Assembly: GCF_001411805.1 (NCBI RefSeq)
Contig: NZ_CP007213.1
Span: 3,472,001 to 3,536,000 of the forward strand
Length of the DNA: 64,000 bases
Direction of reading: 5' to 3'
DNA from: Burkholderia plantarii
Lineage (GTDB): Bacteria > Pseudomonadota > Gammaproteobacteria > Burkholderiales > Burkholderiaceae
Notes under the pieces: model-generated
What the model saw: the letters and a program-made list of their open reading frames with translations, nothing else
Told to the model about the DNA's origin: nothing
Databases searched by the model: none
Shown: piece after piece, positions 1 through 64,000 of the stretch
How positions within the stretch are numbered: position 1 is the first letter of the stretch
How the letters are laid out: every line of letters begins with the position of its first letter
Made by a program: the position numbers and the translations under genes

Positions 1-483
1 CTGCACGCGGCGGTCCACGAGCAGCACCCCGACATCGTCGCGATGTGCCACGCGCACACCGTGTACGGCACCGCGTTCGCGGCGCTCGGCAAGCCGCTCG
101 CGCCGATCTCGCAGGACGCCGCGGCGTTCTTCGAGGACCACGTGGTGATCGGCGACGAAGCCGGCAAGGTGGCCGTCGAGGTGAAGGGCGGCAACAAGGT
201 CGCCAACGCGTTCGCCGGCGTGAAGGCGGCGATCCACCAGAACCACGGCCTGCTCACGGCCAGCCGCCACAGCATCGATTCGGCCGCGTTCTGGTTCATC
301 GCGCTCGAACGCTGCTGCCAGCAACAGCTGATGATCGAGGCGGCCGGCATCACGCCGAAGGAAGTCACGCCGGAGCGCGCGCGCTACAGCCGCGAGCACG
401 TGGGCAGCGACTACATCGGCTGGCTGCACTTCCAGACCATCTGGAACGACCTGGCGGCCAGCCAGCCCGACATGTTCGACTGA
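1..483 (+). CDS. Class II aldolase/adducin family protein (3' part, start outside window)
   Basis: The reading frame is open from the first base, so the 5' end lies outside the window and about 160 C-terminal residues are present. Class II aldolase/adducin proteins are zinc-dependent sugar-phosphate aldolases, epimerases or decarboxylation-type enzymes. The visible part has the metal-ligand motif CHAHTVYGTAFA and a second His in QNHGLLT, both typical of the family. The MFS transporter gene 174 bases downstream and a convergent GntR regulator suggest a small catabolic locus for an organic or sugar acid. The substrate cannot be told from the sequence. Confidence 0.88.
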   Translation: MHAAVHEQHPDIVAMCHAHTVYGTAFAALGKPLAPISQDAAAFFEDHVVIGDEAGKVAVEVKGGNKVANAFAGVKAAIHQNHGLLTASRHSIDSAAFWFIALERCCQQQLMIEAAGITPKEVTPERARYSREHVGSDYIGWLHFQTIWNDLAASQPDMFD

Positions 484-657
484 CCGGCGGCACGGCGGCC
501 AAAAAAACGGCAGGCAGCTACCCGAGCAATACCCGGCGGTACGCGGCAACACCCCGACGCCCGCGGCGCGCTTCGCATCGAAGCCGCCACGGGCTGCCGA
601 CGGTGGACATGACAACACGCACCGCCACCGATCATCGCAGGCCCTCAGGAGACAACC

Positions 658-1971
658 ATGAGTACCCACAGTCCGGCCGCCTTTCTGGAATCGAGCGAAT
701 CGTCCGCGTTTGCCAAGGCCGCGTGGCGGCTGATTCCGTTCCTGTTCCTCTGTTATCTGTCCGCCTATCTCGACCGCATCAACGTCGCCTTCGCCAAGCT
801 GCAGATGCTGGGCGACCTCGGCTTCAGCGAGGCCGTCTACGGCTTCGGCGCGAGCGTGTTCTTCGTCGGCTACCTGATCTTCGAGATCCCGAGCAACCTG
901 ATCCTGCTGCGCGTCGGTCCGCGCCGCTGGATCGCCCGCATCATGGTGACCTGGGGCATCGTCTCGGTCGGCATGATGTTCGTGCGTTCACCCGCCGCGT
1001 TCTACGTGATGCGTTTCCTGCTCGGCCTGGCCGAGGCCGGTTTCTTCCCCGCCATCGTGCTGTATCTGACCTACTGGTTCCCGTCGTCGCGGCGCTCGAA
1101 GGTGACCGCGCTGTTCATGACGGGCATCCCGATGTCGGGCGTGATCGGCGGCCCGCTGTCGGGCTGGCTGATGACCCGGCTCGCGGGCGCGCACGGCATG
1201 GCCGGCTGGCAGTGGCTGTTCCTGCTCGAAGGGCTGCCGACCGTGGTGCTCGGCGTGCTGGCCTACTTCTATCTCGACGACAAGGTGCAGGACGCGAAGT
1301 GGCTCAGCGAGGCGCAGAAGGCCGTGATCGCGCGCAAGCTCGAGGAGGAGCGGCCCGCCGACCTGCTGCACTCGGTGAAGGACGGCCTGCTCAATCCGAA
1401 GATCCTGCTGGTCAGCGCGATCTACTTTTTCTACACGATGGGGCTGTATGGCGTGAGCTTCTGGCTGCCCACGCTGATCAAGTCGAGCGGCGTGGCGGAC
1501 CCGCTCCACGTCGGCCTGCTCACCGCGATTCCGTATGCGGTGGGCGCCGTGGCGATGGTGCTCGTGAGCCGCAGCTCGGACCACCACGGCGAGCGGCGCT
1601 GGCACCTGATCGTGCCGGGGCTGGCCGGCGCGTTCGGGCTCGCGGCGAGCGTCTGGTGCGCCGATTCGACAGTGCTGGCGATGATCGCGCTGACCGTCGG
1701 CACGATGGGCGTGATGACCACCATCTCGCAGTTCTGGGTGTTGCCGCCGGCCTTCCTCGGCGGCGGCGCGGCGGCGGCCGGCCTCGCGTTCGCGAACTCG
1801 GTGGGCAGCATCTCGGGCGTGGTGAGCCCCTCGCTGATCGGCCTCGTCAAGAACGCGAGCGGCTCGGCCGGCGCGGGCGTGCTGACGATGTCGGTGAGCC
1901 TCGTGATCGCCGGGCTGCTGGTGCTGCGCGTGCCGCCGGCGCTCGTCAATCACCGCGGCCAGGCCCGCTGA
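658..1971 (+). CDS. MFS transporter, anion:cation symporter (ACS) type
   Basis: This 437-residue inner-membrane protein has about twelve hydrophobic segments. The N-terminal LSAYLDRINVAFA and the loop around RVGPRRWIARIM fit the phthalate/tartrate/glucarate ACS branch of the major facilitator superfamily, which imports organic anions with protons or sodium. The start at 658 follows a strong AGGAGA ribosome site. It lies downstream of the aldolase gene on the same strand and probably shares its transcript, so it is the likely importer for that substrate. The exact solute is not determinable. Confidence 0.87.
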   Translation: MSTHSPAAFLESSESSAFAKAAWRLIPFLFLCYLSAYLDRINVAFAKLQMLGDLGFSEAVYGFGASVFFVGYLIFEIPSNLILLRVGPRRWIARIMVTWGIVSVGMMFVRSPAAFYVMRFLLGLAEAGFFPAIVLYLTYWFPSSRRSKVTALFMTGIPMSGVIGGPLSGWLMTRLAGAHGMAGWQWLFLLEGLPTVVLGVLAYFYLDDKVQDAKWLSEAQKAVIARKLEEERPADLLHSVKDGLLNPKILLVSAIYFFYTMGLYGVSFWLPTLIKSSGVADPLHVGLLTAIPYAVGAVAMVLVSRSSDHHGERRWHLIVPGLAGAFGLAASVWCADSTVLAMIALTVGTMGVMTTISQFWVLPPAFLGGGAAAAGLAFANSVGSISGVVSPSLIGLVKNASGSAGAGVLTMSVSLVIAGLLVLRVPPALVNHRGQAR

Positions 1972-2003
1972 GCCCGCCAGCCGCTTCGGCCGGCGCAATG
2001 AAA

Positions 2004-2035
2004 ATCGCCGCCGTGGCGCGAGCCGCGGCGGCGAT
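2004..2035 (-). terminator. Hairpin terminator of the GntR gene
   Basis: A perfect 10-base stem (ATCGCCGCCG pairing with CGGCGGCGAT) around a 12-base loop lies between the convergent MFS and GntR genes. Read leftward it is followed by TTTT, so it fits an intrinsic terminator for the regulator gene. It may also slow rightward transcripts. Confidence 0.6.
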
Positions 2036-2059
2036 GTCGTGTCCGGCACGCCGGCGCGA

Positions 2060-2752
2060 TCAGCGCGCCTTGCGCTCGTCGGCGTTGATCTCGGGCAGCG
2101 CGCGGCCCATGTTCGTCACCAGGTTCTCGCGCGCGAACTCGGTGTGCTGCAGGCTCAGCTTGCCGGCCAGTTCCTCGTCGCCGCGCGCGATCGCCTCGGC
2201 GATCGCGGCGTGCTCGTCCCACACGGTCTTGCGCTGGCCCGCCACCTGATGCACGGCGCCCATCACGCGGCGCAGATGCATCCAGTGCAGGCGCGCCGAC
2301 TCGGCGATCAGCGGGTTGCCCGAGGCCGTATAGATGGCGGTATGGAACGCCATGTCGGCCTCGATCATGGCGCGGATGTCGTTGCCCTTCGAGAGCTTGC
2401 GGCCGGCCGCGACGAGCGCCTTGTCGATGATCACCTTCTTGCGCGCGGCCAGGCGCGCCGCGAGGCTGTCGAGCGCGCCGCGAAATTCGTAGAGATGGCC
2501 GATGCGCGCGGCGTCGAGCGGCGTGACCTGCAGGCCGCGCCCCGGCGCGTCCTCGACGAGGCCGTCCTTCTTCAGCAGGCGGAACGCCTGCAGCACCGGC
2601 GAGCGCGAGACCGACAGCTGCTCGGCGATCTCTTCCTGCACGATGCGCGTGCCCGGCGCGATGGAGCCTTCGCTGATGGCGTCGAGCAGAACCCGGTAGA
2701 CCTCGTCGACGTAATCGGTGCGGGCCTGGATCTTCAGGAGTTTGGCTGGCAT
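2060..2752 (-). CDS. GntR family transcriptional regulator, FCD (FadR/VanR) type
   Basis: The 230-residue protein has an N-terminal winged helix (residues about 13-75, with VQEEIAEQLSVSRSPVLQAFRLLKKDGLVE) and an all-helical FCD ligand domain. That domain keeps the metal-ligand pattern EADMAFHTAIYTASGNP and later His residues. FCD regulators usually repress catabolic operons and release DNA on binding an organic acid. Its position, convergent to the aldolase/MFS pair, makes those genes the likely targets. Length is normal for the family. Confidence 0.9.
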   Translation of the reverse strand: MPAKLLKIQARTDYVDEVYRVLLDAISEGSIAPGTRIVQEEIAEQLSVSRSPVLQAFRLLKKDGLVEDAPGRGLQVTPLDAARIGHLYEFRGALDSLAARLAARKKVIIDKALVAAGRKLSKGNDIRAMIEADMAFHTAIYTASGNPLIAESARLHWMHLRRVMGAVHQVAGQRKTVWDEHAAIAEAIARGDEELAGKLSLQHTEFARENLVTNMGRALPEINADERKAR

Positions 2753-2861
2753 GGCGGCGAATGCTGTGGATACTGAATACCGTCAGCTTACCAGCATTGA
2801 TACGGGCCGTTGAGCCCGGCGGGGCGGGCGCGGCGCCGCGGCCCGTCGTGCCGCGCGGGCG

Positions 2862-3449
2862 TCAATCCGCGGCGGTGAGGCTCGCGAACCACACCGGCAC
2901 GTCGGCAACGGCATCGGCGGACACATCGCGGCCGGCGACATCGACGACGCGGGCGGCATGGAGCCAGTCCGGCTCGACGGCGCCGGCGCAGCCGAACGCC
3001 TCGCGTAACGCGGCGCAGCCCGTGGCGGCATCGCGCGCGTTGCCCGCCTGCAGCAGCACCAGCGCGAACGCCGCGCGGTACTGCCGCGCGGCGGCCAGCG
3101 CCAGTCGCGTGTCCGCCCGCACCTGCTCGCGCCGGCTGCCGCGCGCGTCGCGCACGACGATCGACACCAGTCCCGAGGCGGCCCGCGCCAGCAGCCATTC
3201 GGCGGCGGGATCATGGCTGGCGTCCGACTCGGTGGCCACGCCGATCAGCGCGGCCATGCCGGCGAACTCGGCGCGCTCGCCGAGCACACGCGCCGCGCGA
3301 GCCGGGATACCGCGCCCGCCCATCCACGCGGCCAGCGGATTGGCCGGGCGCTGCCCGCCGCTGAACGAAAAGCCGGTTTCGCCGATCGCGAACCGCCCCG
3401 GCTCGTCGTGGGCAGCCGGGCGGGCAATGAGGAAGTCCGGCGCTTTCAT
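2862..3449 (-). CDS. Conserved hypothetical protein, 195 aa
   Basis: I do not recognise this protein. It is soluble and Ala/Arg-rich, without signal peptide or membrane segment. The start has a good AGGAGA ribosome site eight bases upstream, and the frame is clean over its whole length. It shares the strand of the GntR gene, 109 bases away. The order of hydrophobic strands and helices (for example LVSIVVRDAR and AFALVLLQAGNARDA) looks like a folded alpha/beta protein, but no catalytic motif stands out. Confidence 0.55.
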   Translation of the reverse strand: MKAPDFLIARPAAHDEPGRFAIGETGFSFSGGQRPANPLAAWMGGRGIPARAARVLGERAEFAGMAALIGVATESDASHDPAAEWLLARAASGLVSIVVRDARGSRREQVRADTRLALAAARQYRAAFALVLLQAGNARDAATGCAALREAFGCAGAVEPDWLHAARVVDVAGRDVSADAVADVPVWFASLTAAD

Positions 3450-3785
3450 GTCGTCTCCTGGGTACCGCGGGAAGGGGCCGTGCGGCGCGGGCGCGCCGGC
3501 AATCGTCGTTTTTATTGGATCGGGATTCCGAACTCTGTATACAGTTAGCGTAAGGGCTGGCTCCGGGCGGGCCTATCGGGACAAATACCGAGCCATGTCC
3601 GCCGCCGGTCCGCCGCCGGTCCGCGTTCCGTTGCCGGCGGGAAACCGTGCCTCTGGCGCCGGCATGCACGCGCGCGGCGACGCGATCACATCGGCCCGCG
3701 CACCGGCATCGTGTCGGGCGGCGACGGGGCGATATCGGCGCGTCCACGGCCGCCCCGTGGCGCGCGGCATCGCCTGCCGGCGGCG
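3450..3785. other. Intergenic region
   Basis: These 336 bases lie between the leftward 195-aa gene and the end of a leftward MFS gene. Apart from the palindrome listed separately and a short AT-rich stretch near 3505-3545 that may hold the promoter of the 195-aa gene, I see no gene. Confidence 0.5.
3535..3544. promoter_or_regulatory. CTGTATACAG palindrome, possible GntR operator
   Basis: A perfect 10-base palindrome lies 86 bases upstream of the 195-aa gene. GTATAC-centred palindromes are common operators of FCD-type GntR regulators, and such a regulator is encoded next door. The link is inference only. Confidence 0.3.
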
Positions 3786-5027
3786 TCACGCGGCCGGCGA
3801 CGCGTCACCGGCCGCGGAACCCCGAGGATCGCAGGCCCGCCGCAGCGTGGCACCGCAACCGAGCCACAGTGCGAGCGAGCCGGTGGACACCGCGCCGAGC
3901 GTGACGAACGCGGCGGCGTAGCCGAAGTGTTGCGCGACGATGCCGCCCAGCGCCGGGCTCAGCGCCGCGCCCACCCCCTGGACCGTCATGACCATGCCCT
4001 GCCCCGCATTGATGCGTCCGGTGCCGCGCAACAACCGCACGACGAGCGCCGGCACCGCCACGCCCTGCAATCCGGCGCCGATGCCGTCGAGCACCTGCAC
4101 CGGCCAGACGCCCCAGGCCGTGATGAACGTCGCGGCGATCGCGCCGCGCAGCGGCAGCGCGAGAAACGCGAGCAGCATCACCTGCCAGTAGCCGAGGCGC
4201 CGGATCAGCGGCGCCGCGATGCAGGCCGTGGCCAGCATCACCAGTTGCGCGACGACGATGGTCTGCGCGGCCAGCGCGCTCGGGTTGCCCTCGCGCGCGG
4301 CCACCACCGCGAGGCCGTACAGCGGCAGCATCGCGGCGTTGCCGAGATGGAACAGCGCGAGCGCCGCCGCGAGCAGCAGCAGCGACCGGTTGCCGAACAG
4401 CATGCGAAAGCCGCCGGTAGGGGCATGCTCCGCGCCGAGTCCCCTCGCGCTGTCATGATCGATCGCCGCGCGCGGCACGAGCAGCGTGGCGCACACCGTC
4501 AGCGCGCCGAACACGGCCGCCAGCAGGAACACCGCGCCGAAGCCGAAACGCCAGCCGAGCCAGCCCGACAGCGCCGCGCCGACGACGTTGCCCGCGTGAT
4601 TGGCCACCTGGTTGCGCCCGAACTGCCGGTCGAAACCGCCTTCGCGCACCATGCCGAGCGTCACGCCCATCACGGCCGGGCCGAGCACCGCGCCGGCCAG
4701 CGCGGTGAGCACCTGCGAGGCGGCCACCACCCAGCCGCGCTGCGAGAGCCAAAGCACGAGCGAGGCGAGCGTCGTGAGGACGGCCGCCACGACGATGATG
4801 CCGCGCTTGCGGCGGCTGGCGTCGACCAGCGCGCCGGCCGGCGACGTCGCCAGCATGCCGGCGATGCCGCCGAGCGTCATGACCGTGCCGATCGCGTCGG
4901 GCCGCCAGCCCTGCGCCTGGAGGAACACGCCGAGGAACGGGCCGAGCCCCGCCTGCACGTCGGCCATGAAGAAGTTCAGCCCTTCGAGCGCGTACCGGGC
5001 GCGCCCGGGCGGTTGCGCGGTGGACAT
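3786..5027 (-). CDS. MFS transporter, drug-efflux-like
   Basis: This 413-residue membrane protein has about twelve hydrophobic segments and the MFS loop 2 signature GALVDASRRKRG. The reading frame stays open far upstream, but MSTAQPPGRARYALEG at 5027 is the sensible start. It places the ATG one base after the stop of the preceding gene and begins just before the first membrane helix. The organisation resembles efflux-type MFS proteins. It is the last gene of a leftward block containing a two-component system, which may control it. Confidence 0.82.
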   Translation of the reverse strand: MSTAQPPGRARYALEGLNFFMADVQAGLGPFLGVFLQAQGWRPDAIGTVMTLGGIAGMLATSPAGALVDASRRKRGIIVVAAVLTTLASLVLWLSQRGWVVAASQVLTALAGAVLGPAVMGVTLGMVREGGFDRQFGRNQVANHAGNVVGAALSGWLGWRFGFGAVFLLAAVFGALTVCATLLVPRAAIDHDSARGLGAEHAPTGGFRMLFGNRSLLLLAAALALFHLGNAAMLPLYGLAVVAAREGNPSALAAQTIVVAQLVMLATACIAAPLIRRLGYWQVMLLAFLALPLRGAIAATFITAWGVWPVQVLDGIGAGLQGVAVPALVVRLLRGTGRINAGQGMVMTVQGVGAALSPALGGIVAQHFGYAAAFVTLGAVSTGSLALWLGCGATLRRACDPRGSAAGDASPAA

Positions 5028-5028
5028 G

Positions 5029-5583
5029 TCAGTCGTGCGCGTCGACCAGTTCGGCGATCTCGTCCACGTCGATCGTCCGGCCGTGCCGGGTGCTGACGCC
5101 GCGCCCCCAGGCCTGCACGTGAACCCCCGGTGCGAGATACGACGCCAGCTCGGCGGCGGCATGCGGCGGCATGCGCAACGACGTGCCGTCGTCGAGCAGC
5201 GCGCCCCGCAGCTCGCCCTTCGGGCCGTGCAGCGGCAGCACCACCGCGCCGCTCGCCTCCATCGGCTTCGGCGCCGCGCGCGGCTTGTCATGCGCGTCGG
5301 CGCCGTGGCCCGGCCCCTCGTCGACGATCACCGTGCCGCGCCGCGTCGTCAGCGCGACCGCCGCGAGCATCTCCACGCCGCGCGGCTTCACCGCGCGCAC
5401 GCGCACCTCGTCGCCCACGGCGACATGGCGCGCGATCAGCGCCGACAGATGAGGCGGTACGTGAACCTGGCGCGGCTGGCGCGTGCCGAGCACGAAGCCG
5501 TCGAGCTCGCCGTGCGGATTCAGCAGGAAACGCGCGACCGTGCCGCGCGATTCGGGAAGGCTTTCGGGGTCGATCCAGTGCAT
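5029..5583 (-). CDS. Two-module protein of unknown function, cytoplasmic paralogue
   Basis: No function is known to me. The start MHWIDPES at 5583 is chosen because AAGG lies nine bases upstream; in-frame ATGs further upstream have no ribosome site. The roughly 184-residue protein holds two copies of a module of about 65 residues. Each copy has the pattern NPxGxxDGxxL, then Pro-rich 'PPHLSALIARHVAVGDEVRV', then a beta-rich tail. The next gene upstream encodes the same arrangement with a signal peptide. The module resembles small beta-barrel (OB-like, possibly DUF5666-type) domains. The stop is one base from the MFS start, so the two genes are surely co-transcribed. Confidence 0.6.
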   Translation of the reverse strand: MHWIDPESLPESRGTVARFLLNPHGELDGFVLGTRQPRQVHVPPHLSALIARHVAVGDEVRVRAVKPRGVEMLAAVALTTRRGTVIVDEGPGHGADAHDKPRAAPKPMEASGAVVLPLHGPKGELRGALLDDGTSLRMPPHAAAELASYLAPGVHVQAWGRGVSTRHGRTIDVDEIAELVDAHD

Positions 5584-5643
5584 GTCGATCATCCTTGCGT
5601 GAAGTTGGACAAGTTGGGAAAAGGTGGGCACCGGGCCGCGCGA

Positions 5644-6399
5644 TCAGGGGGCCGGCGGCACGTCGTCGTAGAGCCGGGTCAGATTGTCCGGCGCGCCGAA
5701 CGCGGTGGCCTGCAGCGCCGTGCCGTACCGGTTGCGCGTCCCGTAGCCTTGCGCCGCCACGTCCGCGCCGGGCTGCAACAGCGCGGCGAACCGCTGGGCG
5801 ACGGGTGGCGTGAGCTTGATGACGGCGCCGTCGGCCAGTACCACGCCATCGGGTTCGCCGCGCGGCGCGGTGGTGACGTGCGCCACCCGGCCCTGCACGC
5901 TCAGGCGCGACAGCGCGATACCACGCGCTTCGCGCGGCGGGGGCGGCGGCGCGTCGGCCGGCGGCGGATCAACGAACTGCCGTCCGCTACCGGCGGCGAC
6001 GATGCGCTGCGCCATGAGATTGCCGGCGCCATCGCGCGTCCCGCTCACCCGCACGCGATCGCCGGCCCGCACCTCGGCGGCCAGACGCGCGCCCAGGCGC
6101 GGGGAGAAGCGCACGAGCAGGCCGCCGTCGCTGACCAGGCCGTCGACGTCGCCATCCGGATTGGTGACGAAGCGCGTCACGGTCGCGTCCACGGTGACGT
6201 CCAGCGGCGCTGCCGGCGCGACGCCCGGCGGCGGCGGCGGCACCGCCGCGGCGGGCGGCATCGCGGGCCCGGGCGGCGCGGCGCCGGGGGCCGGCTGCGC
6301 GGCGCATGCGCCGCTGGCCGCGAACAGCGCGGCGAGGCTCGCCGCGGCGAGAAGGTGGGCGGCGGTGCGCCGGCCCGAGGTTGTCGATGAGTTCCGCAT
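5644..6399 (-). CDS. Exported two-module protein of unknown function (possibly DUF5666-like)
   Basis: This 251-residue protein starts MRNSSTTSGRRTAAH at 6399, after a GGGAG ribosome site. It carries a signal peptide (residues 1 to about 35, ending near GACAAQ), then a Pro/Ala-rich linker. Two copies of a beta-rich module follow: one with TRFVTNPDGDVDGLV and AGDRVRVSG, one with APRGEPDGVVLADG and LQPGADVAAQGYG. A second Pro-rich linker separates them. It is probably periplasmic or surface-attached; the Cys near the cleavage site does not form a standard lipobox. It lies between a two-component system and the paralogous cytoplasmic gene. Confidence 0.6.
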   Translation of the reverse strand: MRNSSTTSGRRTAAHLLAAASLAALFAASGACAAQPAPGAAPPGPAMPPAAAVPPPPPGVAPAAPLDVTVDATVTRFVTNPDGDVDGLVSDGGLLVRFSPRLGARLAAEVRAGDRVRVSGTRDGAGNLMAQRIVAAGSGRQFVDPPPADAPPPPPREARGIALSRLSVQGRVAHVTTAPRGEPDGVVLADGAVIKLTPPVAQRFAALLQPGADVAAQGYGTRNRYGTALQATAFGAPDNLTRLYDDVPPAP

Positions 6400-6550
6400 G
6401 TTGCGCTCCCTGAGGTGACGCCAGGGGAAACGCAAGTGCCATGCCACCGGCGCGAGCCCCGCCGGCCGGGGATGGCGCGCCGCGCGCGCGGGCACGAGTG
6501 TCAAGCAAACCGGACACCTGCGTCCGGATGCTTGACACCCGCGCGCCGCG

Positions 6551-7938
<1,388 letters not shown>

Positions 7939-7954
<16 letters not shown>

Positions 7955-9423
7955 GGCAGCTCGATCACGAAGCAGGTAGGGTTCGCGTCGCCGGCGAGCC
8001 AGGCGCGGCCGCCGTGCGCCGCCGCGATTTCCCGCACCACGGCAAGCCCGAGGCCCGCCCCGTCCGGGCGACCCGTCACGAACGGCTCGAAGATCCGTTC
8101 GCGCTCGGCCGCGCTCACGCCCGGCCCGTCGTCGGTCACCTCGAGCCGGAGCCGCTCGCCTTCGGGCGAGCGGACGGCGAGCGCGCGCACCGATACGTGG
8201 CCGCCGGGCGGCGCGTGGCGCAGCGCGTTGAGGATCAGGTTGTCGAGCGCGCGCGCCAGCTGGGCGGGATCGAACACCGGCCGCGACGCAGCGGGCGAAG
8301 CCTCGACGCTCAGCGTCAGGCCGCGATGCTCGGCGCGCGATTCGTGCGTCTGCACGATCTCGGCGAGCCACGCCGGCAGATCGACCTCGCATGCCTGGAC
8401 CGTGACCGGCCGCGTCAGGGCGAGCAGGCTGGCAACCTGCGTCTCGATGCGCCCGAGCTGCACGATGATGGTCCGCAGCGCCGCCTCGCGGCGCGCCTCG
8501 TCGCCCGCGAGCGCGTTCTCCGCCTTCAGGCGCATGGCGCCGGCCGGATTCCGGATCTCGTGCGCGATCTGCGCGGCCAGCTTGCCCAGGGTGCTGAACC
8601 GCTGCGCCTGCGCGAGCTGCTCGCTCAGGGCCTGCGTCTCGCGCTGCAGCGTCGCGGCGCGCTCGACGTAGCGGTTCAGCGCGTCGACGATCGGATCGAG
8701 ATCGCGCTCCCCGAGCGGCGCCAGCCGCTCGCCGCGCTCGAACGCGCCGGCCGGGGCGAGCGACCGCTCCAGCCGCGCCAGGTTGCGCCTCCAGCGCCGC
8801 AGCGCCAGCGCCAGAAACACGGCCAGCACGAGAATGATCGCGAGCATCGCCGCCAGCACCTGCGCGGCACTCTCGCCGCGAGGGCCGAGCGGCGGATGCG
8901 CGCGCGTCAGCGTCCAGGCGAACAGCGCGTCGTGATGCGGCACCGGGCAGCCCACGGCGATCACCGCGTCCGCGCCGCTCGATACGACGAGGGACCGCGC
9001 CTGGCCCGCGCCGGCCGTATCCGCCAGCGTGCGCAGGATGAGCGGGGTCTCGGCTTCGGGAATGTCGCGCTTCACGCCGCTGCCCTCGTAGGTCGGAAAC
9101 GCATAGGCCTGGAAGCCCGCGGGCGCGCCGGACGCGGACGCGCGGCGCCAGAAGCCGCCTTCGATGCCGTCGCTGCGGGTCAGCACGAGATCGAGCACGG
9201 CGTGCATGAGTTCCACGTTCGCTTCGTTCTCGCGCCGGATCGACAGGTCGTATCGCGAGGCGATCGTCGCGCAGGCCGCCGACGCCTGCTGCGTGCCGAA
9301 CGCCACGCGCTCGCCAAGCGCCGACGACAGCATCAGCCACACCGCTGCCGTGAGCAGGCTGCAGAGGACCGCGACCAGGATCCAGAGCGCGACGATCTGA
9401 GTGGAGAACGGCAGTCTCGGCAT
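7939..9423 (-). CDS. Sensor histidine kinase
   Basis: This 494-residue inner-membrane kinase starts MPRLPFSTQIVALW at 9423. It has a first membrane helix at residues about 9-33, a periplasmic sensing segment of about 130 residues, and a second membrane helix. Next come a dimerisation/phospho-acceptor helix with LAAQIAHEIRNPAGAM (the His is the phosphorylated residue) and a C-terminal ATPase with N, G1 (DDGPGV) and G2 (GAGLGLAVV) boxes. Its 3' end overlaps the response regulator gene by 16 bases, which marks them as a cognate pair. The signal is unknown. Confidence 0.92.
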
Positions 9424-9605
9424 GAACGGCCCGTGAAAAGAAATCGGTTGACGAGGCCTCGCGGCGGCGGCCGGCGGCCGGACCAGCCGGGCGCCGCCAG
9501 CCACGATCGTACACGGGCGCCGGCCCGGTATGGTCAGGTTACCCGGTAGACGGGCGAGGCAGGGCAGCGCGAGCACGCAAGCCTTTCACTTGCGCTGCCA
9601 CGCGT

Positions 9606-10382
9606 TCATGTTTCACATCTCGATGATAGCGGCAGCCCATGACATGGTTGGACACCCCGACATGCACCGAGGCGAATCGCTGCAGTTGAACCTCCGATTT
9701 GAACCTCCGATTTGAACCGTCGCATCGCCTTCTCGCGCACGCGAGCCGGCCGGTGCGAATGCTCGGCGCGGCTGCGGATCGGCCCGAAACTCGTGAGGAA
9801 AGCCCGAGCGCGCTTCGGGTCGCGAAATCCCCGCATGCGTCGCTCGCGTTTGCGGATCCGCTGATGGCTGTTCTCTGCGCGGTCGTTCACGCGGGCAGCG
9901 GCCTTCACGAACACCTGCCTGACGGTGGCGAGCGCCGGGATGCCAGCCTTGGCGGCCGGGTAGCTGCGTAACGGGCCGGTGACGATCTCGCGCGGTGCCG
10001 GAAAGGAACACAGCACACGCTGGAAAAAGCGCTTCGCTGCGGCCTTGTCGGGCCGTTTCCGCGGCAGGACATCCGGCTCGGCACCGTGTTCGCCGACCGC
10101 CCGCCACAGCAGCCAGGGCTCGCCACGCAGATTCACCGACATCGGGGCCGGATGCGCGGTGCGGCCCCGCTGTCGTTGCGCAGCCTTGACCCGCCCGGCG
10201 AGGGCCGCACCGAATTTGTCGTACCACCGGAGGGTCGTTTCGTAGCTGGCGATCACGCCGCGCTCGAATCGCGGCTCCTCGATGACGCGCGGGCTCGGCG
10301 GGAAGCGGAAATGCCAGCGGAGCGCCTGGCTGATGATCGCAGCGGGGAATCGATAGCCGTGGTGGAGCGCCTTCGGTTTCAT
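9606..10382 (-). pseudogene. Dead IS6-family transposase remnant
   Basis: The frame starting MKPKALHHGYRFPAA at 10382 follows the standard IS6-family layout: N-terminal helix-turn-helix, RGEPWLLWRAV, KAAAKRFFQRV, and NDRAENSHQ. Two of the three DDE catalytic residues are gone. Where active relatives have WHLDEVF this copy has HPAPMSV, and where they have VTDQLRSY it has VTGPLRSY. The catalytic Glu in RAENSH remains. The region after FGPIR has also drifted. I could not find clear terminal inverted repeats. This is a relic, incapable of transposition, and a sign of old element activity between the kinase and the diguanylate cyclase. Confidence 0.78.
9688..9713. repeat. 13-bp tandem duplication in the IS6 remnant tail
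   Basis: The unit GAACCTCCGATTT is repeated twice without a gap, followed by a partial third copy (GAACC). It lies near the degenerate 3' end of the transposase relic and looks like replication slippage. Confidence 0.75.
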
Positions 10383-10580
10383 CGCCGCATCTTCCGCGAC
10401 CACACCCGCCGACGTGACAGCGCCGATTCGGGCACGCCCGCCCTGGCCCGGCGCTTGACATCGACCGCCCCCCCTGGGCAGACACGATCGCGTATATTAA
10501 TTTCATGGTTTATCGGCCGTTAACACCGACTGCCGTGGCAATGCCGCGCGTTGATTCGTTGGCTTTCATCTGAAGAGAGT

Positions 10581-12098
10581 ATGGCCGTCTCGACCTCACT
10601 AGGTAAAATCGCCGACTGGGCAGGAAGGAATTTTCTCGTCATCGGCGCGCTGGGCACGTTGATGTCGGTCGCGACATCGGCAATCAGCGTCATCACGCTC
10701 TGGGCCGGGCACGACGAAGTCATCACGCATGCTCACGAGAACTCGCGCAACGTGACGGCAGTGCTGGCCAGCGAAATTGCAAGGACGGTGGAAACCTCGA
10801 ACATGGCGCTGATGAGTCTGGCCACGAACATCAGCAACCCCGCGTTCCGCAACATGGACCCCCGCCTGCGGCATGACCTTCTGTTCGACAGGACCGCCGC
10901 ACAACACATCACCGGGATGGGCGTGACCGATGCCGAAGGCCGGGTGATCGACGGTTGCTGCAGTCCCACGCATCGGTGGGACCTGAGCGACCGTGATTAC
11001 TTCAAGGCGCCGCGCGACACGCCCGGCATCGGGCTTTACGTGTCGGAACCCTATGAGGCGCGTTCGCGCGGCGGAACGCGCTCGATCGCCCTGTCGCGTC
11101 GAATCGACGGCGCCGACCATGCGTTCGCAGGCATCGCAGTGGTCGCCATCGATCTGGCCTACTTCAGCCAACTCCTGGAGCGCCTGGACGTGGGCGCCCA
11201 TGGCATCAGCGCCATCGTGCGCACCGATGGCACCATGCTGGCGAGGAATCCCCCCATCAGCGCCCACCAGATGGCCAACTTGCGCCGTTCCGACACGTTC
11301 GCGAGGATGACCCGCCACGATTCGGGTTTCTACGTCGCGCGTTCGAGCATAGACGGCACGGTGCGGCTCTATACCTACCAGCGCGTACCCGGCACCCCGC
11401 TGATCGCCGTCGTCGCGCCCGCCGAAAGCGACGTCCTGGCCGGATTCACCGGCATGGCCTGGAAAGTCGGTGTTTCCGCCGCGACCATCAGCACGCTATT
11501 CTGCGCGGCGGTCTGGCTGCTTGCCTTCGTGCTGCGCGACAACCTGAACAAACAGCGCAAGCTGGCCGAACTCAGCCGTACCGACGCGCTGACAGGCCTG
11601 CTGAACCGCCGGGCCCTGGACGCCGTGCTGACCGACGAATGGCAGCGGGTCCTGCGCGGCGATAACTGCCTGTCGGTGCTGTTCATCGACGCCGATCATT
11701 TCAAGCAGTACAACGACCTGCATGGCCATGCCAAGGGCGATACCGCCCTGCGCTTCGTGGCGGCATGCATCGGCAAGCACGTCCGGCGCCATGGCGACAC
11801 CGCCGCGCGCTACGGCGGGGAGGAATTCGTCGCCGTGCTGGCCAACACCGATGCGCATGGCGCATGGGCCGTGGCCGAAGCCATTCGAGAGGAGATCGAA
11901 GCAAACAAGCTCGCCGATTTTCCCGAGCCGATTCCCGCCGTGACCGTGAGCATCGGCTGCGCCACGGGCCGCAAGGGACGGCCGTCGTCCGTCGAGACGC
12001 TCTGCCGTCAGGCCGACCTGGCGCTCTACCAGGCCAAGCGAAGCGGACGAAACCGGGTCGGCGTCGCGCCGATGGAGGATGGCGAGGCAGCCACCTGA
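10581..12098 (+). CDS. Diguanylate cyclase with extracytoplasmic PDC/Cache sensor
   Basis: The 505-residue protein starts MAVSTSLGKIAD at 10581 with AGAGAG upstream. A membrane helix (residues about 15-40) is followed by a periplasmic Cache-type domain with DRDYFKAPRDTPGIGLYVSEPY and a second helix near 290-315. A C-terminal GGDEF domain follows, with LSRTDALTGLLNRRAL and the catalytic loop YGGEEF. GGEEF is a functional variant, so synthesis of cyclic-di-GMP is expected. The EAL phosphodiesterase at 33.7-34.5 kb and the cellulose genes at 62 kb belong to the same signalling theme, but no direct link is shown. Confidence 0.93.
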   Translation: MAVSTSLGKIADWAGRNFLVIGALGTLMSVATSAISVITLWAGHDEVITHAHENSRNVTAVLASEIARTVETSNMALMSLATNISNPAFRNMDPRLRHDLLFDRTAAQHITGMGVTDAEGRVIDGCCSPTHRWDLSDRDYFKAPRDTPGIGLYVSEPYEARSRGGTRSIALSRRIDGADHAFAGIAVVAIDLAYFSQLLERLDVGAHGISAIVRTDGTMLARNPPISAHQMANLRRSDTFARMTRHDSGFYVARSSIDGTVRLYTYQRVPGTPLIAVVAPAESDVLAGFTGMAWKVGVSAATISTLFCAAVWLLAFVLRDNLNKQRKLAELSRTDALTGLLNRRALDAVLTDEWQRVLRGDNCLSVLFIDADHFKQYNDLHGHAKGDTALRFVAACIGKHVRRHGDTAARYGGEEFVAVLANTDAHGAWAVAEAIREEIEANKLADFPEPIPAVTVSIGCATGRKGRPSSVETLCRQADLALYQAKRSGRNRVGVAPMEDGEAAT

Positions 12099-12133
12099 GC
12101 GGATATCGCGGCGATCTCGACTTGAAGGGTGGA

Positions 12134-12535
12134 TTACTTGAAGTTCGGGCAGAGCCGATAGGTTTCGACACCTTGGGAACGCTGTCTGGAAAACCTTTCG
12201 GGCGACAGGATACGGATTTTTTCCGTGAACGTCTCCGGCTTGACCGGCGTGCCGTCTCCCAGCGCGGAGCAGGTGGTACTCAGGTCGTACTCGTTGCCAG
12301 TCCGCTTCAGGATCGTCGAAACACAGTGCGACGAATGTGCTCCCCCGAGGCCATGGCCGTCGTACGTCACGATGCCCGCGTTCGGCACGTTCTCGCATTC
12401 CGCTATTTGCGTATCGCCATAGGTGCCCACGCGTAATGGCAGCGCGGCATACGCGGCGGCCGCGAGCGACATGCCCGCGAAAAATAAAGCCGTCTTGCGA
12501 CAGCAAGCCCGTGGAGGACGGTGAGTAAGGAGCAT
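12134..12535 (-). CDS. Small exported protein of unknown function
   Basis: This 133-residue protein begins MLLTHRPPRACCRK at 12535, with AAGGGA six bases upstream. A basic start and a hydrophobic stretch ending in AAAAYAALP form a signal peptide, so it should be periplasmic or secreted. The mature part of roughly 100 residues contains four Cys (AECENV, SHCVST, TTCSAL, RLCPNF), suggesting two disulfides. I do not recognise the family. It is convergent with the diguanylate cyclase gene, 35 bases apart. Confidence 0.6.
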   Translation of the reverse strand: MLLTHRPPRACCRKTALFFAGMSLAAAAYAALPLRVGTYGDTQIAECENVPNAGIVTYDGHGLGGAHSSHCVSTILKRTGNEYDLSTTCSALGDGTPVKPETFTEKIRILSPERFSRQRSQGVETYRLCPNFK

Positions 12536-12547
12536 GTTCCCTTTCAA

Positions 12548-12860
12548 GAATGTTCAAGCGCTTATGGGCGGTGTAGACCGGCAGGAGACAGGGTACTTCA
12601 AGCCAAAAAAATGGCCGCTACAGGGTCTTGCTGGAAATCGCGGCGCGGGCGGGCGGCTCACACCGGCCGACGCGCCGACGCGTCCCGGCCGAGGCCACCC
12701 GAACCGCGGCTGCCCGCGGGCGGCCGCCGGCGCGGCAGGCCCCGGATGGCCCGTCGTTGGCGCCGCGCCGCCGGCCCCGGCGGCGGCACGGCACGCAGTT
12801 CACGCTCGGGCCGCGCGATGCGCCTCGTGCCTCGCCTCGTGCCCCCTCGCCTCACGACGC
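12548..12860. other. Intergenic region, GC-rich
   Basis: Open frames exist here on both strands, but they are Arg/Ala/Pro-rich shadows without ribosome sites or recognisable domains. I see no gene between the small exported protein and the frameshifted XapX gene. Confidence 0.5.
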
Positions 12861-13123
12861 TCACCGCCGCGTGCCGCCCTCGCCCGGGCTCGCGCCCGGC
12901 AGCGCGCCGAACACGTGCCGGGAACACGTCGCCTCGCGCCATGCCGAGCCGAGCCGGTGCCCGGCCAGCGGCCGGCGCGCGAGCGGCAGGACCTGCTCGC
13001 CCGCCAGCATCCCGGGCAGGCCGGCGAGCGCGATCGCGGGCGGCGACGCCACGCCACGCCAATCGCGGCGTACACCACGCCGGCCAGCACGCCGGCCGCC
13101 GGCGACAACAGATAAGCCTTCAC
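12861..13123 (-). pseudogene. XapX-domain membrane protein, frameshifted by a 5-bp repeat expansion
   Basis: A GTG start at 13123 with a perfect AGGAGG ribosome site opens a typical XapX protein: VKAYLLSPAAGVLAGVVYAAIGV. The frame then breaks. The rest of the domain (ASPPAIALAGLPGMLAGEQVLPLARRPLAGH) continues in another frame to a stop at 12861. The break lies in three tandem copies of ACGCC (13046-13060). Removing one copy restores a continuous protein of about 85-90 residues. XapX proteins are small two-helix membrane proteins of unknown function, often near isochorismatase-type hydrolases, as here. An intact paralogue is at 15181. Confidence 0.75.
13046..13060. repeat. (ACGCC)x3 tandem repeat causing the XapX frameshift
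   Basis: Three perfect copies of a 5-base unit. Two copies would keep the XapX frame open, so gain or loss of one unit switches the gene off or on. Confidence 0.8.
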
Positions 13124-13375
13124 GGGTGTTCCTCCTCGCTGCCGCCGGCCGCGGAAATCGCACCGGCGAAGCGCTGCCAAGCCTGGCCGGCTTGCCGGCG
13201 GAAAAAAGCGCGGAGGCCGCTTTTATAGGGCGGTTTTCGGAATCGGATCGATTCCGTTTCTTGGATTTCCAAGCGCCGCGATTGCGTATCAAATGAATGG
13301 AGCTGGATGCCTCATCCTCGCGGCCCGCGCACGCGGCGCGCCGCGCTCCTCCTCCGTTACCAGGACCGACACGCC

Positions 13376-14062
13376 ATGAGCGATGCGAAGCTTGAAGTAC
13401 TCACCCCGCAGAACAGCCAGTTGATCATCATCGACCAGCAGCCGCAGATGGCCTTCGGCGTGCAGTCGATCGACCGCCAGACGCTGAAGAACAACGTCGT
13501 GGCGCTGGCCAAGGCGGCCCGCGTGTTCGAGGTGCCCACCATCATCACCAGCGTGGAATCGGAAAGCTTCTCGGGCTACACCTACCCCGAGGTGCTCGAC
13601 GTGTTCCCGGGCCAGAAGGTGCTGGAGCGCAGCTCGATGAATTCGTGGGACGACCAGAAGGTGCGCGACGCGCTGGCCGCGAGCGGCCGCAGGAAGGTGG
13701 TGGTGGCGGGCCTCTGGACCGAGGTCTGCAATACCACCTTCGCGCTCTGCGCGATGCGCGAAGGCGGCTACGAGATCTACATGGTGGCCGACGCGTCGGG
13801 CGGCACCTCGCAGGCCGCGCACGACTACGCGATGCAGCGCATGATCCAGGCCGGCGTGATCCCCGTGACCTGGCAGCAGGTGATGCTGGAATGGCAGCGC
13901 GACTGGGCGCGCCGCGAGACCTACGATGCCGTGATGGCGATCGCGAAGGAGCACTCGGGCGCCTACGGGCTCGGCATCGACTACGCCTACACGATGGTCC
14001 ACAAGGCGCCGCAGCGCACCGCCGCGCCGCACGAGATGCTGGCGCCGGTGCCGGCGCGGTAG
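13376..14062 (+). CDS. Isochorismatase-family cysteine hydrolase (YcaC-like)
   Basis: The 228-residue cytoplasmic protein starts MSDAKLEVLTPQ at 13376. It has the family catalytic elements: Asp in LIIIDQQPQM (near residue 20) and the nucleophilic Cys in AGLWTEVCNTT (near 118), with the preceding Gly-Leu-Trp-Thr-Glu that is typical of YcaC-like members. The natural substrate of these enzymes is usually unknown; they cleave amides or similar bonds. The neighbours are a convergent LysR regulator and XapX genes on both sides, a common arrangement that suggests one stress- or degradation-related locus. Confidence 0.9.
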   Translation: MSDAKLEVLTPQNSQLIIIDQQPQMAFGVQSIDRQTLKNNVVALAKAARVFEVPTIITSVESESFSGYTYPEVLDVFPGQKVLERSSMNSWDDQKVRDALAASGRRKVVVAGLWTEVCNTTFALCAMREGGYEIYMVADASGGTSQAAHDYAMQRMIQAGVIPVTWQQVMLEWQRDWARRETYDAVMAIAKEHSGAYGLGIDYAYTMVHKAPQRTAAPHEMLAPVPAR

Positions 14063-14069
14063 GCGCGAC

Positions 14070-14110
14070 GAACCCGGCGGGCGAACGCCGCCGGCGCGGC
14101 CGCCGGGTTC
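14070..14110. terminator. Bidirectional hairpin between convergent genes
   Basis: An 11-base perfect stem (GAACCCGGCGG pairing with CCGCCGGGTTC) with a 19-base GC-rich loop lies between the stops of the isochorismatase and LysR genes. There is no strong U-tract, so its termination strength is uncertain. Confidence 0.5.
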
Positions 14111-14114
14111 ACGC

Positions 14115-15038
14115 TCACTCGCCGCCCAGCGCCCACGGCGCGTGCGCGAGATGCTCCACGAGGAAGTCGAGCAGCACGGTCACGCGCGCGGCGCGCAGCA
14201 TGCCGGGCGGCGTCACCAGGTTCACGTTGATGTCGGCGATGCGCCAGTCGCACATCACGCGTTCGAGCGCGCCGCTCTTCAGCGCATCCCAGACCAGGAA
14301 CTCCGGTTGCAGCGCGAGGCCCTGGCCCGACAGCAGCGCCGGCAGCAGCACGTCGGCGTTGTTGGCGCGCATCCGCCCGCGCACCGGCACGGCGAATTCC
14401 TCGTCGAGCGTGGCATGGCGAAAGCGCCAGTAGTCGGGCGACGGCAGGTTCGTGTAGATCATGCTCACGTGCCGTTCCAGCTCGCGCGGATGGCTCGGCC
14501 GGCCGTGCCGCTCGAGATACGCGGGCGAGGCCACCAGCGGACGGCGCACCACGCAGAGCCGTCGCGCGCGCAGCGACGAATCGCCGAGGTCGGCGATCCG
14601 GATCGCCACGTCGAAGCCGCCCGAGACGATGTCGACGAGATGATCGGTCAGCACCAGATCGACGTCGACGCCCGGATAGCGTTCGAGGAAGGCCGGCAGC
14701 AGCGGCGCGAGATGGCGCTGGCCGAACGACATCGGCGCATTGAGGCGCACGATGCCGTGCGGCTCCAGCGCCTGCGCGGACGCTTCGCTCTCGATCGTCT
14801 CGGCGTCGGCGAGCAGGCGGATCGCGCGATCGCGCAGCAGCTCGCCGGTGGGCGTGAGCGAGAGCTTGCGCGAGGTGCGGTACAGCAGCATCGTGCCGAG
14901 CCGCTGCTCCAGGCGCGCGATCGCCTTCGAGACGGTGGGCTGCGAGATGCCGAGCAGGCTGGCGGTTTTCGCGAACGAGCCGGTCTCCACGACGCGCGCG
15001 AAGATGGCCCAGGCTTCAAGGTCGGGAAGCGATTGCAT
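14115..15038 (-). CDS. LysR family transcriptional regulator
   Basis: This 307-residue protein starts [16 protein letters not shown] at 15038. The N-terminal winged helix (residues about 6-66) includes [30 protein letters not shown]. The C-terminal periplasmic-binding-like effector domain follows at normal length. The branch with DYWRFRH and LDFLVEHLA resembles CrgA/PecT-type LysR proteins. It probably controls the convergent isochorismatase gene and the divergent XapX gene at 15181. Confidence 0.9.
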
Positions 15039-15180
15039 GGGGCAGACAGGCCGATGAAGGTCCGCGCGCCGGAGTCGACGTTCAGGACAGTTGAATGATG
15101 TTTCGCGCAACACACATCGGCAACGGCACCGGCGGCGCACGCGGTGCCATGGATTCTAAATGGATCGGGAGGCGCCACGC

Positions 15181-15348
15181 ATGAAATCTTATTGGATATC
15201 GCTGGCCGCCGGCGCGCTGATCGGCGTGATCTACAGCGTGCCGAAAGTGCGCTCGCCCGCGCCGCCGCTCGTCGCGCTGGCGGGCCTGCCCGGCAGGCTG
15301 ATCGGCGCGTGGCCGGTTCCCGCGCTCGGGCCGTTGACGGGGCGTTGA
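15181..15348 (+). CDS. XapX domain membrane protein (intact)
   Basis: A 55-residue protein, MKSYWISLAAGALIGVIYS, followed by KVRSPAPPLVALAGLPGRLIGAW. This is the whole XapX domain: a first membrane helix, the conserved VRSPAPP turn and a second helix. It is divergent from the LysR gene. A frameshifted paralogue lies at 12.9-13.1 kb, so this copy may be the only functional one of the pair. Its function is unknown. Confidence 0.8.
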   Translation: MKSYWISLAAGALIGVIYSVPKVRSPAPPLVALAGLPGRLIGAWPVPALGPLTGR

Positions 15349-15483
15349 TTCAGCGCGGATGGCACCGCCGACGCGCCGCCGCTGGCGTGCGGATCGTGAG
15401 GGGAAGGGGATGCGGGCCGCCCGCGCGGCGGCCGTCATGCGCCACCCCGGGGCCGCCCCCGGGGCGTCGCGGCCGACGACGGA

Positions 15484-16650
15484 TCAGGTCGAGTAGTCGG
15501 CGTTGATGCTGACGTATTCGGCCGACAGATCGCAGCCCCATACGGTCGCCCGGCCCGCGCCGCAGCCGAGCTCGACGGCCACCCGCACCTGCTCGGCGCG
15601 CATCACGGCCGAGAGCCGATCGAGGTCGGCGGCATCGAGCCGCCGCGGATAGACCTCGATGTCGCCGAACGCGATGCGCACGCGCTCGGGCACGATCGAG
15701 GTGTCCTGCTCGCACTTGCCGATCGCCATCGCCACGCGCCCCCAGTTCGGGTCCGCGCCGTGGATCGCCGTCTTGACGAGCGGCGAGTTGACGATGGCCT
15801 TGGCCACGCGCTTGGCCTGCGCGTCGTCGAGCCCGCCCGCCACGTCCACCTCGAGCAGCTTGGTCGCGCCCTCGCCGTCGCGCGCGATCTTCTTGACGAG
15901 CCCGAGCGCCAGCTCGTGCAGGCGCGCCTCGAATTCGGCCTCGTCGACGGCGCCGGCCAGGCCGTTCGCGAAGATCACGGCGGTATCGCTGGTCGAGGTG
16001 TCGGTGTCGATGCTCAGGCAGTTGAAGGTGGCGTTCACGACCTTGCGGAAGATCCGGTCCAGCGTGGCCTGCGGCACGGCCGCGTCGGTGAAGAAGAAGG
16101 TCAGCATGGTCGCCATGTTCGGCTCGATCATGCCCACGCCCTTCGCGACGCCGACCAGCGTGGCCTCGCCGATCCTGGCATGCACGTACTTCGACACGGT
16201 GTCGGTGGTCATCATCGCGCCGGCGATCCCGGCGAAGTCGCAGCCCGCCGCGGCCGGCTCCAGCGCCTCGACGAAGCCGCGCACCTTCTCCATCGGATAG
16301 GCGCGCCCGATGATGCCGGTCGACGCGACCAGCACGTCACGCGCACCGAGTTCGAGCCTGGCGGCCACGCGCTCGGTCAACTCGACGGCATTGGCCATGC
16401 CCTGCTCGCCGGTGGCCACGTTGGCGTTCTTCGACACCACCACCACCGCGCGCGGCCGGCCCTCGGCCAGGTAGCGCCGGCTCAGCTTGACGCTCGGCCC
16501 CGCGAACAGGTTCTGGCTGAACATGCCCGACACCGTGCAGGGCGCGCTCGAGAACACGCAGGCGAAATCGTTCGTCGCGTCCTTGATGCCGATGTTGCCG
16601 ACCAGCGTCTTGAATCCCGCCGGCTGCGGGACACCGCTTTCTGATTCCAT
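15484..16650 (-). CDS. argJ: Ornithine acetyltransferase, ArgJ/OAT2-like, in carbapenem operon
   Basis: This 388-residue Ntn-fold enzyme starts MESESGVPQPAGFKT at 16650. ArgJ proteins cleave themselves at Ala-Thr and use the new N-terminal Thr to move an acetyl group between N-acetylornithine and glutamate. The cleavage site is clear (KGVGMIEPNMATML, Ala180/Thr181), and the oxyanion residues Thr111-Gly112 are present. As I recall, these numbers are identical in OAT2 of the Streptomyces clavuligerus clavulanate cluster. Long blocks such as SIDTDTSTSDTAVIFANGLAG and the C-terminus VWGCDLSAEYVSIN also resemble OAT2 more than housekeeping ArgJ. It is last in the operon, 68 bases after the transporter gene. 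Confidence 0.88.
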   Translation of the reverse strand: MESESGVPQPAGFKTLVGNIGIKDATNDFACVFSSAPCTVSGMFSQNLFAGPSVKLSRRYLAEGRPRAVVVVSKNANVATGEQGMANAVELTERVAARLELGARDVLVASTGIIGRAYPMEKVRGFVEALEPAAAGCDFAGIAGAMMTTDTVSKYVHARIGEATLVGVAKGVGMIEPNMATMLTFFFTDAAVPQATLDRIFRKVVNATFNCLSIDTDTSTSDTAVIFANGLAGAVDEAEFEARLHELALGLVKKIARDGEGATKLLEVDVAGGLDDAQAKRVAKAIVNSPLVKTAIHGADPNWGRVAMAIGKCEQDTSIVPERVRIAFGDIEVYPRRLDAADLDRLSAVMRAEQVRVAVELGCGAGRATVWGCDLSAEYVSINADYST

Positions 16651-16718
16651 CGTGGGAGCTCCCAGGTTCCGTTTTTTTGGAGCGCAACGATAGCACAGCC
16701 GAACCGCCGTGCCGGCGG

Positions 16719-17657
16719 TCAGCCGCCGGCACGGCGCGCCTCGCGCGCCTTCCCCAGCAGCACCACGTTGAGCCCGACCACCACCGCGGCCAGCCCGGCC
16801 AGTTGCCGGCCCGTGAGCGGCTCGCCGAGACACAGCGCGGCCAGCGCGCTCGCGAACGCGGGGATCAGGCAGTTGAACTGGGCGCCGACCACGCGGCCCA
16901 TCCGCTCGATGCCGTGGTCGTAGAGCAGGTAGGCCGCGACCGATGCCGGGATCCCCAGGTACAGCAGCTGCAGGCCGAGCCGCAGGTCCGGCACGCGCAT
17001 GCCGTGCGCGGCGACGTCGTAGGCGAAGCCGGGCAGCAGCATCAGCGTGGAGACGAGCGACATGACGAACAGCGTGGTGACCGTCGCCATGCCCTCGCAG
17101 CGCGTCACGCGCATCGAGTACCACGACCAGCACAGCATCGCCAGCGCGGCGCAGCCGAGGCCGGCCCACGACGCGGCGCCGGCCGCCGCGACGCGGCAGA
17201 CCAGCGCGACGCCGGCCAGCCCGAGCGCGATGCCGAGCATGATGGCCGGCGCGGGCCACGCGCGCCGCCGCCACGCCTCCATCACGGTGACCGTCAGCGG
17301 TGTCATGCCGATGATCACCGACACCTCGCTCGCCGGCAGCATCGCCAGCGCGTAGTACTGCAGCAGGTGATAACCGGCCATCCCGCAGGCGCCGCCGACC
17401 CACAGCCGGCCCAGGTTGGGCCGCACCCGCGGCCACTCCAGCCGGATCAGCCGGTGGCCGGCCAGGTAGAAGCCGAGCGTCGCCACGCTCCAGCGGAAGA
17501 AGGTGAGCTGGAGCGGGTCGTAGGCGTCGCGCAGGCCGCGGCCCACCACGGCGTTGCCGGCCCACGCGAGCGTCGCGAGCACGAGCCCGGCGCAGGGCAG
17601 CAGCCAGTGGATCGGCGCCGGCGTGAACGCGGCGGAAGTCATGCGCTGGTCGGACAT
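16719..17657 (-). CDS. EamA/DMT family transporter, candidate carbapenem exporter
   Basis: This 312-residue inner-membrane protein has about ten hydrophobic helices in two EamA repeats. The first begins LVLATLAWAGNAVVGRG; the second includes AALAMLCWSWYSMRV and ends GEPLTGRQLAGLAAVVVGLNVVLLG. Drug/metabolite transporters of this type export small metabolites and amino-acid derivatives. Its position inside the operon, 49 bases after carC and 68 before the OAT gene, makes product export or self-protection a reasonable role. That is inference. The start at 17657 could also be the Met five codons later (17642); neither has a strong ribosome site. Confidence 0.85.
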   Translation of the reverse strand: MSDQRMTSAAFTPAPIHWLLPCAGLVLATLAWAGNAVVGRGLRDAYDPLQLTFFRWSVATLGFYLAGHRLIRLEWPRVRPNLGRLWVGGACGMAGYHLLQYYALAMLPASEVSVIIGMTPLTVTVMEAWRRRAWPAPAIMLGIALGLAGVALVCRVAAAGAASWAGLGCAALAMLCWSWYSMRVTRCEGMATVTTLFVMSLVSTLMLLPGFAYDVAAHGMRVPDLRLGLQLLYLGIPASVAAYLLYDHGIERMGRVVGAQFNCLIPAFASALAALCLGEPLTGRQLAGLAAVVVGLNVVLLGKAREARRAGG

Positions 17658-17706
17658 GGCGGACCCGGTGAGAGCGGAAAGGGAGGGGGCGGCGGGCGCG
17701 GCGCGC

Positions 17707-18576
17707 TCAGCCGAGCATGCGTTCGTCGTCGGCGAAGATCACCGGCGACTCCGAGGTCTGGCCGCGCCACAGCACGCGTCGCGACGCTTCCTCGCGGAAC
17801 GGCTCGCGCTCGTGCAGCGTGCGGCGGTTGTCGCTGATCAGCAGGTCGCCGGTGCTCCAGTAGTGCGCGTAGGTATAGGTGTCGCGCCGCAGGAACTTGC
17901 CCAGCTCGTCGAAGAACTTGCGCGTCTCGAACGCGCTGAAGCCGGTGATGCGCGTTTCCCAGCTCGGCGCGTCGCCGTTGTCGAACGGAAAGTAGATCAT
18001 CAGCGCGCGGACCCAGCCGTAGTCGCGGAACGTGTCCACCTTGAACCAGCCCTCGGGCGAGGCGCCCGAGTAGTAGCCGGCCTCGGCCGCGCGCACCTCG
18101 AAGGTGTCGTGCTCGAGCACGGCACGCAGGTGGCGCGGCATGTCCCGCAGCGCCGCCACGTGGTCGGTCACGAGCGTGGCGCCGCTGAAGCGCAGGTTCT
18201 CGATCTCGGCGCCGTACAGGAAGATCTGGTCGACGTTGCTGCGCAGGATGCCGCCATCGGTATGGAACGGCAGCCGGCCGCGCCCGGTGACGATCTTGTC
18301 GCGATCGCCGTTGAGCTCGAGCATGTCGCCGTAGCCGTAGCCGACCTTGGCGCGCTGGCCGCTGTACTCGACCGGGTGGCCGTAGCGGCGATAGAGTTCG
18401 GCGAACTCGGGCTTGCCGAGCCGCAGGCCGCGCACCACGGCGAAGCCCTCGACCTTGAGCAGGTCGCGCAGGACCTGCGGTTCCATGGCGAGGAATTCAC
18501 CGGCCTGCAACGCGATGCCGATGCCCGATGGTGTGAGCCGGCCGGACGGGAGCGACGGGAATGCGGATTGATTCAT
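17707..18576 (-). CDS. carC: CarC-like carbapenem synthase, Fe(II)/2-oxoglutarate dioxygenase
   Basis: The 289-residue protein starts MNQSAFPSLPSG at 18576. CarC uses iron and 2-oxoglutarate to invert C5 of the carbapenam and then desaturate C2-C3, the last step to (5R)-carbapen-2-em-3-carboxylate. The iron ligands are His105, Asp107 (LPFHTDGG) and His255 (NRRTLHERE); the 2-oxoglutarate-binding Arg271 is in WRGQT. Each is shifted by four from Pectobacterium CarC (101/103/251/267, from memory). Shared stretches include KIVTGRG, VDQIFLY and YWSTGDLLI. An automatic pipeline would call it TauD/TfdA dioxygenase; its carA/carB neighbours decide the role. It lies 91 bases after carB. Confidence 0.92.
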   Translation of the reverse strand: MNQSAFPSLPSGRLTPSGIGIALQAGEFLAMEPQVLRDLLKVEGFAVVRGLRLGKPEFAELYRRYGHPVEYSGQRAKVGYGYGDMLELNGDRDKIVTGRGRLPFHTDGGILRSNVDQIFLYGAEIENLRFSGATLVTDHVAALRDMPRHLRAVLEHDTFEVRAAEAGYYSGASPEGWFKVDTFRDYGWVRALMIYFPFDNGDAPSWETRITGFSAFETRKFFDELGKFLRRDTYTYAHYWSTGDLLISDNRRTLHEREPFREEASRRVLWRGQTSESPVIFADDERMLG

Positions 18577-18667
18577 GATGGGTCTCGGTAAAGGTTCCGG
18601 CGCCGACGCGCGGCGCGCGGAACGCGAACGGAAAATCGCGGCGGCGGGCGCGGCCCGCCGCGCGCGC

Positions 18668-19456
18668 TCATTGCGCGGCGGCCGCGCCCTGGTACTTCGC
18701 CCCGAGCACGCGGGCGAAATGCTGTTGCGCGCTGCGGTCGGTGAACGCCACGCGATGCACCGCCTTCGAGCGGTCGGCCGTCTCGTGGAGCAGGTCGAGC
18801 AGCCCCTGTCCCACCGCGACCTTGGTGGCGCGCCACGAGGCGCGCGGATAGCCGGCCAGCTGGCGCGCCACCGCCTTCGCGCGCGCCAGCAGCAGCGGCG
18901 GCTCCACCAGCTCGTTGACGAAGCCGAAGTCCCTGGCGCGCGCGGCCGGGATGCCGTCGCACTCGTAGATGATCTTCTGCATCGTGCTGAAGCCCACCAC
19001 GTAGTTGAGGATCGTGCCGCCCATCGAGCAGCCGATGCCGTGGCGCAGCTCCGGCATGCGGAATTCGGCGCGCGTGGCGACCACGCGCCAGTCGAACATC
19101 AGCGCGAACTGGAAGCCCATGCCGATCGCGTAGTGATCCACGGCGGCCACGGTCGGCTTCGAGACGCGCAGCACCGCCGCGTAGAGTTCGGTCACGCGGT
19201 CGATCCAGCGGTCCACGTCGTCGCCGCCCGTCAGGTTCTTGACCTCGTTGAAGTCGCCACCCGCGCTGAACGAGCGGCCCTCGCCGCCCGTCACGACGAT
19301 CGCGCCCACCGTGTCGTCCTGGTCCGCCTCGCGCAGCGCGCGGCGGATGCTGTCCTCCATGGCCGCGCTGAACGGGTTGTTGCGGCTCTCGTGATCGAGC
19401 GTGATGACGCGAATGCCGTCCTCGTCCGCGATCTTCACCAGCGTGGTCTCGCTCAT
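18668..19456 (-). CDS. carB: CarB-like (2S,5S)-carboxymethylproline synthase (crotonase fold)
   Basis: This 262-residue crotonase-family enzyme starts MSETTLVKIADEDG at 19456. CarB joins malonyl-CoA to L-pyrroline-5-carboxylate, with decarboxylation and thioester hydrolysis, to give carboxymethylproline. The oxyanion-hole loop RSFSAGGDFNEVK, the second glycine in AIGMGFQFALMFD and the catalytic Glu136 in MPELRHGIGCS all match Pectobacterium CarB, offset by five residues (Glu131 there, from memory). The ATG overlaps the carA stop as ATGA, with a GGGAGG ribosome site inside the end of carA, so translation is coupled. A generic 'enoyl-CoA hydratase' label would miss the role. Confidence 0.93.
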   Translation of the reverse strand: MSETTLVKIADEDGIRVITLDHESRNNPFSAAMEDSIRRALREADQDDTVGAIVVTGGEGRSFSAGGDFNEVKNLTGGDDVDRWIDRVTELYAAVLRVSKPTVAAVDHYAIGMGFQFALMFDWRVVATRAEFRMPELRHGIGCSMGGTILNYVVGFSTMQKIIYECDGIPAARARDFGFVNELVEPPLLLARAKAVARQLAGYPRASWRATKVAVGQGLLDLLHETADRSKAVHRVAFTDRSAQQHFARVLGAKYQGAAAAQ

Positions 19457-20943
19457 TTCGGGTCGCCTCCCGGTTCGCCTTCGCCGTTCAGGTAGCGCAT
19501 GTACTTCTCGTAGCTGTAGCGCGTCTTCTGTTTGTAATCCTTAATTTCCGAGCCAATATGATCGGCGAAGATGGCGTTGACCGACGAACCCTCGTGGATG
19601 CCGATCTTCTTGCGCCAGACGATGCTGGCCGGCAGCAGCTCGCATTCCTCGGCGCATTCGCGCAGCGCGATCTTGACGTCGCGCGGCGAGAGCTTCAGCT
19701 CGGGCGCGAGGCTCGCGGCGAAGCCGATCACCTCGGGCCGCCAGAACGGATGCTGGACGTCGAGCCCGTAGGCGGCCGCGCCGAACGGCGAGAACTCGCC
19801 GGTCCAGCGGGTCCGGTAGATCTGCGCCCAGAGCCGGCCGTTGATGCCGTCGAGCGCGTCGTCATGGCCCAGCACGCCGCCGAACAGCAGGTCCGAGCCG
19901 TAGCCCGTCACCACGCGCGCGCGCGGCGTACCCACGCTGCGGTAGAAGCACATCAGCGTCGCCTGGATCTCGGCGGACAGGCCGTCGAAGATCTCGTTGT
20001 GATAGATCGCCTGGTCGATGCCGTCGAGGATGTCCTGCGTCGAGAAATCGATCTCGCGATGCCGTGTGCCGAGATGGTCGGCCACGATGCGCGCGAACGG
20101 AAATTCGTTGCTGCGTCCGGTGCCGAGCGCGAAGGTCTCGATGTCGCCGCGCCGGCGCGAGGCCAGCGAGGTCACCATGCTCGAATCGAGCCCGCCCGAC
20201 AGCGGCACGAAAATCCGGCTGTCGGTATCGACCGCGCCCTGCACCGTGCGCGTCAGCAGTTCGGCCATCCAGCGCTTCGCGGCGGGCGCGGCCAGTTGCT
20301 GCGCGCCGGCCAGGCGCGGCACGTGATAGCTGGCGAGGTCCGCGCTCGCGTGGCCGGCGCCGTCCACGAACAGGCGCATGCACGAGCCCGGCTTCAGGCG
20401 CCGCGCGTTGTCGATCGGCAGGTAGTCGTCCGGGCGCTCGTCGGTGGCGACCACCGCCCCGGCCGGATGGAAACGGAACACGCCGGGCTCCAGGCGGCCG
20501 ACCTGCTTGAGCTCCGAGCTGAGCCAGACGCGCCGGCCATGCACCACGTGCAGCGGCTGCATGCCGAGCGCGTCGTTGGCCGCGAACACGGCGTCCTCGG
20601 TGAACTCGAGGTAATTGAACGGACCGTCGACGAGCGCGAACGCGGACCTGCCGAGCGCCGTGTGCAGGATCCGGAACACGTGCGCGACCGACGCCGTGAC
20701 CGCGTTGCCGTCGTACACGGCCGCGATCGAGCGCAGCGCCGCGAGATTGGTGGGCGAGCCGAGCACGATGCACACGCGCCGGTCGATCGTCTCGATGCGT
20801 CCTTCGGACGACGCACCAGGCAGGCTGCGCACGACAATGTCCCAGCCGCGGGCATCGACGGCCTGCCAGGTGCCGGGCTCGAATCGCTCGAGCGCGCTCG
20901 CATGGCCGGCCGCCTGCCGGCATGCAATCAGTGAGTAGGTCAT
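19453..20943 (-). CDS. carA: CarA-like carbapenam synthetase (beta-lactam synthetase)
   Basis: The 496-residue protein belongs to the asparagine-synthetase-derived beta-lactam synthetases. These adenylate carboxymethylproline with ATP and close the beta-lactam ring. The N-terminus MTYSLIACR lacks the Cys at position 2 that asparagine synthetases need for glutamine hydrolysis. The pyrophosphate loop is SGGLDSS (249-255). Tyr348 (TGYGSDLLFGG), Glu383 (YRTRWTGEF) and Lys446 (WRKKIGIHEGSSVN) fall exactly three residues after the catalytic Tyr345, Glu380 and Lys443 of Pectobacterium CarA (from memory). The block NEIFDGLSAEIQ is also shared. The start overlaps the kinase stop as ATGA and has an AAGAGGAA ribosome site. 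Confidence 0.95.
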   Translation of the reverse strand: MTYSLIACRQAAGHASALERFEPGTWQAVDARGWDIVVRSLPGASSEGRIETIDRRVCIVLGSPTNLAALRSIAAVYDGNAVTASVAHVFRILHTALGRSAFALVDGPFNYLEFTEDAVFAANDALGMQPLHVVHGRRVWLSSELKQVGRLEPGVFRFHPAGAVVATDERPDDYLPIDNARRLKPGSCMRLFVDGAGHASADLASYHVPRLAGAQQLAAPAAKRWMAELLTRTVQGAVDTDSRIFVPLSGGLDSSMVTSLASRRRGDIETFALGTGRSNEFPFARIVADHLGTRHREIDFSTQDILDGIDQAIYHNEIFDGLSAEIQATLMCFYRSVGTPRARVVTGYGSDLLFGGVLGHDDALDGINGRLWAQIYRTRWTGEFSPFGAAAYGLDVQHPFWRPEVIGFAASLAPELKLSPRDVKIALRECAEECELLPASIVWRKKIGIHEGSSVNAIFADHIGSEIKDYKQKTRYSYEKYMRYLNGEGEPGGDPK

Positions 20944-21776
20944 GGTCGAGATTCCTCTTCAAGTTCGACGTTGGGGTTCGAGGGGATGAAACGGTGCGGC
21001 GGGGGCGGCACGATCCAGGTACCGAGACGTTCGCCGGCGACGATGCGGCCGAGCGCGCCGGGCTCGTAGCGCGTGATGACGGTGGTCGCGCCGCCGTTCG
21101 CGGCCGCGCGCGCGGCGTCGATCTTCGATTTCATGCCGCCGGTGCCGGTGGCCGTCGGCGCCGGCGAGGCCGCCGCGTGCAGCCGCGCGTCGTCGGCCGC
21201 CACCGTGCCGAACAGCGGCGCGTCGGGGTTCACGCGCGGGTCGGCGTGATAGACGCCGGGCCGGTCCGTGAAGATGATCAGCTTCGACGCGCGCAGCAGC
21301 CCGGCCAGCGCCGCGCTCAGTTCGTCGTTGCTCGGGAAGCCGGCCACCGCGGCGGTCGCGTCGTTCTCGTTGACGAGCACGATCGCGTCGCTCGCCGACA
21401 GCGCGCCGATCGCCTCGGCCAGGTGCGTGCGGGTCGGCCCGCAGCGCAGGTCGTCGGCCTTCAGCAGCATCTGCGCGGCCCGGTGGCCGTGCGGCGCGAG
21501 GCATTGCGCGAACGCGGCCATCAGGTGGAGTTGGCCGATCGCGGCCAGTCCGGCGCGCGGCAGCGCCGCCTCGCCCGGCGCCCCGCCGCCGCGCGCCACG
21601 CCCAGTTGCACGGCCCCGGACGTCGTCACCACCGGACGCAGCCCGCGCGCGCGCAGCGAGCGCAATTCCGCGCACAACGCGGCGATCAGGCCGAGGTTGG
21701 GCCGGTTCGCCTGCGTGAGCGTGCTGGTCCCGAGTTTGATGACGACGCTCGACGCGTCATGGTCTGTCTGCTTCAT
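20940..21776 (-). CDS. Glutamate 5-kinase-like protein without PUA domain, operon-specific
   Basis: This 278-residue amino-acid kinase starts MKQTDHDASSVVIKLG at 21776. Glutamate 5-kinase makes gamma-glutamyl phosphate, the first step towards pyrroline-5-carboxylate and proline. Motifs present include VIKLGTSTLT, TTSGAVQLG, AAIGQLHLMAAF, VNENDA, FTDRPGVYHADPR and TGTGGMKSKIDAA. Housekeeping ProB is about 370 residues with a C-terminal PUA domain; here the protein ends after the kinase domain. In a carbapenem operon its likely job is to raise pyrroline-5-carboxylate supply for CarB, perhaps free of proline feedback. It lies 26 bases after luxR and overlaps carA by four bases. Confidence 0.9.
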   Translation of the reverse strand: MKQTDHDASSVVIKLGTSTLTQANRPNLGLIAALCAELRSLRARGLRPVVTTSGAVQLGVARGGGAPGEAALPRAGLAAIGQLHLMAAFAQCLAPHGHRAAQMLLKADDLRCGPTRTHLAEAIGALSASDAIVLVNENDATAAVAGFPSNDELSAALAGLLRASKLIIFTDRPGVYHADPRVNPDAPLFGTVAADDARLHAAASPAPTATGTGGMKSKIDAARAAANGGATTVITRYEPGALGRIVAGERLGTWIVPPPPHRFIPSNPNVELEEESRP

Positions 21777-21802
21777 TTGGCGGCCCCGTTTCGCTCGGCT
21801 GG

Positions 21803-22564
21803 CTAGCACTGGATGATGCCGATGGCATTGGCGCGCGCAATCGCATGCGCGCGGGTCTTGACCTTCAATTTGCGCAGGACGTTCTCGATGTGGAAATTGA
21901 CGGTGCGCTCCGTCACCATGAGCGTGCGGGCGATTTCCACCGAGGTCTGCCCCTCGCTGGCCTGGATCAGCACCTGCCGTTCGCGGCTGGTCAGCTTGGC
22001 GGTGGAACACAGCGGCGCGGCCAGCGCGATCTGCGCGACGAAGGCGTCGTGCGCCACCGCCAGAATCGGAAACAGCGTCATGGCGAGCGTAATCACCTCG
22101 CCGTCGCTGATCGAACCGCGCCGCCGCGCCACCGAAAACAGGCTGAGCGTGCCATTCGGCCCGCGAAACGGAAAGGTGATGCCGTGGCACAGTCCGGCGC
22201 GGAATGCGGCGCGATACAAGACCCGGCGTTTTCGATAATGCAGACGCGACCATTTAACCGGCATGCAGGCGTGAATGGCTTCGCGAAAAATCGGATCGGC
22301 ATTATTTTCTATCGAATCGAGATAATCACGGATCCAGGTGTTTGAAAAGGTATCGAGCGCGGTGGTGCGCCACTCTCCGTCCGCCGATTTGCCGCGCACC
22401 CAGTAGCTGCAGAAATCGAAATCGAGCTGGCCGATGCTGGCCGCGAGAATATCGAATATCGCCGGCATGCTTTTCGCCTGTCGCAATCCGACAAAATTGC
22501 CCAGCAGCGAAGATAAAGAAGGCGCCGGCGCATTCCCGCGTGCATATTCGCTAAAATTAGACAT
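21803..22564 (-). CDS. LuxR-type quorum-sensing regulator of the carbapenem operon
   Basis: The 253-residue protein starts MSNFSEYARGN at 22564. The N-terminal acyl-homoserine-lactone domain keeps all six near-invariant residues: Trp77, Tyr81, Asp90, Pro91, Trp105 and the Gly of CHGIT (128). The C-terminal helix-turn-helix (about 190-250) has LTSRERQVLIQASEGQTSVEIARTL and VNFHIENVLRKL. Lactone binding is therefore expected, as for CarR in Pectobacterium. No luxI-type synthase is in the window, so it is a solo or is paired with a distant synthase. It is the first gene of the operon and sits just behind a lux box. The region near 22210-22560 looks poorer in GC than its neighbours, hinting at transfer. 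Confidence 0.92.
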   Translation of the reverse strand: MSNFSEYARGNAPAPSLSSLLGNFVGLRQAKSMPAIFDILAASIGQLDFDFCSYWVRGKSADGEWRTTALDTFSNTWIRDYLDSIENNADPIFREAIHACMPVKWSRLHYRKRRVLYRAAFRAGLCHGITFPFRGPNGTLSLFSVARRRGSISDGEVITLAMTLFPILAVAHDAFVAQIALAAPLCSTAKLTSRERQVLIQASEGQTSVEIARTLMVTERTVNFHIENVLRKLKVKTRAHAIARANAIGIIQC

Positions 22565-22636
22565 TTTATGAGATCGCTTCTGGTTGGCCGCTCGTTTTTC
22601 TTGCCGCGAATAGTGGCATAGGCAAAGCCGTTTCAT

Positions 22637-22656
22637 ACCTGTCAAAATTCACAGGT
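22637..22656. promoter_or_regulatory. Lux box with embedded -35 element upstream of luxR/car operon
   Basis: ACCTGTCAAAATTCACAGGT is a 20-base perfect dyad: ACCTGT, eight bases, ACAGGT. Length and half-sites match the classical lux box. On the operon strand it contains TTGACA, a consensus -35 hexamer (22640-22645). The -10 region 17 bases further (CCTATG) is weak, as expected for an activator-dependent promoter. It lies 72 bases upstream of the luxR start, so LuxR with bound lactone would activate its own gene and the whole car operon. Confidence 0.85.
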
Positions 22657-22852
22657 CAATTAAAAGCAAAATCGTTGTATTGGCCTCGATGATTAAAAGA
22701 GTTAGAAAAATGAAAATCGGCGACACATCACGTCGCGCTGTCGCGGCTGGCCCGCGCGCCACCCCCGAGGCGGGCTGGACGCGCCGCGGCGAAGTGCGCG
22801 GGGCCGGTGACGGCGCAACGGAATGGAAGCTCGGCGACCTCGAATCGACTCA

Positions 22853-22868
22853 TTCGAATCGATTCGAA
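22853..22868. promoter_or_regulatory. 16-bp perfect palindrome TTCGAATCGATTCGAA
   Basis: The dyad is perfect over 16 bases and ends sharply. CGAATCGA is repeated directly at 22841-22848 and 22855-22862. It could be an operator, but no obvious target gene starts nearby. Confidence 0.35.
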
Positions 22869-23243
22869 AATCACAAAATCGGGAAGAGATAATGCGTGGC
22901 GCGTGGCGCGGATATCCAATCGCGCAGCCATAGTCTCAATCTCGCGACACTGGATGGCATCGATGCCGGAAATTCGCGGAACGCGGGCCGGGAGCGTGGA
23001 GGTGGGGCGTGGAGGTGGAGAGGTGCCGGGGCGCGGATCGGGGCCGCGCCGCGATCAGGCATGCGAAACGATCGGCGGGGGTGCCGGGTACGCCCGAGCG
23101 CGGGAACACGGCAGCGGGCGCGCAACCGCGTGGCGGCGGCCCCGGCCGCCGGCATGCGGGGCTTCGATCGCGGCTTTGATCAGCGTCACGATCGGTCGTG
23201 GACGCGCCGGCAAGCGGCTCGCGCCGTCGCGACGGCGCGCGGG

Positions 23244-23558
23244 CTAATCCGCCTGGGGCGCCGCCGCGCCCAACTTGCCGAAGTGCCACGCAAGATAGAG
23301 CCCCAGCGTGAGCGCGCCGAGCGCCAGCACCAGGCAGTCGAGGTTCGCGCCGAGCGTGACGGGATGGCTCGCGAGCCGCGCGAGCCCGAGCACGAGATTG
23401 GCCGCGCCCCACAGGAAGTTGACGGGCGCGGACGAATGGCCGACGCCGCGCGGCCTGGCGAACGGCGTCGGGAACGTCTTGCCCTGCAGCCCCGCGACGA
23501 GATGCGGGACGCTGTTGCAAAGCAAGGCGCCGGCGAGAAACAGCGTGAAGAGTGGCAT
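23244..23558 (-). CDS. Small integral membrane protein, unknown function
   Basis: The 104-residue protein starts MPLFTLFLAGALLCNS at 23558. Three or four hydrophobic helices are visible (residues about 2-22, 45-62, 70-92), with the linker QGKTFPTPFARPRGVGHSS between the first two. I recognise no family with certainty. It lies 79 bases after the end of the P450 gene on the same strand and could be part of the same TetR-controlled unit. Confidence 0.65.
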   Translation of the reverse strand: MPLFTLFLAGALLCNSVPHLVAGLQGKTFPTPFARPRGVGHSSAPVNFLWGAANLVLGLARLASHPVTLGANLDCLVLALGALTLGLYLAWHFGKLGAAAPQAD

Positions 23559-23637
23559 CGTCGATTGCACGGAATCCGTGTCCAAGGGGAAGGAAAAGGG
23601 CGAGCCACCGGCGCGTCGGTGCGCCGGCACGCATTGC

Positions 23638-24849
23638 TCACACCAGCCGCACCGGCAGGCTGCGCAGCCCGCGGAACGACAGGCTCTCGGTGCGCCGCGC
23701 CTGTTGCGCGTCCACCTCGATGCCGGGATACAGCGCGGCCAGCGAGGTGAACACGATCTGCGCCTCGATGCGCGCGAGCAGCGCGCCGAGGCAGGTATGC
23801 ATGCCGTGCCCGAACGACAGCACGCGCGACACGGGCCGCCGCACGTCGAGCGTGTCGGGCGCCGCGAAATGGCGCTCGTCGCGGTTCGCCGCGCCGAGCA
23901 GCGTGTAGACATAGGCGCCCTTCGGCAGCCGCTGCCCGCCGAGTTCGACGTCCTCAAGCACGGCACGCCCGGTCAGCTGCACTGGCGCGTCGAAGCGCAA
24001 CAGCTCGTTGACGGCGGCCGGCGCGATGGCGGGGTCGTCGGCCAGCAGCCGCCATTGCTCGCGCTCGCGCGACAGCGCGAGCAGGCCGTTGCCGAGCAGG
24101 TGGGTGGTGGTGGCGTGCCCCGCCGCGAGCAGCAGGATCAGGTTCGCGATCAGCTCGGACTCGTCCAGGCGGTCGCCGGCTTCCTCGGCCGCGAGCAGGT
24201 CGCTGAGCATGTCGTCGCCCGGCTCGCGCCGGCGCTCGCGAATCAGCTCCGCGAAATACGCGCCGAACGCGGCGATGCCGGCCTCCGCGCGCGCCGTCTC
24301 CGCGTCCGACAGCACCCGGCCGCTGATCACGCTGCCGAACGCGAGCGACCAGTCGTGCAGCTGCGCATGCGCGTCCATCGGCACGCCGAGCACCAGCGCG
24401 ATCACCATCACCGGCAGCGGCACCGCGAACTCGCTGACGAAGTCGATCGTGCGCCCCGCCTGGGCCGCCAGCATCCGGTGCGCGAGCGCCTCGATGCGCG
24501 GCCGGAAGGTGTCGAGCCGGCGCGGCGTGAAGGCCTTCGCGAACAGCTTGCGCAGCCGCGTGTGATCGGCGCCGTCGAGGAACAGCATCTGCTTCGACAG
24601 CGTGCGGCGGATCGCCTGCTCGGTGCGGCTCTCGTCGTCGATGCCGCCCAGCCGCGCCGCCGAGAAACGCGCGTCGTCGAGCACCGCCACCACGTCGGCG
24701 TGACGCGAAACGATCCAGCCGTTGCCGTTCGGGTCCGCGTGGACCGGGCTCTCGTCGCGCAGGCGGCGGTACAGCGGATAGGGATCGGCACGCCAGCGCG
24801 GCTGGAACAGATCGTAGAGGGAAACCTGCTGAATCTCGGGATCGGACAT
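23638..24849 (-). CDS. Cytochrome P450 (bacterial, soluble)
   Basis: The 403-residue enzyme starts MSDPEIQQVSLYDLF at 24849. It has the I-helix oxygen-activating motif LLAAGHATTTHL, the ExxR pair in NELLRFDAP, and the heme-thiolate loop LSFGHGMHTCLGALLAR with its Cys ligand. It has no membrane anchor, so electrons would come from ferredoxin and a reductase, neither of which is next to it. The family resembles P450s of natural-product oxidation. It is 2 kb from the carbapenem operon but has its own regulator and an operator-like palindrome upstream, so membership in the cluster is uncertain. Confidence 0.92.
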   Translation of the reverse strand: MSDPEIQQVSLYDLFQPRWRADPYPLYRRLRDESPVHADPNGNGWIVSRHADVVAVLDDARFSAARLGGIDDESRTEQAIRRTLSKQMLFLDGADHTRLRKLFAKAFTPRRLDTFRPRIEALAHRMLAAQAGRTIDFVSEFAVPLPVMVIALVLGVPMDAHAQLHDWSLAFGSVISGRVLSDAETARAEAGIAAFGAYFAELIRERRREPGDDMLSDLLAAEEAGDRLDESELIANLILLLAAGHATTTHLLGNGLLALSREREQWRLLADDPAIAPAAVNELLRFDAPVQLTGRAVLEDVELGGQRLPKGAYVYTLLGAANRDERHFAAPDTLDVRRPVSRVLSFGHGMHTCLGALLARIEAQIVFTSLAALYPGIEVDAQQARRTESLSFRGLRSLPVRLV

Positions 24850-24983
24850 GGGGGGCTCCGGACTGCCGAAAGAGGAGGGTAAGCGAATCGTCGGGCGGTA
24901 CTTCACCAGCGTTGACGATCCTACGCGAGCGGCACGGCGGTGTCTCGCGCCGCGTGTTTCAACCTATTTCACATTGCCATTTT

Positions 24984-24998
24984 CCTAATTTAGTTAGG
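24984..24998. promoter_or_regulatory. Probable TetR operator in front of the P450 gene
   Basis: CCTAATTTAGTTAGG is an inverted repeat (CCTAA/TTAGG arms) lying between the tetR stop and the P450 start, 135 bases upstream of the P450. Its arms match the palindrome upstream of tetR at 25632-25646, which suggests that both sites bind the TetR protein encoded between them. Confidence 0.6.
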
Positions 24999-25015
24999 CA
25001 AACGGCGAAGTCCGT

Positions 25016-25591
25016 CTACCGCCCGGCGGGTTGTCCCGCCTCGAACGGCGCCAGCATGCGCAGGAAGCCTTCCACCAGCCAGGCGAAGCTGGCGTCGCGG
25101 CTGACCGGATGGTTCAGCGCGCCCGAGGCTTCCAGCGAGACGAAGCCGTGGACCAGGCTGCGCATGCCGCGCAGCGCATGCACGCCGTCCGGCCCGGACA
25201 GGTCGTAGCCCTGCAGCGATGCGATCAGCGTCTGCTTCAGGCGCTCCATCGCGTCGCGCCAGCCGGCATCGGACTTCGGCGGCGTCGGCACCATCGCGGC
25301 GTACAGGCCCGGGTTCTTGCGCGCGAAGCCGCGATAGCCGTTCATCAGGGCCCGCACCGCGTCCGGCCCCGCCTTGCCCGCCGTGAGCCGCGCCACGCCC
25401 TGTTCGAGCTCGCGCAGGGCGTGCAGCGCCAGCAGGCGCCGCACCGCGGCGATGCCGTCGACGTGCGCGTAGAGCGAGGGCGGACGAATCCCGAGCGCGG
25501 CGGCCAGCTCGTTCATCGAGAGCCCGTCGATCCCGTTGCGGTTCGCGAGCGCCGTGGCCTCGGTGCGGATGCGTTCGATATCGACCTTCAT
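25016..25591 (-). CDS. TetR family transcriptional regulator
   Basis: The 191-residue protein starts MKVDIERIRTEATALA at 25591. The N-terminal helix-turn-helix is GLSMNELAAALGIRPPSLYAHVDGIAAVRRLLA, followed by an all-helical ligand domain of the WHG-like type with ARKNPGLYAAMVPTPP. These proteins repress neighbouring genes until a small ligand binds. Matching palindromes in front of its own gene and the P450 gene mark it as self-regulating and as the P450 regulator. Confidence 0.9.
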   Translation of the reverse strand: MKVDIERIRTEATALANRNGIDGLSMNELAAALGIRPPSLYAHVDGIAAVRRLLALHALRELEQGVARLTAGKAGPDAVRALMNGYRGFARKNPGLYAAMVPTPPKSDAGWRDAMERLKQTLIASLQGYDLSGPDGVHALRGMRSLVHGFVSLEASGALNHPVSRDASFAWLVEGFLRMLAPFEAGQPAGR

Positions 25592-25631
25592 GGTGCCGCC
25601 TGCCTGCTCGTAAAATGACGTTCGGATATTA

Positions 25632-25646
25632 CCTAATCGAATTAGG
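25632..25646. promoter_or_regulatory. Probable TetR operator in the tetR promoter
   Basis: CCTAATCGAATTAGG is a perfect inverted repeat (CCTAAT/ATTAGG around CGA), 41 bases upstream of the tetR start. A sister site stands in front of the P450 gene. Confidence 0.7.
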
Positions 25647-25811
25647 ATTTGGCAACACCGCGCGCGGTGGCGGACATCCCCGGGCCGCTCACCTTTCCAA
25701 TACATTCCATTACAAAACTCCCGCGCGAAACGGCCCGCCGGCGCGGAATAAGCGCGGCCAAACCTTGTTCACCCGGCTGCAGTCCCCTTCCCTCGATCAA
25801 GGACCGTCAAC

Positions 25812-26900
25812 ATGACCCGGCCCGCCGACACGCATCGCCGTTCGTTTCTTTGCGCCGCCACGCGGCTGACCGTGGCCGGCGCCGTGGCGCCGATGGTCGG
25901 CCTGCCGGCCGCCGCCACCGCCGCCGACATGGCCGTGCCCGACACGAATGCCGCCCGCGACGCCGCGGGCAACGAATACGGCGAAGCCACCGCGCGACGC
26001 TCGCTCGACGCGCTCGAAAGCGCCTATGGCGCGCATCCGGGGCAGCGCCGCAACCATACGAAGGGAGTGGGCGTGACGGGCCGCTTCGTCGGCAACCCGG
26101 CGGCGGCGTGGTCGCGTTCGCTGCTGTTCAGCGGGGAGACGATCGAGGTGGTGGGCCGCTTCTCGCTCGCGGGCGGCGACCCCGGGGCGGCCGACACGGA
26201 GCGCAGCACGCGCGGCGTGGGCCTGCAGTTCCGCCTGCCCGGCGGCGCGCTGCAGCACATGGCGATGCTGCACACGCCGATGTTCTTCGCGACGATGCCG
26301 AAGACCTTCATCGACAAGTTCTTCGCGCTGACGCCCGAGCCCGCCACCGGCAAGCCGGACCCGGCCGTGTTCAAGGCGTTCCTCGCCTCGCACCCCGATC
26401 ACGCCGCGCAGGCCCACTTCCTCGGCACCGTCAATCCACCCTGGAGCCATGCGAGCTGCGCGTTCTACGGCATCCACACGTTCCGCTTCGTGGACGGCCG
26501 GGGCAAGGTGACGATGGTGCGCTGGCGCTTCGTGCCGCGCGACGGCGAACGCGCGCTCGGCGACGACGAAATGCGGGCCGCGCCGCACGATTTCCTCGAG
26601 GCGCGGCTGACGGAGCGGCTCGCGCGCGGCCCCGCGCAGTGGGACATGATCGTCTCGATCGGCGAACCGGGCGACCCCGTCACGAATCCCACGCTGCCCT
26701 GGCCGAAGGAGCGCCGCGAGATCCATGCCGGCACGCTGACGCTCACGCACGCGATGGCGCAGGAGCACGCGCCGAGCCACGGCATCAACTTCGATCCGCT
26801 GGTGATGGCCGACGGCATCGAGCCGAGCGACGATCCGATCCTGCTGTTCCGCTCGCCGTCATACGGGCTGTCGTACTCGCGGCGCCTGCGCAGGGTCTGA
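25812..26900 (+). CDS. Catalase-family peroxidase (SrpA-like), Tat-exported
   Basis: The 362-residue protein has a twin-arginine signal, HRRSFLCAATRLTVAGA, ending near AAATAA, so it is exported folded, with cofactor, to the periplasm. The mature part follows the small catalase-related peroxidases: a distal His in RRNHTKGVGVTGRF, the segment AMLHTPMFFA, and a proximal heme Tyr in FRSPSYGLSYSRR. Such proteins use heme to reduce peroxides but usually have little true catalase activity. It is transcribed away from tetR with 220 bases between them; the tetR operator could also influence it. Confidence 0.88.
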   Translation: MTRPADTHRRSFLCAATRLTVAGAVAPMVGLPAAATAADMAVPDTNAARDAAGNEYGEATARRSLDALESAYGAHPGQRRNHTKGVGVTGRFVGNPAAAWSRSLLFSGETIEVVGRFSLAGGDPGAADTERSTRGVGLQFRLPGGALQHMAMLHTPMFFATMPKTFIDKFFALTPEPATGKPDPAVFKAFLASHPDHAAQAHFLGTVNPPWSHASCAFYGIHTFRFVDGRGKVTMVRWRFVPRDGERALGDDEMRAAPHDFLEARLTERLARGPAQWDMIVSIGEPGDPVTNPTLPWPKERREIHAGTLTLTHAMAQEHAPSHGINFDPLVMADGIEPSDDPILLFRSPSYGLSYSRRLRRV

Positions 26901-26930
26901 GCCGCGCGCGCAACGCGCATCACGTCACGA

Positions 26931-28688
26931 TCACGCCGGGGTCTCCCGATAGTTCGCGAGCTTCGACATCTGGCCGATGCCGGGATTGAAGCAGTTGCAC
27001 GGATCGAGCGCGCGATAGAAGCCGGCCAGCGCGGGCTTGGCCGGGTAGAGATGGCCGACGTTGTGCTCGGCCGGATACTCGGCGCCGCGGCGGTCGAGCA
27101 GCGTCCACATGCGGTGCTCGACGTCGAGGCAGTCATGGCCCTTCCTGACGATGTAGTCCTGGTGGAACACGTGGCAGAGGAAGTGGCCGTAGTAGAGCTT
27201 GATCGCGATGGTGTCCTCGATCTCGCGCGGCAGCGTCTCGACCCAGTCGCGATCGTTGCGGCGCAGCGCGATGTCGAGCGCGACGATGTCCTCCACGGTG
27301 TCGGCGTGGATGGCGCGGTAGCGCACCGCCGCGCCGGCCGCCGCGAAGCGGTGCAGGAACGCCTTGGCGCCTTCCCCGGCGGTACATTCGAACCAGTCGC
27401 CGGACGCATTGGCGAAGAACGCGGCGAGCCGCGTGCGCGCTTGCCCGGCGCCGTCGGCCGACACCTTCAGCATCAGGTGATGCTCGAAGCGGTCGCGAAA
27501 CGCGTTCATGCGCGGCGGCAGATGGCTCGGGAACAGCCGGCTCGCGGCCTGCAGCACGCGGTCGCTCAGGTGCCGCGGCAGGAAGCCGAAGCGGCCGGCC
27601 AGCGCGTCGAAGCGGCTCTTCAGCGCGAACAGCGCCGGCAGCCGCGCGGTGCCGAGATGGTGGATCGCGAGGAAGGTGTCCTTGCCGTAGCGCTCGGCCA
27701 CGTCGTAGGCGTCGCGATGCATGTACTCGCCCGAGATCGGCAGGTGCGCGAACTCGCCGAGCGCGATCCTGCGCAGCTCGGTCAGCTCGGCCGGATCATT
27801 GGTGCCGACGTAGAACACCCGGGTATCGCGCTCGGCCGCGAACGTGTCGAGCCGCACCGCGAACACCATCAGCTTGCCGGCCGAGCCCGACGCCTCGTGC
27901 AGGCGTCGCGGATCGGCGTTGTAGCGGGCCGGCGTGGCGGCATCGATGCGGCGCACCTCGTCGGCATAGCGATGGTCGGACGCGGCGCCCGCGTCGTGGC
28001 GCACGTCGGCGTCGGAGAACGCGCGGCGCCCGAGGCGTTCGAGCATCTCCTCCGGCGCGTCGCCGAGCTCGATGCCGAGATGGTTGACGAGCGCGAGCCG
28101 GCCCTGCTCGTCCACGCGCGCGAACACGGCCATCTCGGTGTAGGCCGGCCCGCGCCGTACCAGCGCGCCGCCCGAGTTGTTGCAGACGCCGCCGAACACC
28201 GAGGCGCCGATGCAGCTCGACCCGATCACCGAATGCGGCTCGCGGCCGAGCGGCTTGAGCACTTTCTCGAGCTGGTCGAGCGTGGCGCCGGGCAGGCACA
28301 CCACCTGGCGGCCCTCGTCGATCACATGCACCGTCTTCATGCGCGTGGTGCTGACGATCACGATGTCGCGATCGTAGCCGTCGCCGTCCGGCGTCGAGCC
28401 ACCGGTCAGGCCCGTGTTCGAGGCCTGCGTGATGACGGCCGCGCCGGCCGCGACGCAGGCTTCCAGCACGCGCCATTGCTCGACCAGCGTGCCCGGCCGC
28501 GCCACCGCCAGCGCGCGGCCGGTGCCGAAGCGGAAACCCGTGCGATAGCGGCGCGTGGCCGCCTCGCCCGTCAGCAGGTGGCGTGCGCCGACGATATCGC
28601 GCAACGCCGCCAGCAGCGCCGCGCCGCCGCGCCCGCCGGCGCCGTTCGCCGGGTTCGTCTGGTTCGTACCGTCCTTGCCTGCCGCCAT
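26931..28688 (-). CDS. dld: Quinone-dependent D-lactate dehydrogenase
   Basis: This 585-residue FAD enzyme starts MAAGKDGTNQTNP at 28688, after GGAGA. E. coli Dld is about 570 residues, so the length fits. It oxidises D-lactate to pyruvate and passes electrons to quinone at the inner membrane. The FAD-binding part (about 40-270) includes ITQASNTGLTGGSTPDG and SSCIGASVFGGVCNNSGG. The C-terminal part has the Dld-type region around PREIEDTIAIKLYYGHFLCHVFHQDY and ends DPCNCFNPGIGQMSKL. A divergent LysR gene is 161 bases away and probably controls it. Confidence 0.92.
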   Translation of the reverse strand: MAAGKDGTNQTNPANGAGGRGGAALLAALRDIVGARHLLTGEAATRRYRTGFRFGTGRALAVARPGTLVEQWRVLEACVAAGAAVITQASNTGLTGGSTPDGDGYDRDIVIVSTTRMKTVHVIDEGRQVVCLPGATLDQLEKVLKPLGREPHSVIGSSCIGASVFGGVCNNSGGALVRRGPAYTEMAVFARVDEQGRLALVNHLGIELGDAPEEMLERLGRRAFSDADVRHDAGAASDHRYADEVRRIDAATPARYNADPRRLHEASGSAGKLMVFAVRLDTFAAERDTRVFYVGTNDPAELTELRRIALGEFAHLPISGEYMHRDAYDVAERYGKDTFLAIHHLGTARLPALFALKSRFDALAGRFGFLPRHLSDRVLQAASRLFPSHLPPRMNAFRDRFEHHLMLKVSADGAGQARTRLAAFFANASGDWFECTAGEGAKAFLHRFAAAGAAVRYRAIHADTVEDIVALDIALRRNDRDWVETLPREIEDTIAIKLYYGHFLCHVFHQDYIVRKGHDCLDVEHRMWTLLDRRGAEYPAEHNVGHLYPAKPALAGFYRALDPCNCFNPGIGQMSKLANYRETPA

Positions 28689-28849
28689 CGTGCTCTCCGT
28701 CTGATCAAGGGCCGCGACGGGCGCCCTGCCGCCGGCCGGCCCATTCGCCGGTGCCGCGCATCGGTTCGCCCGTCGCATGAACGGCAGCTTAGAATTGCGC
28801 CGGCCATGAGTCCAATATCTTGACAACACGATTCGGAGACGAAAACGAT

Positions 28850-29758
28850 ATGGAATTTCGTCAGCTGCGTTATTTCCTGGCCGTTGCCGAGCATCTGCAC
28901 TTCACCGAGGCGGCTGCCGCGCTCGGCATCGCGCAGCCGCCGCTGAGCCAGCAGATCCTCAAGCTCGAACGCGAGATCGGCACGCCGCTGTTCATCCGGC
29001 ATCCGCGCCGCGTGGAGCTGACCGAAGCGGGCAGGCTGCTGCGCGAGCGCGCGCGGCGCCTCGTGGACGACGCGCAGCAGGCGCTGCTGGCCACGCGTGA
29101 CGCGGGGCGCGGCGAGACCGGGCGGCTCTCGCTCGGCTTCGCCGGCTCGACGGTGTTCCATCCGGCGATCGCCCAGACCATGCAGCGCTTCCGGCATGCC
29201 TACCCGCGCGTGGCGGTGGGCTGCGAGGAGAGCAACAGCGTGGCGCTGCTGGAGAAGGTGGGCGCGGGCCGCATCGACGCCGCGCTGGTGCGCATGCCGC
29301 TGCAATGCGGCGAGCTGGTGGTGGAGCCGCTGGCGGACGAGGAGATGATCGCGGTGCTGCCGAACGGGCACCGGCTCGGCCGGCGCAAGCAGATCGACCT
29401 GGCCGACCTGGCCGGCGAACCGTTCATCGTGTTCCCGCGCGGCATCGGGCCGAACCTCTACGACTCGATCATCGGGGCCTGCCACGCGGCCGGCTTCGCG
29501 CCGTCGATCGGCATGGAATCGCCGCAGATCTCGTCGGCCGGCAATCTCGTGTCGGCCGGCTTCGGCGTGGCGATCGTGCCGGCCTCGATGCGGCAGGTGC
29601 AGGTGGCCGGCGTGTCGTTCCATGCGCTGCGGGGCCGCCCGCTCGCGACCGGCATCGCGCTGGTCCACCGGCCGCGCGAGCGCGCGCAGACGGTACGCAA
29701 CTTCGTGCGGATCCTGCGGCAGCATCGGAGCGGCACCGGCAATACGGGCGCCGCCTGA
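28850..29758 (+). CDS. LysR family transcriptional regulator
   Basis: The 302-residue protein starts MEFRQLRYFLAVAEHL at 28850. The winged helix includes HFTEAAAALGIAQPPLSQQILKLEREIG; a full effector domain follows, with VFPRGIGPNLYDSIIG and GFGVAIVPASM. It is of the BenM/CatR-like length class. It is divergent from dld, which makes that gene the first candidate target, and convergent with the AcnX operon, whose stop is two bases away. Confidence 0.9.
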   Translation: MEFRQLRYFLAVAEHLHFTEAAAALGIAQPPLSQQILKLEREIGTPLFIRHPRRVELTEAGRLLRERARRLVDDAQQALLATRDAGRGETGRLSLGFAGSTVFHPAIAQTMQRFRHAYPRVAVGCEESNSVALLEKVGAGRIDAALVRMPLQCGELVVEPLADEEMIAVLPNGHRLGRRKQIDLADLAGEPFIVFPRGIGPNLYDSIIGACHAAGFAPSIGMESPQISSAGNLVSAGFGVAIVPASMRQVQVAGVSFHALRGRPLATGIALVHRPRERAQTVRNFVRILRQHRSGTGNTGAA

Positions 29759-29760
29759 GG

Positions 29761-30270
29761 TCAGCGCGGCGCCGTTTCCTCCAGATACACCATGGCGCCG
29801 CCCGTCCCTTCCGCCCCTTCCGCCGCCTCGATGCGAACCGCCCCGCGCGCGCCGGCCACGCGCTCGAAGTCGGCGGCGCTCAGGCACACCACCGGCACCG
29901 CCAGCGCATACAACTCCGCGGCGACGATCGCGCCGATCGAGATGATGAGGTCGCGCTCGCGCAGGATGATGCCGACCGGGCCGGTGCCGTTGCGGATCGC
30001 TTCGGCCAGCACGCTGCTGCTCGAACTCGAGCCTTTCGCGTGCGCCATCACCATGATCTTCCCGGCCAGCGTCGCGCCGTGCTGCGGATGCGTGCGGTCG
30101 ATGATGCGTCCGGGCCCGGCGTCGTAGCCGCCCCAGAAGCTCAAGGGCTGTTCCAGCAGGATGGTTTGCGCGCGGACGCTGCCGTGGACGAGGACGTCGC
30201 CGGACAGGGCCACGGCGAATGCCGCGGTGCCGGCCGGTGCGGCGCGGACGATTTTCCGGACCTCATCCAT
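29761..30270 (-). CDS. AcnX small subunit (DUF126), probable cis-3-hydroxy-L-proline dehydratase
   Basis: The 169-residue protein is the swivelling domain of the aconitase-X family, with LSFWGGYDAGPGRIIDRTHPQHG and the conserved Ser loop AHAKGSSSSSSVLAEAI. The last strand (PVVCLSAADFERV) is typical. In bacteria this two-subunit form, as far as is known, dehydrates cis-3-hydroxy-L-proline. The start overlaps the end of the large-subunit gene by eight bases, which suggests balanced co-translation. Confidence 0.85.
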   Translation of the reverse strand: MDEVRKIVRAAPAGTAAFAVALSGDVLVHGSVRAQTILLEQPLSFWGGYDAGPGRIIDRTHPQHGATLAGKIMVMAHAKGSSSSSSVLAEAIRNGTGPVGIILRERDLIISIGAIVAAELYALAVPVVCLSAADFERVAGARGAVRIEAAEGAEGTGGAMVYLEETAPR

Positions 30271-31510
30271 GGAACCGCACCTTCCCTTCGTAGGCCGACT
30301 GCACGCACTCGCTCATGCTGCCGTAGGCGACGCTCACGCCGATGTTGGCCGGCGCATACGCGGCCCACTTCCCTGAATTCGTCATGACCAGCCCGCTCAG
30401 CTTTTTCATGACCGGCGTGATGTAGGTGCAGGTATCGACGACGATCTGGATACCGCGCGCCGCGAGTTGCTGCGCCAGGCCGATCTGCTCCAGCTCCCAC
30501 AGGATGAAGCGGCTGGTGTTCACGTAGAAATCGGCGCGCGGCTTACCTTCGTGCGCTGCGAGCAGGCTCGCGAGCCGCCGGAATTCCGCCAGCGAGAAAT
30601 GCGGCGTGCCGAGCGACACCGCCACGAGGTCATCGCCGTCGCGGCCGTTGTTCAGCGTGCCGCGGATCGCGTCGAGATCGGCCAGCGAGACGCTCAACTC
30701 CCGGAGCGGCGCCTGGTGTTGCAAGGCCGCGTCGAGCGTGGGCGCCTCGGGCGTCACGCCCACGGCATGGAACAGCGCCACTGCGCCGCTCGAGGCCGCG
30801 GCGGCGCCGAGCGCCTTCAGCTCGTCCTCGCTCGTGTCGTCGGGCAGGCCGACGATGACCGGCACCACGGCGCCGGCGATCCTGCCCACCAGCAGGCCGA
30901 GCGCCGCGAAATGGATGTCGCGCGACGGCAGACGGGAAAAATCCGCCACGCGAAACACGATCCGGCCGGCGCGGTTCGCGGTGACGTGCAGCCCCGCATG
31001 GGGCGCCCGCCCGGTGATCGCCGCGGCCAGATCGAGGAAATCGCCGTAGCGGCTGGTCCTCGCGCCCAACACCGAATTGGCGAAGACGATCGCGTTCGAT
31101 TCGGCCCAGGCGATCTGATCGCCCTGGCGGGGACGGTGCTTCAGCTGGTACGGCGCGCAGGTGAAGCTGGACTCGCATCCGAGCAGCAGATGCGCGTCCA
31201 TCAGGCGTCGCGCGTCACGCTGGATGGCGCGGTCGCCGTGATACAGCTCGGGATGGATCAGGTCCAGCGAGCCGACGTTCAAGGTCGTCGGCACCGCCAC
31301 CCTCGCGCCGGCCGAGACGAACCGCTCGACGAAGTCGAGGCTGGTCTGGCCGTGATAGAGGCAGCCGTCGATATGCGCGGACGTGATGTCGATCAGGTCC
31401 GGCGCCGACATCACGTCCGCGGTTCGGGCGACGATACGCATCGCCCGGGCCGGGCCGTCACCCAGTTCGCCGCCCAGCATGGCCTTGTCGCGCTCGCTCA
31501 ACCGCAGCAT
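30263..31510 (-). CDS. AcnX large subunit (DUF521), probable cis-3-hydroxy-L-proline dehydratase
   Basis: This 415-residue cytoplasmic protein starts MLRLSERDKAMLGG at 31510. It carries the AcnX catalytic core: ITSAHIDGCLYHG, TTLNVGSLDL, and Cys ligands for an iron-sulfur cluster in LLGCESSFTCAPY and VVDTCTYITPVM, with NSGKWAAYAP near the end. It works with the small subunit directly downstream. The reaction expected from the family turns cis-3-hydroxy-L-proline into a pyrroline carboxylate. No transporter or reductase of a full hydroxyproline pathway is adjacent, except possibly the EamA gene upstream. Confidence 0.86.
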   Translation of the reverse strand: MLRLSERDKAMLGGELGDGPARAMRIVARTADVMSAPDLIDITSAHIDGCLYHGQTSLDFVERFVSAGARVAVPTTLNVGSLDLIHPELYHGDRAIQRDARRLMDAHLLLGCESSFTCAPYQLKHRPRQGDQIAWAESNAIVFANSVLGARTSRYGDFLDLAAAITGRAPHAGLHVTANRAGRIVFRVADFSRLPSRDIHFAALGLLVGRIAGAVVPVIVGLPDDTSEDELKALGAAAASSGAVALFHAVGVTPEAPTLDAALQHQAPLRELSVSLADLDAIRGTLNNGRDGDDLVAVSLGTPHFSLAEFRRLASLLAAHEGKPRADFYVNTSRFILWELEQIGLAQQLAARGIQIVVDTCTYITPVMKKLSGLVMTNSGKWAAYAPANIGVSVAYGSMSECVQSAYEGKVRFHG

Positions 31511-31879
31511 CCGTGCTCTCCCCCGTGTCGGTACGGGCAAGGCCCGTGTTCGATGTAGCGGGAATGTACAACTGGAACGGATTTCTGTCCATGCTGGTTT
31601 TTCACCGTCCACTTCTTGCACGGTCCGTCGAATTTTCCTGAACGAGAGGCGGCCGGCCTGGCTCAAGTGGATTGAAACGAAACCAGACTCGTTCGCCGTC
31701 GGCCTGCGTCTCCAGCGTCTTGCCGCCCCGTTCCGCCATGGCGAACATGACGGGGCGCGGCGCCCGGCCCGTGGCCGTCACGCGGTATCCCGGCGCGGTG
31801 GTCGGCATGGCCCACGAGATCACGCCCGGCCGGCGCGCCGTGCCGCCCCCCTGGATCCACGGGATCCCGTGAATTCACC
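31511..31879. other. Intergenic region upstream of the AcnX operon
   Basis: The part near 31515-31680 is less GC-rich and should hold the AcnX promoter. An open frame on the minus strand (31602-31748) could encode a peptide beginning MFAMAERGGKTLE, but it lacks a clear ribosome site and I cannot support it as a gene. Confidence 0.45.
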
Positions 31880-32797
31880 TCACGCCCGCTCGCGCCATTG
31901 AGCGATCCACGCCTCGCCGTTCACGACCACCAGCCCCACGCACACGAACACCGCCCCCACCATGAACGCGGCGCTCAGTTGCTCGTTCAGCAGCACGACG
32001 CCCCACACCACGCCGAACAGCGGCGTCATGAACGACAGCACGCCGAGGCGCGCGGCCAGGTACCGGCGCAGCATCGTGAACCAGACCAGGAAACTCACGA
32101 AGCAGACGAACACGGTCTGAAAAATCAGACTGGTCCACAGCATCGGCGAGGCGTGAAAGCGCGTCTGGCCGAGCAGCATGGCGGCCGGCAGCAGGATCAC
32201 GAACGCGCCGGCCAGCTGGTAGAACAGCGTCTGCGTGGCGGGGGCCTCGCTGATGCGGCTGGTGCGCACCGCCACCGTCGTCATGCCCCAGGCGGCGGCG
32301 CCGCCCAGGCCGAGCAGGTCGCCCAGCATCCAGGTGGTTCGCGCCGGCCCGTGGTCGAGCCACGCCGGCATCAGAAACGCGATCGCCACGCCGAGGAAGG
32401 CAAGCCCCATCCCGCTCCATTGCAGCCGGCTCATCCGCTCGTCGGGCAGGCGCAGATGCAGGCCGAGCGCCGCGAACAGCGGCGCCGTGTAGAGGAACAC
32501 GACCATGTGCGATGCGCTGGTCCAGATCAGGCCCTGCGCCACGAACAGGAATTCGAGCGCGAACAGCAAGCCGACCACCACCGCCGACGGCAGCATCCGC
32601 CCCGTCAGCCAGCGGTCGCGCGCCACCACGCGCGCGTAAAGGAACACCAGCGCGGCGGCCGCGCCGGAACGCAGCGCGAGCTGGAAGATCGGCGCCGCGT
32701 CGGCCGCCGACGCCTTGACCGCCACCTGCTGCAGGCTCCACGTCATGCACAGCGCGACCATGACGAGTACCGCCCGACCGTCCACTGCCTTCCTCAT
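31880..32797 (-). CDS. EamA/DMT family transporter
   Basis: The 305-residue inner-membrane protein has about ten helices in two EamA repeats; the first begins LVMVALCMTWSLQQVAVKA and the second GLGGAAAWGMTTVAVRTS. It probably exports or imports a small metabolite. The divergent AraC-type gene starts 98 bases away and is its likely regulator. The substrate is unknown; this transporter is unrelated in position to the one in the carbapenem operon. Confidence 0.86.
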   Translation of the reverse strand: MRKAVDGRAVLVMVALCMTWSLQQVAVKASAADAAPIFQLALRSGAAAALVFLYARVVARDRWLTGRMLPSAVVVGLLFALEFLFVAQGLIWTSASHMVVFLYTAPLFAALGLHLRLPDERMSRLQWSGMGLAFLGVAIAFLMPAWLDHGPARTTWMLGDLLGLGGAAAWGMTTVAVRTSRISEAPATQTLFYQLAGAFVILLPAAMLLGQTRFHASPMLWTSLIFQTVFVCFVSFLVWFTMLRRYLAARLGVLSFMTPLFGVVWGVVLLNEQLSAAFMVGAVFVCVGLVVVNGEAWIAQWRERA

Positions 32798-32895
32798 CTG
32801 TGGCTATCCCGAACGAAACGGAGCACAGTATCGACCGAATCATTTAGCACGATATAGTGCGAAACCGACATTCGATCGAGCGAGGAAGCCAGCGC

Positions 32896-33687
32896 ATGAA
32901 ACGCGGCATACCGGCCCCCACCGCCCACCTGCGGCTGCCGCCGTTCACCGACGCGCTGCCGGCCCCGGTCTTCTTCCGGACCGAGCGCATGCCCGCGCAC
33001 GCGACCTATCCGGTCCTGCGCCACACCTGGGGGGAGTTCGTCTATTCGTTCAGCGGGGTGACCGAGGTGAAGGCCGGCTCCGCGCACTTCATCGCGCCGC
33101 CGCATCTGGGTTTGTGGATCGCGCCGGAGGTCGAACACACGGGCTTCAATCATCACGAGGCCGTGCATTGCTCGGTCTACATCCGTCGCGACCTGTGCCA
33201 CGGCATGCCCGACGATTCCTGCGCGGTGATGGTGAGCCCGCTGGTCCGCGCGATGCTCGAGCACCTGCGCGACCTGGCCGACACGCCGGAGCGGCGCGCC
33301 GCCCGCGCGCGGCTGCTGCGCGTGCTGGTCGATCAGCTCTCGACCTGCCGGACCACCGGCAGCTTCGTGCCCCACAGCGACGACGAGGAACTGAACCGGA
33401 TCCTGCAGCTGCTGCGCGACGACCCGGCCGACAATCGCACCATCGCCGAACTGGCGGCCGTGGTGAAGCTGGGCGAACGCACGCTGATGCGCCGCTGCCA
33501 GGCCGAACTGGGGATGTCGCTGACGGAATGGCGCCAGCGCCTGCGCTTCGTGGCCGCGCTGCCGATGCTCAGGAGCGGGCGCAGCGTCGAATCGGTCGCC
33601 TTCGATCTCGGCTACGCGTCGTCGTCGGCCTTCATCGCGATGTTCCGGCGCCTGACGGGATCGAGCCCGAAGCGCTTCGTTGCGTGA
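32896..33687 (+). CDS. AraC family transcriptional regulator
   Basis: The 263-residue protein starts MKRGIPAPTAHLRLPP at 32896, after GAGGAAG. The N-terminal cupin-like domain (LRHTWGEFVYSFSGVTEVKAG and PPHLGLWIAPEVEHTG) would sense a ligand. The C-terminal pair of helix-turn-helix motifs includes RTIAELAAVVKLGERTLMRRCQ and ESVAFDLGYASSSAFIAMFRR. It is divergent from the EamA gene. AraC proteins of this layout often activate a neighbouring exporter. Confidence 0.9.
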   Translation: MKRGIPAPTAHLRLPPFTDALPAPVFFRTERMPAHATYPVLRHTWGEFVYSFSGVTEVKAGSAHFIAPPHLGLWIAPEVEHTGFNHHEAVHCSVYIRRDLCHGMPDDSCAVMVSPLVRAMLEHLRDLADTPERRAARARLLRVLVDQLSTCRTTGSFVPHSDDEELNRILQLLRDDPADNRTIAELAAVVKLGERTLMRRCQAELGMSLTEWRQRLRFVAALPMLRSGRSVESVAFDLGYASSSAFIAMFRRLTGSSPKRFVA

Positions 33688-33709
33688 CGGGCGTGGCGCC
33701 CGGCACCCG

Positions 33710-34522
33710 TCACGCGCATGGCGCCGGCGCGGCCCCGGCCTGCCACTCGGCGCCGGGCGCGGACACCGAGTCGAACGCGGGCTTCGCGAACAGATAGCCC
33801 TGCATCAGCGAGACCCCATGCGCCGCGAAGAAATCGCGCTCGCCATTCGTCTCGACACCTTCGGCAATGATGCGCACGCCCATCTCGCGGCACATCGAGA
33901 TCACGCCCCGCACGATGCTTTGCCTCGCGGCATTGGTGTCGATGCCGCGCACCAGATCCATGTCCAGCTTGACGAGGTCCGGCTGGAAGTCGGCCAGCAG
34001 CGTCAGCCCGGAAAATCCCGCGCCGAAGTCGTCGATCGCGGTCTGGAATCCGAAGCTGCGATACGACCGGAAAATGTTCACCAGATGCGAGCGGCCGAGG
34101 ATGTTCTCGCCCTCGACCGTTTCGAAGATGATGCGATCGCTCGGGAACCGGAATTTCTCGGCGGCTTCGAGCGTGCTGCGGATGCAGGCCTCCGGCCGAT
34201 AGACGGCGTTCGGCATGAAATTGATCGAGAGATGCCCGTCGATGTTCAGCGCCGCGGCCTGTTCGATGGCCGAGGTCCGGCAGAGCTGGTCGAAGTGATA
34301 GCGATTGGCCTCGTCGACCTTTTCGAGCACCGACGCGGCCGGCTCGCCGTTGGGGCCGCGAACCAGCGCCTCGTGCGCGTAGGCGGTGCCGGTGCCGGTG
34401 TCGACGATCGGCTGGAACGCGAACCTCAGTTTTCCGAACTGACCGGACGGCGTCCGGCAGCCGGTGCATTGGGCCGGCGCGGCGCTGTCCCCCGGCTGGA
34501 TGAGGATGGGTTTGTCATTCAT
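33710..34522 (-). CDS. EAL-domain cyclic-di-GMP phosphodiesterase
   Basis: The 270-residue protein is almost only an EAL domain. Catalytic and metal-binding motifs are complete: YAHEALVRG (EAL signature), SINFMPNAVY, FETVEGENIL, AIDDFGAGFSG, LVKLDMDL and IAEGVETNGE. It should hydrolyse cyclic-di-GMP. A short N-terminal stretch contains the pair CTGC, which might bind metal or be redox-active. There is no receiver or membrane domain, so control may be at expression level. It opposes the diguanylate cyclase at 10.6 kb in function. Confidence 0.9.
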   Translation of the reverse strand: MNDKPILIQPGDSAAPAQCTGCRTPSGQFGKLRFAFQPIVDTGTGTAYAHEALVRGPNGEPAASVLEKVDEANRYHFDQLCRTSAIEQAAALNIDGHLSINFMPNAVYRPEACIRSTLEAAEKFRFPSDRIIFETVEGENILGRSHLVNIFRSYRSFGFQTAIDDFGAGFSGLTLLADFQPDLVKLDMDLVRGIDTNAARQSIVRGVISMCREMGVRIIAEGVETNGERDFFAAHGVSLMQGYLFAKPAFDSVSAPGAEWQAGAAPAPCA

Positions 34523-34629
34523 GCAATCTCCGATGACGCGCAGGACTGGCGTGCTGATCTACGTCTTATCGGCCGGAAACGCGGCAAGCTTGACCGTACC
34601 GGCATCGGCGGCCGGGCGCGGGCGCCCGC

Positions 34630-35170
34630 GCCGGCGGCGCTCGTCGGGCAGGGCGCCTGTCTCGCGCGGGCCGGCGACTGCATGGCCCGTCACGGCGTCA
34701 CGGGCCGCCAGCCCTGCACGGGCGGCCTGCCGATCGCGAGCGGCATCGGCACGATCGACTCGATCAACATCAGCCGGACCGGCGGGCGGGGATCGGCCAC
34801 TACACCGAGCCGCAGTTCGCGGCCGCGCCGCGCCGCGGGATCCGGGCCGACGGCTCGCGCCTGTATCCGGCGATGCCGTATCCGTTCCGCGCGACGATCC
34901 CGGACAGCGACATCCACGCGCCCTACACGGACTTCATGCGCGGCGCCGCGCCGAGGCGCATGAACGCCGCCGATCCGCCGGGCCTGGTCGCGGTGATCCT
35001 GCGCGGCGCGCCCCCGCCGTCCACCGCCGCCGCGCCCCCGTCGCTGCCGATGCCGGACTTCGCCGGCCGCCTGAACGACGACGAGCTCGCGCAGCTGGCG
35101 ACGTTCGTGCGCGGCAGCTGGACCAACCACGCGGCGCCGGTGAGCGCCGGCCAGGTCGCGAAGCCACGCG
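34630..35170 (+). pseudogene. Degraded membrane-bound dehydrogenase cytochrome c subunit
   Basis: Fragments of a tri-heme cytochrome c of alcohol/gluconate dehydrogenase type lie in two frames. The first has CLARAGDCMARHG, where intact relatives have GDCxACH, so the second heme Cys is lost, then CTGGLPIASGIGTIDSINIS. After a frameshift near 34785-34791 comes GIGHYTEPQFAAAPRRGIRADG and LYPAMPYPFRATI. The sequence then jumps to a C-terminal piece, LNDDELAQLATFVRGSW. The middle heme domains are missing. No start or downstream dehydrogenase gene remains, so this is a relic. Confidence 0.7.
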
Positions 35171-35874
35171 AGGCGCGGGCCGGCAAGCCGTGGCCGGCGG
35201 CCCGCGCCTCGCCGATCTCGCCATCGCCCCGTACCGCCGCGGGGCGATGGCCAGGGTTCACGCGCCCGTTGCGGCGCATCACGCGGCGAGCCCCGGGCCC
35301 GTCGCGCCCCCCCAGCCCGACGCCACCCCGGAACATGCCGGCGGCTTCACGCGCTTGGGCGAAATCGATCGAAATCCCTTACCGCCCGGAAGATTCGGCG
35401 GTTTCACTCGAACCTTCGTTCGGCCTCCGACGCAATCCCCCCACATAGGTTTCTTTCGAATGCATGCGGCAATTTGCCACATAAAAAATAGCTCTCCGTA
35501 TTCATGGATAAATCGAGTCGCGATCGAATTCTTATTCACGATAAAGGTGAACGAACGACCAGACCGGCATGAACAAAGGCCGCCGTCGTTATTGCGCCGC
35601 ATTGCGACAAAAATCGGGCGCGCCGCGTCATTGGCTTGGCCAAAAAAAATTTAAAGATTTTCTTCCCCTGCCGTAAACACGCCTGAGAGATAGTGCTCGG
35701 GGCCTGCAGTTTCTTCAGCCGCTCGATCGCGTGTCCGTGCCGGGACATCTGTGATCGCGCATCGAGCCGAATTCGCCATCGACGGCTGATAAGGACAGGT
35801 CGCCATCGGCATGGGTTCGGTCCCTGGAGAAAGGAATGCACTAGTAACAAGCATCCTTGACAAGGAAATGCACC
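35171..35874. other. Intergenic region, AT-richer, upstream of chemoreceptor gene
   Basis: After the cytochrome relic the base composition drops in GC (about 35400-35860). Open frames on both strands have no ribosome sites or family resemblance. The last 150 bases should hold the promoter of the chemoreceptor at 35875, whose AAGGAAA ribosome site is clear. Confidence 0.5.
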
Positions 35875-37497
35875 ATGAAAATTTCCGACCTGAAAATCGG
35901 GGTTCGTCTAAGCGCGGCGTTCGGAATCGTCGTCGTGCTGCTGATCGGCACCACGCTGCTCGGCATCGGCCATATCGAATCGAGCGTGGACCGGATGAAC
36001 GGCATCGTCGGCCAGCGTTATTCGCTGATCGCCACGAGCACCCAGATCAAGAACAACGGCTACAAGGCCAATGCCATTCTCAGCAACCTGCTGCTGGCCA
36101 CCAATGCGGATCAGGCGAAAAAGTACATGGATGACTATGCCGTCATCCGCAAATTGAACGCCGACACCTACGCGAAATTCGAAAAGCAGCTGACCGACGA
36201 GCCAAGCCGCGCGCTGTTCAAGAGCCAGTTCGAGGCGCGCAGCGCCTATGGCCAGAGCGTCAAGAAATTCTTCGAGCTGGTGGCCGCCAACGACCACGAC
36301 GGCGCGCGCGATCTCTACCAGGGCGACATGGCGCGCCTGCAGGACGATTACTACACGCTGGTCGACAAGATGGTGGACTTCCAGGCCGGCGAGATGAACA
36401 ACGACGTCGCCAATGCCACCGCCGACGGCCGTCGGGCCAAGCTGCAGATGGGCGTGATCGCGCTCTGCGCGCTGCTGGTGTCGGTGCTGACCGGCTGGTT
36501 CATCACGCGCAGCATCACGCGGCCGATCAACGGCGCGGTGGCGCTGGCCGAGGCCGTGGCGAGCGGCGACCTCACGCACCGGCTCGACGTGACCGGCCGC
36601 GACGAGGTCTCGCGCCTGCTGGCCGCGCTCGGCAGGATGACCGAGAGCCTCAACACCATCGTCGGCAACGTGCGCGGCGGCACCCACGCCATCACGCTGG
36701 CCTCGCAGGAAGTCGCGAGCGGCAACATGGATCTGTCCACGCGCACCGAGCAGCAGGCGAGCGCGCTGGAACAAACCGCCGCCGCGATGGAACAGCTCAC
36801 CTCCACCGTCAAGCACAACGCCAGCAACGCGCAGCAGGCCAACCAGATCGCCGGCGACGCCTCGGCGGTGGCCGTGAAGGGCGGCGAGGCGGTGGACCGC
36901 GTGGTGCAGACCATGAACGCGATCGATGCATCGTCGCGCAAGGTGGTGGAGATCATCAGCGTGATCGAGGGCATCGCGTTCCAGACCAACATCCTCGCGC
37001 TGAACGCGGCCGTGGAAGCGGCGCGCGCCGGCGAGAACGGGCGCGGCTTCGCGGTGGTGGCGGGCGAGGTGCGCAGCCTCGCGCAGCGCAGCGCGGTGGC
37101 GGCCAAGGAAATCAAGACGCTGATCGACGATTCGGTGAGCCACGTCGGCTTGGGCACCGGCATCGTCGAGCAGGCCGGCGAGACGATCCGGCAGGTCGTC
37201 AAGAGCATCACGGCGGTGTCGTCGATCGTCAACGAGATGAGCGCGTCGAGCCGGGAGCAGAGCGACGGCATCGAGCAGATCAACCACGCCATCACGCAGA
37301 TGGACCAGGTCACGCAGGAAAACGCGGCACTGGTCGAGGAAAGCGCGGCCGCCGCCCAGGCGCTGCGCAACCAGGCCGACGCGCTGACCGGCACCGTGGC
37401 CGCGTTCCGGCTCGACGGCGACGCGCGCCGCCCCGGCGCCGCGATGGCCCGCCCTTCACAACAGGCAGCCCTCATGCCGCTGCTCTCTCCGACCTGA
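35875..37497 (+). CDS. Methyl-accepting chemotaxis protein, four-helix-bundle sensor
   Basis: The 540-residue receptor starts MKISDLKIGVRLSAAFG at 35875. It has a first membrane helix (about 11-31), a periplasmic four-helix-bundle domain (about 35-190) and a second helix (about 193-213). HAMP follows (SITRPINGAVALAEAVASGDLTHRL), then a long signalling domain with the conserved hairpin tip around [37 protein letters not shown]. Charged and Glu/Gln-rich helices before and after the tip are methylation sites. There is no C-terminal CheR-tethering pentapeptide. The ligand is unknown. Confidence 0.93.
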   Translation: MKISDLKIGVRLSAAFGIVVVLLIGTTLLGIGHIESSVDRMNGIVGQRYSLIATSTQIKNNGYKANAILSNLLLATNADQAKKYMDDYAVIRKLNADTYAKFEKQLTDEPSRALFKSQFEARSAYGQSVKKFFELVAANDHDGARDLYQGDMARLQDDYYTLVDKMVDFQAGEMNNDVANATADGRRAKLQMGVIALCALLVSVLTGWFITRSITRPINGAVALAEAVASGDLTHRLDVTGRDEVSRLLAALGRMTESLNTIVGNVRGGTHAITLASQEVASGNMDLSTRTEQQASALEQTAAAMEQLTSTVKHNASNAQQANQIAGDASAVAVKGGEAVDRVVQTMNAIDASSRKVVEIISVIEGIAFQTNILALNAAVEAARAGENGRGFAVVAGEVRSLAQRSAVAAKEIKTLIDDSVSHVGLGTGIVEQAGETIRQVVKSITAVSSIVNEMSASSREQSDGIEQINHAITQMDQVTQENAALVEESAAAAQALRNQADALTGTVAAFRLDGDARRPGAAMARPSQQAALMPLLSPT

Positions 37498-37543
37498 GAG
37501 CCGGTTGATCAATCAGAGGTGACCGGCATCAGAGACGGAGACA

Positions 37544-37561
37544 CGGCCCGCGCACGGGCCG
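37544..37561. terminator. Possible hairpin after chemoreceptor gene
   Basis: CGGCCCG and CGGGCCG form a 7-base stem around a CGCA loop, 47 bases after the chemoreceptor stop. No U-tract follows, so termination is uncertain. Confidence 0.3.
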
Positions 37562-37732
37562 ATGACGTATGACGGAGCGTCGTGGCAAAGCAAGGCAGGC
37601 GCTCCGGCCGGATCGCCATCCGTTGGTACGCCCATTTCTGTCGAATTGGTTCGGGAATGGTCAGGGAAGGCGCGTGCCGGAGTCCGGATGACGAGATTCG
37701 ATTAACCGATTCTGTCCATACAGGCACTCGTC

Positions 37733-40387
37733 ATGTTCAGCCGATATCCCGAATACGCGACACCCGCCGGTTTTGTCCACACCGAGGTGCGAGACGCTTC
37801 GCAAAGCGCGAAGCCCTTGCTGATCGGCCGTTTCGTCGATGCGCACCGCCACGCCGGCTACCGCGTGGCCGACATCGATCCGCTCAGGCTCGCCCCGCCG
37901 CCCCACGTCCCCGAACTCGATCCGGGCTTTCACGGGCTCACGCCCGACGAGCCGCTCGACACGCCGCTGGTCGGCTTCGAGACGGCGCGCACCGTCGGCG
38001 AGCTGGAGCGGCAACTCAAGCATCGCTATTGCGGCGCGCTCGCGCTCGATTGCAGCGGCGTGCGCGATGAAACGCGACGACGCTGGCTGTTCGGCCGGCT
38101 CGAGTCCGGCGAGGCGAACCGCGCGCCGGCGCCCGAGCGGCGGCACGCCGTGCTGGCCCAGCTGCTCGCGGCCGAAACCTGGGAGCGCACCGTGGCCGGG
38201 CGCTTCGCCGGCGCGAAGCGCTTCTCGCTCGAAGGCTGCGAGAGCCTGATCCCGCTGCTCGGCGCCGTGATCGACACCGCCGGCCGCCATGGCGTCAGCC
38301 GGCTGTTCCTCGGCCTGCCGCATCGCGGCAGGCTCAACGCGCTCGTCAACGTGATGGGCGTGAGCGCGACGGAGATCCTGGCCCGGCTCGACCCCGACTC
38401 GACGCTCGCCGCGACGCAGGCCGACCTGCCCTACCACCTCGGCGGCGTCGCCCGCCGGCCCACGCCGCACGGCGAGATCACGGTGCAGCTGGCGCACAAC
38501 CCGTCGCATCTGCAAAGCGTCTACCCGGTGGTGGTCGGCATGGCGCGCGCCCATCAGGACGCGCACGGCGAGGCCGCCTGCCTGCCGGTGGTGGTGCATG
38601 GCGATGCCGCGTTCGCCGGCCAGGGCGTCGTGAGCGAGACGCTCAACCTGGCGCGCAACGCCGGTTATTCGCCGGCCGGCACCCTGCATGTGATCGTCAA
38701 CAACCAGATCGGCTTCACCACGCCGAACCGCATGGACGCCGAGGCGCACGCCTATTGCACCGACGTGGCGCGCGGCGTCGACGCGCCGGTGGTGCGCGTC
38801 AACGCCGACCGGCCGGACGAGGTGCTGCACGCCGTGGCGATCGCGTTCGACTACCGGATGACCTTCCACGCCGACATCGTGATCGACCTGATCGGCTATC
38901 GCCGCCTCGGCCATTCCGAGCACGACATCCCCGCGCTCACGCAGCCGGTGCTGCAGGCCGCGATCGGCGCGCATCCGGGCGTGGTCGAGCTGTATCACGC
39001 CTCGCTCGACGGCGTGGCGCCGCTCGACGCGCTGCGCGAGGCGGCCGCGCAGGCGCTGCTGCGCGAAGGCGACGACGAGGCACCGCCTTCGGCCGATCCC
39101 GCCGCCCACGCCGCCGCGCGGCCGCTGCACGCGCTGTCGCCCGCGCGGCTGCGCGCGCTGACCGATGCGCTCACGCGCGTGCCGCCCGGCGCGCGCATCC
39201 ACGAGTTCGTCGCCCGGCTGATCGGGCGCTGGCGCGAGACGGCCGCCGGCGACGCAAACCAGGTGGACTGGAGCTTCGCCGAGAACCTGGCCTACGCGTC
39301 GCTGCTCGACGACGGCTTCGGGGTCCGGCTCTCGGGCATGGACGTCGGGCGCGGTACCTTCATGCACCGGCAGGCCGTGTGGCATCTGCAGGACGGCGGC
39401 GCCAACGCCGGCGAACTGCACACGCCGCTCACCGCGATCGCCGCGCATCAGGGCAGGTTCGACATCGTCAATTCGCCGCTGACCGAGGAAGCCGTGCTCG
39501 GCTTCGAGTACGGCTACAGCGTCGCGGCGCGCGACGCGCTGACGATCTGGGAAGCGCAGTTCGGCGATTTCGTGAACGGCGCGCAGGTGTTCGTCGATCA
39601 GTACATCGCGGCCGGCGAGCAGAAGTGGGGCTACCGATCGCGGCTGACGGTGCTGCTGCCGCACGGACACGAGGGCGTCGGTCCCGAGCATTCGAACGGC
39701 TATCTCGGCCGCTTCCTGCAACTGTGCGCGGACGACAACCTGCGCGTGGTGTGCCCGTCCACCTCGGCGCAGTGGTTCCACCTGCTGCGCGGGCAGGCGG
39801 CGGCGCGGCAGCCGAAGCCGCTCGTCGTGATGTCGCCGAAATCGCAGCTGTACGGCAACGCGCGTTCGCACTCGACCGTGGCCGATCTGCTCGACGGCAC
39901 GTTCGCCACCGTGATTCCGGACGCGTCGGTGGTCGATCCGGCATGCGTGAGGAAGGTCGTGCTGTCGAGCGGCAAGTTGCATTACGCGCTGCGGGAAGCC
40001 CGTGACGCGGCCGGCGATGCCGGCGTCGCGCTGGTGCGTGTCGAACAGCTCTATCCGTTCCCGCAGCTGGAGCTGGCCTGCGCGCTCGCCGCGTTCGGCA
40101 ACCTGGAGACGGTCGTCTGGGCGCAGGAGGAGGACGTGAACCAGGGAGCGTGGCGGTTCGTGCGCGACGAGCTGGAAGCGGTGCTGCCGGCGGGCTGCCG
40201 CCTGAGCGCGGTGTGCCGGACGCTGACGGCGGCGGGCGCGCACTCCTCCGTGCGTGCGCATCAGGCCGAGCAGCAGCGGCTGGTGGCGCAGGCGCTCGGG
40301 CCTCGCGAGGCCGTGATCGGGACCGACGCGGCGCCGACCGTTGCCGGAGCCGCCGAGCCTGCCGTGGAAGCCGCCGTCCACGATTGA
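37733..40387 (+). CDS. Orphan 2-oxoglutarate dehydrogenase E1-like enzyme (SucA paralogue)
   Basis: The 884-residue protein is a thiamine-diphosphate enzyme of the SucA family. Motifs include RFSLEGCESLIPLL, FLGLPHRGRLNALVNVMG, VHGDAAFAGQGVVSETLNL, VNNQIGFTTP, GYRRLGHSEHDIPALTQP and LPHGHEGVGPEHSNGYLGRFLQL. It is shorter than housekeeping SucA (about 930-955). No sucB or lpd gene is next to it, so it cannot form the usual complex from this locus. It may decarboxylate 2-oxoglutarate or a related 2-oxoacid on its own, or feed a carboligation. A terminator hairpin follows directly. Confidence 0.85.
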   Translation: MFSRYPEYATPAGFVHTEVRDASQSAKPLLIGRFVDAHRHAGYRVADIDPLRLAPPPHVPELDPGFHGLTPDEPLDTPLVGFETARTVGELERQLKHRYCGALALDCSGVRDETRRRWLFGRLESGEANRAPAPERRHAVLAQLLAAETWERTVAGRFAGAKRFSLEGCESLIPLLGAVIDTAGRHGVSRLFLGLPHRGRLNALVNVMGVSATEILARLDPDSTLAATQADLPYHLGGVARRPTPHGEITVQLAHNPSHLQSVYPVVVGMARAHQDAHGEAACLPVVVHGDAAFAGQGVVSETLNLARNAGYSPAGTLHVIVNNQIGFTTPNRMDAEAHAYCTDVARGVDAPVVRVNADRPDEVLHAVAIAFDYRMTFHADIVIDLIGYRRLGHSEHDIPALTQPVLQAAIGAHPGVVELYHASLDGVAPLDALREAAAQALLREGDDEAPPSADPAAHAAARPLHALSPARLRALTDALTRVPPGARIHEFVARLIGRWRETAAGDANQVDWSFAENLAYASLLDDGFGVRLSGMDVGRGTFMHRQAVWHLQDGGANAGELHTPLTAIAAHQGRFDIVNSPLTEEAVLGFEYGYSVAARDALTIWEAQFGDFVNGAQVFVDQYIAAGEQKWGYRSRLTVLLPHGHEGVGPEHSNGYLGRFLQLCADDNLRVVCPSTSAQWFHLLRGQAAARQPKPLVVMSPKSQLYGNARSHSTVADLLDGTFATVIPDASVVDPACVRKVVLSSGKLHYALREARDAAGDAGVALVRVEQLYPFPQLELACALAAFGNLETVVWAQEEDVNQGAWRFVRDELEAVLPAGCRLSAVCRTLTAAGAHSSVRAHQAEQQRLVAQALGPREAVIGTDAAPTVAGAAEPAVEAAVHD

Positions 40388-40415
40388 CGCGCGCCACGCG
40401 CGTGGTCTGAAGGCT

Positions 40416-40447
40416 GCCCCGTGACGCGTCATGAGCCGTCACGGGGC
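40416..40447. terminator. Bidirectional hairpin between convergent genes
   Basis: An 11-base perfect stem (GCCCCGTGACG pairing with CGTCACGGGGC) and a 10-base loop separate the stops of the SucA-like and SDR genes. Confidence 0.6.
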
Positions 40448-40475
40448 GTCACGCTACCGGCGCCGGCGTCCGCCC

Positions 40476-41270
40476 TCACTCGTATCCCGCCGCGTTGTCA
40501 CGGTGCATCAGCGCGACCGAGCGGCTCGTCTGCTTCAGCAGCAAGCGCGGCGCGAGCCGGCTGCCGAGCTTCAGCACGTTCGCGAGGCCGGGCCGGATCT
40601 CCAGCACGTCGCGGCGCAGCCCCGCGAGCGCGCGGTCGGCCAGCGTCGCCACCGGCATCGGCTTGACGCCGGCGGTTTCCTCGGTCGAGAAGTCGCCATG
40701 GAACAGCGGCGTGTCGGTGCCCGGCGGCGCCAGTTCGAACACCCGGATCGCCGTGTTCGACAGTTGCGCGCGCAACGACAGCGTGAACGCGTGGACCGCC
40801 GCCTTGCTCGCGCTGTAGACGGGCGAGATCGGCATCGGCACGAACGCGAGTCCCGACGAAACGTTGACGATCGCCGCGTTCGGCCGCCGCTTCAGGTGCG
40901 CGATGAACTGCAGCGACATCCAGATCGTGCCGTTCAGGTTGGTCTGCACCTCGCGCGTCACGTCGGCCAGGTCGAAGCCGGGCCGCTGCAGGTCGAGCTT
41001 GCGCATGATGCCGGCGCAGTTGATCAGCTGGTTGGTGGCGGGAAATGCCTGCAGCACCTGCTCGTGCAGCCGTCGCACCTGGTCGGGGTCGCCGACGTCG
41101 GCGCGCAGCGCCGCAAGCCCCGGCAGCCGCTCGCGCAGCGCCGCGAGCGCGGCCTCGTCGCGCCCCGCCACGATCACGCGGTTGTCGAGCGCATGCAGGC
41201 GCTCGGCCAGCGCGAGGCCGATGCCCGAGGTGCCGCCGGTGATCAGGATCGTGTTGCCGGAAAGCTTCAT
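40476..41270 (-). CDS. SDR family oxidoreductase (DltE-like)
   Basis: The 264-residue NAD(P)-dependent enzyme has the classical short-chain dehydrogenase motifs: TGGTSGIG for cofactor binding near residue 11, NCAG near 84, the catalytic Ser in VNVSSGLAF and the YSASK catalytic Tyr-Lys. Features such as SNTAIRVFELAPPGTDTPLF fit the DltE-like branch. The substrate is unknown. It is divergent from an AraC-type gene only 44 bases away, which is likely its regulator. Confidence 0.9.
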   Translation of the reverse strand: MKLSGNTILITGGTSGIGLALAERLHALDNRVIVAGRDEAALAALRERLPGLAALRADVGDPDQVRRLHEQVLQAFPATNQLINCAGIMRKLDLQRPGFDLADVTREVQTNLNGTIWMSLQFIAHLKRRPNAAIVNVSSGLAFVPMPISPVYSASKAAVHAFTLSLRAQLSNTAIRVFELAPPGTDTPLFHGDFSTEETAGVKPMPVATLADRALAGLRRDVLEIRPGLANVLKLGSRLAPRLLLKQTSRSVALMHRDNAAGYE

Positions 41271-41314
41271 GATGGGGTTCCGTCGGGAAGGTCGCGCGTC
41301 CGGCTCACAGGTAC

Positions 41315-42055
41315 ATGCAGGGCGAGAAGCAGGTCACGCTCGGCGAGCGGACGTTTAGGTATGCCGAGCAACACGCGCTGGTAGTGAGCCTGGAGCTGCC
41401 GCTGCTGGGCGGTGTCACGCGCGCGAGCCGCAGCGCGCCGTATCTCGGCTTCATCCTCGAGTTCGACCTGCGCATCATGCGCCATGTGATCGACACGCTG
41501 CGGCTGCCGGTGCCGCGCGGCGGCGAGGCGTCGCTCGGGTTGTTCGTGGACGAGATGGACGACGCGCTGATCGGCTGCCTCACGCGCCTGATCGAGGCGC
41601 TGCCGGTGCCGCACGCGGCGCAGCTACTTTATCCCGGCATCATGACCGAGATCTGCTTCCGGCTGCTCACCGGCCGCAACGCCGAGTCGGTCGGCCGTTT
41701 CGCGCTGCCGCACGGCCACACGCAGCGCATCGCCGATGCGATCGCCGCGCTGCGCACCAATTTCTCGAGCCCGGTGCGCATCGAGCAGCTGGCCTCGGTG
41801 GCCGGCATGAGCGCGTCGTCGTTCCATCAGCACTTCAAGGCGCTGACCTCGATGACGCCGCTGCAATACCAGAAGCAGCTGCGCCTGCTCGAAGCGCGCA
41901 ACCTGATGACGGCCGAGGCGCTCAACGTGACCGACGCCGCGCTGCAGGTCGGCTACGAAAGCACCTCGCAGTTCAGCCGCGAATACAAGCGCATGTTCGG
42001 CACCACGCCGAAGCGCGACGCGCTGGAGGCACGCCAGCCGGCCGGCGTGCGCTGA
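41315..42055 (+). CDS. AraC family regulator, apparently 5'-truncated
   Basis: The first ATG in frame gives MQGEKQVTLGERTFRYAEQ, which lies inside the conserved AraC_N domain: relatives of about 300 residues have some 50 residues before the matching QGxKxVTLG. No plausible start exists upstream in frame before the SDR gene begins. The rest is normal, with two helix-turn-helix motifs (RIEQLASVAGMSASSFHQHFK and VTDAALQVGYESTSQFSREYKRMFG). The DNA-binding part could still work, but ligand response is doubtful. A non-ATG start further upstream cannot be excluded. Confidence 0.7.
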   Translation: MQGEKQVTLGERTFRYAEQHALVVSLELPLLGGVTRASRSAPYLGFILEFDLRIMRHVIDTLRLPVPRGGEASLGLFVDEMDDALIGCLTRLIEALPVPHAAQLLYPGIMTEICFRLLTGRNAESVGRFALPHGHTQRIADAIAALRTNFSSPVRIEQLASVAGMSASSFHQHFKALTSMTPLQYQKQLRLLEARNLMTAEALNVTDAALQVGYESTSQFSREYKRMFGTTPKRDALEARQPAGVR

Positions 42056-42094
42056 GCACGACGGCCGGCGTACCCGACGCGGGTCGGGGCGCGC

Positions 42095-43051
42095 TCAGGC
42101 GGCCAGCGCCTTGCGGATCGCGGCCGACAGTTCGGCCGGCGCGAACTTCGTGATGTAGCCGTTGGCGCCGGCATTGCGCGCGTGCGCCTCGTTGGCGTTG
42201 CCGGTCAGCGACGAGTGGATGATGACGGGAATGTGGCGCAGGCGCTCGTCGGCCTTGATCTTGCGCGTCAGCATGAAGCCGTCCATCTCGGGCATTTCCA
42301 GATCGGTGATGACGAGCGAGACCTTGTCGCGCACCGGCACGTTTTCCTGCGTGGCTTCGTCGGCGAACTTCTGCAGCATGTTCCAGGCCATTTCGCCGTT
42401 CGAGGCGATCACGTGCGGCGCCTCCAGCGCCGTGAGCGCCTGGTCGATCAGCGCGCGCGCGAAGCCGGAATCGTCGGCCGCCAGGATGCAGCCGCCGGCG
42501 GTGCGCACCGCGTCGCCCACGTCCTCGCGCTTGACGTCCTCGTGCTGTTCGGGGAACACGTCGCGCATCACCTGCTCGACGTCGAGCAGCTGGGCCAGCT
42601 GGGTCTTGCCGTTGCCGGCGTCGATCCGCGCGATGCCGGTGACGTAGCCGGCCGTGCCGCTGGTTTCCGCGCTCAGCACTTCCTTCCATTCGAGCCGGAT
42701 GATGTCCTCGACTTCCTCGACGGCGAACGCCTGCGTGCCGCGCGAGAACTCGGTGACCAGCAGGATCGCCGGCACCTTGTCGGAGGTCGAGCCGATCAGC
42801 GAGGCGAGGTCGATCACGGGAATGATCTGGCCGCGAATGTCCACCGCGCCCACGAAATGCGCCGGCGAGCCCGCGATCGGCGTGACTTCGGGCATGGAAA
42901 CGATTTCACGAATCTTGAACACGTTGATGCCGTACAGCGCGCGCGCGGTGCCAGGCCGGGGCTGTCCCAGACGAAACAAAAGGAGCTCCAGACGGTTGTT
43001 GCTGGTCAGCGTGGTTCGTTCGTCAACGCTTCGTTCCATCGTCTTCATCAT
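42095..43051 (-). CDS. cheV: CheV chemotaxis coupling protein
   Basis: The protein of about 318 residues joins a CheW-like domain (about 20-165, with FVGAVDIRGQIIPVIDL) to a receiver domain (about 190-318). The receiver has the acidic pair in ILAADDSG, the phospho-acceptor Asp in LVITDLEMPEMDG and the Lys in YITKFAP. CheV couples receptors to CheA and adapts by phosphorylation. The start at 43051 is chosen for a GAGA sequence at suitable spacing; ATGs at 43057 and 43048 are alternatives. The main che operon is not here, but two chemoreceptor genes are close. Confidence 0.92.
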   Translation of the reverse strand: MMKTMERSVDERTTLTSNNRLELLLFRLGQPRPGTARALYGINVFKIREIVSMPEVTPIAGSPAHFVGAVDIRGQIIPVIDLASLIGSTSDKVPAILLVTEFSRGTQAFAVEEVEDIIRLEWKEVLSAETSGTAGYVTGIARIDAGNGKTQLAQLLDVEQVMRDVFPEQHEDVKREDVGDAVRTAGGCILAADDSGFARALIDQALTALEAPHVIASNGEMAWNMLQKFADEATQENVPVRDKVSLVITDLEMPEMDGFMLTRKIKADERLRHIPVIIHSSLTGNANEAHARNAGANGYITKFAPAELSAAIRKALAA

Positions 43052-43454
43052 ATGCATTCTCGAAAGAAACTCGGCTGCCCGGCGGCCGGGCGGCCCGATT
43101 CGCGCCGCCCCCTGGTCCGCACGCGATGGCCAGGCCCCGCGCCCCACCCCGGCCTCGACGGCGGAGTGGGTCATTCGGGTACCTTATGAAAGGGATATCG
43201 GCAGTGACGCCGGGAAGCTTGAATCCGGGTCGACACGGAGGCGCGGATGCGGCAGTTTTTTCCGGCTTTCGTCACAGGAATGCGGGTGCGCGATCCGCGA
43301 GCGCGGGGAACCGGCTGCCGGGCCGCCCGTGGGACCAGCAGTCCGGCCGCCACGACGCGACATGGCGCGCCGAATGCGACGGCAAGAACCGGAGCGCCCG
43401 CCGGCGCCGTGCCCGGCATGCTGGGCGACATCCACCACCCACCGGGAGTCAACC

Positions 43455-44123
43455 ATGCATGTCGCCGCCCATCCGTCGATCCTCTACTTCGGCACGCCCG
43501 TCGCGCTGCTGTCCACCGTCAACGAGGACGGCTCCGCCAACCTCGCGCCGATGTCGTCGGTGTTCTGGCTCGGCTGGCGCTGCTATCTCGGCCTGCAGGG
43601 CATGTCGAAGACCACCGGGAATCTGCGTCGCACCGGGCAGCTCGTCATCAATCTGCCATCCTCGGCGCAGGTCGCGGCCGTGGACCGGCTCGCGCGCGTC
43701 ACCGGCACCGAGCCGGTGCCCGACGACAAGCTCACGCGCGGCTACCGCTTCGTGAAGGACAAGTTCGGGCTGGCGGGCCTCACGCCCGTCGCCGCCGACA
43801 CCGTGCAGGCGCCGCGCGCCGCCGAATGCCCGATCCAGCTGGAGGCCGTGCTCGAGCACGAACACGGCTACGACGCGCACGGCCCGCTGGCCGGCTACAT
43901 CGCCGTGCTGGAAGCGCGCATCACGCGCGTCCACGTGGACGACTCGCTGCTAATGGACGGCCACCCGAACCGCATCGATCCGGACAAGTGGCGCCCGCTG
44001 ATCATGAGCTTCCAGCAGTTCTACGGCCTCGGTGAAAAGGTTCACGCCTCGCGGCTCGGCGAGATCGAGGAGGCGCTGTACCGCACGCCCGATTTCGAGC
44101 GCGCGATGGCGCAGGCGTCGTGA
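43455..44123 (+). CDS. Flavin reductase-like / FMN-binding split-barrel protein
   Basis: The 222-residue protein starts MHVAAHPSILYFGTPV at 43455, with GGGA upstream. The first half has the split-barrel pattern of flavin reductase-like proteins (VALLSTVNEDGSANLAPMSSVFWLG, then KTTGNLRRTGQLVINLPS). These bind FMN and act as small NAD(P)H:flavin reductases or flavoproteins. There is no signal peptide. It stands alone between cheV (divergent) and a small DUF4148 gene, so no partner oxygenase is indicated. Confidence 0.82.
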   Translation: MHVAAHPSILYFGTPVALLSTVNEDGSANLAPMSSVFWLGWRCYLGLQGMSKTTGNLRRTGQLVINLPSSAQVAAVDRLARVTGTEPVPDDKLTRGYRFVKDKFGLAGLTPVAADTVQAPRAAECPIQLEAVLEHEHGYDAHGPLAGYIAVLEARITRVHVDDSLLMDGHPNRIDPDKWRPLIMSFQQFYGLGEKVHASRLGEIEEALYRTPDFERAMAQAS

Positions 44124-44230
44124 TGCGGCGGATAACATTTCGGTAATCCGCGCGTCATCGCGGCGTGGCCGCGGCGCGAGCAGAATGGGGCTCGCGCCGT
44201 CGGCACGAAGCGGCGAACGAGGAACCGACG

Positions 44231-44497
44231 ATGACCCCACTGAACCGGACGGCGCGCGCCGCCGTCCTGCTGATGCCCCTGCTGCTGCATGCGCCGGCCG
44301 GCCATGCCGCGACCACGCGCGCCGCCGTGCGCGCCGAGCTGGCCCGGCTCGAACAGGCCGGCTACGAGCCGGCGCTGCGCGAGCCGCTCGATTTTCCGGC
44401 CGACATCATGGCGGCGCAGGCGCGGCTCGCGGCCTCGGCGGCGCCCGCGCCGGCACCGGCTGCCGTCGGGCTGGCCGGCAGTGCGGGCAAGCCGTAG
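44231..44497 (+). CDS. DUF4148 family exported protein
   Basis: This 88-residue protein starts MTPLNRTARAAVLLMP, with a signal peptide ending near AGHAA. The mature part (VRAELARLEQAGYEPALREPLDFPADIMAAQARLAA) is the DUF4148 motif that is abundant in Burkholderia: a helix, the PxDFPADIxAA turn, and a low-complexity tail. It is periplasmic with unknown function. Confidence 0.82.
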   Translation: MTPLNRTARAAVLLMPLLLHAPAGHAATTRAAVRAELARLEQAGYEPALREPLDFPADIMAAQARLAASAAPAPAPAAVGLAGSAGKP

Positions 44498-44595
44498 GCC
44501 GGTCTGCGGCCCCGGATGGACGCATCGGCAACCCACGCATCGCCATGACGCGCACGGACACGCCAACTGTCCGCGCGCCGCCGCCTCGACCGGCT

Positions 44596-46149
44596 TCATC
44601 CCACGACACGAAACGCCGACACCGCCCGCCTCAGGTGCCGCCCCTGCTCGTCAAGCGCCTTCGAGGCGGCCGCCGCCTGTTCGACGAGCGCCGCGTTGTG
44701 CTGGGTAACGTCGTCCACCTGCGCGAGCGCGAGGCCGATCTGCCCGATGCCGCGGCTCTGCTCGGCCGACGACGCGGCGATCTCGCCGACGATGCCGCTC
44801 ACCCGCGCGATCCCCCGCGTGACCTCGTCCATCGCCTGCCCGGCCGCATCGGCCAGCCGCGCGCCGTCGCCGACGCGCCGCGTCGATTCGGCGATCAGCG
44901 CGTTGATCGCCTTGGCCGCCTGCGCGCTGCGCTGCGCGAGCGCGCGCACTTCACCCGCCACCACCGCGAAGCCACGCCCCTGCTCGCCGGCGCGCGCGGC
45001 CTCCACCGCCGCGTTCAGCGCGAGGATGTTGGTCTGGAACGCGATGCCCTCGATGATGCCGGTGATGTCGGCGATCCGGCGCGAACTCTCGCGGATCTCG
45101 CCGATGGTGCGCACCACCTGTCCCACCGTGTCGTTGCCGCGCCGCGCGATGCCCGAGGCGTCGAGAGACAGCGCGCTGGCCTCGCTCGCGTGCCCGGCGT
45201 TGTGGCGCACCGCGGCGCTGACCTGCTCCATGCTGGCCACCGTTTCCTGCAGCGAGGCGGCCTGCCGCTCGGTGCGCGCCGACAGGTCGGCGTTGCCGGC
45301 CGCGATCTGCCGCGCGCCGCTGGCGATGCCCTCGGCCGAGGCGCGCACGCTGCCGATCAGCGCGAGCAGCGCCGCGCGCATCGCGGCCATCGAGGCCAGC
45401 ACGCTGCCGTCGGGCGCGCGCGCCGCGCCGGCCACCTCGCCGAGATCGCCGGCCGCGATCCGCGAAATCGCGGCCGACAGTGCCGCCGGCTCGGCGCCGA
45501 GCGTGCGCACGATGCTGCGCGAGGTGGCCAGCGTGAGCAGCGTGACCACCGCGCCGAGCGCGAGCAGCGCGGCCAGCGAGCGGCCGAGCAGGCGGTGATA
45601 GGCGGCCCGGACGTCGTCCTGATAGGCGCCCGCGATCAGATCCCAGCCCCACGGGCCGAAGCGCTGCACGTAGCCGAGCTTCGGGCTCGGCCCGCTCTCG
45701 CCCGGCTTCGGCCACCAGTATTCGAGGAAGCCGCCGCCCGCGGGCGAGGCGCCCGCCGCCGCGATCGCGCGGTACAGCGCGAAGCCGCGCGCGTCGCGCC
45801 ACCCCGACATGTCCCGGCCGTCCAAGGCCGGCGAGGTCGGATGCATCACCATCACCGAGTTCGCGCCCACGATCGTCACGTAGCCGTCGCCGCCGTAGCG
45901 CAGGTCCGCGATGCGCGCGATCGCCTCGCGGCGCGCCGCGTCGGCATCGAGCCGGCCGGCCCGCGCCTCGCGTTCGAGCCCCTGCGCGATCGAGGCCGCC
46001 ATCAGCACCACGTTGCGCAGGTCGGCGCGGCGCTCGCCCAGTTGCAGCTCGCGCGCCTGCCACGCGCTCCAGGCCGCCAGCGCCAGCAGGCCCAGCCACG
46101 CGAGCGCGAGCGGCAGCCACAGCCGGCCGCGAAGCGTCATCTTGTCCAT
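44596..46149 (-). CDS. Methyl-accepting chemotaxis protein, single-Cache sensor
   Basis: The 517-residue receptor has a first membrane helix (about 10-28) and an extracytoplasmic single-Cache domain with [21 protein letters not shown] and [18 protein letters not shown] second helix (about 190-208) and a HAMP-like linker follow. The signalling domain has its tip at [41 protein letters not shown]. Single-Cache receptors of this type often sense small carboxylates. It lies directly downstream of the porin gene, 49 bases apart. Confidence 0.92.
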
Positions 46150-46198
46150 CGGAAACCCCGCAAGGTGATCGGTCGAGGATGCGAGCCGGGCCGGCCGG

Positions 46199-47305
46199 TC
46201 AGAACACCGTGCGCAGGCTCAGGCTCGCGCCGAAGTTGTTGGCCTTTCCGCCGAACGTCAGCGGCCCGTTCGGATCGTTGACCGAGGCGCCCGCCAGATG
46301 GCTGTGATCGACTTCGACATAGACGTCCGTGCGCTTGCTGAGCAGGTAGTCGACGATCCCGTAGGCGGTCTGGATCGTGCCGCTGCGGCCCGGCGCGACG
46401 TTGTTGGCGTGGTCGTAGGCATACGAGCCGATCAGGCGCCACTGGGGCGCGAGCTGCCAGGTCGCGCCCACCCGCACGAACACGTCGTCGCGCGCGCTGG
46501 TCTGGGCGCCGAACGCGGTGGTGACGTTGCTGATCAGGCTGGTGTTGGCCAGCGCGCCGCCGCTGTTGTTCGCCGCCACGCTGAAGCCGGCGTCGCGGCG
46601 CGCGTCGATGCCGTACAGGTAGAGCCCGAGCGGCCCCCACGCGTAGGTGCCGCCGAGCGAGCCGGCCACCAGCTTGTGGCCGCCGCCGTCCTTCGATTCG
46701 GCGCCGGCGATGCCGAGCTTGCCGCCGCCGAAGCGGTAGAACAGCGACGCGCTGGTGGTGCTGCCCGACACGGCGCTGCCCGGCTGGCCGCCGAACGCAT
46801 GCTGCACGCGCAGCGTGAGCGGGCCGAGGCTGTTCTCGTACTGCAGCGTGTTGTCGAAGCGGATGCCGACCAGGAACAGCGACCAGTCGGTCGCGTTGAT
46901 GTTGCCGCCGCCGATCGGATCGAAGTTGAACGCGTAGAAATCGTAGAGCCCGCCGTACTGGCGCCCGAGCTTCACGGTGCCGAGCCGGTCGTCCTGCAGC
47001 CCGACCCAGGCGAAGCGGCCGAACAGTTGCTGTTGCTGGTCCGACTTGCCGTTGGCGATGTTGAAGCCCGCTTCCAGCTGGAAGATCGCGCGCGTGCCGC
47101 CGCCCAGCTCCTCCGTGCCCTTGAAGCCGAAGCGGTTGCCGTTCACGGCCCCTTCGTTGACGCCCACCGTGTTGCCGGTGGCCGAGGTCTGGAAGCGGAT
47201 CGCCTCGTCGATCAGGCCGTACATCGTCACGCTCGACTGCGCATGCGCCACGCCGCAGCCGAGCACCAGTCCCGCCACCCCCATCCTGCCGATGAATTTT
47301 TTCAT
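46199..47305 (-). CDS. Gram-negative porin (OmpC/Omp32-like)
   Basis: The 368-residue outer-membrane protein starts [16 protein letters not shown] at 47305. A signal peptide ends at VAHAQSS, and the mature protein begins [17 protein letters not shown], the usual start of Burkholderia porins. Typical elements follow: [38 protein letters not shown], and a C-terminal Phe (LRTVF) that serves the beta-barrel assembly machinery. It should form a trimeric 16-strand barrel for small solutes. Confidence 0.93.
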
Positions 47306-48012
47306 TCGTATTCCTGATTGAACCATTCAGGCCGCGCCGTCGCGTCGATGTTCCGCCGAGTCGTGCGGCTCTCGCCCGCCGGCCCCGCGAACGCGCATGC
47401 GTCCACGCCGGCGACCCCTGCCCCGCGCCGCGGGCGGGCCCGGTCGCCCGGCCCGCCCGCGATGCACCCCGAGCACGACGGATTTTGTTGCAGCACCCGG
47501 AGCAGGTCGAACTCGAAAATTAAATCGGGCGTATAAGGATTTTGAATACCGGGGGCGGGGGAACAGCTTGGTCAATGCGAGGCGGGTTCGCCACCGCCTT
47601 CGTGAGGGCGCAAACCGGCGCCTGACCGCCCCCGATCGGTGCGTTCACGACAACGAGAATTTTCGTCAACGACGCGAGCGATCTGATGCAAATGGCCCGG
47701 CTCGTCGTCCTGTCAGTCGGTCGTCATGAACCTCCTGGTCGATTCGAGAGTTTTGTTCGCCTTTTCGCTCCCGCATTCGAATATTTGACCGAAAAGACGA
47801 ATTTTTCTTCTCGCTTCAACTGCCCCCAAATCACATGATGCCAATACCAATTCATCGTCGGCATGTTTGTCGACGACATGGCGCGAACGCATCCGGGATC
47901 TAATCGCGGCGGCCCGGAACGATTTCCTGATGGCTGGCATTACGGCGATCGAATATCCTGGCGGCCGTCTTGGTAAAGTTCTTAAATAACAACCAAACTG
48001 TGACGGGAATTC
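47306..48012. other. Intergenic region at left edge of the defence island
   Basis: The first 250 bases are GC-rich and hold the porin promoter. From about 47700 to 48010 the sequence is distinctly poorer in GC, as expected at the edge of an acquired segment. TTGGT at 47970 and ACCAA at 47992 form a small inverted repeat just in front of the first island gene. I see no integrase, tRNA or attachment repeat. Confidence 0.5.
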
Positions 48013-49245
48013 ATGGCCTCCCAACTTTCGTGGCTCGATCACGACGCCGCTGCGACGCAACGCAGCCTGCAAATTCTGTCGATCTTCAACGAACCGGACG
48101 CGCGCGACGAACTCGGCATCGGTGGCATCCGGGATGCAATCGCCGATCAGCTTTTTCCCGGCACGTCGACCATCCAGACGCGCCTTCGCTATGTGTTCTT
48201 CATACCGTGGCTGATGGAACGGCTCGAAGCGCGCAACACCCGATCCTCGGCGTTCAAGGCGGCCACGCGCGACGCCGAACTCGAACTACTCGAAGCTCTG
48301 GTCGCCAATACCAGGCAGGACGAACCCGGCGTGATCGGCAGGGAAAAACGCGAGGCGCTCAAGCGCTTCCCGAGTTCCGTCTATTGGGCCGCGCTCGGCA
48401 GTTGGGGCTTGCGCCGCGTCAGCGGCTCGCAGCAACAGTACTATGCACAGGCCGACCGTCGGCACACGCAGCGCAATACGCGACGTACCCGCGACGATCA
48501 CGAAACGCACGACGGCGACAACAGCGGCCTCGCATGGGATCGCCAACTCATCAAATTGCGCCCGGAAGGCTTCCCCGCCGGCGCCGATCTTCGCCTGACT
48601 CGCGGTGAGGCGGAACTGCTGCTCGATCGCTGGACCTTGCGTCACGGTCGATCGCTGCTGACCTGGATCGCCAAAAACCTTGCAGCCGGCAGCGCGGCAC
48701 CCGTCGACGTCGACCAGATCTGGGCACATCCGCAAAAGGACGCATTTCCGGACGAGATTCGCCTGCTGGTCGACGATGCACAGCGGTTGAACGTATTGAT
48801 TCGTGGCGCTGCCTTGCTCTACAACCTCGAACTCGCCCGCCTTTCTCCGTCGTCGGCGACGATCGCCTCCGATCGTGCGAAAGACCTCGCCGAATGGGCC
48901 AAACGGGATCTGTCGATCTGCAGCGGCTGGGATCTCGGCGAGTTCTGGAAGCGCGTGCTCGATCAAGGCCATACCATCACGCTGGCGACGCAGACTTTTC
49001 TCGCCACGTGGCTCGCACTAGCCTTGCGAGATCGCGATGATATCGGCGCATCTATGGATTGCCGCCAGCTTATTCGTGATCGCGAGATTAGCCTGAAGCG
49101 CAAGGGCAACCGTTCCCGTTTCGAAAATCGCGCGGCCCGCGATCAATGGAGCGGCAACGCGGGGCTCATGCCGCTCAGTTATCGATGGCCCGTCGCGTCC
49201 GATTTTCTTCGCGAATGGTATGCGGGATGGAGCAACGCGCAATGA
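48013..49245 (+). CDS. DUF6361-like protein, first gene of a putative antiphage operon
   Basis: The 410-residue protein starts MASQLSWLDHDAAATQ at 48013, with GGGA upstream. The N-terminal pattern SWLDH, then DELGIGGIRDAIADQLFPGTSTIQTRLRYVFFIPW, is the hallmark of the DUF6361 family as I remember it. No catalytic motif is visible. Its stop overlaps the ATG of the next gene (ATGA), so the products are made together. The combination with a phospholipase-D-like protein and a helicase points to phage defence. Base composition looks lower in GC than the flanks, consistent with transfer. Confidence 0.78.
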   Translation: MASQLSWLDHDAAATQRSLQILSIFNEPDARDELGIGGIRDAIADQLFPGTSTIQTRLRYVFFIPWLMERLEARNTRSSAFKAATRDAELELLEALVANTRQDEPGVIGREKREALKRFPSSVYWAALGSWGLRRVSGSQQQYYAQADRRHTQRNTRRTRDDHETHDGDNSGLAWDRQLIKLRPEGFPAGADLRLTRGEAELLLDRWTLRHGRSLLTWIAKNLAAGSAAPVDVDQIWAHPQKDAFPDEIRLLVDDAQRLNVLIRGAALLYNLELARLSPSSATIASDRAKDLAEWAKRDLSICSGWDLGEFWKRVLDQGHTITLATQTFLATWLALALRDRDDIGASMDCRQLIRDREISLKRKGNRSRFENRAARDQWSGNAGLMPLSYRWPVASDFLREWYAGWSNAQ

Positions 49246-51104
49246 TCAACCCTGAACAACGCAGCCTGTTGACCGATGCGCTCACCCCTCCCGATAATTA
49301 TCGGTTCGACTGCGGCGTGGCAACCACCTATTCGCTCGATTTGGTCACGCTGCTGACCTTGCCGCTGCATCTCGCACGACGCGATGTCGAAGCCGCGTCG
49401 CCGGAGCAGTTCGACCCGCTGCCAGTGCTCGATGCAGTGCGCCGCATGGGCGATCGATTGACGATCTTCTGCCAACGCGGCCGCCTGCACATTCCGCGCA
49501 AGGCCAATGCCCTGTTCGGGCTACTCGAGAACATGGTGCAGGAAACGCAGGCGCCGCACGAGCGCGGCGTATTCCATCCAAAGGTGTGGCTGCTACGCTT
49601 CGAGCCCATCGACGCCGCGGCCCGGGGCGGCCCGATGCTGCGCCTGCTCGTGCTCACACGCAACCTGACCGACGACCGCTCGTGGGATCTCTCGCTCTGG
49701 CTCGAAGGCGAACCAGGCCGGAAGCGCGTCGATGCGAGCCGGCCGCTCGTGTCGTTTCTCGAGTGGTTGACACAGAGCAACGAGGCGAGTATCGGCACGG
49801 CGCGTACTGCCCAGATCAGGCAGTTGCAAGACGATGCCGGCCGCACGATTTGGACGCCGCCCGGCAAGTTCGAAGCCGTGCGGTTTCATCCTCTCGGCAT
49901 TGGCAAAAAGACGGCGACCTGGCTCCCCAAGGCCGGCAACGGTGCACTCTGGGACGAGTTCGGTGTGATCTCGCCATTCGTTTCTACGGAAGCCTTGGCA
50001 CGGCTGGTGTCACTCACCAAGTCATCGCTGTTTCTCGTGTCGCGTGCCGAGGAATTGGACAAATGTGCGTCGCAGGACAACTTCGGGACGGTGCACGTGC
50101 TGAGCGACCAGGCACTCTCAAGCGATAGCGAAGACGACATCGCCCATCGGCAGCGTGGCCTGCATGCGAAGGCCTATATCGGCAAACGCGCCTGGAACAC
50201 ACATCTGTTCGTGGGCTCGGCCAATGCCACCGATGCGGCGCTCGTGGATGGCCGCAACGTTGAGTTCGTGGTCGAGTTGATCGGCCGCGGGAGCAAGGTC
50301 GGCGGTCCTGCCGACTGGATCGGCGAGGAAGGGCTCGGGCCGTTGCTCGCCGACTACGAGCGCTCGGAACCGGAGGACGCTGATGCCCTCAAGGATCAAC
50401 GCGCGCTGGAGTCGCTGCGCGATGCGCTAACGCGCGCGCCTCTGGCGTTGCACTGCAGGAAGGCCGAGTCGGGCTGGCGCGTCGACTTGCACGGCCTCGA
50501 CCGTATCCATTGGGCTGGCGCGTCGGCGCAGGCATGGCTCGTGTCGCAGGACGAGAAGGCATGGGCACGGCCGATCGATGCGGCCCGGCGGGATGCCGCC
50601 ACTGAATCGTGCCCCGGTGTCCAGCTCGGGGAGTTAGCATCGCATCAGGTGACCGCGTTCACGGGATTCACGCTCGTGATCGGCCAGGCGACGCTGAGTT
50701 TCGTACTCAAGCTGCCTCTGCACGGCGGTCCGGAAGAACGCGACCTGGAAATCCTGCACGCGGCGATCCGCAATCGCGAAGGTCTGATCCGCTATCTGTT
50801 GCTGCTGCTGGGGGACTGGAACGACAGCAACAGCAGCGGCGATGGCGACGCAACCAAGGTCGGCCGCGATTACGGCGCCCTCTTCGATACGCCGCTATTC
50901 GAAATGCTCGCGCGAGCTTATGCGCACGAGCCCGAGCGCCTAGTGCGGGTCCGTGATCTCGTCGAACGGCTACGCCGGAAATCCGCATCGGAACAGGAAC
51001 ACGGCGTCGAGCCGGCCAGTGCGGAAGACCCGATTCTCACCGAGGATTTCCTTGAGGTCTGGTCGGTATTTGAAGCAGCGTTGAACAACGAGAACCGCCA
51101 ATGA
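49242..51104 (+). CDS. Phospholipase-D-like nuclease-type protein of the defence operon
   Basis: This 620-residue protein starts MINPEQRSLLTDALT at 49242, coupled by ATGA to the preceding stop. Two HxK half-sites of the PLD superfamily are present. One is FHPKVWLLRF followed by LVLTRNLTDDRSW (residues about 116-155); the other is LHAKAYIGKRAW followed by FVGSANATDAAL and NVEFVVE (about 305-345). In bacterial defence such domains usually cut nucleic acid. The C-terminal half is unfamiliar. The stop overlaps the helicase start, again as ATGA. Confidence 0.82.
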   Translation: MINPEQRSLLTDALTPPDNYRFDCGVATTYSLDLVTLLTLPLHLARRDVEAASPEQFDPLPVLDAVRRMGDRLTIFCQRGRLHIPRKANALFGLLENMVQETQAPHERGVFHPKVWLLRFEPIDAAARGGPMLRLLVLTRNLTDDRSWDLSLWLEGEPGRKRVDASRPLVSFLEWLTQSNEASIGTARTAQIRQLQDDAGRTIWTPPGKFEAVRFHPLGIGKKTATWLPKAGNGALWDEFGVISPFVSTEALARLVSLTKSSLFLVSRAEELDKCASQDNFGTVHVLSDQALSSDSEDDIAHRQRGLHAKAYIGKRAWNTHLFVGSANATDAALVDGRNVEFVVELIGRGSKVGGPADWIGEEGLGPLLADYERSEPEDADALKDQRALESLRDALTRAPLALHCRKAESGWRVDLHGLDRIHWAGASAQAWLVSQDEKAWARPIDAARRDAATESCPGVQLGELASHQVTAFTGFTLVIGQATLSFVLKLPLHGGPEERDLEILHAAIRNREGLIRYLLLLLGDWNDSNSSGDGDATKVGRDYGALFDTPLFEMLARAYAHEPERLVRVRDLVERLRRKSASEQEHGVEPASAEDPILTEDFLEVWSVFEAALNNENRQ

Positions 51105-54100
51105 CACGCAAGATCGAGACAGGCACGTCCATTACCGGCCTAAAGGATTTTCAGAAGCTGACGGTCGACTACGTCTTCGAGCGCATGTTCGACGCTACGG
51201 AACCGGCCATGCGTTTTCTCGTCGCCGACGAAGTCGGTCTCGGCAAGACGATGATCGCGAAGGGTTTGATTGCACGCACCATCGAGCAGCAAGTGCAAAT
51301 ACATCAGCGTATCGATATCGTCTACGTCTGCTCGAATGCGGAAATCGCCGCGCAGAATATCAAACGGCTGGCACTGCCGGGCGTATCGAACGTATCGAAA
51401 GCCAACCGGCTCACGCTGTTGCCGAAGCATACGCAGGATCTTTGCGACCATGCCGTGAACCTGATCAGCTTCACACCGACCGTGGCCTTCGGTGCGAAGA
51501 GCGGGGGCGGCATGCGTACCGGACGCAAGGAAGAACGGCATCTCATCTATCAGATGCTGCTCGATCTGCCAGGCGTGCGCGTGCGTGGCCTGCGTCGCGC
51601 GCTACGCGCGACGGCGGGCGACTCTTGGGATCTCGATGCGCAACAGCCCGTCGAAGGCGGCTACGACGAAGCCATCGCGGCCGCGTTTCGCGACGCCATC
51701 CTGCGCGACGAGGCTCTCTACCGGGAACTGTGCGATATCGCGGAACATCGTGCCGATCGGCGCAGGAAGATCGTCGGGGAAGATCGCGAACGGAGCAACG
51801 CGCTGATCGGCAACCTGCGCAGACTGCTGGCACAGACCTGCCTCGTCGCGTTGCAGCCCGCGCTCGTCATTCTCGACGAGTTTCAGCGCTTCAACGATCT
51901 CTTCGACGATCCCGACGAAACCGACAATCCCGCGGCCGAACTCGCGCACCAGCTGTTCAACTACAAAGGCCGCGCGCGCGTGCTGCTTCTGTCCGCGACG
52001 CCCTACAAGATGTACGCGCGCGACGACGAGAGCGAGGATCATTACGCGGATTTCCTGCGCACACTGCAATTCCTGTATCCCGGCCAGCCGGGAAAGATCG
52101 AGGCCTTGAAGCACGATATTAGTGCGTTACGCGTCGGGCTTCTGGGCGCGACGGCTCCCGACGATCTTGCCAGGCTGACGCCGGTGAAGGCGCGCATCGA
52201 ACAGACCTTGCGCCACGTGATGTGCCGGACAGAGCGCGTCGAAGCCACGCGGCGCGCCGACGCGATGGTCGGGGACCGGTTGCTCGTGCCACGCCTGCAT
52301 CCCGGCGATCTCGCCGACTTTCGCATGCTGGAGGCGCTGGCCCGCACGCTCGATGAGCCGGACACCATCGAATACTGGAAGTCGAGTCCGTACCTGCTCA
52401 ATTTCATGCGCGACTATCGATTCAAGACGTCGCTGCAGGACCGGATCGCGTCGCAGCGCACGCTTTCGCCGATCCTCGATGTGTTGGCGAAGCATCGACC
52501 CACCACCTTCGACGCGCACGACGTGGAGTGCTATCGCAGGATTGATCCGGGCAACGCCCGCCTGCGCACCCTCATCGAGCAAATCGATCAGGACAATCTG
52601 TGGAAGCTGCTCTGGATGCCCCCGTCGCTCGGCTACTGGCGGGCCGGCGGTGACTACGAAGAGGTCGGCTCGATCAGCAAGCGGCTGGTGTTCTCGGCCT
52701 GGAACGTGGTGCCGGATGCGGTTGCCGCGATGCTGTCCTTCGAGGTCGAACGCCGGCTCACGGAACACGTCGAGCGCCGGCCCTCCTACGTCAAGATGAC
52801 CGAGCGCTTCAGCGCGAGCTTGGTATTCAAGCGCAGCGGTGGTGAGCCGGCCGGTATGGCAACCCTGCTGCTGGCGTTTCCGTCGCAGGCGCTGGCATCA
52901 CTCGTAGACCCGCTCGCCTGGTCCACCGAGACCGATTCCACACCGTGCTACGCCGATCTGCACCAATCCGCGATAGCGTCGATCGAAACGGCCATCACCC
53001 CGCTCGTCGAGCATCGCGTCAACGAGGGGCCATTCGACCGGCGCTGGTACTGGGCGACGCTCGCGCGTCTCGAAGCGCGCCGCCATCCCGAAGCGCGGGC
53101 ATGGTGCGAATCCGGCTGGGCGGCTTCGCGCAACACGAGCGACGGCACGGAGGAGGATTCGGCCAGCGCGTTCGGTGATCACGTCGCTCGCTGGTTGCTC
53201 GCGTGGGACGGCAAGTTCGACGACCTGGGCCGCGTGCCCGACGATCTGGCGGCAGTGCTCGCGCATGTCGCACTCAATGCCTCCGCAACCTGTGCGCTGC
53301 GAACACTGATGCGTCGCTGGCCGCACGCGCAGGCGCCCGAGGCCATGCTCAGCGCCGCCGCGCGAATCGCGGAAGGCATGCGGAGCCAGTTCAACTCGCC
53401 GCATGCGGTGGCCCTGCTGAAATCCTTCGAGAAAGACGAGGATTCGTACTGGCAACGTGTGTTGCAATATGGCGCCGACGGCAACCTGCAGGCGCTGCTG
53501 GATGAATATGCGCACATCCTCTTCGATGCCAACGGGCTTGCCGATGATGGCGTCGACGAAGGCTGTCGAAAGTTGGGCGATGCGATGTTCGAAGCGATGT
53601 CGATGCGCAGCGCGACCCAGCATCCCGACGAACTTGACGTGCAGGACGGCGTCGTATCGATCAAGCCATTCACGACCGGCATCCGGACGCATTTCGCATT
53701 GCGCTTCGGCCAGGTGAGCCAGGAAGACGGTGCGATTGCGCGAAAGAAAACGGTCCAGGCCGCGTTCAACTCACCGTTCTGGCCGTTCGTGCTGACGTCG
53801 ACATCGATCGGCCAGGAAGGCCTTGATTTCCACCACTGGTGCCACTCGGTCATTCACTGGAATCTGCCGTCAAATCCGGTCGACATGGAACAGCGCGAAG
53901 GGCGCGTGCATCGCTACAAGGGTTACGCGGTGCGCAAGAACGTGGCGCTCAGGCATGGGCACGTCGCGCTACGGCGTGCGCACGGCATGCACGGCGACGT
54001 CTGGAGCACGCTGTTCGCGTTGGCCATCGAGAGCCGGCCGGCCAACGCCAACGACCTGATTCCGTTCTGGATCTACGAAGTCGAAAACGGCGCGCAGATC

Positions 54101-54358
54101 GAACGCACCGTGATGGCGCTGCCGCTCAGCCGTGACGAATCTCGCTATCGACGGCTCAAGCGCAGTCTCGCGCTGTATCGGCTGGTGTTCGCGCAGCCGC
54201 GCCAGGAGGATCTCCTCTCGTGCCTTGAGCAGGCGTTCGATCCGAATAGCGCCGCGCAGGCCGTTGGACAGTGGCGCATCTCGCTGAGTCCCCGACCGCG
54301 CGAACCGCGGAACGTCGACGTCTCGCAGTCATCAGCGGCCGATCTCGCGGAATCGTGA
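51101..54358 (+). CDS. Large SNF2/DEAD-type helicase of the defence operon
   Basis: The 1085-residue protein is a superfamily 2 ATPase. Walker A is FLVADEVGLGKTMIAKGL (about 38-55), the DEAH-type box is LVILDEFQRFND (about 258), and motif III is VLLLSATPYKMY. The C-terminal RecA-like half has TSTSIGQEGLDFHHW and the arginine-finger motif EQREGRVHRYKG (about 930-945). Between the halves lies an insertion of over 400 residues. It probably moves on DNA and works with the PLD-like and DUF6361-like partners. The three-gene order recalls the Azaca (ZacABC) antiphage system, which I could not verify. Confidence 0.88.
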   Translation: MTRKIETGTSITGLKDFQKLTVDYVFERMFDATEPAMRFLVADEVGLGKTMIAKGLIARTIEQQVQIHQRIDIVYVCSNAEIAAQNIKRLALPGVSNVSKANRLTLLPKHTQDLCDHAVNLISFTPTVAFGAKSGGGMRTGRKEERHLIYQMLLDLPGVRVRGLRRALRATAGDSWDLDAQQPVEGGYDEAIAAAFRDAILRDEALYRELCDIAEHRADRRRKIVGEDRERSNALIGNLRRLLAQTCLVALQPALVILDEFQRFNDLFDDPDETDNPAAELAHQLFNYKGRARVLLLSATPYKMYARDDESEDHYADFLRTLQFLYPGQPGKIEALKHDISALRVGLLGATAPDDLARLTPVKARIEQTLRHVMCRTERVEATRRADAMVGDRLLVPRLHPGDLADFRMLEALARTLDEPDTIEYWKSSPYLLNFMRDYRFKTSLQDRIASQRTLSPILDVLAKHRPTTFDAHDVECYRRIDPGNARLRTLIEQIDQDNLWKLLWMPPSLGYWRAGGDYEEVGSISKRLVFSAWNVVPDAVAAMLSFEVERRLTEHVERRPSYVKMTERFSASLVFKRSGGEPAGMATLLLAFPSQALASLVDPLAWSTETDSTPCYADLHQSAIASIETAITPLVEHRVNEGPFDRRWYWATLARLEARRHPEARAWCESGWAASRNTSDGTEEDSASAFGDHVARWLLAWDGKFDDLGRVPDDLAAVLAHVALNASATCALRTLMRRWPHAQAPEAMLSAAARIAEGMRSQFNSPHAVALLKSFEKDEDSYWQRVLQYGADGNLQALLDEYAHILFDANGLADDGVDEGCRKLGDAMFEAMSMRSATQHPDELDVQDGVVSIKPFTTGIRTHFALRFGQVSQEDGAIARKKTVQAAFNSPFWPFVLTSTSIGQEGLDFHHWCHSVIHWNLPSNPVDMEQREGRVHRYKGYAVRKNVALRHGHVALRRAHGMHGDVWSTLFALAIESRPANANDLIPFWIYEVENGAQIERTVMALPLSRDESRYRRLKRSLALYRLVFAQPRQEDLLSCLEQAFDPNSAAQAVGQWRISLSPRPREPRNVDVSQSSAADLAES

Positions 54359-54449
54359 CCTAACCTGTAGAGGCGCCGAAAGGGCCGGCGTGGGTCGCAT
54401 TCGTAGCGGCCTCGTTCGGGTTCGCCCCCGCGATCACGCACCCGCGCCG

Positions 54450-55382
54450 CTACACGATCACGCGCGCCGCACCCTCCCCCAGCCGCGCCGCATACCCACG
54501 CACCGTCTCGACGGCGATCTCGACCAGCCGCTCGGTCCATTCGGAGCCGGTGCGCCACGCGATCGTGAACGGCAGCGGCGGCGGCACCTCCAGCCCTTCG
54601 AGACGGCGCAGCGTGCCCTTCTCCAGCAGGTCCTGCACCAGCGCGGGCGGCAGCGCGGCCACGCCGAAACCGGCCTGGGTGAGCCGGATCATCGCCGCCA
54701 GCGAGTTCACGCAGCTCACGCGCGCCTCGTTGATGCCGTAGGACTGCATCAGCCGCAGCACGTCCTGGTGCGGGCGCGAATGGCGCGAATAGGTGATCAG
54801 CCGCTCACTGCCGAGCCGGCGCAGCGCGGCGGTGGCGGTGTCCTCGGGCAGCCGGCCGCTGACGGGCGAGCCGGCCGCCGCGATCCACACCACGGCCAGT
54901 TCCAGCACCCCGATGCTGCGGATCGACTCGTCGCGCAGCATGTCGGTCTGGATCACCATGTCGAGCATGCCGCGCCGCAGCTGCTCGTTCAGGTTCAGCG
55001 CCGTATCGGACGTCACCTCGATGTCGAGGTTCGGGTAGTGCTCCATCACGTCGGTGACGAAATCGACGAACCACGAGTGGATCGCGCTGTCCATCGCGCC
55101 GATGCGGATCGTGCCGTAGGCGAAGGTCTCGCCCTGCAGCGACTCGTAGAGCTGCGTCATCGAGCGGCTGACCTGCTCGGCGTGGCGCAGCACGCGCTCG
55201 CCCTCGCGCGTGAGCGTCACGCCCTTCGGCTCGCGCTTGAACAGCCGGGCGCCAAGCTCCTGCTCGAGCACCGAGATCCGGCTCGAGATGGCGGCCTGCG
55301 TGGAATGCAGCTTTTCGGCGGCAAGGCTGAAGCTGCGCAGCTTCGCCACCCAGATGAAGGTTTCCAGGAACTTCAGGTTCAC
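54450..55382 (-). CDS. LysR family transcriptional regulator
   Basis: The 310-residue protein starts MNLKFLETFIWVAKL at 55382. The winged helix includes RSFSLAAEKLHSTQAAISSRISVLEQELG and KREPKGVTLTREGE. A full effector domain follows, with SWFVDFVTDVMEHYPNLDIEV. It shares the strand of the DUF979/DUF969/5-oxoprolinase operon and lies at its 3' end, 85 bases after DUF979, so it may be co-transcribed and regulate pyroglutamate use. Confidence 0.9.
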   Translation of the reverse strand: MNLKFLETFIWVAKLRSFSLAAEKLHSTQAAISSRISVLEQELGARLFKREPKGVTLTREGERVLRHAEQVSRSMTQLYESLQGETFAYGTIRIGAMDSAIHSWFVDFVTDVMEHYPNLDIEVTSDTALNLNEQLRRGMLDMVIQTDMLRDESIRSIGVLELAVVWIAAAGSPVSGRLPEDTATAALRRLGSERLITYSRHSRPHQDVLRLMQSYGINEARVSCVNSLAAMIRLTQAGFGVAALPPALVQDLLEKGTLRRLEGLEVPPPLPFTIAWRTGSEWTERLVEIAVETVRGYAARLGEGAARVIV

Positions 55383-55467
55383 GCCAGGGTTTCCTCCGAT
55401 GCAACGCGCGGGGCCGGCGTCTCCCCGATGCCGGCCCTCGCGCCTTTTCGCCGGCCGTGCCGGCGCG

Positions 55468-56418
55468 CTACATCAGCGTATACAGCAGGACAATATTGAC
55501 GGCCAGCATCACGAGCGCGGTGGGCGCCTGCGCGCGGATCACGCCGTATTTGTCGGGCAATTCGAGCAGCGCCGCCGGCACGATGTTGTAGTTGGCGGCC
55601 ATCGGCGTGAGCAGCGTGCCGCAATAGCCCGAGAACATGCCGATCGCCACCATCGGCGCGGGGTTCGCATGGAACACGCCGACCAGCACCGGCACGCCGA
55701 TGCCGCCCGTCATCACCGGGAAAGCCGCGAAGCCGTTGCCCATGATCACCGTGAAGAGCGCCATGCCGACGCAGTAGACGGCCACCGCCACGAAGCGCAG
55801 GTCGAGGTTCACGTAGGCGGTGGTGAGGTGCGCCACCGCCTTGCCCACGCCGGCGTCGGCGAACACCAGGCCGAGCATGCCGAGCATCTGCGGCAGCACC
55901 ACCGCCCACGACAGCGCGTCCACCAGCCGCCGCGCCTCATGCACGCCCTGCCGCGCCGAGTCATGCGTGAGCCGGCAGGCGAAGCCGAACGCGATCACGC
56001 AGCCGATGCCGAACGCCACCAGCGTGACGTTCTTCGGATCGAGCAGCGCCACGCCGCCGACCACCAGATGCGGCGCGAGCAGCGTGCCGAGCACGGTGAC
56101 GAACGGGATCGTCAGCGCGGGCAGGAACAGGCGGTTGCCGAGGCGCGCGGCGCTGGCGCGGCGCGCCGGCTCGGCCGGCACGTCGGGTTTGGCCCCCACC
56201 ACGCCGCCGAACCCGGCCACCAGCGCCATCGCCACCACCAGCGCGCCGACCAGCGCGGGCGGCAGGCGGTCGCCGGCCAGGAACACGATGCCGTAGACGG
56301 TCCAGAAGCCGCCGGCGAGGAAGCGCTTCGGATGCCGGCGGTCGGCCACGATGATCGCGCCGATCGTGACGAGCAGCAGCCCGAGCAGCCAGAAGAACAG
56401 GGTGAGCGAGACGGTCAT
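55468..56418 (-). CDS. DUF979 family membrane protein, probable pyroglutamate permease subunit
   Basis: The 316-residue protein has about nine hydrophobic helices, beginning LFFWLLGLLLVTIGAIIVADRRHPKRFLAGGFW. The stretches MGNGFAAFPVMTGGIG and GYCGTLLTPMAANYNIVPAALLEL are the DUF979 signature, with a carboxylate-transporter look. DUF979 and DUF969 proteins always come as a pair and are presumed to form one transporter. The next genes upstream are DUF969 (ATGA overlap) and 5-oxoprolinase, so 5-oxoproline is the likely cargo. Confidence 0.82.
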   Translation of the reverse strand: MTVSLTLFFWLLGLLLVTIGAIIVADRRHPKRFLAGGFWTVYGIVFLAGDRLPPALVGALVVAMALVAGFGGVVGAKPDVPAEPARRASAARLGNRLFLPALTIPFVTVLGTLLAPHLVVGGVALLDPKNVTLVAFGIGCVIAFGFACRLTHDSARQGVHEARRLVDALSWAVVLPQMLGMLGLVFADAGVGKAVAHLTTAYVNLDLRFVAVAVYCVGMALFTVIMGNGFAAFPVMTGGIGVPVLVGVFHANPAPMVAIGMFSGYCGTLLTPMAANYNIVPAALLELPDKYGVIRAQAPTALVMLAVNIVLLYTLM

Positions 56419-57176
56419 GCCTGGTCTCCTTGCGCGTGGCCCGCCGCGGGCGAGGATGCGGATGCGGACGCCGATGACGCCGCGGCGCCCGGCACGGCCT
56501 GCCGCGCGAGCCAGCCGTCGAGCCGCCAGAGCCGGAAGCCGTGGACGAGGAACGCCGCCAGCGCGGTGGGCAGGCCATACAGCGCGACCTGCATCGGCTC
56601 GACGACGATGCCGGCCTCGCGCAGGAACGTGACCATCAGCACGATCGCGCCGAACGCCACGAACACGTCCTCGCCGAAGAACAGCCCGACGTTGTCGGCC
56701 GACGCCGCGAACGCGCGCAGCCGCTGGCGCACCGCGTCGCCGAGCTGGCCGAAGCGCGTCTCGGCGGCGCCCTCGGCCATCGGCGCGACCAGCGGGCGGA
56801 CCATCTGCGGATGGCCGCCCAGGCCGGTCAGCCCGAGCGCGGCGGTCAGCTCGCGCACCAGCAGGTAGGCCAGCAGCAGCCGGCCCGGGGTGGCCGCGCG
56901 GATCCCGCCGATCCAGATCTGCGCGCGCTCGCGCAGCCCGTGCCGTTCGAGCAGGCCGATCACCGCGAGCGGCAGCAGGATGATGAGCGGAATGGTGCGC
57001 GTCTTCAGGAAGCCGGCGCCGATCGCGGCCAGCACGGACAGCGGCGGGAAATGCGCGGCCAGGCCGGTGGCGATCGCCGCGAGCGTGACGATCAGCATCG
57101 GATTGAAGCGCAACGCGAAACCGGCGACGATCAGCGCCACGCCGATCAGCGGAGTCAGGTTTACGGCGGACTGCAT
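56415..57176 (-). CDS. DUF969 family membrane protein, probable pyroglutamate permease subunit
   Basis: The 253-residue protein starts MQSAVNLTPLIGVALI at 57176. It has about six helices and the DUF969 features RTIPLIILLPLAVIGLLERHGLRERA, GLGGHPQMVRPLVAPMAEGAAE and ASADNVGLFFGEDVFVAFGA. Its C-terminus is an Ala/Ser-rich tail. It overlaps DUF979 by four bases. It lies 234 bases downstream of the 5-oxoprolinase stop on the same strand. Confidence 0.82.
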   Translation of the reverse strand: MQSAVNLTPLIGVALIVAGFALRFNPMLIVTLAAIATGLAAHFPPLSVLAAIGAGFLKTRTIPLIILLPLAVIGLLERHGLRERAQIWIGGIRAATPGRLLLAYLLVRELTAALGLTGLGGHPQMVRPLVAPMAEGAAETRFGQLGDAVRQRLRAFAASADNVGLFFGEDVFVAFGAIVLMVTFLREAGIVVEPMQVALYGLPTALAAFLVHGFRLWRLDGWLARQAVPGAAASSASASASSPAAGHAQGDQA

Positions 57177-57410
57177 CGGTGGTTCTCCTGGTGGGTCATG
57201 AGCGCCCCGCCGGGTCGGCGGAACGGCCTTCGTCGCGCGCGGCGCGTCCCGACTTCGGACGCGTGCCGCGCGCTGCGTTGCTGCTTGATGCGGGCTGCTG
57301 GATACGTCGCCGCCTGCCGCATGCACGGCGTCGGCCGCGGCGCGCCCCGCATCCGACGCACGGATCGTGCCGGCCGCGCACGGCGGCCGGCACGCGTTCT
57401 TCAGTCCACC

Positions 57411-61094
<3,684 letters not shown>

Positions 61095-62219
61095 TCCATC
61101 ATCTCCATGTGCCGCCCCGCCGGCCGGCGCCGCCGGGGCGCCGCCAGCGGCACGGCGGGTGTTGTGCTGGGGCGGATTGTCGGCGGGTGGATGGAATCGC
61201 GTCGATGCAGAAAAATAAATCCGGCGCATAACGAAATGCTATCCGGAGGCGAGGCGGCGCGTGGGCGGCCCCGGGCCGGGGCCGGGCCGCATTGGTCACG
61301 GCCGGCTGCGGGTGAAGCGCGGCGGGATCGGGAGCAGCCGCGCCCGGATCAAGGCCGGCATTGGCACCCGATTCGGGCCCGCCTCGATCCGGTTTCGACT
61401 CCCGATTTAAGCGCGGATCAGGACCTCGTTGCGATCGGCATTGGATTGGAATGGGGTCGTTATTGGCGCCGGATTGGCCTTCGATTTTCGGTTGGCAGCG
61501 CATTACTCCCGGTTTGACTTCGAATTAGCGACGGATTGATTGCGGGCCGGACCCGATTGGCCGAAATCGCCACGGGATTGCCGCCACGGGATTGCCGCGA
61601 TGGGATCGGTGCCGGCTTTGCCGCGAGCGGCGCCCTTGTCTCGTCCTCCGCCCGTCCTCACCCGGCCTGCCACGGCTCGAACAAGCGGCGGAACCGTTCG
61701 TTTCGCCGGCCCGACGTCATGGCGGCGATCGCGCCGGACCGGCCGCCGCCGGGCCGGCAAGCCGCGCCGGAGGTGACGTTTTTTTGGCCCCAGGGCCGAA
61801 AAATATGGCGTGCGACCCGCACCACACCCACGCCGGGCGTGGGTTTTCGGGCTAAATTTTACGAATTTCCATTTATGTAACAAACTCCGTCGGTTCTTGC
61901 GGCAGCATAGGAGACATTGGGCCAGGTGCCGACGCGAGACGGGCGTGACGCGTGTCGACCGGCGCGAGAAAACGGGGTCGCGCCCATCGATCCGGAATCG
62001 CATGAACGATCGGACGAATTTCGTAAGTGTTCTGTTATTTAAAATCGGCGCAAACGCTGTCATGCGAAAAAATTACCGGGTCGCCGTGAGGGATCGGTAA
62101 ATTCAGTCGATGAAGTTTGCTAATGAATTCGTTGGACGTCATACTCAAAAAATTTGTCGTTTACGCCTGCTAATTTTTGGAACCGGACCCCGACGCCCGG
62201 ATTTCTTCAGATTGATCGA
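61095..62219. other. Long intergenic region upstream of the cellulose operon
   Basis: These 1.1 kb separate the divergent 5-oxoprolinase and bcs transcripts. From about 61350 to 61610 there are some ten copies of short ATTGG/ATTGC words, often within GGATTGG or CGATTGGCC, plus a direct repeat of CCACGGGATTGCCG at 61569-61600. A small hairpin with T and A flanks (TTTTTGGCCC...GGGCC) is near 61785-61800. From 61850 to 62200 the sequence is AT-richer and should hold the bcs promoter. I find no gene. Confidence 0.5.
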
Positions 62220-62690
62220 GTGAGCCAGTTTTCCATGCCGACCGCCGTTGATTTCCTGCTCGAACAGAATCTCTCGTCCCAATGGCGTGGTTTCCTGCTC
62301 GCCCTGGCCAAGGAGTTCGAGTCCCAGCTCAGCCCCGACGAATTGCGCCACTTAATGTTTCGCGTGGGATGCCGTTATGCCGGGGAGCAGCCGCTGCCGC
62401 CCTGCGACTCCACCGCCGAGCTGGCGGCGGCGCTGAACGCGCACTGGGCGTCGACGCGCTGGGGCTACGTCGAGCTGTCCGACGAGGGCGATCACCTGCG
62501 CATCGTCCACAGCGGCGCGCCGATGTCGGCGTTCGGCAGCGGCGCGCGGGCCTGGATGCCGGCGTTCCTGCAGGGCAGCTACCAGACCTGGCTCGACGCG
62601 ATGGGCGCGACGCAACTGAGCGTGGTGCAGACCGATACGGAGGAGCACGGCTTCGCCGTCGAGTTCCGCCTGTCGCCCGAAGCCGTCTGA
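62220..62690 (+). CDS. bcsD: Cellulose synthase subunit BcsD
   Basis: The protein is MSQFSMPTAVDFLLEQ (GTG start at 62220), followed by SSQWRGFLLALAKEFESQLSPDELRHLMFRVG and ending VVQTDTEEHGFAVEFRLSPEAV. The GTG start gives 156 residues, the usual BcsD length; the ATG at 62235 is an alternative, and neither has a strong ribosome site. BcsD forms an octameric ring in the periplasm or cytoplasmic face that helps align glucan chains leaving the synthase. It is the first gene of the bcs operon running off the window. Confidence 0.85.
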   Translation: MSQFSMPTAVDFLLEQNLSSQWRGFLLALAKEFESQLSPDELRHLMFRVGCRYAGEQPLPPCDSTAELAAALNAHWASTRWGYVELSDEGDHLRIVHSGAPMSAFGSGARAWMPAFLQGSYQTWLDAMGATQLSVVQTDTEEHGFAVEFRLSPEAV

Positions 62691-62755
62691 CGCGCGCCGC
62701 CTCTCCCATTCGACACGACCGGGCGCAATCGGCCCTAGCGACTTTCTCGAAACGT

Positions 62756-63841
62756 ATGAATACCTCCCGCGATGTCAAAGCACTCTTCGATCGGTTCGGA
62801 GGAGATGCCAGCAGCTACCAGGAAATCCGCATGGAAAACGAGGCGCTCGACGCCCGTCGGCGGTGGCCCCTGCTCGGCATGATCGATCCGCGCCAGACCG
62901 AGGTGGCCGCCGCCGCGGGTTCGCCGGCCCCGGCCGCCGAGGCCGACGCGGGGAACCCGGCCCGGCCCGCCCCGGCGGGCACGCGCGGCCAGGACGCCTC
63001 GCGCAACCGCACGCACGCCGTGCTGCGCAGCACGGCGCCGCTCTTCACGCGCTCGCCGCGCCGCGACGTGCCGCCGGTGATCGTCAAGGAAGCGGCGCCC
63101 GCCGCGCCGGAAGGCTCGACCTATCGCTTCTCGCCGCCGCCCGGCTCGCCCGCCGGGGACGTCACGAGCCCGGCGGACGAGCCGCTGGCGGCACCGGCCG
63201 CGGCGGCCACCGGCACCGACCTCGCACCGGCGGCCGCCGGGCCGATACTGGCGGCGATTGCGCAGCCTGCGATCGCACCGCGCTTCGCGCAACCCGCGCG
63301 CGTGACCGACGTCCCCGACCTCTCGGCGGCCGACGCCGCGGCGCTGGCCGCGCCGCGCGAGCCGGCCGTGCTCGAGACCGTGCCGGTCCAGGCCGTGGTG
63401 CCCGAAGCCGCGCCGCGGATCACGCCGGCGAGCACCGCCCACACCTCGTCGGCATTCGCCCGCCTCGTCTCGCCGGGCCGCGCGCGCGCCGCCTCGACGG
63501 GCATCTTCCCGGCGCCGCTCGGCAACGCGCAGCGGCTGCCCGCGCGCCAGCCGCTCGGCGCGGCGCCGATGGCGGCGCCGGCTGCCCCGGCAGCCAAGGC
63601 GCGCCCCGCGCAGTCGTCCGTGCCGTCGCTGAAGAAGCTGGCCGGCGCGCCGGCCGCCCCGGCGCGACCGAGCGAGGCGGCCGGCGCCGCGCACGGCGAG
63701 GAACGCCTCGATTCGCTGTTCTCGCGCCTGCGCCGTGGCGGCGCGGCGCCCTCGCCGCAGATCACCGTGACGCAGCCGGCCGCCGCGCCGAAGGCCGCCG
63801 CGCGCCGGCCGTGGTTCCTGCGCGGGGCGAGCCAGTCATGA
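62756..63841 (+). CDS. bcsP: Cellulose biosynthesis protein BcsP
   Basis: This 361-residue protein starts MNTSRDVKALFDRFGGDASSYQEI, the conserved head of BcsP. Beyond the first 45 residues it is a long Ala/Pro-rich, probably disordered stretch, with a short conserved tail near EERLDSLFSRLRRG. BcsP is found between bcsD and bcsQ in Proteobacterial cellulose operons and is thought to help place the synthase. The stop overlaps the bcsQ start (ATGA). Confidence 0.82.
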   Translation: MNTSRDVKALFDRFGGDASSYQEIRMENEALDARRRWPLLGMIDPRQTEVAAAAGSPAPAAEADAGNPARPAPAGTRGQDASRNRTHAVLRSTAPLFTRSPRRDVPPVIVKEAAPAAPEGSTYRFSPPPGSPAGDVTSPADEPLAAPAAAATGTDLAPAAAGPILAAIAQPAIAPRFAQPARVTDVPDLSAADAAALAAPREPAVLETVPVQAVVPEAAPRITPASTAHTSSAFARLVSPGRARAASTGIFPAPLGNAQRLPARQPLGAAPMAAPAAPAAKARPAQSSVPSLKKLAGAPAAPARPSEAAGAAHGEERLDSLFSRLRRGGAAPSPQITVTQPAAAPKAAARRPWFLRGASQS

Positions 63842-64000
63842 AGGTAGTCAGCGTCGTATCGGCGAAGGGCGGCGTCGGCAAGACCACGGTCGCCGCGAAC
63901 CTCGCGTCGGTACTGGCCGCGCAGGGCCGCCACGTGGTCGCCATCGATCTCGACCCGCAGAACTCGCTGCGCCTGTATTTCGGCGTGCCGCTCGACAGCG
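63838..64000 (+). CDS. bcsQ: BcsQ, MinD/ParA-like ATPase (5' part, cut by window end)
   Basis: The first 54 residues are visible: MKVVSVVSAKGGVGKTT, with the deviant Walker A motif KGGVGKT of MinD/ParA ATPases, then HVVAIDLDPQNSLRLYFG. BcsQ localises cellulose synthesis to a cell pole. It is translationally coupled to bcsP and continues beyond the window. Confidence 0.88.
   Translation, partial: MKVVSVVSAKGGVGKTTVAANLASVLAAQGRHVVAIDLDPQNSLRLYFGVPLDS

Follow-up and report, generated by a model that had tools for sequence, protein, structure and literature searches.

The Pectobacterium carotovorum car cluster (genes carR and carA to carH), like those of related enterobacteria, shares its three core genes with the locus described here. 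The thienamycin cluster of Streptantibioticus cattleyicolor likewise contains relatives of CarA and CarB (ThnM and ThnE). According to PMC6097109, the thienamycin cluster has no close CarC homologue and pyrroline-5-carboxylate (P5C) is the direct substrate of CarB. The clavulanic acid and clavam clusters of Streptomyces clavuligerus also combine a beta-lactam-forming AsnB relative with a 2-oxoglutarate (2OG) oxygenase and an OAT-type acetyltransferase, and use other precursors and enzymes: PMC6382702 places bls2, cas2 and oat2 together and names arginine and glyceraldehyde 3-phosphate as the precursors.

In the window (the whole 64,000-nucleotide stretch of Burkholderia plantarii DNA analysed), the minus strand carries luxR, proB-like, carA, carB, carC, eamA and argJ-like in that order, within a locus bounded at 22656 by the outer edge of a lux box and at 15484 by the end of the argJ-like gene:

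22637..22656, no strand assigned: perfect lux-box dyad ACCTGTGAATTTTGACAGGT, found by pattern search
21803..22564, minus strand: luxR-family regulator of the AHL-binding type, 253 aa (Autoind_bind and GerE domains)
20940..21776, minus strand: proB-like glutamate 5-kinase, kinase domain only, 278 aa (AA_kinase domain)
19453..20943, minus strand: carA, carbapenam synthetase, 496 aa (match to CarA 1q15; CarA_N Pfam)
18668..19456, minus strand: carB, carboxymethylproline synthase, 262 aa (match to CarB 2a7k)
17707..18576, minus strand: carC, 2-oxoglutarate-dependent carbapenem synthase, 289 aa (match to CarC 1nx4)
16719..17657, minus strand: EamA/DMT-family transporter, candidate exporter, 312 aa (EamA domain)
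15484..16650, minus strand: argJ-like ornithine/glutamate N-acetyltransferase of OAT2 type, 388 aa (structure match 1vz6)

All seven frames are open, among them those of carA, carB and carC in the order originally predicted. The proB-like gene overlaps carA, and carA overlaps carB, by 4 bp each; the remaining intergenic gaps measure 26, 91, 49 and 68 bp, and no terminator-like site was found on the coding strand from luxR through the end of argJ. We presume a single transcription unit with luxR as its first gene. Judging from sequence, we think it highly probable that this operon directs carbapenem biosynthesis, with (5R)-carbapen-2-em-3-carboxylate as the predicted product, control by LuxR and AHL, precursor supply by the ProB-like and ArgJ-like enzymes, and export through EamA. 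By the chemistry of the known families, CarB would make carboxymethylproline from malonyl-CoA and P5C, CarA would close the beta-lactam with ATP, and CarC would invert C5 and desaturate C2-C3 to give (5R)-carbapen-2-em-3-carboxylic acid.

Alignment of the window's Car proteins to the solved Pectobacterium enzymes by phmmer gave E-values of 3.3e-101 (CarA), 1.5e-86 (CarB) and 2.6e-93 (CarC). CarA, which carries a CarA_N Pfam domain (42.4 bits), scored 342.6 bits against CarA 1q15, 130.5 against the beta-lactam synthetase 1jgt, making it closer to CarA than to the clavam-type enzyme, and at most 77.1 against asparagine synthetases; CarB scored 293.4 bits against CarB 2a7k, 185.6 against the CarB homologue 5o34 and at most 88.8 against other crotonases; CarC scored 316.1 and 315.8 bits against CarC 1nx4 and 4oj8, and 36.1 against the next family. 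The nearest characterised relatives are thus not AsnB or ordinary crotonases, the outcome that the original prediction had named as its refutation, and margins of at least 200 bits led us to reject readings as an asparagine synthetase, a plain crotonase or a plain TauD. A thienamycin-type assignment was also rejected: identity to the Pectobacterium enzymes (41% for CarA, 55% for CarB) exceeds that to the S. cattleyicolor relatives (33% over 47% of CarA; 41% for CarB). No side-chain genes were recognised inside the operon.

The catalytic residues singled out in the original prediction all align with their Pectobacterium counterparts: firstly, Tyr348, Glu383 and Lys446 of CarA with 345, 380 and 443 (offset +3), with Thr at position 2 where a glutaminase would have Cys; secondly, Glu136 of CarB with 131 (+5); thirdly, His105, Asp107 and His255 of CarC with 101, 103 and 251 (+4), joined by Tyr169 and Arg267 (Pectobacterium Tyr165 and Arg263). 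Among CarA-like rows the Tyr is kept in 106/107 and the Glu in 107/107, compared with 1/12 each in rows that we labelled AsnB-like, namely the 12 lowest-ranked of 113 hits; hits below 400 aa (4 in all) and 11 of the 21 loci are not part of this count, and the underlying FastTree phylogeny, which carries long-branch warnings, served for residue counts and nearest neighbours only. The five CarC positions His101, Asp103, His251, Arg263 and Tyr165 (Pectobacterium numbers), whose roles are given in PMC6097109, are kept in all 50 sequences of a set that includes the window's CarC and some near-copies. Together, the homology margins and active-site residues strongly support the core of the proposed CarABC-type operon.

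We compared the window with 20 other loci, 16 from enterobacteria and Vibrio and 4 from Burkholderiales. carA, carB and carC occur together in all 20 and in the same order in 19, with argJ between carB and carC in 3. Like the Pectobacterium and enterobacterial cluster, the window has the carA-carB-carC order and the same active sites, and like Pectobacterium and Prodigiosinella it has a LuxR-type regulator nearby. It differs from the Pectobacterium type in that luxR, preceded by a perfect lux box, opens the unit, and in the genes surrounding the core, as originally proposed: proB-like, eamA and argJ-like genes are present, and no relative of carD, carE, carF, carG or carH was found in the window at E <= 1e-4. 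Since carD to carH occur in 14 to 16 of the 16 enterobacterial and Vibrio loci, and the carD/carE pair in every one, the description of the operon as complete holds for the three core genes and not for this remainder.

The cluster of Paraburkholderia acidicola ATCC 31363, for which we found no description in the literature searched, is more alike (carA 78%, carB 80%, argJ 83%, eamA 68% and proB 60% identity) and also groups an autoinducer-domain regulator, carC, proB, carA, carB, eamA and argJ. Its carC, in contrast, is 59% identical, belongs to another clade and sits upstream of proB, and four of that cluster's genes have no counterpart in the window, one CarF-like, one with Sel1 repeats and two unknown. 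Three Caballeronia loci likewise group carA, carB, argJ and carC with no carD to carH relative found, but place argJ between carB and carC and add a second crotonase and four more genes; relatives of proB, eamA and luxR were not found in their fetched flanks.

The window's CarC belongs to a subgroup of 6 of the 50 sequences that forms a separate clade in a quick-search tree and departs, in at least 5 of its 6 rows, at 16 columns at least 90% conserved elsewhere; between the metal-binding His and Asp, Ala102 is replaced by Thr in 5 of the 6. Because of these 16 changes the product may be altered, so that the operon would yield some other beta-lactam or a modified one (perhaps a stereoisomer or a carbapenam, or else a compound changed by a neighbour such as the P450 encoded upstream on the same strand at 23638-24906) instead of the simple carbapenem carboxylate. 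We regard this as unlikely: the metal, 2OG and Tyr165 positions are invariant in the set, a domain search recognised no tailoring enzyme inside the operon, and no P450 was noticed on reading the ORF listing beside the P. acidicola cluster.

How, then, would the predicted carbapenem pathway be fed? The ProB-like protein matches AA_kinase (127.9 bits) and E. coli glutamate 5-kinase (126.6 bits) and scores 170.8 against the NCBIfam proB model, under its cut-off of 186. It is probably a precursor-supply enzyme, making glutamyl phosphate for the housekeeping ProA and so perhaps boosting P5C where CarD/CarE, which the window lacks, would otherwise supply it. Among solved structures the ArgJ-like protein best matches 1vz6, the OAT2 enzyme of S. 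clavuligerus type (426.8 bits). It is 57% identical to that enzyme as against 42% to the genome's other ArgJ, values on which we rejected its origin as a recent duplicate of the housekeeping gene; the accompanying ArgJ tree came from a quick search. argJ is present in all 4 other Burkholderiales car loci and in none of the 16 enterobacterial and Vibrio loci. The type is large and not peculiar to beta-lactam clusters: 6970 of 8000 candidates scored reached E <= 1e-90, 120 of which are listed. More tentatively, this enzyme might raise ornithine or another glutamate-family precursor; a route from ArgJ through ornithine to P5C is weakened because all 16 aminotransferase hits fall short of the ornithine-aminotransferase cut-off, a threshold that just 1 of 14 control genomes reaches. 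The EamA protein (EamA domain, 114.1 bits), with relatives in the P. acidicola locus and two Vibrio car loci (23-24% in the latter), may export the product.

Alternatively, the ArgJ-like and ProB-like proteins could be resistant spare copies of the targets of an antimetabolite. Some antimetabolite clusters do carry such target copies for resistance, and both proteins diverge from the genome's own versions (34% identity for ProB-like, 42% for ArgJ-like), but carbapenems act on penicillin-binding proteins and not on enzymes of these kinds. With P5C as the direct CarB substrate (PMC6097109), we judge spare copies unlikely. Returning to precursor supply, we suggest, with doubts slightly outweighing confidence, that the carbapenem operons of Burkholderiales are of a second kind: glutamate-side supply (ProB-like, OAT2-type or both) would replace the CarD/CarE conversion of proline to P5C, the same acetyltransferase type would also serve in clavam clusters, and B. 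plantarii would do without CarF/CarG. If so, OAT2 would be a precursor gene common to two beta-lactam classes. The altered helper-gene set makes two questions testable: how producers lacking CarD supply P5C to CarB, and what role the OAT2-type acetyltransferase plays in both clavam and carbapenem clusters.

The LuxR protein, read from its second codon on, contains Autoind_bind (73.6 bits) and GerE (61.3 bits) domains. Its best solved relative is RhlR (91.6 bits), and the AHL-pocket residues Trp, Tyr, Asp-Pro, Trp and Gly align with RhlR; identity to Pectobacterium CarR is 27% (61 bits). The 20-bp lux box lies 72 bp upstream of the luxR start codon; with up to 2 mismatches allowed, the window contains no other match (0.42 expected from shuffles). 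Across the 8.08-Mb genome there are 4 sites at up to 1 mismatch, of which only the operon's is exact, and 1 site for a reversed-pattern control; a simple estimate at a G+C of 0.6866 gives 0.20 exact boxes expected per genome, or 2.4e-6 per 100 bp. No box at up to 2 mismatches was found in the four other Burkholderiales car loci. Given the autoinducer-binding domain of the regulator and the perfect lux box ahead of its gene, quorum control is a good prediction: an AHL-responsive LuxR would bind the box and turn the operon on at high density. The original claim of quorum control stands as such a prediction, with no luxI found in the window; LuxI-family genes are present elsewhere in the genome, and 62 bp ahead of the start of one of them lies a box with 2 mismatches.

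No recognised carbapenem immunity gene was found, whether as a carF or carG relative in the window or, in genome-wide searches run without a positive control, as a match to the P. acidicola carF relative, to Pectobacterium carG or to a 265-aa P. acidicola unknown sought as an immunity gene. The class A beta-lactamase family has 3 matches in the genome (best 149.8 bits), all outside the window. Immunity might come from a chromosomal beta-lactamase, export or target insensitivity; B. plantarii would then be a producer without the CarF/CarG pair and would reveal another route to surviving its own carbapenem. The same absence could mean that the genes are silent or decaying remnants and have stopped making an antibiotic, a reading we hold to be very unlikely, given seven open frames and intact catalytic residues. 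Moreover, among the matches listed, one other contig encodes a CarA 99% identical to the window's, and contigs labelled B. gladioli encode CarA, CarC and ArgJ at 84-85%, which suggests retention of the set across this divergence.

That an asparagine synthetase, an enoyl-CoA hydratase and a TauD of primary metabolism are neighbours by chance, as broad Pfam names of the single proteins alone might imply, can be dismissed almost entirely on the score margins, the CarA-typical residue swaps and the grouping of the three genes in every other locus. Carbapenem operons are less rare than originally claimed: close carC relatives also occur in Caballeronia, Paraburkholderia, Photorhabdus, Xenorhabdus, Providencia, Dickeya, Citrobacter, Vibrio and Pantoea, and a carbapenem-like antiSMASH cluster of B. 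plantarii already appears in a 2024 paper (PMC11153758, section 3.3.1). Within the genus, just one of 65 genomes had carC at E <= 1e-20, and that is the genome of the window; if the operon works, a crop-associated Burkholderia would make a carbapenem through a gene set rare among its congeners.

Comparison with the sequences of solved structures revealed a clear family assignment for each core protein: carA scores 342.6 bits against CarA (beta-lactam synthetase, 130.5; asparagine synthetases, at most 77.1), carB scores 293.4 bits against CarB (a CarB homologue, 185.6; other crotonases, at most 88.8), and carC scores 316.1 bits against CarC (next family, 36.1). The core is therefore of the CarA, CarB and CarC types, as originally predicted, each protein scoring far above asparagine synthetases, other crotonases or the next oxygenase family, and alignment to solved CarA, CarB and CarC bore out the predicted positions of the active-site residues. 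The CarC metal ligands, Arg263, which binds 2OG, and Tyr165, proposed as the hydrogen donor (roles as described in PMC6097109), occur in all 50 sequences compared, the window's included. The CarA tyrosine is kept in 106 of 107 CarA-like rows and the glutamate in all 107, a count that excludes four matches shorter than 400 aa and 11 of the 21 loci; each of these positions carries another residue in 11 of 12 AsnB-like rows.

The operon occupies 15484-22656 on the minus strand and, in order of transcription, opens with:

22637-22656, minus strand, lux box, the first element
start codon at 22564, minus strand, luxR, second, after the lux box

There follow proB-like, carA, carB, carC, an EamA transporter and argJ-like genes, with 4-bp overlaps at proB/carA and carA/carB and remaining gaps of 26, 91, 49 and 68 bp. 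Within 15484-22656 the coding strand has no terminator-like site; those on this strand lie at 22736 and 15131. Upstream of the operon are genes for a P450, a TetR regulator and a member of the catalase family, and downstream those for a LysR regulator and a member of the isochorismatase family. All were left outside the operon, but the P450 may play a part. Taken together, the sequence data point to a real CarABC carbapenem operon that looks intact, has helper genes of a Burkholderiales type and is predicted to be under quorum control. About 5 kb away, an IS240-type transposase domain lies at 9606-10403 (minus strand), and at 49146-54358 (plus strand) two neighbouring genes match the PADLOC models ZacB (568 bits) and ZacC (1071 bits); this candidate pair for defence against phages has a third-position G+C (0.76 and 0.79) below that of most window genes.

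The LuxR protein carries both expected domains and aligns to RhlR, retaining the residues of the AHL pocket. Its lux box, a perfect dyad, ends 72 bp ahead of the luxR start codon, and no other site in the genome (8,081,051 bases, 3 contigs) matches the pattern exactly; three others have one mismatch, and a reversed-pattern control gives one site. The 64-kb window contains no luxI: all four matches to the LuxI family, one only just above the cut-off (27 vs 24), lie elsewhere in the genome. Because one of these luxI genes is preceded by a two-mismatch lux box 62 bp before its start, it plausibly shares a signal with the car operon. The best lux-box site in four other Burkholderiales car loci has 3 mismatches, and these loci speak against conservation of the arrangement. 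According to a survey (PMC5872303), beta-lactam clusters were the sole class examined there in which luxR-linked clusters had no internal luxI, as is also the case for the present operon. Since G+C is 0.576 at 22000-22999, the luxR end, as compared to about 0.67-0.72 in the biosynthetic genes, luxR may be of separate origin.

A published software annotation has already picked out a carbapenem-like cluster in B. plantarii: according to section 3.3.1 of PMC11153758, antiSMASH places a beta-lactam cluster on chromosome II of strain KACC 18964, and a separate sentence mentions a 'cluster 13' that is 16% similar to the carbapenem cluster of Pectobacterium. We infer that both are the operon studied here. 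That section describes no genes, regulator or product of the cluster, and among the titles listed from the open-licence literature none concerns functional work on an operon of this kind in Burkholderia.

Gene sets were compared by tblastn (E <= 1e-4) inside fetched flanks of 20 named loci: 3 from Caballeronia, one from Paraburkholderia acidicola ATCC 31363, 14 from enterobacteria, of which two are metagenome bins, and 2 from Vibrio. The enterobacterial and Vibrio loci carry carD, carE, carF and carG in 16 of 16 cases and carH in 14, whereas none of the five Burkholderiales loci, the window included, has carD, carE, carG or carH within these flanks, and a carF relative (39%) occurs only in P. 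acidicola. Conversely, argJ is present in 5/5 Burkholderiales and 0/16 enterobacterial or Vibrio loci. This complementary pattern is striking but amounts to one deep lineage split. Among the matches compared, argJ and either carA or carC lie on contigs of equal length in eight cases (27,642; 31,546; 39,586; 117,009; 123,844; 132,684; 2,989,334; and 3,743,649 bases), which is indirect evidence of linkage; three of these contigs are from B. plantarii, B. gladioli and P. acidicola. In the Caballeronia car clusters, carC is followed by an additional, divergent CarB-like crotonase, and the clusters also encode a conserved protein of 267 aa, shared with P. acidicola, that matches no Pfam family (11011-13129 in L010, with equivalents in L008 and L011). 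A genome search, run without a positive control, returned no relatives of the P. acidicola CarF-like protein, of Pectobacterium CarG or of a 265-aa P. acidicola protein of no known function; the best class A beta-lactamase-family gene lies outside the window, at C2:1466027.

The 278-aa ProB-like protein aligns with E. coli glutamate 5-kinase across the kinase domain (126.6 bits) and scores under the NCBIfam cut-off. As CarB uses pyrroline-5-carboxylate (P5C), according to PMC6097109, a glutamate kinase would most simply take the place of CarD. The ArgJ-like protein shares 57% identity with the clavulanate-cluster acetyltransferase OAT2 and 42% with the genome's other ArgJ; because OAT2-type proteins are common, this likeness does not demonstrate common descent with the clavam gene through cluster transfer. 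Conversion of ornithine to P5C is uncertain, because none of the genome's 16 aminotransferase matches passes the ornithine-aminotransferase cut-off, which only 1 of 14 control genomes passes. In the polyoxin cluster, according to PMC4029187, the N-acetylglutamate synthase PolN and kinase PolP increase precursor flow, and polN or polP mutants retain part of production; this is an analogy only, since PolN belongs to a different acetyltransferase family from the ArgJ-like protein.

The history of carC appears to differ from that of its neighbours. P. acidicola carA, carB and argJ are 78-83% identical to those of the window and carC only 59%; the P. acidicola carC lies upstream of proB; and in a quick tree its product falls in a different supported clade (18 rows, SH-aLRT 96) from the window's (6 rows, SH-aLRT 100). 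These data suggest an exchange of carC in one lineage or the other. The window's clade also differs at 16 columns that are >=90% conserved among the other 44 CarC sequences.

A CarC search at E <= 0.001 returned 31 proteins (30 close, one weak), and at E <= 1e-20 CarC is present in 1 of 65 genomes of the genus, the window's own. CarB was found at E <= 1e-60 in 4 of a sample of 398 family genomes, the window's own counted, with six candidates scored per genome among the rows listed. CarA has a 99% identical relative (P0032) on a 3,731,345-base contig and a 48% identical one (P0048) labelled Microcoleus, a cyanobacterium. A Pantoea plasmid, kept out of the gene-set counts, carries carA, carB and carC, with proline dehydrogenase, 2Fe-2S and SUMF1-type genes behind them. 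Four proteins of 738-805 aa (P0114, P0123, P0125 and P0126) fuse AsnB/CarA-like and crotonase/CarB-like domains; P0123 bears the label of a rotifer, Brachionus plicatilis, which could reflect contamination or the passage of a gene into an animal. On a Streptomyces decoyicus plasmid (L047, 7500-10458), TauD, AsnB-like and CarB-like genes, the last 45.5% identical to the window's carB, are adjacent to one another beside adenylation-domain genes, and plasmids of Rhodococcus fascians and Acinetobacter indicus (matches H2, H4-H6, H31-H33 and H37) carry distant CarC-like and CarB-like genes within ~2 kb of one another.
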